Program-made: the position numbers and the translations under genes
The notes under the pieces: generated by a model
Database searches by the model: none
What the model was told of the DNA's origin: nothing
The model's input: only the letters and a program-made list of their open reading frames with translations
Source: a virus
DNA length: 27,613 nucleotides
Virus record (IMG/VR): IMGVR_UViG_3300046754_000339
Location: 1 to 27,613 of that record
Strand: one strand, 5' to 3'
In this document: positions 1-27,613 of the stretch, one piece after another
Layout of the letters: each line of letters starts with the position of its first letter
How positions within the stretch are numbered: position 1 is the first letter of the stretch

Positions 1-1
1 C

Positions 2-181
2 GGGAAAATGTTCATGTCCAAGTTCGTGATCGGTGCTGAGAAGAACGATTCGCCAACCGGTGAAGCCCCTACCGATGCGATGTGGATCTTCGAATTAGAA
101 GAGTACGGCTTCGATGACGACACGACACTGAGCGGCAACTACTTCCTGCAACTTGATAGCTGTCTGAAGGAGTCAGAGTAA
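2..181 (+). CDS. 3' end of a phage structural-region gene (5' truncated)
   Basis: An open frame runs from the left edge to a TAA stop that shares its last A with the ATG of the next gene (TAATG), giving 59 residues of a C-terminus. The residues are mixed and acidic, ending in a DSCLKESE-type tail, and I do not recognise the family. Its position directly upstream of fibre-like genes and in the same strand and operon makes a virion protein likely, for example a capsid, decoration or fibre component. The start and most of the protein lie outside the window, so no function is assigned. Confidence 0.6.
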   Translation, partial: GKMFMSKFVIGAEKNDSPTGEAPTDAMWIFELEEYGFDDDTTLSGNYFLQLDSCLKESE

Positions 182-477
182 TGGCGAAAAACATAGTTGC
201 TGATCTTCCGCCAAATCCAGCCGACCTCGATGTCGGTGACTTCTGGACAGACACAGGCGGTACCGGTGGCAATCAACTTTTCGTGTGGCAGGGCGACTTC
301 TTTGTGTCGGCGTCCGGTTACGCCGAACAGGTAACAACGACGGCTGACGTAAAGCTGACGAACCCAACGACTCGCGGAGCAACCACTCAGGAAGACGCGA
401 ACGCAATCATCGAACAGCGACTCATGCAACTCGAGACCGAGATTATCGCTGGCACCTATCAGCACGAGAGGAACTAA
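181..477 (+). CDS. Small virion-associated protein with adaptor-like N-terminus
   Basis: This 98-residue protein opens with a segment (about residues 6-45) of the form LPPNPADLDVGDFW...QLFVWQGDFF. That resembles the short beta modules (LPxxPxxGDxW...LWVWDGxxW) common in phage fibre and baseplate adaptor proteins. Related wording recurs in the gene at 1473 (near its residues 170-200) and in the N-terminus of the fibre at 2299. The C-terminal part is predicted helical (DANAIIEQRLMQLETEII). It starts on the overlapping TAATG and is followed after 3 nt by the next gene, so it sits in a tightly coupled fibre block. Function beyond a structural or fibre role is inference. Confidence 0.6.
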   Translation: MAKNIVADLPPNPADLDVGDFWTDTGGTGGNQLFVWQGDFFVSASGYAEQVTTTADVKLTNPTTRGATTQEDANAIIEQRLMQLETEIIAGTYQHERN

Positions 478-480
478 CCC

Positions 481-1461
481 ATGACAGTCATGATTCAAAA
501 GATCGGAAACGGAGTTCCGCAAAACGGCGAATTGAAGCGCGGTGAGCTGGGTCTCGATCTCGGCACGAATACAATCTACTCAAGCTCGAACGGCACCGAT
601 GTCGTCGTGATGGGGATCTCGGAAATCAAGTGGGAAGACATTCTCAATCTTCCCGACTTCATCACGAACATCGATCCGAATGTGCCGGGATATATTGACA
701 TCACCGAGCTGGAAGGTCGCGTCACTGTCAACGAAGAAGACATCGCCGAGCTGAAAGGTTTGGTGATCCCGGATAGCGGCGACTCGCTTGCGGAGCTGAT
801 CGCTCAGAACGCGGCGAACATCGATACCAACACGCAAGGCATCGCGATCAACGTCGGAAACATCGATCAGAACAAGAAGGACATCGAAGCTCTCGAGCTG
901 ACTGTCGACGGTGACGGTTCCGAGGGTTCCGGTCTGGTCGACAAAGTCAGCGACAACGAGGAAGGCATAAAGGACAACGCCGAAGACATCGCCATCAACA
1001 CCGAAGAGATCCTCAAGCTCAAGAATGCTTTGCAGGGTGAGATCACCGGTCTGGTATTGGGCGGAACGTATAGCGCGAAAGATAACGTCATCACAAGCTG
1101 GACCCCGGAAGGCGCGGCGGCAGGACTCGAAATCGGTCAGCCACTTATTGCGGCGACAGAGTGCAAGGGTCTGTATGTAGTCGTCGATGAAGAGGGTGTA
1201 CTCGAAGGGACCGAGGGTGACGGGTCTGACTACTCTTCCGGCGGCAAGGCTAACGGCGACACAGCTTATCCGAACGACTGGCTCGTCTCTGACGGGGTTC
1301 ACGGCTGGATCTTGTTTAGCTTCCACACGGACGCGACCAATTGGGGTCTGATCGGTGGATCGATTGAGAATCAGGGCGATCTGATTTCGATGTTTAACGA
1401 GCATATCAAGTTCACTGACGTCATCGATGGCGGCACCTATACAGCACGTCCGAGCAAGTAG
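481..1461 (+). CDS. Tail/head fibre-type protein with Mtd-N-like start and helical stalk
   Basis: The protein has 326 residues. Residues 5-35 (IQKIGNGVPQNGELKRGELGL followed by DLGTNTIYSS) match the N-terminal motif of many phage receptor-binding and fibre proteins (KxxRGxGVPxSLxxGELxxDTxTxxLY), the type seen in major tropism determinant N-terminal domains. Residues 75-190 repeat AEDIAxN/NIDQNKKDIEAL-type heptads, which suggests a trimeric coiled-coil stalk. The last 130 residues look like a mixed beta domain (YPNDWLVSDGVHGWILFS). The next gene is a paralogue at the N-terminus. It is most likely a fibre or adaptor subunit; the exact site on the virion is unknown. Confidence 0.65.
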   Translation: MTVMIQKIGNGVPQNGELKRGELGLDLGTNTIYSSSNGTDVVVMGISEIKWEDILNLPDFITNIDPNVPGYIDITELEGRVTVNEEDIAELKGLVIPDSGDSLAELIAQNAANIDTNTQGIAINVGNIDQNKKDIEALELTVDGDGSEGSGLVDKVSDNEEGIKDNAEDIAINTEEILKLKNALQGEITGLVLGGTYSAKDNVITSWTPEGAAAGLEIGQPLIAATECKGLYVVVDEEGVLEGTEGDGSDYSSGGKANGDTAYPNDWLVSDGVHGWILFSFHTDATNWGLIGGSIENQGDLISMFNEHIKFTDVIDGGTYTARPSK

Positions 1462-1472
1462 GAGTCGCGCCA

Positions 1473-2306
1473 GTGACAAACACACTCAAGATAAAAAGAG
1501 GAGTCGGGGTTCCTGATAGTTTGGATTCGGGCGAGCTTGCTATCGATACGGCTACCGGCCAACTGTACTCGCTCGTCGCCGGGGTGATCACTGAGATCAA
1601 CGGTGACCCGAAACAAGAATATTCAGACCTCTATATCAACAAGACTGACAAGCAAGACGTGCAGGAAGGTGGCTTCGTCCTGAAATTCTCAGACGACAGC
1701 GACAGCTTACCTTTCGTCGGTCGTATTGGTTACAACGGAGCCGTGACAGACCCGCTCGCAATGGAGGGTTCGTTCATTTACGCCGCAGGCGTCGAGGGCA
1801 TCTTGGCTATCGGTCGCAACGGCGATCTCGAAATGCAGGGCGACAACGTCATTCGAGGGAGAGAACACCGGGGCGGTAAGCCGTTGATGACCGGGTTCGC
1901 TTCCGTCTCGGCTGATGTCTTCCTCGATGCCGACGGCAACTCGATCGAAGGTGCGAACGTCAAGATCGCCGAGAGCGCGCCGACCGACCTCGCGGCTGAA
2001 GGTGATCTCTGGTACTCGACATCCGACAAGGGTTTGTATTGTTACGACGGCCAGTTCTGGTTCGAAGTCACTGGTCGCCAGCTCCCACCAGACACAGTTC
2101 TCTCAGTAAACGGAAGAGTCGGTTCCGTAGTCGTCAGCGCATCAGATGTCGGAGCGGTTCCGGCAAGCACGATGGTCGCGGCGTTCGCCACGCTGAAGGA
2201 AGCCATCACCGAAGAGGATACGGTCGAGGGTCTCCGGTCAGCGGTGATTGACGGGATCGACGCTGTGATCTCAAAGCTACTATCTGAGGTGAATCACAAT
2301 GAGTGA
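1473..2306 (+). CDS. Fibre-type protein, paralogue of the preceding N-terminal module
   Basis: The start is a GTG preceded by AGGAG at 1460-1464, giving 277 residues. Residues 5-35 (LKIKRGVGVPDSLDSGELAI, then DTATGQLYSL) closely match the previous gene and the Mtd-N-type motif. Around residues 170-200 there is a second adaptor-like segment (SAPTDLAAEGDLWYSTSDKG, then a Y/F/W-rich strand). The segment at residues 205-230 (DTVLSVNGRVGSVVVSASDV then GAVP) is the classic VNGKxGxVxLxAxDVGA motif of tail-fibre collars. The stop overlaps the S74 fibre start by 8 nt, so the two are probably co-translated parts of one appendage. Confidence 0.65.
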   Translation: MTNTLKIKRGVGVPDSLDSGELAIDTATGQLYSLVAGVITEINGDPKQEYSDLYINKTDKQDVQEGGFVLKFSDDSDSLPFVGRIGYNGAVTDPLAMEGSFIYAAGVEGILAIGRNGDLEMQGDNVIRGREHRGGKPLMTGFASVSADVFLDADGNSIEGANVKIAESAPTDLAAEGDLWYSTSDKGLYCYDGQFWFEVTGRQLPPDTVLSVNGRVGSVVVSASDVGAVPASTMVAAFATLKEAITEEDTVEGLRSAVIDGIDAVISKLLSEVNHNE

Positions 2307-3495
2307 GCCAGCATTGATCGGGTTCCCAAGCAACCCAAGCGTCGACGATGAATATGACGGCTGGGTATGGGATGGGGCGAAGTGGGTTCAGATTGAGATG
2401 CCTGCGTTCGAGATAGACGACGATCATCTCTTGAAGAAAGCCGAGGACAATATCGTCCCGGCGGAGTTTGCGATTCACGTCGCAGGCGGCGCGATGTTCA
2501 AGTCGAACTCGATGGGCTGGGACGACGTGACCGAGGTGAGATACACCGGGATCGAGACAACTGGCGCGGTCATTGCTGGCTCGTTTGTTGGTGACGGTTC
2601 CGCTCTGACCAATCTTCCGATTCAAGTCCCGGACTCATACACCAAGGCGGAGTCAGACGCGAAGTATCAGTTGCAGGGTGACTACGCTCTCAACGGTGCG
2701 TCATACACGAAGGTCGAGTCGGATGGTAAGTATCAACTGATCGGCGACTACTCTCTCAACGGTGTGTCATACACGAAGGCAGAATCAGACGCGAAGTACG
2801 CGGTGATCGGCGCGTCCTACACGAAGTCGGAATCGGACGCGGCATATCAACCCGCTGGCAACTACGCGCCCGACGGCAACTATGCTCTCGTCGGCGCGTC
2901 ATACACGAAGGCTGAGAGCGACAGCAAGTGGCAACCGAAGGGAAGCTATCAACCGGCTGGCAACTATGCGCTGGTCGGCGCGTCGTATACGAAAGCCGAG
3001 TCCGATAACAAGTGGCAACCGAAAGGAAGCTACGCGTCATCGGGCCACACTCACAGCGAATACGCCGCATCGAGTCACACTCACAACTATGCGGCTGTCG
3101 GCGCGTCCTACACCAAGGCAGAGAGCGACGGCAAGTATGAGCTGAAGGGGCAAGGCGGCGGCGGTAACTTTGTTCCGTTGTCAGGCAACTCAACCATCGC
3201 AGGGACACTCACAGCGACAGACTTTGTCGCGTCGAGTGACGTGCGTCTCAAGACAAACATCAGGCGAGCGCCGCCGGGGATGCTGGCTGGCATCGAGGCG
3301 CGGGAATGGGACTGGAAAGAAACCGGACACAAGGCGGCAGGCGTTATCGCGCAGGAGCTGGAAGCGGCGGGTCTTGGTCATCTCGTGTTCGAAGACGACA
3401 AGGGTTTCAAGGCTGTCGCGTACAACGGTCTGATCGCGTATCTCATCAGTGAGTGCAACGCGCTTCGATCCGAGCTTGAGGATCTGAAGCAATGA
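2299..3495 (+). CDS. Fibre protein with C-terminal S74 intramolecular chaperone
   Basis: This is a 398-residue fibre. The N-terminal 40 residues carry a PSNPSVDDEYDGWVWDGAKW adaptor motif. Residues about 113-281 hold seven copies of an SYTKxESDxKY/W repeat with GDYALNG/GNYALVG spacers, plus an SGHTHSEY/SSHTHNY HxH segment of the kind that binds metal in trimeric needle fibres. The final 87 residues start at SSDVRLKTNIR and contain the hallmarks of the peptidase S74 chaperone (SDxRLKxNI, GVIAQELEAAG, VAYNGLIAYLI), ending in a short coiled coil. In known S74 proteins this domain trimerises, folds the fibre and cleaves itself off before the conserved Ser. It overlaps both neighbours and lies before the connector gene, an unusual place for a tail fibre. 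Confidence 0.85.
   Translation: MSEPALIGFPSNPSVDDEYDGWVWDGAKWVQIEMPAFEIDDDHLLKKAEDNIVPAEFAIHVAGGAMFKSNSMGWDDVTEVRYTGIETTGAVIAGSFVGDGSALTNLPIQVPDSYTKAESDAKYQLQGDYALNGASYTKVESDGKYQLIGDYSLNGVSYTKAESDAKYAVIGASYTKSESDAAYQPAGNYAPDGNYALVGASYTKAESDSKWQPKGSYQPAGNYALVGASYTKAESDNKWQPKGSYASSGHTHSEYAASSHTHNYAAVGASYTKAESDGKYELKGQGGGGNFVPLSGNSTIAGTLTATDFVASSDVRLKTNIRRAPPGMLAGIEAREWDWKETGHKAAGVIAQELEAAGLGHLVFEDDKGFKAVAYNGLIAYLISECNALRSELEDLKQ
2635..3141 (+). repeat. Seven tandem SYTKxESD-coding repeats in the first S74 fibre
   Basis: Seven degenerate copies of a 33-nt unit encoding SYTK(A/V/S)ESD(A/G/S/N)(K/A)(Y/W) occur at about 2635, 2701, 2767, 2815, 2899, 2986 and 3106, separated by short spacers. The first three have a regular 66-nt period and later spacers vary. 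Codon choice differs between copies, so these are old protein repeats and not a recent DNA expansion. Such units normally build a repetitive triple-stranded fibre shaft. Confidence 0.8.
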
Positions 3496-4175
3496 TCCCC
3501 CGGTCAGGAAACATCAAGTTCAGAGAGTTGCTCACCGATTGCGGTGTCAGCACGATGTACGGCAACGGCTATCTCACACAAGCCTCGATCAGAGACAGAA
3601 CCGCCGCGACCACCAGTGGCAATGTCAGCATGTTGGCGTTGCGTGGCACTTGCGTCAGTTGTCACCGGAATTTGAATTCTTCGTGGAACGCGAAGAACTA
3701 CAACACCGGGGTCGCGAATTGCGCTTACTACATGAACCCCGGAAATCTCGAGTGCGATTGCGGTGTGAACTATCTTCGTCTCGGAGCGTCTCGACAGTCA
3801 GATCCTGATCAGTGGAGCGAGTGCCATTATCACGGATACTCAAGCGGCCACACTCGGTTCGCACTCGACGGAAAGATCAAGGGCTTCGGCAGTGCTAACG
3901 ACAAAGGCGCGCCCGGACAGATCAGTGTCATCGCGGCGAGTACCGGATTTCTCTCCGGTGCGCTCGATGTCCTTTGGAGCATTCAATATTACGGCACCTT
4001 TAGCGACAGGCCCGTCAGTGCGGCTCTGAACGTCCCGGTCGGGAAGCAGTACATCACGGTCGCTCACTACCAACTTCTTTATGGCCCCGACCATGTGCCT
4101 TCAAGTGATGGGCAGGCGACCTATGGGAAGAAGTATCTGACGCAGTTCGCAGAAGTCCGGATCAGGGGGGTTTGA
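3492..4175 (+). CDS. Cys-rich fibre-tip-like protein
   Basis: The 227-residue protein starts on an ATGA overlap with the S74 fibre. Residues 2-52 follow the pattern of a common phage structural N-terminus (xPxSGxIxFxxIxTxxG...IRxxT...SGxVSMxxLxG), also seen in the adhesin at 17546. The body contains seven cysteines, including CVSC and CDC groups, and several aromatic residues (NCAYYMNPGN, ECHYHGYSSGHTRF). The C-terminal half is predicted beta-rich. Placement right after a self-cleaving fibre suggests a tip, cap or receptor-binding subunit, by analogy with the second fibre-plus-adhesin pair. I cannot name a family, and the Cys groups could equally bind metal or form disulfides. Confidence 0.6.
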   Translation: MIPRSGNIKFRELLTDCGVSTMYGNGYLTQASIRDRTAATTSGNVSMLALRGTCVSCHRNLNSSWNAKNYNTGVANCAYYMNPGNLECDCGVNYLRLGASRQSDPDQWSECHYHGYSSGHTRFALDGKIKGFGSANDKGAPGQISVIAASTGFLSGALDVLWSIQYYGTFSDRPVSAALNVPVGKQYITVAHYQLLYGPDHVPSSDGQATYGKKYLTQFAEVRIRGV

Positions 4176-4519
4176 TGAGTTTCATTGTTATCGGAAGACG
4201 AATGATCTCTTTGCCGATCGCCACGCGGATCGATGCCAAGACGCTCGAGGACGCGTTGAGTGTTGTGAAGGGAATGCTGGTTACCGAGGAATGGAAGACC
4301 GTCACAGAGGAAGACGGCAGTGAGAGCGGTGAGCGGGTTGTCATGAACGACGGATATCAGGCGTGGTTCTTGATCGATGAGCAGACGTGCGACATCAAGC
4401 GGCTTTATCACAACGCAGACGAGCAACTATGCGTGACGGATTCTGAATCTGCGTTTGAGGTTCTGGGAACCGCGACTGATTACAAATATTACGAGGGCGA
4501 ACCCGATGGCACAGCTTAG
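4175..4519 (+). CDS. Hypothetical protein in the fibre/connector junction
   Basis: This is a 114-residue protein. I choose the ATG at 4175, which overlaps the upstream TGA and follows a GGGGGG stretch at 4165-4170. A TTG one codon earlier is possible. The sequence starts FIVIGRRMISLPIATRIDAK and later has an acidic, aromatic-rich half (DGYQAWFLIDEQTCDIKRLY). There is no recognisable domain, signal peptide or membrane segment. It overlaps the connector gene by 14 nt, so it is part of the structural operon. It could be a small fibre chaperone or neck accessory, but nothing in the sequence decides this. Confidence 0.55.
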   Translation: MSFIVIGRRMISLPIATRIDAKTLEDALSVVKGMLVTEEWKTVTEEDGSESGERVVMNDGYQAWFLIDEQTCDIKRLYHNADEQLCVTDSESAFEVLGTATDYKYYEGEPDGTA

Positions 4520-5231
4520 AGAGATTCACTGGCCGGAGGGTCCGGAGCAAGGCGACCTTCACAGTGAGGGCGGTCGGACGTGGGAATACGTCACGCTTCC
4601 TCCGGGTTCTAGTGTTCACGGCGTTTGGCGTGATGTCGGGTGCCAAGACATCTCGACGGGTCCGGGCTGGGATCTGGATTCAATCAAGGACTGGCTCGAG
4701 ATCAACGTCCCCGATTACGACGACCAGATCATTGCGGCGATGAAGGTGACGATGGCTTTCGTCGAGCGGTACTGCAACCGTCTCTTCGAGTGGCGTGACA
4801 ATCATCAAGAGCTGAAGTTGCCGCAGAAGGGTAACGGATGGCAGTTGCATCTCTGGCCGGTGAGCGGGTCGGTGTACATCGACAGCGTGAAGAACGAGTA
4901 CCTCGTCGACAACGAGCGCGGCGTGATCTGGTTCCCTAATTACCAGCACAAGAACTTCCATCAGCTCCAATACTCCGGCGGCTATAAGGCGGACGAGTGG
5001 CCTGCGGATCTCCTGCAAGTCCTGATGAACGCAATCAAGAACCAGTGGCAGATCAGCACCGGGGGCGAGACGGCGGACAAGGTATCGCGGATCACAATCC
5101 CCGACGTCGGAACCATTTCATACAACGCTGGCACGAGCTGGTCGACTGACATCGGACTCGGTACGAACTTCGGTCCGATCTCTCAGCAAGATCAAATCGT
5201 TCTCAATCTCTACAGGTTGTGGGAATGCTGA
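4506..5231 (+). CDS. Head-tail connector, gp6-like
   Basis: The protein has 241 residues. The ATG at 4506 is preceded by GAGGG with 8-nt spacing, so I prefer it to a longer in-frame start at 4455. After about 60 N-terminal residues comes DLDSIKDWLEINVPDYDDQI, then IAAMKVTMAFVERYCNRLF. This is the helical signature of the HK97 gp6 / SPP1 gp15 adaptor family (short helix with an L-x(2-4)-D motif, then VExYxxR/NR). The downstream beta strands (WPVSGSVYIDSV, YSGGYKADEWPADLLQVLMN) also match. The family forms a ring under the portal to which the stopper and tail dock. The roughly 60-residue N-terminal extension is longer than in minimal members. The following genes fit the canonical neck order. 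Confidence 0.7.
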   Translation: MAQLREIHWPEGPEQGDLHSEGGRTWEYVTLPPGSSVHGVWRDVGCQDISTGPGWDLDSIKDWLEINVPDYDDQIIAAMKVTMAFVERYCNRLFEWRDNHQELKLPQKGNGWQLHLWPVSGSVYIDSVKNEYLVDNERGVIWFPNYQHKNFHQLQYSGGYKADEWPADLLQVLMNAIKNQWQISTGGETADKVSRITIPDVGTISYNAGTSWSTDIGLGTNFGPISQQDQIVLNLYRLWEC

Positions 5232-5542
5232 ACAATCGATCTGACATCCGGGCGAAGTACGAGGCAACGATCGAGACGCTGGGTGTCCCGGCTGTTGTCG
5301 AGAGTATGTCCGGCGACTCGGTCAGTTGCATTGTCGGCTTCAAGACAAGCAACAGTGAAGAGCTGATCGCGGCGTATGGGGTCGGCGTGAAAGTCGTGAC
5401 CGTTCGTGAGCGTGATGTTCCGGTCGTGAAGAAAATGGATCGAGTTCTCGTTGCATCAGAGCGGTACACGATCAACGAAGTATTCCCGGTGTACCTCAAC
5501 GATCTGCTCGTTGGGTGGCGCTGTGTGATCAAAGGGAAGTGA
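5225..5542 (+). CDS. Putative head-tail joining (stopper-like) protein
   Basis: This is a 105-residue protein. I take the ATG at 5225, which overlaps the connector stop, over a GTG two codons upstream. Residues 20-100 are predicted mainly beta (VPAVVESMSGDSVSCIVGFK, VKVVTVRERDVPVV, DRVLVASERYTINEVFPVYL). That fits the small beta-barrel stoppers (HK97 gp7 / SPP1 gp16-like, phage head-tail adaptor) that seal the connector before the tail joins. The assignment rests mostly on size and on lying between the gp6-like connector and the terminator-like gene. Confidence 0.5.
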   Translation: MLNNRSDIRAKYEATIETLGVPAVVESMSGDSVSCIVGFKTSNSEELIAAYGVGVKVVTVRERDVPVVKKMDRVLVASERYTINEVFPVYLNDLLVGWRCVIKGK

Positions 5543-5543
5543 G

Positions 5544-5951
5544 ATGAGTTCGCAATATGTCAGAACTACATTTCGATCGTGGCTTCAGGACGCGCAGATT
5601 CAGACGCCGTACTACGACACGATCAATCTCGAGCAGAACCCATCCGAAGAGACATGGGTCACGGCTTCGTTCGATGTGACGCTTCGTGAGAAGAAAACCT
5701 TTTGCGAAGGGTCGTGGGAAGAAGAGGGGGAAGTGTCCCTCATATTCAACGGAATGGCGGGTGTGGGTGACGGCACACTTCTCGCGATTGTCGAGCTGGA
5801 TATCAAAACACTTCTGAGCTTTCGCGATGCGACTGGTCAGTTGACGATTACCGGAGCGAGTGGCGTCCAAGAGTTTTCAAGCGGCAACGTGAACTCCGGT
5901 TATCAAATCGAATACATCATTGAATACACCTTCTCGGAGAGACAATCATGA
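5544..5951 (+). CDS. Tail terminator-like protein
   Basis: This 135-residue protein begins VRTTFRSWLQDAQIQTPYYD followed by NLEQNPSEETWVTASF. This is the pattern of tail terminators (lambda gpU-type and DUF4128 relatives): a first helix ending in W, then a P, an N..P motif and a W-V-x-V strand. The remaining strands alternate (EGEVSLIFNGMAGVGDGTLL, YQIEYIIEYTFSERQ). Terminators form a ring that ends tail-tube polymerisation and docks on the head. The gene sits immediately before the major tail protein and overlaps it by 4 nt, the expected position. Confidence 0.6.
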   Translation: MSSQYVRTTFRSWLQDAQIQTPYYDTINLEQNPSEETWVTASFDVTLREKKTFCEGSWEEEGEVSLIFNGMAGVGDGTLLAIVELDIKTLLSFRDATGQLTITGASGVQEFSSGNVNSGYQIEYIIEYTFSERQS

Positions 5952-6601
5952 CAGCACATTCAACAGATACCGTCACCTTCTGGCTGACGACCGGGACACC
6001 AACGACCGGGACAATGGGGGCGGCACCAGCTCAAGGGAAGCCGACGTCGATCACGGCAACAACATCAGGCGGAGCCGACGGCGACATCGTTGTCTGCTCT
6101 AACACCAATTGGGGTTCGGTCGACAATGTTCAGATCGTGGACGACTGGTCGAACTCTGGCTTCAAGCTTCTCGGCTGTGACAGCACCAGAGAGACCGTAG
6201 CTTCCAAGGCAGGAAACTTCGCGCACTACAAAGCGGACGCAATGACCAAGCTCTGTCCGTCTGAGTTCACTGATAACTCGAACACACCGGGAACGACCGG
6301 GGTGCCGACGTTCTGTGATCCGACGGCCACGATTGCGAGTTCCGTGGTGGACAGCGGGACAGCAACACTCGTCGGTTATGTAGATACCTGTGACGAGGAT
6401 TACATCGCGCTGTACGAAGCATACCAATTCAAGGACCAGCGTTATCTCCGGATCGACCTTGGCGAAGCTGGCGGCTATCTCATCATGCCGGTCACTGCTC
6501 TTGGCATGAGCTGGGAACTTCCTATCGACGGCGCTGTGCAATATTCGATCGAGTTCGTGAAGGGCAGTGCAACACGCCACGCATTCGGACCTTGCGCCTA
6601 A
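5948..6601 (+). CDS. Major tail (tube) protein
   Basis: This is a 217-residue beta-rich protein whose ATG follows GGAGAG by 8 nt. It has the features of siphovirus tube subunits: an N-terminal strand (DTVTFWLTTGTPTTGTM), a Thr/Ser/Gly-rich surface loop, a central DNSNTPGTTGVPTFCDPTAT segment, and a helix plus strands near the end (EDYIALYEAYQFKDQRYLRI, AGGYLIMPVTALGMSWELPI). The position between the terminator and the tail assembly chaperone supports it. Four cysteines are present, more than usual for a tube protein. It is followed by a 33-nt gap containing a strong GGAGGG Shine-Dalgarno for the next gene. Confidence 0.7.
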   Translation: MTAHSTDTVTFWLTTGTPTTGTMGAAPAQGKPTSITATTSGGADGDIVVCSNTNWGSVDNVQIVDDWSNSGFKLLGCDSTRETVASKAGNFAHYKADAMTKLCPSEFTDNSNTPGTTGVPTFCDPTATIASSVVDSGTATLVGYVDTCDEDYIALYEAYQFKDQRYLRIDLGEAGGYLIMPVTALGMSWELPIDGAVQYSIEFVKGSATRHAFGPCA

Positions 6602-6634
6602 TCATCAACCACATACCCGAGACGGAGGGTACTC

Positions 6635-6892
6635 ATGTTAAAGACAAAGAAGGTAATCATCGAGGACACGGAGTACGAGTTCAGGGAGCCGACAGTTGAG
6701 TCGATGCTCCCTGTTCTCGGGAAGTTACAGGACGACGACAAACGCTTCGAAGCGCAAGTCGACATCCTGAAGCTGACAGTGTTCCTGAACGGGGAGCCGG
6801 TCGGTAATCAGATCGGCATCTCGAAGCTGAATGACTTTGCGCCACACGCGCTCGATGTCTGCGGTATGGGCAGTGATGATGACGCCAGTTGA
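6635..6892 (+). CDS. Tail assembly chaperone, first part (gpG-like)
   Basis: The 85-residue protein starts after GGAGGG. Its opening, KKVIIEDTEYEFREPTVES then MLPVLGKL, resembles the tail assembly chaperone family, whose members begin with a short beta hairpin (xxVxIxGxxYxFRxPT) followed by helices. These proteins coat the tape measure protein until the tail tube is built. The helical middle (RFEAQVDILKLTVFLNGEPV) fits. The C-terminus (GMGSDDDAS) is overlapped by the next gene in another frame, as in the lambda G-GT arrangement. Confidence 0.65.
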   Translation: MLKTKKVIIEDTEYEFREPTVESMLPVLGKLQDDDKRFEAQVDILKLTVFLNGEPVGNQIGISKLNDFAPHALDVCGMGSDDDAS

Positions 6893-7085
6893 AGAGAACC
6901 TCTTTCATCTGGCGGAGCGGTTGCACAAGTGCGTCTGGGAAATCAAACAGATGCCGGTCACCGAATACTTCGGCTGGATCACTCACCTCAACAAGCAAGC
7001 GGAAGCTCGCGACAAAGAGGAGAGGAAGAAGAAGGGTGACATGACTGCCATGTCGCCAGCGGAAATCGTGTCGAGGCTGACGTGA
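6876..7085 (+). CDS. Tail assembly chaperone, second part (gpT-like)
   Basis: From the ATG at 6876 the frame encodes 69 residues; the open frame itself extends upstream to 6831. The motif ERLHKCVWEIKQMPVTEYFG then WITHLNKQAEARD is the MxxxEFxxWxAxxxxxxE pattern of T-type tail chaperone domains. The tail is highly basic and charged (DKEERKKKGDM). In lambda and many siphoviruses this half is made only as a fusion to the first half by ribosomal slippage. Here it lies in the +1 (equivalently -2) frame relative to the first half and overlaps it by 17 nt. The in-frame ATGATG has only a weak ribosome site, so both independent initiation and frameshifting are possible. Confidence 0.55.
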   Translation: MMTPVEENLFHLAERLHKCVWEIKQMPVTEYFGWITHLNKQAEARDKEERKKKGDMTAMSPAEIVSRLT

Positions 7086-7561
7086 AGACAGGCTCATCAA
7101 TGAAGCTTGTCGGCGCTGACTTCCTTTCGAAGCAGATGAAGGCGTTCGGTCCTACCGTCTCGAAGGCGGCGGCGAAGACCGGACTCCGACAGGCTGGTCT
7201 TGAGTTGCGAAAGCAATTGTGGCGAGCGGCTCCGAAGAGAAGCAATCCCTCGAAACTGAAGAAGAGCATCGGGCTGAAGTCATACGGCAAGTGGAAGAAC
7301 CCGTCTGTCTTCGTCGGTCTCCGCAAAGCGAAGGGAGAGACGAGGGGTCTCTGGTATTACCGGACTCTGGAAGTCGATCACGCGAGAGGCAAGGCATATC
7401 ACCCGTTCTTCGAGAAGACATACAACCGGCACCGCAGACGGATCACGAAGTACATCGTGAAAGGAACAACGAAGGCGCTCTATACCGAGGCGACCAAGGT
7501 GTACGCGAAGAGCAAGTCAGATCAGTCGAAGTACGGGTTCCGGAGAGGGAGGGTCAAATAA
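7082..7561 (+). CDS. HK97 gp10-like tail/neck protein
   Basis: This basic protein has 159 residues. It starts on a GTGA overlap with GAGG 5 nt upstream; an ATG at 7100 is an alternative. It shows the pattern of the HK97 gp10-like family: an N-terminal helix pair (VSKAAAKTGLRQAGLELRKQ), a W-RAAPKRS...LKKSIG segment (equivalent to xxAPxRTGxLxxSI), a strand with VGLRK, then YYRTLEVDHARGKAYHPFFE (family: EFGT...PAxPFxRPAxE). It ends in a long basic helix. Family members act in tail completion or head-tail joining. They usually sit before the major tail gene, whereas here the gene lies between chaperone and tape measure. Confidence 0.65.
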   Translation: MKTGSSMKLVGADFLSKQMKAFGPTVSKAAAKTGLRQAGLELRKQLWRAAPKRSNPSKLKKSIGLKSYGKWKNPSVFVGLRKAKGETRGLWYYRTLEVDHARGKAYHPFFEKTYNRHRRRITKYIVKGTTKALYTEATKVYAKSKSDQSKYGFRRGRVK

Positions 7562-9487
7562 ATGGCGACAGCAGATAAGGATCTCGCGAAGTTATCGGTC
7601 CAGCTCGAGCTTCAGACTGCGGCGTTCGAGGCTGGCGTCAAGAGGATGGACGGCCAGCTCAAGCGGATGGACAAGAACACCAAACGCTCGAGCAAGGGGC
7701 TGGACAAGCTCAACGCGACGCTCGGGAAGTTGGGTATCAGTCTCGGCGCTCTGGCTGGCGCTTTCAGTATTCAGGCTGTCACCAACCTCACCAAAGAGGC
7801 GATCGCATTTGGTGACTCAATCGATAAGGTCTCGCAAAAAGTCGGGGTCAGTGCTGAAGAGCTTCAGGAGTTGCGATTCGCGGCTTCACAAAGCGGCGTC
7901 GATGTTCGTCAGCTCGACATGGGTATTCAGCGTTTCGCTCGGAGAATGGGCGAAGCGGCGAAGGGTACCGGCGAACTTTTAAAGACGACTCAAGAGCTTG
8001 GCATCGTTTTCAAGAATGCTGACGGCACGAACAAGTCAACGGTCGAACTCCTCGAGCAATACGCCGAAGCGGTTGGCAGGGCAACAACCCAACAAGAGAA
8101 ACTGCGGCTGGCGTTTAAAGCGTTCGACTCAGAGGGTGCCGCGCTCGTCAACCTGATCGGCAACGGTTCGGCGGCGATGAAAGAGTTCGCGGCAGAAGCA
8201 AGACGCGCCGGAATCATCATGGGAGAAGGCACCGTCAAAGCGGCGGCGAATCTCACTGATGAGATGGACAGGCTAGAAAAGATTGTCAGCACAAAGGTGA
8301 ACACGGCAGTCATCAGATTCACGGCGTCTGTATTGGACCTGTTTGGTGCGCTTGATGGTGAAGGTCAGATGGCTTTGGCTCTGTCGCGTATTGAGCAATT
8401 CGAAGACAAGCTCCGCGCCGCTCAAGAAGCTGGCGATGAAGATGGAATTGCTAATGCGATAGAGCTGATCACGAAGTGGTCGCAAACTTACTATGACTTG
8501 CGGATGGAATACGGTGACTTCGCCGATACGGTGAACAACACAGTCATCACGCCGAAGATCGATCAAGACGCTAGTCTGAAAAAGTTCGCCGATGTCGTCA
8601 AAGAAATCGAGATGGCGAAAGATCCGTTTTATGAATACGAACAGAGAATTCTACGGATTCAAGAGGCGACGCTTGCAGGCGCTATCGGGCCGACTGAGAT
8701 GGCGGCGGCGATTGCGAGAGTAACTGAGGAGGCGTACTACGCGCTCGACCCTGTCGGTCAGTTCGAAGCGAAAGTGAACAAGTTCGTTGAAGGCTTGAAC
8801 GCTGAAGCCAATGACACGGCTGAACAGCTCGGCATTATGTATGCCGCGCTCAAGCTGGTCACCGACCCGGCGTTGATAGCACAGATTGAAAAGCAGATTG
8901 CGGCGCTCGAGGGATTCACCCCAGATCCCGAGCCGATCGAGAACTATGCCGGGGTCGCGCAAGAGGCGCTTGAAAAGATTCAGGACGCGGCGGATGGTTT
9001 CATCAGTGACTTCACAACCGAACTCGTTGACGGTCTAGCCGAGGGCGAGCTTGCGTTCGATGACTTTGCGAAGTCGGTACTCAAGACAATCGCGAAGATC
9101 GTACTCAACGAAATCTTCACGCAGTTCTTCACCGCTGTATCCGGGAACCTGTTCCCGAAAGCGGCGGGGGTTGAACTTCCAGAGACTGTGACCGCATCGA
9201 TCGCGCAGGGTCAGGGCGGGATGACGAGAGCAGGAGAGCAGGCGACTGCGATGACTGTTGGTCGTCTCGTTTCAAACCAGTCAGCGAGCAGTGGCAACAC
9301 ATCACCCGTCACGGTGAACGTGAACAACTACGGCAACGACGACGTCTCGGTCACCGAGCGACAAGACTCGAACGGCGGCATCGAGATCGATGTCCTCATC
9401 AAGAACACTGTGAGAAACGGATTCGCTGGGGGTGACTTCGACAAAGTGATGTCGTCCACATTCGGCGCGAGGAGGCTCGGGTACTGA
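7562..9487 (+). CDS. Tail tape measure protein
   Basis: This 641-residue, mostly helical protein has an N-terminus (LAKLSVQLELQTAAFEAGVK then RMDGQLKRMDKNTKRSSKGL) typical of tape measure proteins. A hydrophobic stretch follows at residues 59-80 (GISLGALAGAFSIQAVTNLT), then a phage TMP core (FGDSIDKVSQKVGVSAEELQ, LRFAASQSGVD). The C-terminal part (about 475-545) resembles the lambda gpH-type end: FISDFTTELVDGLAEGELAF, DDFAKSVLKTIAKIVLNEIF. Tape measure length sets tail length at roughly 0.15 nm per residue, which would give a tail of about 95 nm, a short siphovirus tail. Three gaps in the helical pattern (near 265, 350 and 450) hint at domain joints. Confidence 0.9.
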   Translation: MATADKDLAKLSVQLELQTAAFEAGVKRMDGQLKRMDKNTKRSSKGLDKLNATLGKLGISLGALAGAFSIQAVTNLTKEAIAFGDSIDKVSQKVGVSAEELQELRFAASQSGVDVRQLDMGIQRFARRMGEAAKGTGELLKTTQELGIVFKNADGTNKSTVELLEQYAEAVGRATTQQEKLRLAFKAFDSEGAALVNLIGNGSAAMKEFAAEARRAGIIMGEGTVKAAANLTDEMDRLEKIVSTKVNTAVIRFTASVLDLFGALDGEGQMALALSRIEQFEDKLRAAQEAGDEDGIANAIELITKWSQTYYDLRMEYGDFADTVNNTVITPKIDQDASLKKFADVVKEIEMAKDPFYEYEQRILRIQEATLAGAIGPTEMAAAIARVTEEAYYALDPVGQFEAKVNKFVEGLNAEANDTAEQLGIMYAALKLVTDPALIAQIEKQIAALEGFTPDPEPIENYAGVAQEALEKIQDAADGFISDFTTELVDGLAEGELAFDDFAKSVLKTIAKIVLNEIFTQFFTAVSGNLFPKAAGVELPETVTASIAQGQGGMTRAGEQATAMTVGRLVSNQSASSGNTSPVTVNVNNYGNDDVSVTERQDSNGGIEIDVLIKNTVRNGFAGGDFDKVMSSTFGARRLGY

Positions 9488-9852
9488 TGGCATACGACGG
9501 AACAACAACACTCCCCCCGGAGGGTCTCGACGGTTGCTGGTCGACGTGGAATGAAACGCAATCGGACAACGTGGTTCGCAACACAATGGACAAGGGCAAC
9601 GTGCGGACCCGGCGTCGGTTCACCGGAATCAATCGAACGGTGCAAGTCACCGTCAAGCTCACGGCTGACAAGTACCAGCTCTTCATGTTCTGGTTCAACA
9701 GGGATCAGGCGCAGGGGACGATCCCGACATTCTGTCAGACGCCATACGGCTCGACAGAGCTGTTCCTCTGGACGACTCCGCCGACTATCACTTGGCCCGA
9801 CGCCAATCATTTCGAAGCGTCAGTTCAGATGTTTCAAGGCTCAAACTGGTGA
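9487..9852 (+). CDS. Minor tail protein, gpM-like position
   Basis: The 121-residue protein starts on an overlap with the tape measure stop. It has a pattern I associate with small phage tail proteins found after tape measures: DNVVRNTMDKGNVRTRRRFT, then alternating strands around VQVTVKLTADKYQLFMFWF, GTIPTFCQTPYGSTELFLW, and an ending FEASVQMFQGSNW. It probably corresponds to the small tail-tip adaptor (lambda gpM or distal-tail-like) that links tube to tip. There is no catalytic motif. It is translationally coupled to the DUF1833 gene through GTGA. Confidence 0.6.
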   Translation: MAYDGTTTLPPEGLDGCWSTWNETQSDNVVRNTMDKGNVRTRRRFTGINRTVQVTVKLTADKYQLFMFWFNRDQAQGTIPTFCQTPYGSTELFLWTTPPTITWPDANHFEASVQMFQGSNW

Positions 9853-10325
9853 CGACTGTCGAGTTCGAGAACACGCTTCACTCGGATCACTCCGAAGAGG
9901 CTATCTTCTTTCTGCTGACGATTACTTCTCCGCAGTTGTCGGAGACGCTGTATCTGGTGAACAACAACGAGGCAGTCATATCTCGGGGGCGCGTGTATGA
10001 GCCGTTTCCGTTTGATGTTGTTCTCCCCCCGGAGGATGGCGGCAAGCCAAAGGCTCTCAAGCTGAACACATACAACCTGTCGCCGGAGTTCATGGACTTG
10101 GTGCGGCAGACTCAAGAGCCGCCGCTTGTGAAGTTCGAGATCGTGTCGACTCGTGACATGGATCAGGTCGAGAAGGTGATCGACTTCATGCAAGTTGGCG
10201 CGGCTGACTATGACGCAGTCACGGTCAGCTTCACATTGGTCAGCTCCCAATTCGGAGCGCGGAAGACTCTTCAGGCGATGTACTCGCAGAATGAGTTTCC
10301 CGGTCTGTTCTTCGCGCTTCAATGA
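9849..10325 (+). CDS. DUF1833 family tail protein
   Basis: I choose the GTG at 9849 that overlaps the previous stop (GTGA), giving 158 residues. The longer open frame starting at 9792 would overlap the previous gene by 60 nt. The protein begins TTVEFENTLHSDHSEEAIFF, followed by strands such as LLTITSPQLSETLYLVNN, YEPFPFDVVLPPEDGGKPK and VKFEIVSTRDMDQVEKVIDF. This matches what I know of DUF1833 proteins, whose genes usually stand between the small minor tail gene and an NlpC/P60 gene upstream of a TipJ gene. It is taken to be a tail-tip (gpL-like) component; the biochemical role is not known. Confidence 0.75.
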   Translation: MTTVEFENTLHSDHSEEAIFFLLTITSPQLSETLYLVNNNEAVISRGRVYEPFPFDVVLPPEDGGKPKALKLNTYNLSPEFMDLVRQTQEPPLVKFEIVSTRDMDQVEKVIDFMQVGAADYDAVTVSFTLVSSQFGARKTLQAMYSQNEFPGLFFALQ

Positions 10326-10705
10326 GTTACGTCGGCATCCCATATCTCAACCGAGGTCGCGACCGTGATGGCTGTGACTGTTGGGGATTGGTACAGCTCT
10401 GGCACAAAGAGCAACTCGACGTCGAGGTTCCGGACTATCTCTGGGCGTACACGAGCGCCGAGGATCATGGATCGGTTGCCGATGCCATAAACGAAAACAA
10501 GGTCCAGTGGTTGAAGGTAGAGGACGAGCCGAAGTACGGCGACGTCTTGGTCTTCAATATTCTGGGTCAACCAATTCACGTCGGGATCATGCTCGAGGGC
10601 GATGACTTCCTTCACGCATTCCAGAACACCGAGAGCTGTCTCGAGAGATTGAGTTCCGTGTCATGGGCGCGACGACTTCGAGAGGTTTACCGATGGGTGC
10701 AGTGA
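10322..10705 (+). CDS. NlpC/P60 tail-tip peptidase (gpK-like)
   Basis: This 127-residue cysteine peptidase has the catalytic motif in GCDCWGLVQLW, where Cys20 is the likely nucleophile (family pattern D-C-x-G-L). The expected second-half motif is GDVLVFNILGQPIHVGIML with His86, and a following FLHAF adds another His. Such tail-tip domains (lambda gpK C-terminus) are thought to cut peptidoglycan cross-links during DNA entry. The gene starts on ATGA with the DUF1833 gene and overlaps the TipJ gene by 13 nt, the usual K-I-J order without a separate I gene. The N-terminal JAB/MPN domain of lambda gpK is absent, so only the NlpC half is present. Confidence 0.85.
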   Translation: MSYVGIPYLNRGRDRDGCDCWGLVQLWHKEQLDVEVPDYLWAYTSAEDHGSVADAINENKVQWLKVEDEPKYGDVLVFNILGQPIHVGIMLEGDDFLHAFQNTESCLERLSSVSWARRLREVYRWVQ

Positions 10706-13700
10706 TTCCAACTCCGGCAGTACCGGAGCCGATGCACTTCGAGATCGGTCACGGTCTGACCATTGCCGAGATATTGGGTCACGCAAATTGTGCGCCAACG
10801 ATGTGGCAGTACATGCAGATCAAGGTCAACGGCACGATGCTCGAGCGGGATCAGTGGGAGAACTTCATCCCCCGTTCGAATGATGTGGTCTCGATCTTGG
10901 TTCGACCGGCAGGCGGTGATGGCGGCAAGGAGATATTCAGACTCATCGCGACGATTGCGATTGCGGTTGCGGCTGTCGTCTTTGCTCCTCAACTTGTTGG
11001 CTTCATCAACACCACGTTCGGCACTACGCTATCGACTGCGGCCACGAGTGCGGCGGTACTCACAACGACGGCGGTACTGACGACGGTCGGCACGTTGATT
11101 CTGAATGCTGTCGTGCCACCTCCCTCGATCAACCTTCCGAACTCTGGATTCGATTCCGGTGAGTCGTACTTCATAACGGGTCAGTCGAATCAGGCGAGAC
11201 CGTATCAGGTGGTCCCCGTCGTGTATGGCCGAATGAAGATGGTCGGCAACCTCGCGAGTCAACCAGAGGTATTTTCAGCCGGTGACTCAACCGTGTTCAC
11301 GACGCTTGTCGATTGGGGTCTCGGTGCGAACCGCGTCTCGGATATACGAGCGGGTGATACGCAGATCGCATACTTCAACGGCACCATCATCTCTCACGAG
11401 AACACGCCAGCCTATGCGGACGAGAACAACCCGGCGGCGGGTCTCGCTCCGGTGCCGCTTCAGTTGCTTCAGTACCCGCTCAACTCTCAGGAGCTGAGCG
11501 TCGGTCTCAGCTCTGACGGTGATGTCGGTGTTGCGACGACAGTGCCGACAGCGTACTCGGCAGTCGTTGAGCTGAGCTTCCCGCAGGGGATCGCGTACTA
11601 CGACAAGAACGGTGACCTCCAGCGTCTCGGCGTTACCTTCGAGGGTACCTATCGGAAGCGCGGTGATAGTGAGTGGCTCAACTGGCCGACCGGGACTGAG
11701 GGGTACGCAGGCGACGCACACATCTGGTTCGGTCAGGGATCGGTCGACCCCAACAATCCGAACCCGGAGGGCAACCCGTCGATCACGATCAACGTACCGT
11801 CGACGGTGCAGTCCGGTGAGACGTTCACGTTCTCCCTTGCGTTCGACAAGGAGGTGTATCAGGTAAGCCGCACCGACTTGAGTTTCATTCGAGCGTCGAA
11901 CTCTACTGATGCGACCGACCAGTTCGAACTCATCAGCGAAAACGAGATCACCGCGAATCGTCTCTGGCAGTTCACCTATCGAGCGCCAGTGGTAGCGGAC
12001 AACGAGAGTCTTCAGTTCCTGATCGCGACCAATCTTCAGAACTTCGTCGACGCACCGCCGCCGAACGGAGTTCAGTTTCCGGACACCGCTTATGTGTCAC
12101 CGAACTTCGTTGTCGCGGGTGAGAGCGTTGACACTGGCGACGGCGGTCCGGGGGAGGACGACACAAACCTTTACGACCAGACGTCGGGGAACGAGACGTA
12201 TGTCATGGTCACCGGCTTTTCTTCGTTCGGGTATATACCGGGCGACTCCTCGACTTGGAATGTCTTGGGGTTCTCGGTTTGGGTCCGGGGATCGACAGTA
12301 CCCAGCGACACCGCAAACTTCAGGAACTACGCAGGCACATTCCAAACAAGTAGCAGAACGCCCGGTTTCTCAGGCGAGATCATTACCGAATACTGGACGC
12401 TGAAGAATTCGACCGGAGCGCCGGGTCGCGCTACTGGCTCGAGGTTCATGCCTCGATATGCTGGCTTCCCGAACATCAACTATCCCGGCATCAATCCCGA
12501 ATACTTCGGGGCGCGGTTCAGCCTGTACGGTGACGAGACCAAGCCAGCCAAAGCGTCGATCGTCATTCAGTTTCCGGAACAGGGCGAGTATGAAATCAAG
12601 GTCGAGAGAATAGGCGACACTGAAAACAGCGACGACAAAAACCAATACTTCAATTCGGCGTACTGGACGCGCATTGCTTCACGAGGTTACCCGTTCACAG
12701 ACATCGAGGACGGTCGCCGGTCGGTATTGAATCTGAAGCGCAAGCACACGATGAGCGAGATCCGTCTCGAGGCTTCGGAGAATGTACAAGGCAACCTGAA
12801 TCAGATCACCGGGGTCGTGACGTCAAAGCTCCGGGGACACAACGGCAACCAGTGGACCGAGCCGACAGACAGTCGCAATCCCGCGTGGGTTGTTGCTGAC
12901 ATCCTGACCGGCCATCGAGCGCAACAGATCCGATACCCGCTGAACTCTCAAGACTGTCCCGGCTATGTGACAGAAGACCAGCTCGACCTCGCGTCGTTCC
13001 GCCAGTTCGCGCAAGTGTGTCGAGAGAAGGTTGAGTACGAGTACAAGGGCGAGACGGTAGAGCGGTTCCGGTACACGACGGACATCGTACTCGCCGCACA
13101 AGCTCCGGTGATTGAGACAGTTCAGAACATCCTCGCCATGTGTCGCGCACAGTTGATCATGGGACAGAACGGATTGATCCAGATCATGCAGGACGTTGAT
13201 CGAGGCGAACAGGTTCGTCAGGTCTTCACTCCTGCGAACTCGTGGAACTTCAAGGGTGAAAGGATCTTCCCGAAGATACCTCACGGACTGAATGTTGAAT
13301 TCGTTTCCCCCGATCTCGGTTACCAGAAGGGCGAGGTCACGATATACCGTCCGGGCTACGACATCACGAACGCCACAGACTTCGAAGACCTGAAGACATT
13401 CGGTTGCACCAACTGGCACTTCGCCGCGCAGTACGGAATGTACAACCTTGGTCAGATGGTCTTGCGTCAGGAAACATTCACTCTCAGCGTGGCGGCTGAG
13501 TCGCTCGTTGTACAGCGTGGCGATGTGGTGGAAGTGGCGACCGATGTTGCGGCGCTCGGAGGCGGCTCGCATCTTATCGTTGACCAAGTATCGGCGGACA
13601 CGATCGTCATCAGTGAGGAGCCAAACGCTTACAACGATCCGCATTACACGATCAAAAGCGACGACGGTGTAAAGCAGGGCCGAGTCGTATCGATCATCGG

Positions 13701-15990
13701 GCGCACCGTACAGCTCGACGAGCGGTTCACTGCTCCGCTCACCGGTCAAGGTTTCATCGTTATCGGTGAGAAGAATCTGGTGACGAAGAAGTACATCGTG
13801 AACTCGATCCGTCCGTTGCCTGACTTCTCTGCTGAGTTGTCGCTCGTGCCATACGACGAGCGGGTATACAAAACCGACGAGGGTGCTTTCCCCGAGTGGA
13901 CTCCGGGCGGTGATGGTGATCCCCAGAATCCGAACAACGGCGGCAACGCCAGAACGGTCGACCTCGATGGGTACTCATATCTCGAGTACATCAACCGTCA
14001 GCCGATCTCAGTGTCGGCGCTGACGTGGGACTTGCTGACGGCAGACGCACAGCTCTCAGGGTGGCGCGTTACGTTCACGCAGGCAGGGCAGTCAACGAAC
14101 ATCGATGTCGCAATGCTCACCGCAGAGAAGCGAGAGTTCGAGCATAAGTATCAATCGAATACCAACGAGTTTGGTCCGGGCATCTACACGGTCACGCCGA
14201 TCACTCAGCTCGGGTACGACGGACAGGGCGCAGGCGTATTCGTCAGCCAGTCGATCGACCGCATCCCTCCGCCAGAACCTCAACCGTTCTTCGTGGTCGT
14301 CGAGCCGGGTTGGACAAAGTTCTTCTGGAAGTATCCGGACGCACCGGACATCGGCGGGTACACGCTGTATCGCAAGCGGACAGAAGGCGACAACCTCGAG
14401 TGGGAGGAGGTCGGCAAGGCGGGACCGTATGACGAGTACGCGACGTTCCCGTTCAGCATGGACGTCTGGGGCGAATCGTTTGGAATAATTTGCACTGACA
14501 CCAGCGGCAATGACAGCGAGATGGCGGTGTACGACGGACTCATCAACGGCGCTCCCGCGCCCGGTCTGGTTGAGCCGTTCGACTGGTTCGGTGGCGACGA
14601 TCCTCACCTTGAGTGGAAGGATCTTTACGATCCGTACAACCTGATCGTCGAGTACGACATCAAGCACGATCCCGACCCGAACAGTCAGAACATTCTCGAC
14701 GCACAGTTCATCGACTTCGTTCCCCCGAACACTGAGACACTCGACCTCACTGGTAACAGGGTGACGGGCGCGTACTGGATCAGAGCGACGGACAAGTGGG
14801 GCTATGTCGGGCCGTGGAATAGGACAAGCTCTTCTGAGCTGGACTACAGCATCGAGGGCAGTTACACGCAGTCGATCTACTATGTCGATCGCTATCCGAA
14901 GTCTCAGGTCGACTTCACTTGGACGGCAGTTGGTAGCGCCGCAGGAGACATCACTTCATACAGGCTCACGCTGTATCCCCGTCAGCCGAAGCCGTACTTC
15001 AACCGAGTCACGATACCCAAGAAAGACCCGATCATTCTGTATGAGGGAACAGATACATCCTTCACTGGCGACGTTGATCATATCCCGCAGGGCGATCTAT
15101 ACCATCAGGGGCAGTTCATCATTGACGGTCTCGTCGATGGGATTGTCTCTGGCTCCGGTCGCGCCGTACTTGATTGGCAACTCATCTATGACACCGAGGG
15201 TCCGCCAGCTCCTGACGACTTCATTGTCAGGATCGATCCGCTAGACCCTGATCGCGTCACAATCACATGGTCAGCGTCAGAAGCTCCCGATGTGGACTAT
15301 TACGAGATCAGGTACTCATCGCGCACTGGCGGCGATTGGGAGGACTCTCAGGTCGTTGCGGTCGTGGAGTGGGACACGCTCGAGGCTTTCGACTTCTATC
15401 GTCCCGGCAAGTTCATGATCAGAGCAACCGACACGAGCGGGAATGTCGGTCGGATGTCCGACTACCTGTTGAACCCCGGCGGCATCGATCCGAACGACGG
15501 ATGGCAATTGATCCAAGTCATACAGGGTCACCCCGATTGGGTCGGCACACTCGACAACCTGTTCAGGCGTGAGAACTCTCAGACGCTGTTCCTCGATCCG
15601 AACACGCCAGTCGAGAACGGAATACAAGAGGCGTTCTTCTATTACGACGAGACCTCGACCATCCCGACGCTCGCTGAGACTCGGATCGTCAGTGAGGACT
15701 TGTTGCCATTCGCAGAGGATGGGGAGAGCTGGGAGTTCATCGCTGAGTGGCCGCTGTTGAGTGAGGTCGAGACGATGGCACAAGCTGGCGGCTCCGCTGG
15801 CAACGTCACGCTGTTTCACGAGGTGAAGCTACCCGGCTCCGATGTTTGGCAAGAGTTCACCTCATCCGAGTTCCCGATCACCGGGGAGCTTGAGTTCCGA
15901 ATCAGATTGAACAACGACGAACCCGACGCAGATGCAGGCATCCGCAAGTCGCGGATTCTGATCTACGCACAAAAGGAAGAGACCCCATGA
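10693..15990 (+). CDS. Central tail tip / host specificity protein (TipJ, gpJ-like)
   Basis: This is a 1765-residue protein. The ATG at 10693 follows GAGAGG by 8 nt and is preferred to 10663. Residues 1-78 form a small beta-grasp-like domain (GLTIAEILGH..., NGTMLERDQWENFIP, DVVSILVRPAGG) equivalent to lambda gpI, fused here. Residues 85-145 are hydrophobic and Ala/Thr-rich (IATIAIAVAAVVFAPQLVGF, TAAVLTTVGTLILNAVVPP). The YQVVPVVYGRMKMVGNLAS motif near 175 is typical of TipJ. An Ig-like insert spans about 360-455. The conserved J core (PAWVVADILTG...CRAQLIMGQNGLIQIMQDV) is at about 719-836. Fibronectin-III-like domains lie near 1192-1280 and 1500-1595 (VTITWSASEAPDVDYYEIRY, ATDTSGNVG). It forms the tail-tip hub that first contacts the host. 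Confidence 0.9.
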   Translation: MGAVIPTPAVPEPMHFEIGHGLTIAEILGHANCAPTMWQYMQIKVNGTMLERDQWENFIPRSNDVVSILVRPAGGDGGKEIFRLIATIAIAVAAVVFAPQLVGFINTTFGTTLSTAATSAAVLTTTAVLTTVGTLILNAVVPPPSINLPNSGFDSGESYFITGQSNQARPYQVVPVVYGRMKMVGNLASQPEVFSAGDSTVFTTLVDWGLGANRVSDIRAGDTQIAYFNGTIISHENTPAYADENNPAAGLAPVPLQLLQYPLNSQELSVGLSSDGDVGVATTVPTAYSAVVELSFPQGIAYYDKNGDLQRLGVTFEGTYRKRGDSEWLNWPTGTEGYAGDAHIWFGQGSVDPNNPNPEGNPSITINVPSTVQSGETFTFSLAFDKEVYQVSRTDLSFIRASNSTDATDQFELISENEITANRLWQFTYRAPVVADNESLQFLIATNLQNFVDAPPPNGVQFPDTAYVSPNFVVAGESVDTGDGGPGEDDTNLYDQTSGNETYVMVTGFSSFGYIPGDSSTWNVLGFSVWVRGSTVPSDTANFRNYAGTFQTSSRTPGFSGEIITEYWTLKNSTGAPGRATGSRFMPRYAGFPNINYPGINPEYFGARFSLYGDETKPAKASIVIQFPEQGEYEIKVERIGDTENSDDKNQYFNSAYWTRIASRGYPFTDIEDGRRSVLNLKRKHTMSEIRLEASENVQGNLNQITGVVTSKLRGHNGNQWTEPTDSRNPAWVVADILTGHRAQQIRYPLNSQDCPGYVTEDQLDLASFRQFAQVCREKVEYEYKGETVERFRYTTDIVLAAQAPVIETVQNILAMCRAQLIMGQNGLIQIMQDVDRGEQVRQVFTPANSWNFKGERIFPKIPHGLNVEFVSPDLGYQKGEVTIYRPGYDITNATDFEDLKTFGCTNWHFAAQYGMYNLGQMVLRQETFTLSVAAESLVVQRGDVVEVATDVAALGGGSHLIVDQVSADTIVISEEPNAYNDPHYTIKSDDGVKQGRVVSIIGRTVQLDERFTAPLTGQGFIVIGEKNLVTKKYIVNSIRPLPDFSAELSLVPYDERVYKTDEGAFPEWTPGGDGDPQNPNNGGNARTVDLDGYSYLEYINRQPISVSALTWDLLTADAQLSGWRVTFTQAGQSTNIDVAMLTAEKREFEHKYQSNTNEFGPGIYTVTPITQLGYDGQGAGVFVSQSIDRIPPPEPQPFFVVVEPGWTKFFWKYPDAPDIGGYTLYRKRTEGDNLEWEEVGKAGPYDEYATFPFSMDVWGESFGIICTDTSGNDSEMAVYDGLINGAPAPGLVEPFDWFGGDDPHLEWKDLYDPYNLIVEYDIKHDPDPNSQNILDAQFIDFVPPNTETLDLTGNRVTGAYWIRATDKWGYVGPWNRTSSSELDYSIEGSYTQSIYYVDRYPKSQVDFTWTAVGSAAGDITSYRLTLYPRQPKPYFNRVTIPKKDPIILYEGTDTSFTGDVDHIPQGDLYHQGQFIIDGLVDGIVSGSGRAVLDWQLIYDTEGPPAPDDFIVRIDPLDPDRVTITWSASEAPDVDYYEIRYSSRTGGDWEDSQVVAVVEWDTLEAFDFYRPGKFMIRATDTSGNVGRMSDYLLNPGGIDPNDGWQLIQVIQGHPDWVGTLDNLFRRENSQTLFLDPNTPVENGIQEAFFYYDETSTIPTLAETRIVSEDLLPFAEDGESWEFIAEWPLLSEVETMAQAGGSAGNVTLFHEVKLPGSDVWQEFTSSEFPITGELEFRIRLNNDEPDADAGIRKSRILIYAQKEETP

Positions 15991-17546
15991 GCAAAGAAGA
16001 AAGAATGGTGCGGCCTGCGGCGTGGCCGATCAACGCATTCACCGAGTCAGGTATCGATCTGGCTCAGCATCTGAACGAGCTGGTCGCCGCGCTGGACTCA
16101 ACCAACTTCACAACGGAGTCTCGTCCTGACTACCTGACCGCTGGCGGACTGTGGACTCAACAGGTACAGGGCGGGAAGGTATCGCTTTGGATGTACACCG
16201 GGTCGTCAGACATTCTGATCGGCGACACGGATGGCATCGGTCCTGACCAGATCAACATGACGGAGATCCTCGAGTACCTCGAAGCGAATCTCGACTTTGG
16301 TGTCGTGAAGTTTAACGGTCGCGACGGCGAGGTTATGCCAGCAGAGGGTGACTACACGATCGAGCTGATGGGTGACGTCGGTCTCTCTTCGCTGGTGAAG
16401 GATGACTATCTTCAGTGGAACGGTTCGAGCTGGGAGAACAACCCCCCGAAGCTGATCGAGACTGAGCTGAACTTCATGGGCGGGTATGACGTGACGACCA
16501 ATCCGCCAGCCGGTCCCGAACATGGCGACATGTACATCAACAATACGGCAGGCATCGCGGCGGGTAACTGGATCGGCTTTGCTGGTCAGTATGTCAACGT
16601 CGGCAACGCGATGGGTTACTCGAAGAACCACGACACCAACGGCGACAAGGTAACAGAGGGGACCGGCGGCTGTTGGTTCCTGATGGGCGAGGTGTATAGC
16701 GGCGGCATCACTAGCGTCGGCGCAGGGTCGGGGATCTCGGTTGACTCAAGCACTCCCTCGACACCGGTTGTCTCAGTCAACAAGACAACGCTCGACGGCT
16801 GGTATCAGGTGAAAGGCGACTACAAACCCAACTTCTCAGAGAACAGCGCGTTCAACAAAAACTTCGGCACGACGGCAGGGACTGTCGCGCAGGGAAACCA
16901 CACTCACAGTGAGTACGCACTGAGCGGTCACACTCACAGCCAGTATTCACCGACCGGTCACACTCACTCAGAGTACGAGCCAAAGATCGTCACGAAGTAT
17001 TCGGCGTTCAACAAGAACTTCGGCAGTCAGTACACCGAAGTCGCGAGAGGCGACCACACTCATGCCGGGTACGCACCCAGCTCGCACAATCACACGGCGG
17101 CAAACATCACGGCGGGTACGTTCGCATCAAGCTCTGTTTATACATTCCGGTCGGGTCTCGATTTGGGCGACCGGTTGAATGTGACATACATCGACGCGTC
17201 CAGTGTCATCAGAAGCAAAGCCGACGTGATCGCCTACTACACGTCGGACGAGAGACTGAAGGACAACATCAAGCCGATCGAGTCGGCGCTCGAGAAGGTG
17301 CTTCAACTGCGCGGCGTCGAGTACGACTGGAATGATAAGCAGGACATCTACGAGGGCCACGACTACTCGGTCATCGCGCAGGACGTTGAAGCTGTATTCC
17401 CGGAGCTGGTGAGAGAGCAGGCCAGCGGATTCAAAGGGGTGAAGATAGAGAAGCTGATCGCTCCGCTCATCGAAGGGTTGCGCGAGCTGTCCGAGGAAGT
17501 CCGTGTTCTCAAAGCGGAAGTCGCTTCACTCAAGGGGGATGGCTGA
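15987..17546 (+). CDS. Second S74 tail fibre
   Basis: This 519-residue fibre starts on ATGA after TipJ. The N-terminal part (about 1-60; VRPAAWPINAFTESGIDLAQ) is probably the tail-attachment domain. Residues 110-135 hold VKFNGRDGEVMPAEGDYTIE, a fibre-collar motif, and residues 160-230 an adaptor segment (NPPAGPEHGDMYINNTAG). Residues 290-375 carry repeated HxH motifs (NHTHSEYALSGHTHSQYSPT, HTHAGYAPSSHNHTA) like metal-binding needle fibres. The last 100 residues are an S74 intramolecular chaperone (SDERLKDNIKPIESALEKVL, YSVIAQDVEAVFPELV, VKIEKLIAPLIEGLRELSEE). It differs strongly from the first S74 fibre outside the HxH and chaperone parts. Confidence 0.85.
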   Translation: MSKEERMVRPAAWPINAFTESGIDLAQHLNELVAALDSTNFTTESRPDYLTAGGLWTQQVQGGKVSLWMYTGSSDILIGDTDGIGPDQINMTEILEYLEANLDFGVVKFNGRDGEVMPAEGDYTIELMGDVGLSSLVKDDYLQWNGSSWENNPPKLIETELNFMGGYDVTTNPPAGPEHGDMYINNTAGIAAGNWIGFAGQYVNVGNAMGYSKNHDTNGDKVTEGTGGCWFLMGEVYSGGITSVGAGSGISVDSSTPSTPVVSVNKTTLDGWYQVKGDYKPNFSENSAFNKNFGTTAGTVAQGNHTHSEYALSGHTHSQYSPTGHTHSEYEPKIVTKYSAFNKNFGSQYTEVARGDHTHAGYAPSSHNHTAANITAGTFASSSVYTFRSGLDLGDRLNVTYIDASSVIRSKADVIAYYTSDERLKDNIKPIESALEKVLQLRGVEYDWNDKQDIYEGHDYSVIAQDVEAVFPELVREQASGFKGVKIEKLIAPLIEGLRELSEEVRVLKAEVASLKGDG

Positions 17547-18619
17547 TGGCATTACCAAACAGCGGCATGTTGAAGATGTCGCAGATATGGGCCGAGTATG
17601 CCGCTGGGACAGTGAAGAACTTCAACCTCCGCAAGAACGGCTCGACCGACAACGACTGGTGTCCTAAGAACGGGACGTCTGGTCGCGGTCACAACAACTG
17701 CGCGATCAGTCACTACTACGGCGGCTCGAGCGTTAGTTGCATCGTCGGGTCCGGCGGCAACAGCATCGTCACCGAAGGTGTCTGGAAGATCCACAAGATA
17801 ACCAACAGCAACGCGTCGACTCGTTTCACCGTGACCTCGATCGCTTCGGGCGGCTCGGATAACAACCTCTATCGAATGATCACTGGCGCAGGAGCTGGCG
17901 GAGGAGCTGGCGGGAATTCGCACCAAATTTCGGGAGGAGCTTCGCGGTGTGGGGGTGGCGGTGGTGGGGGCCAAACGTCTCTGGCTACCTATGCCGCAGT
18001 CGCTGGCGCTGGCAATGGCGCAGTTTGCGGCAAGCCCGGAGCAGGAGGCACGTTCAACAATACAGGGTCTCCGGGCGGCGCAACGATAGTCGACGGCTCC
18101 GCTCAATTTCTCGGCGGCGGAGGTGGTGGGACGTACTCAAATGGCAATACCGAAACCGGACGTCCGGGCGGAAATGGCGGGGGTGGTGCTTGCAAATATG
18201 GCGGGGGTCATCAGTCGGGTGGAGTTGGCACTCAAAAAAATGGCGGTACGGGAAATTCGGGCGGCGCGGGTGGTGGTGGCGGGTCTGATCAGGTCGGCGG
18301 CAACGGAGTTGTCGGCTCGTCAGATCCTTATCGCTACGGAGGCAAAGGCGGAAACGGTATGAACTATACGGTCCAACAGAAACGATACGGCGCTGGCGGT
18401 GGTGGTGCCGGGATCGGAAATACAGGTGCCGGAGGAGTTCGGAACGGCGGGACGGGAGGCAAGTCAGTTCAGCCGACGCCAGCTTCAGGGTACGCCACAG
18501 CAGGCTCTGAGAAGGGCGCGGGAGGTGGTGGCGGCGGGTCGTACAACAACGGGACGATGGCCGAGAACGGCAAGCAGGGTGACTACGGCGCGATGTACAT
18601 CGCATACAGAACTTGTTGA
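17546..18619 (+). CDS. Glycine-rich fibre-tip adhesin
   Basis: The protein has 357 residues. The N-terminus (ALPNSGMLKMSQIWAEY) matches the common phage structural motif (ALPxSGxIxMSxI), also seen in the Cys-rich gene at 3492. From about residue 113 to 345 the sequence is packed with poly-Gly runs (AGGGAGG, CGGGGGGG, LGGGGGG, RPGGNGGGG, GAGGGGGS, GAGGGGAG), ending GGGGGGSYNNGT...GDYGAMYIAYRTC. This resembles glycine-rich fibre tips and the polyglycine-II sandwich of S16-type gp38 adhesins, where the glycines scaffold variable receptor-binding loops. There are seven cysteines. It lies between an S74 fibre and a fibre chaperone, as expected for a receptor-binding tip. Confidence 0.7.
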   Translation: MALPNSGMLKMSQIWAEYAAGTVKNFNLRKNGSTDNDWCPKNGTSGRGHNNCAISHYYGGSSVSCIVGSGGNSIVTEGVWKIHKITNSNASTRFTVTSIASGGSDNNLYRMITGAGAGGGAGGNSHQISGGASRCGGGGGGGQTSLATYAAVAGAGNGAVCGKPGAGGTFNNTGSPGGATIVDGSAQFLGGGGGGTYSNGNTETGRPGGNGGGGACKYGGGHQSGGVGTQKNGGTGNSGGAGGGGGSDQVGGNGVVGSSDPYRYGGKGGNGMNYTVQQKRYGAGGGGAGIGNTGAGGVRNGGTGGKSVQPTPASGYATAGSEKGAGGGGGGSYNNGTMAENGKQGDYGAMYIAYRTC

Positions 18620-18630
18620 GGACGGACAAA

Positions 18631-19245
18631 ATGAAAATCAAATATGAGATTGAAGAGTATGAGCCAGAGAGGGAATACATTCTCCTGAAGTTCACCTCTC
18701 CGGATAACCCGGACTGGCAATACTACAAGTCACTAAACCCGCCCGACTTCAGCAGAGAGAAGCTGGAAGAGCTGATCGCGGCGGTCGGTTCCGTGGTCAC
18801 CGGCTTCTGGAATAGGGCGCAGGCTCACAAGAGTGAATGCCCGATTCCCATGACTGGCGAGCTGGACGTCGAGCCAGAGGTGTACATGGCGCAGGAGATT
18901 CACACGCGCTCGCTCCCCCAGCCTGAGTTCGATCCGTGGACTGAGTACCTCGTCGCGCAAGACATCACCTCACCATTTCAAGAGACAGTGGGCTGGGACA
19001 TCGTCAAGTACACCGAAGAAGAAGCGGCGGCTCAGTTTGAAAGCTATGAGCTGTCGATTCGTTTCGACCGCAACGAGCTTCTCGCGCAGAGCGACTTCTT
19101 CAACTTCCCCGACGCCTGCGTCGCCAACGTACAGGATTGGCTCGACTATCGTCAGGCGCTTCGCGATCTGCCAGAGCAACCCGGCTGGCCGAAAAAGATT
19201 ATTTGGCCGGAGCGACCCGAGGTCGTGAAGGAATCTGTTGAGTAG
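18631..19245 (+). CDS. Tail fibre assembly chaperone (Phage_tail_APC-like)
   Basis: This 204-residue protein begins at the ATG at 18631, with GAGG 9 nt upstream; the open frame's earlier TTG is not needed. The C-terminal 55 residues (RFDRNELLAQSDFFNFPDAC ... DWLDYRQALRDLPEQPGWPK ... IWPERPE) match the conserved end of phage tail fibre assembly chaperones (Phage_tail_APC / XkdW type: RNxLLAxSDW...YRQALRDLPxQxGFPxxVxWPxxP). The N-terminal part (YEPEREYILLKFTSPDNPDW) is less conserved. These helpers assist folding or attachment of the fibre coded upstream. The position straight after the fibre and adhesin supports this. Confidence 0.75.
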   Translation: MKIKYEIEEYEPEREYILLKFTSPDNPDWQYYKSLNPPDFSREKLEELIAAVGSVVTGFWNRAQAHKSECPIPMTGELDVEPEVYMAQEIHTRSLPQPEFDPWTEYLVAQDITSPFQETVGWDIVKYTEEEAAAQFESYELSIRFDRNELLAQSDFFNFPDACVANVQDWLDYRQALRDLPEQPGWPKKIIWPERPEVVKESVE

Positions 19246-19316
19246 GGGCCGGGGCCGTCTGCCTCACTCGTGAGGTACTCGGTCTCTGCTCATTCATTTC
19301 ACAAGAGGGCGGCATC
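19246..19316 (+). other. Spacer with small hairpin between chaperone and secreted protein
   Basis: This 71-nt gap is one of the few real spacers in the late operon. It holds a short hairpin at 19262-19275 (CCTCA, loop CTCG, TGAGG) preceded by a GGGGCC direct repeat, with no T-run after it. It is therefore a weak attenuator or processing site at best. An AGAGGGCGG ribosome site at about 19303-19311 serves the next gene. I see no good sigma-70 promoter, though a local promoter for the following gene cannot be excluded. Confidence 0.35.
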
Positions 19317-20666
19317 ATGAACATGAAAAAGATCAGCGCGGCGGTGTCCGCGATAACAGTGTCGACATCATTGTCGGCGCAACAATATGTCAACGAGGAC
19401 AATACGGGACAGGTTTTGTTGTACCCGTTTTACAGTGTGATGAATAGCTCGAACACCTACCTTCACATCATGAACACCAGCTCGAGCGAGAACAAAGCAA
19501 TCAAGGTTCGCTTCTTAGAGGGACGGAACTCCGAAGTGGTTCTCGAGTTCAATGCGTACCTCCCCCCGAACGACATCCTCGCTCTCGCCATCGACAAAGA
19601 AGGTGAAGGCGCGGCGGTGCTGGCAACAGACACGACGTGTACCGTTCCCGAACTAGGGACGCCGAACGGATCATACGGCGGCAGTCAGACGACGCTCTTC
19701 AGCGGGGCGACCCTGCGGCGGCAACCGTTCGTCCCGTACCTGTACGACAACGAGAAGGGCGACGCGTCACTCTCTCGCACTCAGCTCGGACACGTCGAGG
19801 TCATCGAGCTTGGTGTCGTCGACGCTTCGATTGATCTCTCTGACTGTGATGCGGTGATGGAGCTGTGGACGTCAGGAATCTGGTCTACCAATACGGCGAC
19901 CAGTGTCACCTCGCCGACCGGCGGCTTGTCAGGCAACGCGATCTTCATCAACCCTGAGAAGGCGTACTCGATGAATGTGCCGGTCACTCACATCGACGGA
20001 TGGGCGAAGCCTGCGACGAACTATCACACCGGGACCGGGACGCTTGCGCCCGAGCTGGACGAGGGAGTCACCAGCGCCAGCGTGAACGGTACGACGCACG
20101 ACTACACCGGCCAGCAGAACGCCGGGGCATTGGCACTCAGTGCGGCACTCACTACTCAGTGGATTCAGAACGAGGTTCAGACCGAGGACACGATCGCGGC
20201 GGAGACCGACTGGATCGCGACGACTGTGACGCGTCGGTTCTTCACGAATACCGAGACGGCCAGCGCACCTTTCACGAAGTCCTATGACAGCTCCTCAGAG
20301 GACAATACAGCGTGTGAAGCGATCACCCTGACACGGTATGACCGGAGCGCCAATCGCACGACAGGGACCGGTACATTCGTTCCTGACAGCACTGGCGTCG
20401 AAGGCGACCTATGCGACAGCGTGAGTGCCATGTCGTTTCACAGTGACTCGGCATTGCTGATCGATACGGCGACGGCTATCTCGTATCCCTATCAGGCAGG
20501 CGCGGCGAAGATCGGGTTCGCGAATGCGATGCCAGCCGACAACGCGGGAAAGACTTTGCAGGGTCTCCCGGTAATCGGATTCAGCGGGACTCGTATCGTG
20601 AACGGGCCGATGAGCTACGGGTACGCTCAGAGCCACAAGACGTTGACTGTCACCAGTGGCAACTAA
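19317..20666 (+). CDS. Secreted 449-residue protein, probable moron
   Basis: The N-terminus (MNMKKISAAVSAITVSTSLS-A) is a clear Sec signal peptide with likely cleavage near residue 21, before QQYVNED. The start may be 19317 or the second ATG at 19323; a strong AGAGGG lies upstream. The mature protein opens NTGQVLLYPFYSVMNSSNTY, then LHIMNTSSSENKAIKVRFLE. I recognise this type of opening from uncharacterised exported proteins of proteobacterial genomes (LxxPxYTxxxGxxTxIxxVNTTxxxKAVKVRFxEGxNSxxVxxFxxxLSPxD). No virion motif, lectin or enzyme site is evident. There are few cysteines (TTCTVP, DCDAVM, TACEAI, DLCDSV). It sits at the end of the late operon with a lipoprotein gene. Lysogenic conversion or surface modification is an inference. 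Confidence 0.7.
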   Translation: MNMKKISAAVSAITVSTSLSAQQYVNEDNTGQVLLYPFYSVMNSSNTYLHIMNTSSSENKAIKVRFLEGRNSEVVLEFNAYLPPNDILALAIDKEGEGAAVLATDTTCTVPELGTPNGSYGGSQTTLFSGATLRRQPFVPYLYDNEKGDASLSRTQLGHVEVIELGVVDASIDLSDCDAVMELWTSGIWSTNTATSVTSPTGGLSGNAIFINPEKAYSMNVPVTHIDGWAKPATNYHTGTGTLAPELDEGVTSASVNGTTHDYTGQQNAGALALSAALTTQWIQNEVQTEDTIAAETDWIATTVTRRFFTNTETASAPFTKSYDSSSEDNTACEAITLTRYDRSANRTTGTGTFVPDSTGVEGDLCDSVSAMSFHSDSALLIDTATAISYPYQAGAAKIGFANAMPADNAGKTLQGLPVIGFSGTRIVNGPMSYGYAQSHKTLTVTSGN

Positions 20667-20826
20667 ACGCACGATCATCGGTCTCCTCCTTCTTGGGGTG
20701 GGGGGATGCTCGATGACAATGGAGCAACTCGAGGCGATCCGATCGATGCAGAGGGACGAGACCCCCGAGGTTCAGATCACCATCATCATCAACGACGAGG
20801 AAGTCGAGGTCGACGAGGATGAGTGA
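20656..20826 (+). CDS. Small lipoprotein
   Basis: This 56-residue frame starts at GTG 20656, overlapping the end of the secreted protein gene by 11 nt. It begins ATKRTIIGLLLLGVGGC: two basic residues, a short hydrophobic core and a lipobox-like VGGC with Cys18 as the lipidation site. The mature part is about 39 residues, acidic at the end (DEEVEVDEDE). It is not proline-rich, so a classical Rz1 outer-membrane spanin is unlikely. It would be anchored in the envelope of the host, possibly with the upstream secreted protein. Its stop is overlapped by the next ATG. Confidence comes from the lipobox, the coupling and clean flanks; the function is unknown. Confidence 0.6.
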   Translation: MATKRTIIGLLLLGVGGCSMTMEQLEAIRSMQRDETPEVQITIIINDEEVEVDEDE

Positions 20827-20956
20827 CGACGAAGACGAGTACGAATTGATCGAGCGGCTGGTCGAGGCGTTGGAGCGGATAGCCGCCAGCCTTGAGCAGA
20901 TTCAAAAGGTGACGACCAAAAGTTCGAGGCGAAAAAAAACCGGCGCAGAGGTTTGA
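20819..20956 (+). CDS. 45-residue acidic/helical protein at operon end
   Basis: The ATG at 20819 overlaps the lipoprotein stop (ATGAGTGA). The product has an acidic start (SDDEDEYELIERLVEALERI), a helical heptad-like middle (AASLEQIQKVTT) and a basic tail (KSSRRKKTGAEV). It is small but fits the coupled reading pattern of the operon. The last 18 nt lie in the hairpin of the leftward terminator, so the basic C-terminus and the terminator A-run share the same DNA. No family is recognised. Confidence 0.45.
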   Translation: MSDDEDEYELIERLVEALERIAASLEQIQKVTTKSSRRKKTGAEV

Positions 20957-20969
20957 CCCTCTGGCCGGT
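20932..20969 (-). terminator. Intrinsic terminator of the leftward integrase operon
   Basis: Read leftward, a 12-bp stem (ACCGGC/CAGAGG arms with one bulged base) closes a six-base loop and is followed by eight T residues (the A-run at 20932-20939). It lies about 60 nt past the last leftward gene. In the rightward direction the hairpin has no T-run, so the element is mainly one-way. Confidence 0.85.
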
Positions 20970-21026
20970 GTCACTTCCAACCCCGAAGGGCTTCGACAGG
21001 AGATGACCGCCGCAGTGTATCAGCGG
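20957..21026. other. Convergent intergenic spacer
   Basis: This 70-nt gap separates the rightward late operon from the leftward integrase operon. It contains the outer part of the terminator stem, a CGAAG-GG-CTTCG dyad at about 20984-20995, and a perfect 7-bp inverted repeat (TGACCGC at 21004-21010 and GCGGTCA at 21023-21029) whose right arm covers the stop codon of the leftward gene. No T-runs follow on the plus strand, so rightward termination here is not strong. Confidence 0.4.
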
Positions 21027-21269
21027 TCAGTCATACATCCAATCAGGATCGGGCGGCTCGCCGTACAGGTGGGTGTCCCACTCCTCACGCTCTCGCATAA
21101 AGAAGTCCTTGTCCTTCAGTAGCTCGACCCACATCGATCGAGCTTCCGGGTAGCGGTCGCGCAACTCGACCAGCTCGTTGTGAGCGTCGGACTGCGAGGG
21201 GTGAGTCAGGTTGCTCGGGCGGAACTCGTCGTTGCACTCGTCCCGTCCCATCACGATGAACTTGTCCAT
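21027..21269 (-). CDS. Acidic 80-residue hypothetical protein
   Basis: This last gene of the leftward integrase operon starts with MDKFIVMGRDECNDEFRPSN and is predicted helical in the middle (HNELVELRDRYPEARSMWVE), with an acidic, aromatic end (DPDWMYD). It shares the ATGA overlap with the Cys-rich gene upstream and is followed by the terminator. I see no domain. The tight coupling argues that it is real. Confidence 0.55.
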   Translation of the reverse strand: MDKFIVMGRDECNDEFRPSNLTHPSQSDAHNELVELRDRYPEARSMWVELLKDKDFFMREREEWDTHLYGEPPDPDWMYD

Positions 21270-21493
21270 CAGTCTTCCCCCATCTCACACGCCATGCAGT
21301 CGACGTCGTACTGAGTGTACAGGACACCGTGACGACAGCGGTCAGGCCAGCCGTCGTGATGCTTGTCTTGGCATGTGCCGCACACCAGCGTCGAGCCGTG
21401 GATCGAGGTCGACCCACAGCGCAACTCGATGGTGCGAGGGATGTGTTCGCCGTCGCGGTAGTACGTCTGACTGACCTTGTTCTCGCATCTCAT
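21269..21493 (-). CDS. Cys-rich, probable zinc-binding small protein
   Basis: The ATG at 21493 has a perfect GGAGG 7 nt upstream, so I use it and not a TTG at 21520, giving 74 residues. Seven cysteines are present, including CGTC (residues 37-40) and CMAC (65-68) pairs, with several His (DKHHDGW, RCRHGV). This is consistent with a zinc ribbon of two CxxC knuckles. It overlaps both neighbours by 1-4 nt. Small zinc proteins of this kind are common in phage accessory regions; a specific role cannot be read from the sequence. Confidence 0.6.
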   Translation of the reverse strand: MRCENKVSQTYYRDGEHIPRTIELRCGSTSIHGSTLVCGTCQDKHHDGWPDRCRHGVLYTQYDVDCMACEMGED

Positions 21494-21951
21494 GACGAAG
21501 CCTCCATTGTCTTGTAGCAATCGAGCATCGCTTGATCGGCGAAGTCCCTGATGTAGTCGTCTTGATTGCTCTTGATACTGAGGCGGGGGTAGTCGTAAGC
21601 GTCAATGACCAATGTTGTTGCTAGTGAGTCGGCTGGTACTACTTCCATCATTGCAGACATTGGCACTCCGCTCTGACGGTTCTGCATTATGGTTTCGGCA
21701 AGGGTGCTGACTTGCGTACAAAGCTCGAGATTGGAGACTACAACCTCAGTCTCGATCTCGGTCTCATTCCACTCAGTCTCGATCTCAGCCTCGACATCAA
21801 TTGGCTTCGAAGTCATAGCCGCCGCAAGCTGATCGGTCTTCGCTTGAGCGGCGTTGAACAGCCGCGCTCGATCGGTGTCGCTCAATGTCGCATACAAAGC
21901 GGCGAGGCAAAGGGCGATGAGTGATAGTGGTGCGATATATTTCTTAGTCAT
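21490..21951 (-). CDS. Membrane-anchored or exported protein in the integrase operon
   Basis: The 153-residue protein follows an AAGGAA ribosome site. Residues 1-23 (TKKYIAPLSLIALCLAALYA) form an N-terminal signal or membrane anchor. A charged spacer follows with two acidic blocks (VEAEIETEWNETEIETE), then a conserved-looking domain: LELCTQVSTLAETIMQNRQS, GVPMSAMMEVV, LVIDAYDYPRLS, FADQAMLDCYKTMEAS. The two Cys (in LELC and LDCYK) could pair in the periplasm. The domain reminds me of small exported proteins with an AExIMxxRQxGVPMSxMM motif found in bacteria and prophages, function unknown. Expression with the integrase suggests a lysogeny-stage role such as exclusion, which is speculative. 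Confidence 0.6.
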   Translation of the reverse strand: MTKKYIAPLSLIALCLAALYATLSDTDRARLFNAAQAKTDQLAAAMTSKPIDVEAEIETEWNETEIETEVVVSNLELCTQVSTLAETIMQNRQSGVPMSAMMEVVPADSLATTLVIDAYDYPRLSIKSNQDDYIRDFADQAMLDCYKTMEASS

Positions 21952-21971
21952 GATTCAATTCCTTTTGAAGA

Positions 21972-23036
21972 TTAAAGTTCGAACAACGCTTTCAAGTCGT
22001 CCCTGTTCTTGTTGACGTAGACGTCGAGCATCGCTGTCGTCTTGTGACCGCTGAACATCTTGAGCTTGTAGATGTCCTGAGTCTTGCGCGACATGTCTGT
22101 GATCGCCGTGTGACGGATGCAGTGAAACCCGCGCTGGGGTCCGCCGAGTCCGTGTCGCTTCCTAATCTCAGCGAAGTGATTGTCGAAGCTGGTGCATTTG
22201 CCGAGCTTGCCTTTGAACAGGGGATCGTCAGGCGAGAGGTTCTCGTCTGCCACCATCTTCGCGAGGTCATCTCTCAGCTCCTCGCTGATGATGGTCAGGC
22301 GCTCGAGGTGCTTGCCGGTTTCCTTCACGATGTCCTTGCCTTTGATGGTCAGGTACACGTCGTCCCATTCCATGTCCCGAACGAGGATGCGACGAGACTC
22401 TGCTCTGCGGATGCCAGTCTCCCTGATGAGTCGGAGGTACAGCGGGAGCTGTCGTCGCGGCTTCATCCACCACGCCGCAGTCAGAGAGCATTCGAGAGCG
22501 TCCTGATACAGCGTGTCAAACTGCTCATCGGTGAACGTGTTCGTCCGGTTGTCGTTCTCCGGCCATCTCAGCACTTTGTGACAGGGGTTCTCGCTGAGCC
22601 ATTGGTTCGGCGCTTTGGTGAAGTACGTCATGACAGAGGACAGGGTGCCGAGCTTGCGGTTCTTGGTCGGACCTTGGTTCTTCTGTTTGTCGAGGAGGTG
22701 ATGAATCTTGGTGCCGGTGATCTCGATCATGCGAGTCGAACCGAGCAGACGCTTCCACTCGTTGAGACGATTCATCGTTTGCTGACGAGAGTTCTCCGAC
22801 TTGGTTGGCACCACGTCCTTGATGTAGATGTCGATCGCTTGAACGAGAAGTCGATCCTTCGAATTCAAGGAGGGAGTGAACTTGGAATTTTTGAGCAGGC
22901 GTTCCATCTCCTGTCCCCATTCCTTCGCGGCGGACTTGGTCTCGAACGACTTCGAAATCTTCTTCATGCCGCCGACTTGTACCTCTGCGCGGTATGCCAG
23001 ATTCCGGTCATTCCGCTTGTTGATGTAAACACTCAT
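21972..23036 (-). CDS. int: Tyrosine integrase
   Basis: This is a site-specific recombinase of 354 residues. The start is the ATG at 23036, which overlaps the upstream gene stop; longer in-frame starts would run deep into that gene. The N-terminal region (about 1-55) is an arm-binding-like three-strand domain (VYINKRNDRNLAYRAEVQ). A core-binding helical domain spans about 62-145. The catalytic domain has Arg210 in RETGIRRAES, Lys in LTIKGKDIVKET (232-238), His305 and Arg308 in FHCIRHTAI, His331 in MFSGHKTTA and Tyr340 in LDVYVNKN, so the full R-K-H-R-H-Y set is intact. The attachment region lies about 0.7 kb upstream, beyond two small co-transcribed genes. It should catalyse integration at a tRNA-Ser gene. 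Confidence 0.95.
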   Translation of the reverse strand: MSVYINKRNDRNLAYRAEVQVGGMKKISKSFETKSAAKEWGQEMERLLKNSKFTPSLNSKDRLLVQAIDIYIKDVVPTKSENSRQQTMNRLNEWKRLLGSTRMIEITGTKIHHLLDKQKNQGPTKNRKLGTLSSVMTYFTKAPNQWLSENPCHKVLRWPENDNRTNTFTDEQFDTLYQDALECSLTAAWWMKPRRQLPLYLRLIRETGIRRAESRRILVRDMEWDDVYLTIKGKDIVKETGKHLERLTIISEELRDDLAKMVADENLSPDDPLFKGKLGKCTSFDNHFAEIRKRHGLGGPQRGFHCIRHTAITDMSRKTQDIYKLKMFSGHKTTAMLDVYVNKNRDDLKALFEL

Positions 23037-23359
23037 GCCGCTTCTCCTGTGAACTCGACGACAACACCGTGACGGAAGTCGCGCTCGATCTGTTGCATGA
23101 CGTCTCGCTCGTATGCTCGATTGAATTGTTGAGGTGAGACGGAGTAGGCACGATCGCCGTCGCGACGGAACACGGTCAAGGCGATGTCGTTGCCGAGGTC
23201 CATGATCTTGTAGCACTGCTGGTGGGCGAAGCTGACTGCCGGGTCCATCGTGGGGTAGTAACGAACACCGACAAAGTTGTCAGCGTCGTCGTGGCAGATG
23301 ACAGTCCAGCCGCACTTGGCGGCGTTGAACTGAACGGTGATGGTGTAGGGGAGGCTCAT
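23033..23359 (-). CDS. Hypothetical protein upstream of integrase
   Basis: This 108-residue protein is coupled to both neighbours by ATGA overlaps. The N-terminal half is beta-like (LPYTITVQFNAAKCGWTVIC), resembling small RNase/HicB-type strands (xYxVxxxxxxxGWxVxCPD), and the second half is helical (QFNRAYERDVMQQIERDFRH). Because it lies directly before int and after attP it is a candidate for a recombination directionality factor, but no MerR/Xis-type helix-turn-helix is visible. It is best left unassigned. Confidence 0.55.
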   Translation of the reverse strand: MSLPYTITVQFNAAKCGWTVICHDDADNFVGVRYYPTMDPAVSFAHQQCYKIMDLGNDIALTVFRRDGDRAYSVSPQQFNRAYERDVMQQIERDFRHGVVVEFTGEAA

Positions 23360-23619
23360 GCTGACACCTCGCAGATGTGGTCGTCGATGACGCGCCCGGT
23401 CCGGACGTCGATCAGACGGAAGTCACGAAGATGGGCGGCACCGAAATGTTGCAGGCAGTATTCAAACTCTTTGCTCGCTGACTTCATGGGGTACGACTTC
23501 TTCAGTCGGTTAGTCCATTCGGTGTCAGCCATGTGACCCATACCATCAGCTTCGTATTCAGCAACGAGCTTCGCGCTGTCGCGCTGTTGTACTTGGAATC
23601 GATATTGTCGGTAGTTCAT
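23356..23619 (-). CDS. Hypothetical protein, first gene of the integrase operon
   Basis: This basic and aromatic 87-residue protein (NYRQYRFQVQQRDSAKLVAE, KKSYPMKSASKEFEYCLQHF) has a good GGAGA ribosome site upstream of the ATG at 23619. The mixture of a short strand, a helix and a final beta segment (RDFRLIDVRTGRVIDDHICE) suggests a small folded protein. As the first gene after attP, 45 nt from the nearest arm repeat, it could be a small DNA-binding accessory factor, but no motif shows this. Confidence 0.55.
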   Translation of the reverse strand: MNYRQYRFQVQQRDSAKLVAEYEADGMGHMADTEWTNRLKKSYPMKSASKEFEYCLQHFGAAHLRDFRLIDVRTGRVIDDHICEVSA

Positions 23620-23663
23620 TTTGTATCTCCTGTCGAAAGGGTTGTGATCGCACTTGAGTCAGA

Positions 23664-23684
23664 GTTGCGCCCAAGTTGCGCCCA
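23664..23684 (+). repeat. Left pair of integrase arm-type repeats
   Basis: GTTGCGCCCA occurs twice in direct orientation, at 23664-23673 and 23675-23684, with an 11-nt period (one helical turn). A second pair with the same spacing lies on the other side of the tRNA fragment. Paired, helically phased direct repeats flanking a core are the usual layout of arm sites bound by the N-terminal domain of a tyrosine integrase. Confidence 0.75.
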
Positions 23685-23689
23685 GACCC

Positions 23690-23718
23690 AGTATGGGACC
23701 ATGTGGCACCATTTACAA
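23690..23718 (-). promoter_or_regulatory. Candidate promoter for the integrase operon
   Basis: Read leftward, TTGTAA (23713-23718) and CATACT (23690-23695) are separated by exactly 17 nt, each matching sigma-70 hexamers at four of six positions. It lies between the tRNA-type terminator and the first gene at 23619, where a start is needed because two terminators block transcription from the right. Its overlap with the arm-site region would let integrase or an excision factor repress its own operon. Confidence 0.35.
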
Positions 23719-23723
23719 CAGGC

Positions 23724-23750
23724 AAAAAAAACCCCCAAAAACAGGGGGTT
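23724..23750 (-). terminator. Intrinsic terminator directly after the tRNA-Ser fragment
   Basis: Read leftward: CCCCC, a seven-base loop, GGGGG, then eight T residues (the A-run at 23724-23731). It begins 3 nt after the CCA end of the tRNA-like block, as terminators of real tRNA genes do. It may have been acquired with the tRNA segment, or it may insulate the integrase operon. Confidence 0.85.
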
Positions 23751-23752
23751 AG

Positions 23753-23817
23753 TGGCGGTGGGCGTAGGATTCGAACCTACGGAGGGTCACCCCTCAACGG
23801 TTTTCAAGACGGTGCCA
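23753..23817 (-). other. attP: attP core: 3' half of tRNA-Ser(TGA)
   Basis: Read leftward, the block carries the 3' side of a class II tRNA: an anticodon loop CTTGAAA with TGA at 23804-23806, a long variable arm (GAGGG/CCCTC stem, GTGA loop), a T arm (GTAGG, loop TTCGAAT, CCTAC), the acceptor 3' strand GCCCACC, discriminator G and CCA at 23753-23755. The matching 5' acceptor (GGTGGGC) and a normal D arm are missing: upstream sequence instead has GTGCC and GGCAC around a 20-nt loop. One anticodon-stem pair is C-C. It is therefore not a complete tRNA gene but the tRNA-identical part of a phage attachment site, which restores the host tRNA-Ser gene on integration. It lies between repressor and int, as attP should. 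Confidence 0.8.
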
Positions 23818-23870
23818 TATAGTATTACTACTCTGCGGCACTCGTCTCAGCACCAGTGTTTAAGCCATTT

Positions 23871-23926
23871 CACTCGGTGCCACTCGGTAGCACTACCCCC
23901 CGAAAAGAGTGCGAATGAGTGTGAAG
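23871..23926 (+). repeat. Two sets of tandem 10-bp repeats on the right arm of attP
   Basis: CACTCGGTGC and CACTCGGTAG are adjacent at 23871-23890, with a further CACTCGT at 23839. GAGTGCGAAT and GAGTGTGAAG are adjacent at 23907-23926. The 10-bp phasing and position between core and right arm pair make them candidate excisionase or accessory-factor sites. This is inference from layout only. Confidence 0.5.
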
Positions 23927-23946
23927 TTGCGCCCAGATTGCGCCCA
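23926..23946 (+). repeat. Right pair of integrase arm-type repeats
   Basis: GTTGCGCCCA (23926-23935) and ATTGCGCCCA (23937-23946) repeat the left pair in the same orientation and with the same 11-nt period. The second copy abuts the A-run of the repressor terminator. Confidence 0.75.
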
Positions 23947-23968
23947 AAAAAGGGAGCCGAAGCTCCCC
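23946..23968 (-). terminator. Intrinsic terminator of the repressor-like gene
   Basis: Read leftward, GGGAGC, a TTCG tetraloop, GCTCCC and six T residues form a textbook Rho-independent terminator 28 nt after the stop of the gene at 23996. It separates the regulator transcript from attP. Confidence 0.9.
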
Positions 23969-23995
23969 GTTTGATTGCAGTGTCTGAGCAGAAAC

Positions 23996-24673
23996 TCATT
24001 GCCAGTCCGGGACATCGAGTGGCATGTCGTGCTGAGTTGCTCGCTTGCATAGTACAGCAGTCAGGTCAGCGATCAGCGTCGTGAGATTGATCATCGACAT
24101 GTCGTCGGCGCGGATCGATACCAGCTCGCCGACCTCATGCTCAACCATCTGCTTTGCGAGGAGTTCGACATTGAACGGACATCGTTCAGCCGATCCCCCG
24201 GCACCGGGTGTTTGATGAAGTGCGATGTCAGCGGGTGCTTCGTGACGGGATGACGCGTCATCGTTACTCGCGAACCGGAGCTGAGTTGTGTGTTCGGGTT
24301 TCAGTAGCGGCTCGATATTAGGGACGGGTGCATACGCAAGCATCTCATTCACGTCACCGCCCATGTATCGAGTGAGTGTCTCGATGCGTCCGGTCGTGAA
24401 CTTGACTCTCACCTCGTCACTGTAGAGCAGGCCCATCCAGACACCTTTGCCCCAGCCGAGGTTCTCTTGCATCTGAACGCCGGTCTGCCCGGTCTTCGAC
24501 TTGAACACCTTCTTCAATGACTTGAGCCGGGTGCGGACCATCTCTCTGAGGATGGGTTCGCGAGCGAGGTCGATGTCGGTCATGCGTCGTGTTTCTGTTG
24601 TTGCTGTCTTCATGTTGGTTCTCTCATTCAATGAATTGGAATTTTGCTCATACGCTTTCTCCTGTTTTGACAT
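23996..24673 (-). CDS. XRE/Cro-CI-type repressor-like protein
   Basis: The protein has 225 residues from the ATG at 24673, which has AAGGAA 7 nt upstream. Another ATG at 24613 (205 residues) also has a purine-rich site, and the open frame reaches 24799. Residues about 30-100 read as a lambda-repressor-like helix-turn-helix: REMVRTRLKSLKKVFKSKTG, QTGVQMQENLGWGKGVWMGL, then RIETLTRYMGGDVNEML, matching the xxTxxxLAxxLGxSxGxVSxxLxG...LxxIAxALGVxxxxL layout. The C-terminal half has no S24 peptidase Ser/Lys motif. It contains a Pro/Ala/His-rich linker and a helical end (LTTLIADLTAVLCKRAT), perhaps for oligomerisation. It probably controls lysogeny. It has its own terminator and reads toward attP. 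Confidence 0.6.
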   Translation of the reverse strand: MSKQEKAYEQNSNSLNERTNMKTATTETRRMTDIDLAREPILREMVRTRLKSLKKVFKSKTGQTGVQMQENLGWGKGVWMGLLYSDEVRVKFTTGRIETLTRYMGGDVNEMLAYAPVPNIEPLLKPEHTTQLRFASNDDASSRHEAPADIALHQTPGAGGSAERCPFNVELLAKQMVEHEVGELVSIRADDMSMINLTTLIADLTAVLCKRATQHDMPLDVPDWQ

Positions 24674-25143
24674 CGATGGTTCCTTTCTCTTTCGTTTTCT
24701 GGCTGATGTGTTTTCAGCGGATGTCCCAGAGTTGGGGGTGTCATGTCCGTCAGCGATGCGCCTGTGGTTTTCCATGTGGAACTTCTCCCAACAGCTCACC
24801 GCGTTCCTGCTCCACCCAGCAGTAGGGGTCGGGATTCCTCGCTCACCGACTACGCCGCCAGCCTCTCTCTCTGCCGACTACTGTACGGAAGGACATTACT
24901 GCAAGTGCGTCCTGCCGAGTACCACTCTCAAGATAGGCGGGTGCGCCGCACAATGCAAGCAACAACCTGTGGATAGTTCGGAGTGACGCAAATTACCCGG
25001 CGATGGGGGTCTTTTGACCAAGTGTCCGGAAGCCGTGAAGTGCATCAATTGCAACCTGTGGGCTGATGCCAACCACACTTGGGAGCGAGAGAACCGCTCG
25101 CTGGTCTAGCCGCCGGGGGAAGGAGTAAGCCCCCGACGCGCAA
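24674..25143. other. 470-bp stretch without a confident gene
   Basis: No frame here has a convincing start, ribosome site and protein-like composition. The repressor frame stays open leftward up to 24799 (basic KRKRK segment). On the plus strand a frame ending at 24986 is Cys-rich near its end (DYCTEGHYCKCVLP, GGCAAQCKQQP). After its stop the same frame continues with a TTG at 25014 encoding 31 residues with KCPEAVKCINCNLW. A CGGGGG/CCCCCG hairpin lies at 25114-25135 without a T-run. On the minus strand a fragment reads NPDPYCWVEQERGELLGEVP without a start. This may be a regulatory region, or one with decayed or very small genes. Confidence 0.4.
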
Positions 25144-25341
25144 TCACTTTCCGTTCGTCCGATGAGTGGTGCCATCGTGATCAACTGTGAACTGGCGCTC
25201 GCGTCCTATGGCCGGGTCGAAGTGAAGACAGTGGGGGCAGTACCAGCCTCTCAGCTTGAGCTTCTCGCTCGCCACCTCGCCGACCTTCCACACCTCGTGA
25301 AGCGGCCAGTTGCACTTCGGGCAGTCCTTGCCGGTCGACAT
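25144..25341 (-). CDS. Zinc-ribbon small protein
   Basis: This 65-residue protein starts at the ATG at 25341 that overlaps the upstream stop (TGATG). Two CxxC knuckles, CPKC near residue 7 and CPHC near residue 35, are separated by LHEVWKVGEVASEKLKLRGW, a typical two-strand zinc ribbon. The rest is polar (GRERQFTVDHDGTTHRTNGK). Proteins like this are common in early phage operons. A role in nucleic acid binding is likely but unspecific. It is the last gene of the leftward early operon in view. Confidence 0.65.
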   Translation of the reverse strand: MSTGKDCPKCNWPLHEVWKVGEVASEKLKLRGWYCPHCLHFDPAIGRERQFTVDHDGTTHRTNGK

Positions 25342-25679
25342 CAATACTTCTCGCTGATGACCGAGAGGACCGCGTTTAGCCGAGCCTCGAGTGCGCTGAG
25401 TCGTTCGTTCGTGGCGACCATCTGCTCGAGCATCAAGTCACCGGTCGGTCGGACTGCTCGCTTCCCGGTCAGCCTCTGGCCCATCAGGGCGGGGACAATG
25501 CGGCACCGGGTACGAGTCCCGACCTTCGTCTCGACGATCGATCCCTCCTCGAGCATTCCGTTCACCCGACGTTGCCTGATCGACCAGTCGAGATTGACCA
25601 GACTGTCGAACTGCGGGTACTTGGCGGAGAACTCAGCCGGTGTCAGTGGATCAAAGTCATGTTCAATTGAGTCGCTCAT
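25341..25679 (-). CDS. Putative DNA-binding protein (winged-HTH-like)
   Basis: This is a 112-residue protein. Residues 12-70 (LTPAEFSAKYPQFDSLVNLD, WSIRQRRVNGMLEEGSIVET, KVGTRTRCRIVPALMGQRLT) resemble a small helix-turn-helix/winged domain frequent in phage and prophage proteins (xxFxxxxPxxxxxxxLRxxxxxRxxNGLxxxGxxVxxGRRxLI). The C-terminus is a predicted coiled coil (MLEQMVATNERLSALEARLN). It overlaps both neighbours by 1-3 nt in the recombination operon, so it could be a regulator or a replication accessory. Confidence 0.5.
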   Translation of the reverse strand: MSDSIEHDFDPLTPAEFSAKYPQFDSLVNLDWSIRQRRVNGMLEEGSIVETKVGTRTRCRIVPALMGQRLTGKRAVRPTGDLMLEQMVATNERLSALEARLNAVLSVISEKY

Positions 25680-26074
25680 CAGAAGGGAATGTCCTCCTCG
25701 TCAGCGAAGCCGGGGAGGTCGTCTGACTCTTTGGGCTGGGTGGGCTTGTCGTCTGACTTGGTGGGCTGGTCGCCGCCGTCCTGCCATGCCTTCACCTTCT
25801 CGAGCAGTGCGCCGTCCTTCGACCAGTCGTCGCGCTCGAAGCTGAACTCGGTCTTCGCGTCCTTCTCTTGGTTGCGAGCGATCTTGACCTTCAGGTACTT
25901 CTGATCGATCTCGCGGTACATCTTCGCCATCGCCTTGAGGTTGTCGCAGAACTTGTCGATCGACTCCTCTTCGGTGATGAACGAGAGAGTGCCTGCGAAG
26001 TATTTCTTCTGCGCGTCTGACGTTGTCTCGTTGAAGAACAGGCCATTCAACCAGCGCGGTGCTTGCTTACTCAT
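25679..26074 (-). CDS. Single-stranded DNA-binding-like protein with DIPF tail
   Basis: This 131-residue acidic protein begins QAPRWLNGLFFNETTSDAQK with a strand-rich N-terminal part, then a helix (FCDNLKAMAKMYREIDQKYL), a strand (KVKIARNQEKDAKTEFSFE), a Gly/Pro/Asp/Lys-rich linker (about 95-120), and the end DEEDIPF. The acidic tip ending in DIPF is the signature of bacterial SSB proteins, used to recruit repair and replication partners. The core does not obviously match the standard SSB OB fold, so this is an SSB-like or phage-specific ssDNA protein. It overlaps the recombination gene by 8 nt and thus probably works with it on DNA ends. Confidence 0.55.
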   Translation of the reverse strand: MSKQAPRWLNGLFFNETTSDAQKKYFAGTLSFITEEESIDKFCDNLKAMAKMYREIDQKYLKVKIARNQEKDAKTEFSFERDDWSKDGALLEKVKAWQDGGDQPTKSDDKPTQPKESDDLPGFADEEDIPF

Positions 26075-26720
26075 CGTCGTCTTCCTCTTCGGTTTCGTAA
26101 TATGCGCGGCGAGCGGCTCTGACTCCTTCGCCTTCCTTCATCATTTGTCTTTCCGCTGTCGACCAGATGCCGCCGTCGCGTGTGCTGATGGCGAACAGGC
26201 TGATCTTCTGGTCGTCGGTGAGTTCTTCGTATGACTCGACCACGACGTCCCACTTCTCCCGCTTCATTCCCCAGCGGATGCGAGCGGCAGACTCGAGGCA
26301 ATCTCTCAGGCAGAGCGTGTGCCGCAGGAGCTTCTCATTCTGTTTCCGCAGATCGGTCAGCTCCTCGAGCATCGAGTCCCCGACCTCCTCGTATGATGCG
26401 ATCCCGGCGTCAGCCAGAAGCCCCAGAGAGGCGAGGGCGCGTCCGACAGCGGCGGTCTCAGTCCGCTCGACGCCTTCGGATCGGCTCGCCTTACCGTCGC
26501 GCCAAGGCTTCTCACTGTGACCAGTCGAGCGCAGGCGACCGTCAGGGTCGAGGATCTCGCAACGCACGAGGATCGATTGCTTCCCATGCGTGACCTTGGT
26601 GTCGATCGTCCAGCCTGCGTATTCCTCGCTCGAGCGGAACTCGTGAATCCGTGTGGCGACGAGCGCGTACCACTTGTCGCCGAGCTTGATGTGTCCGGGT
26701 TTCTTCTCTTCTTCAGTCAT
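26067..26720 (-). CDS. Phage recombination-associated protein
   Basis: The protein has 217 residues from the ATG at 26720. The N-terminal region (KLGDKWYALVATRIHEFRSS, WTIDTKVTHGKQSILVRCEI, LDPDGRLRSTGHSEKPWRDG) followed by SEGVERTETAAVGRALASLG matches a phage family: VxxRVxxFRxxxPxWxIxTxxxxxxxxxVxVxAxIxDxxGRxxATGxAxE...xxxxENxETSAVGRALAxLG. It is found beside ssDNA annealing and SSB genes. The second half contains helices (SMLEELTDLRKQNEKLLRHT) and a domain (WDVVVESYEELTDDQKISLF) with an acidic end. It is likely a DNA-binding or annealing accessory in homologous recombination; the exact activity is not known. Confidence 0.6.
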   Translation of the reverse strand: MTEEEKKPGHIKLGDKWYALVATRIHEFRSSEEYAGWTIDTKVTHGKQSILVRCEILDPDGRLRSTGHSEKPWRDGKASRSEGVERTETAAVGRALASLGLLADAGIASYEEVGDSMLEELTDLRKQNEKLLRHTLCLRDCLESAARIRWGMKREKWDVVVESYEELTDDQKISLFAISTRDGGIWSTAERQMMKEGEGVRAARRAYYETEEEDDDE

Positions 26721-26937
26721 CTGCGATGGTCCTCTCGAAATGCTCATACAGCGCGTCGTGGTCGTACTCGAGAACCTCGCACCCGTCGAAGGTGTGACAC
26801 TGAACGTCGATGTCGTACAGCCACGCCAGCTCAGTGCGGTCGTTGCCGATGTCGATGGGTTCTTGATGGCGCTTGGCGTAAGAGCCGGAGGTGTCAAGGC
26901 GAGGGTCGGAGGGATCGACCTCTATCGTCAGCCACAT
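26713..26937 (-). CDS. Small acidic hypothetical protein
   Basis: This 74-residue protein starts at the ATG at 26937 with GGAG about 9 nt upstream; a GTG two codons earlier is possible. It is acidic, with beta-like stretches (WLTIEVDPSDPRLDTSGSYA, DIDVQCHTFDGCEVLEYDHD) and a helical end (ALYEHFERTIAD). It is coupled to the recombination gene (8-nt overlap) and to the short gene upstream (TGATG). No family is recognised. Confidence 0.5.
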   Translation of the reverse strand: MWLTIEVDPSDPRLDTSGSYAKRHQEPIDIGNDRTELAWLYDIDVQCHTFDGCEVLEYDHDALYEHFERTIADD

Positions 26938-27104
26938 CAGCACGACTCCGGGGGCTGTGAGTGCTGGGCAGATAGGATGATGTGAAGCTCTTCGATGCGG
27001 AGCAGGCGCTCGCGGTCGGTGTCTTCGAAGACGTAAGGGCGGTCGCCGCAGTGACCGTCGACCGAATAAACAATGGTGCCATCAGGTAGTGCTTCGGCGT
27101 TCAT
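26937..27104 (-). CDS. 55-residue hypothetical protein, first gene of the leftward early operon
   Basis: An ATG at 27104 opens a short frame: NAEALPDGTIVYSVDGHCGD then RPYVFEDTDRERLLRIEELH, ending PPESC. Composition is protein-like (strand, loop, amphipathic helix). The stop overlaps the next ATG, as throughout this operon. The ribosome site is weak. The overlapping antisense and other-frame readings are Ser/Thr/Arg-rich shadows. Function unknown. Confidence 0.5.
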   Translation of the reverse strand: MNAEALPDGTIVYSVDGHCGDRPYVFEDTDRERLLRIEELHIILSAQHSQPPESC

Positions 27105-27214
27105 GATCGGGATCTCGAATGGCTAGATTCCGATCAACTATACGTTCATGGTACCGCTCGGGCTAGATTCAATTCATACCAAAATAGGTATCAATTTGGA
27201 CACATGTCGCGTCA
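27105..27214 (-). promoter_or_regulatory. Operator/promoter region of the early operon
   Basis: This is the only sizeable gap in the right-hand leftward genes. It contains the 10-bp direct repeat GGCTAGATTC at 27121-27130 and 27161-27170 (40 nt apart, about four helical turns) and an inverted repeat ATACC-6-GGTAT at 27176-27191. A TATAGT hexamer on the leftward strand (around 27138-27143) is the best -10 candidate, with no good -35, which suits an activator-dependent start. The neighbouring gene at 27215 encodes an HTH protein that may bind here. Confidence 0.45.
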
Positions 27215-27613
27215 CTAGACATATTTCCTGAACTGCCGGTTGCTGTTGATGCCGAGCTTGTCCGACGTTTCCTGCTGGGTGAAGCCAAGCTTCGTTAAGG
27301 TCTTGATCTGGTTGCTCAGTGTCGACCGCACGATTGCCTTGTGCGTGTATCCCTCTGCCTTCAGGAGCCGGGTGTACGATCGAGACTGGTACCCGAGAAT
27401 CTCTGCCATCTCATCGACGGTGAGAATCTTGTGCGCGCTCGACTGTATGCAGGCGGCATGTTCTGAGACTCGCGTGACCGGGTAGATCTGAGCTACTTTT
27501 GCCGCTTGCTCGAGGAAGCGTCTGCTCGACAGATTGAATCGAACGCAGTCTCTGCCGATCCCCGGCATGTACAAGAGTTCGTTCTTGATTTTGTAAGTGA
27601 AGCAAGGCTGATG
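27215..27613 (-). CDS. AraC-like DNA-binding protein (5' end outside window)
   Basis: The frame is open to the right edge, so the N-terminus is missing; a TTG at 27574 is an unlikely start because coherent coding continues upstream (CFTYKIKNELLYMPGIGRDC). 132 residues are visible. The C-terminal half reads LTVDEMAEILGYQSRSYTRL, LKAEGYTHKAIV, then LTKLGFTQQETSDKLGINSN and RQFRKYV. These fit the two helix-turn-helix units of AraC-type regulators (SLEEVAxxLGMSxRxLxRxLxxEGxSFxxLL ... SLxEIAxxLGFSxxxxFxRAF). AraC members are rare in phages. It probably regulates the operon to its left. A more general HTH family is the alternative. Confidence 0.45.
   Translation of the reverse strand, partial: HQPCFTYKIKNELLYMPGIGRDCVRFNLSSRRFLEQAAKVAQIYPVTRVSEHAACIQSSAHKILTVDEMAEILGYQSRSYTRLLKAEGYTHKAIVRSTLSNQIKTLTKLGFTQQETSDKLGINSNRQFRKYV

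Follow-up and report, generated by a model that had tools for sequence, protein, structure and literature searches.

A probable phage attachment site with a tRNA-Ser(UGA) core and paired arm repeats points to a host in the marine genus Luminiphilus

Organization of the locus

The window, by which we mean the whole stretch of DNA that was analysed, spans an entire virus record, which is 27,613 bases long and is classed as linear. No terminal repeats of 15–199 bp were found in this 27.6-kb contig, and the record is probably a genome fragment. A block of tRNA sequence on the minus strand is bordered on the left by tail genes and the integrase gene (int) and on the right by a minus-strand gene set, one member of which (26067–26897) matches PHROG 11717, a phage-protein family whose function is undescribed; an earlier note on this DNA had likewise placed phage genes on both sides. 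The features around the block are as follows.

21972–23036, minus strand: tyrosine integrase, 354 aa, ATG at 23036 (PF00589, E = 1.5e-12; PHROG 1, E = 2e-36)
23033–23359, minus strand: 108-aa open reading frame (ORF call) just upstream of int, with a 4-bp overlap with int
23356–23619, minus strand: 87-aa open reading frame (ORF call), the first gene past the int-side arm
23664–23684, no strand assigned: int-side arm, direct-repeat pair GTTGCGCCCA A GTTGCGCCCA with an 11-nt period
23722–23750, minus strand: intrinsic terminator directly 3′ of the tRNA half (stem 23750–23730, then a U tract; fold −12.4 kcal/mol)
23753–23810, minus strand: attP common core, tRNA-Ser(UGA) 3′ half
23839–23921, no strand assigned: five CACTC/GAGTG words clustered between the core and the distal arm, including two pairs at a distance of 10 bp
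23926–23946, no strand assigned: distal arm, direct-repeat pair GTTGCGCCCA G ATTGCGCCCA, in the orientation and with the period of the int-side arm
23946–23968, minus strand: intrinsic terminator closing the right-hand minus-strand gene set (stem 23968–23951; fold −12.1 kcal/mol)

The 414-aa open reading frame called for int takes in an upstream extension, and a start at the ATG at 23036 gives the 354-aa protein. Residues R210, H305, R308, H331 and Y340 are invariant across five integrases, and the site therefore has as its neighbour a tyrosine recombinase with catalytic residues, as a heterobivalent attP does. In a weak predicted model of the protein (pLDDT 60, pTM 0.30), the N terminus contains three strands (residues 2–7, 13–19 and 27–31) and a helix (residues 34–49), with a local pLDDT of about 70–80. 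The earlier note had put int next to the site: the gene is indeed nearby, but it lies 628 bp from the nearer arm, with the two small open reading frames intervening. These gave no match in family searches and are possible accessory or excision genes; the int gene set that they form with the integrase gene reads away from the attachment site. One terminator follows the CCA and the other precedes the distal arm, which its U tract abuts, and the attachment site thus lies between two terminators.

The phage DNA gave a single match among 50,697 phage records, to the tRNA itself, and the phage is without a close sequenced relative. Single-protein searches of viral contigs with the phage integrase, and with the integrase of the genomic element described below, returned no relatives, and a search of solved structures by sequence gave no match. 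Elsewhere in the window, a predicted tail-fibre gene contains repeats of 66–84 nt (2650–3149). By eye, one protein encoded within 25679–26897 has an acidic DDLPGFADEEDIPF tail resembling that of single-strand-binding proteins, and the next resembles an annealing protein; Pfam lends neither reading support.

A tRNA-Ser(UGA) 3′ half forms the core

Read on the minus strand from 23810 to 23753, the core is GTCTTGAAAACCGTTGAGGGGTGACCCTCCGTAGGTTCGAATCCTACGCCCACCGCCA, 58 nt running from the anticodon loop to CCA, with the anticodon TGA at 23804–23806. Its fold has just the variable and T arms, and both the 5′ acceptor and the D arm are missing. ARAGORN detected no full tRNA on either strand of the window, Rfam gave no match in the window and the exact core was not found in viral contigs. 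The fold, together with the genomic identity described below, agrees with the earlier description of a tRNA-Ser 3′ half that keeps its variable and T arms and lacks the 5′ acceptor and D arm, and the complete tRNA with a paired acceptor that the same note had regarded as incompatible with its reading is absent. The limits it had given for the block (23753–23817) are right on the left and 7 nt too far on the right, where the shared block ends at 23810 and 23811–23817 is phage-specific sequence.

Joined in silico to the 5′ half of a host gene (locus L009), the phage 3′ half yields an attL with a complete tRNA-Ser(TGA). The in-silico attB likewise gives tRNA-Ser(TGA), and neither the attP nor the joined attR gives a tRNA. 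The attP carries, in other words, the exact, gene-restoring tRNA fragment that characterizes tRNA-targeting elements.

Paired repeats flank the core

Because one of the four repeat copies is ATTGCGCCCA, the 9-mer common to all of them is TTGCGCCCA. It occurs exactly four times in the 27.6 kb, against 0.21 expected, and none of 100 shuffles reached four. All four copies belong to the two pairs with an 11-nt period, one on each side of the core, and the doubled motif itself occurs twice against 0.01 expected. These coordinates and counts bear out the earlier observation of two same-orientation pairs around the block, and they give the site the repeated arm-type sequences on both sides of the core that are typical of a heterobivalent attP.

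The spacer between the core and the distal arm holds the densest 100 bp of CACTC/GAGTG words in the window. The five words compare with 0.31 expected and were matched in none of 2,000 shuffles of the 116-nt spacer, statistics that are only suggestive because the motif was picked after inspection. A recombination directionality factor or another accessory protein might bind these words. IHF-like sites in the attP appear only as matches with two mismatches. A search of viral contigs for the arm-pair pattern returned one unrelated contig, in which many TGGGCGC/GCGCCCA repeats, some of them 11 nt apart, lie (3113–3360) near terminase-like genes; no integrase was seen in its 7.7 kb.

The core matches tRNA-Ser(TGA) genes of Luminiphilus

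We scanned 84,980 species genomes for an exact 50-nt piece of the core. Ten contigs matched, all of them titled Luminiphilus or Halieaceae, and ARAGORN found a full tRNA-Ser(TGA) at eight of the ten loci; of the two without a complete 5′ half, one (L006) starts inside the gene and the other (L008) has other sequence there. The core is identical over 58 of 58 nt to tRNA-Ser(TGA) in nine genomes, all within a set of 57 returned as one genus, Luminiphilus, in which 36 of the 57 have a match of some quality. In every matched locus the identity between phage and host ends at the same edge, GTCT just before the anticodon TGA. A G+C content of 56% is compatible with that of the host loci (55–59%), which is weak evidence.

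The earlier prediction that the target is the tRNA-Ser reading UCA is supported by these exact matches, by the complete tRNA in the in-silico attL and by the element of a related integrase described below. Its proposed search for tRNA-Ser(TGA) genes identical to the block succeeded in Luminiphilus, over 58 nt; its companion search, for prophages sharing the block at attL and attR, did not, and no prophage or lysogen of the phage was present in the genomes searched. The phage integrase found only weak matches in Luminiphilus genomes, and the central tail protein was not found in the 57 genomes of the genus by a search run without a positive control. Because of the attB match, the host is likely to be the marine genus Luminiphilus (Halieaceae, OM60/NOR5), which the phage would lysogenise. 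No described Luminiphilus phage was found in the literature searched, the coverage of which was partial. For a phage that lacks close sequenced relatives, the attP thus yields a host prediction that can be checked.

A related integrase at the same tRNA gene

The best relative of the phage integrase in Halieaceae, in a genome that we call G135 (27% identity, E = 2e-31), lies directly behind a full tRNA-Ser(TGA), with roughly 360 bp between the tRNA and the start of the integrase gene. The tRNA 3′ half recurs on the same contig 17.8 kb further on, and the element is bounded by a 59-bp repeat, TCTTGAAAACC...CCATA, that starts one base from the start of the phage core. This is the integrated form, bounded by the tRNA and the displaced fragment (L053/L064), that was not found for the phage. 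The relationship is distant, at 27% identity, yet the element shows directly, in nature, which target and break region a related integrase uses. It resembles the phage in its integrase, its tRNA-Ser(UGA) target and the position of its duplicated 3′ half; unlike the phage as we see it, the element is integrated, no phage genes were identified among the proteins scanned, and its arms have diverged, with no clear TTGCGCCCA. Positions 2519–11064 of locus L064 carry a type I restriction-modification set and an HTH plus IrrE-like gene. Three further integrase matches from an order-wide search (G206, G304 and G367) were set aside, as none stood beside tRNA-Ser in the loci scanned; one of these loci also has a tRNA-Phe.

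Interpretation as an attachment site

The identity of the core, the paired arms, the integrase and the G135 relative together lead us to conclude, with high confidence, that the region 23664–23946 holds an intact attP, belonging to a temperate tailed phage and of the kind used by heterobivalent tyrosine integrases, with a tRNA-Ser(UGA) core and two pairs of arm-type sites. The earlier note had proposed an attP here, and the exact tRNA matches, the full tRNA of the reconstructed attL and the presence of that tRNA half at the ends of the related integrase's element all favour that proposal. Its further statement that the genome is not integrated is the simplest reading, under which the DNA comes from a free, circular or packaged genome, but a junction between tandem identical prophages would look alike.

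The design itself is already known: paired arms round a tRNA-derived core, and crossovers centred on the anticodon, have been described before. Cluster J mycobacteriophages have attachment sites in which pairs of 10-bp direct arm repeats surround a tRNA-derived core (PMC3706429). Those of Omega and BAKA share with the phage the tRNA-derived core, the two pairs of roughly 10-bp direct repeats and the nearby tyrosine integrase; in contrast to the phage, however, their core is 44 bp long and lies in tRNA-Leu (58 bp in tRNA-Ser(UGA) here), their attP is 3′ of int (here it lies 5′ of the int gene set), their host is actinobacterial (here a marine gammaproteobacterium is predicted) and their arm motifs are unrelated (PMC3706429). 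Tyrosine-integrase attPs that carry a tRNA fragment and have anticodon-centred crossovers are common (PMC4383910). As in the Islander class of tRNA-targeting integrative elements with an anticodon-loop sub-site (PMC4383910), the 3′ tRNA fragment in the attP restores the gene and the break is near the anticodon loop; the phage differs in being seen unintegrated, its integrated form not having been found in the genomes searched.

If it acts like other heterobivalent tyrosine integrases, the phage integrase would bind the GTTGCGCCCA repeats, holding the arms with its N-terminal domain, and would cut attP and attB in or near the anticodon loop, the exact crossover being placed by inference. Integration would then create a complete tRNA whose 5′ half is the host's and whose 3′ half, with the terminator that follows it (23722–23750), is the phage's; the host 3′ half would be displaced to the opposite end of the prophage. 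After integration this terminator would end transcription of the tRNA and keep it out of the int operon. Excision would be expected to need an excision factor, as with other integrases of this type; the CACTC/GAGTG cluster and the two small open reading frames are candidate parts of such a system. The recombination parts are mapped well enough for a direct integration test.

Three other readings of the region have to be weighed. The block could be the junction of two tandemly integrated elements, or the displaced attR fragment of an old insertion, in which case the sequence would be chromosomal. Where elements are stacked in tandem at a single tRNA gene, a 3′ half comes before the int of the next element, which looks identical to what we see, and several Luminiphilus genomes have other insertions or remnants at the tRNA-Ser gene. 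Against this, a shared arm motif stands on either flank of the core and is absent from the rest of the window, which fits the P and P′ pair of a single integrase; the contig is viral, lacks a full tRNA and has phage genes to the left and right of the site; and tandem copies of the same phage would carry the same attP in any case. We therefore consider a chromosomal junction very improbable. Phages often carry tRNA genes, and the piece might instead be a decayed phage-borne gene, now or once used in translation, with the repeats as unrelated regulatory sites. One phage record does contain an annotated tRNA-Ser related to the block (88% over 60 nt), but identity to the bacterial gene is total over the 58 nt and has a sharp edge near the anticodon, as in the core of the G135 element, and decay would produce neither such an edge nor flanking repeats of the integrase type, making this origin scarcely credible.

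It is also conceivable, although unlikely, that the attP stands as described and the GTTGCGCCCA pairs are bound by a different protein, for instance an excision factor or a repressor, with the integrase arms lying elsewhere, for example in the CACTC/GAGTG cluster. Arm binding by the integrase is a prediction, and the cluster, with its 10-bp period, is also conspicuous; it is confined, however, to one side of the core, whereas the TTGCGCCCA pairs are on both sides, as in published arm sites.

Allelic 3′ halves and other insertions at tRNA-Ser in Luminiphilus

We compared alleles at the Luminiphilus tRNA-Ser loci L012–L050 and L068–L073. The 5′ half and anticodon arm of tRNA-Ser(UGA) are constant in nearly all copies read, and the variable and T arms fall into two main allele types. 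On a tree of the upstream flanks, the allele type changes six times, with at least four of the changes forced by well-supported branches. Two sister genomes illustrate such a switch: G002, which has the phage-type half, and G031, which has the other type, are 96% identical in their upstream and 94% in their downstream flanks, and only 68% identical in the segment comprising the variable arm, T arm and acceptor. The G002 3′ half is exactly the allele of the phage attP core. We found no donor for it within the genome: the one copy of its T-arm sequence in G002 is that of the tRNA. The title of the G002 contig gives a coverage of about 2; even so, no more than about 12 bp are shared at the right-hand end of the swapped block, which makes a simple assembly switch unlikely.

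Elements whose attP includes a 3′ half are natural donors, and a swap mediated by them is a candidate explanation for these switches. We tentatively suggest, with somewhat less than even confidence, that integrative elements with attP sites like that of the phage repeatedly replace the 3′ half of Luminiphilus tRNA-Ser(UGA) while leaving the flanks untouched, in at least four to six switches, the half in G002 being that of the phage core. Since the original half would return on ordinary excision, the swap would need an extra recombination step; exchange between strains is an alternative source of the switches. With its allele pattern, the gene is a natural setting in which to ask if mobile elements rewrite halves of tRNAs.

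Several of these genomes show further structure at the gene. Three (L012, L013 and L014) have other repeat pairs with an 11-nt period, of the GTCGGGAC or GTCGGCA type, past the tRNA terminator; these may be arm sites, or remnants, of other elements at this gene. In genome G006, a full tRNA-Ser is followed by non-host sequence on one contig (L007/L020) and a truncated tRNA by host sequence on another (L008/L022), which are likely to be the attL and attR of a different element. The metagenome-assembled genome G003 contains two tRNA-Ser loci (L014 and L021) with near-identical upstream flanks and extra sequence behind the tRNA in one only, which suggests the occupied and empty forms of the site in a mixed population.
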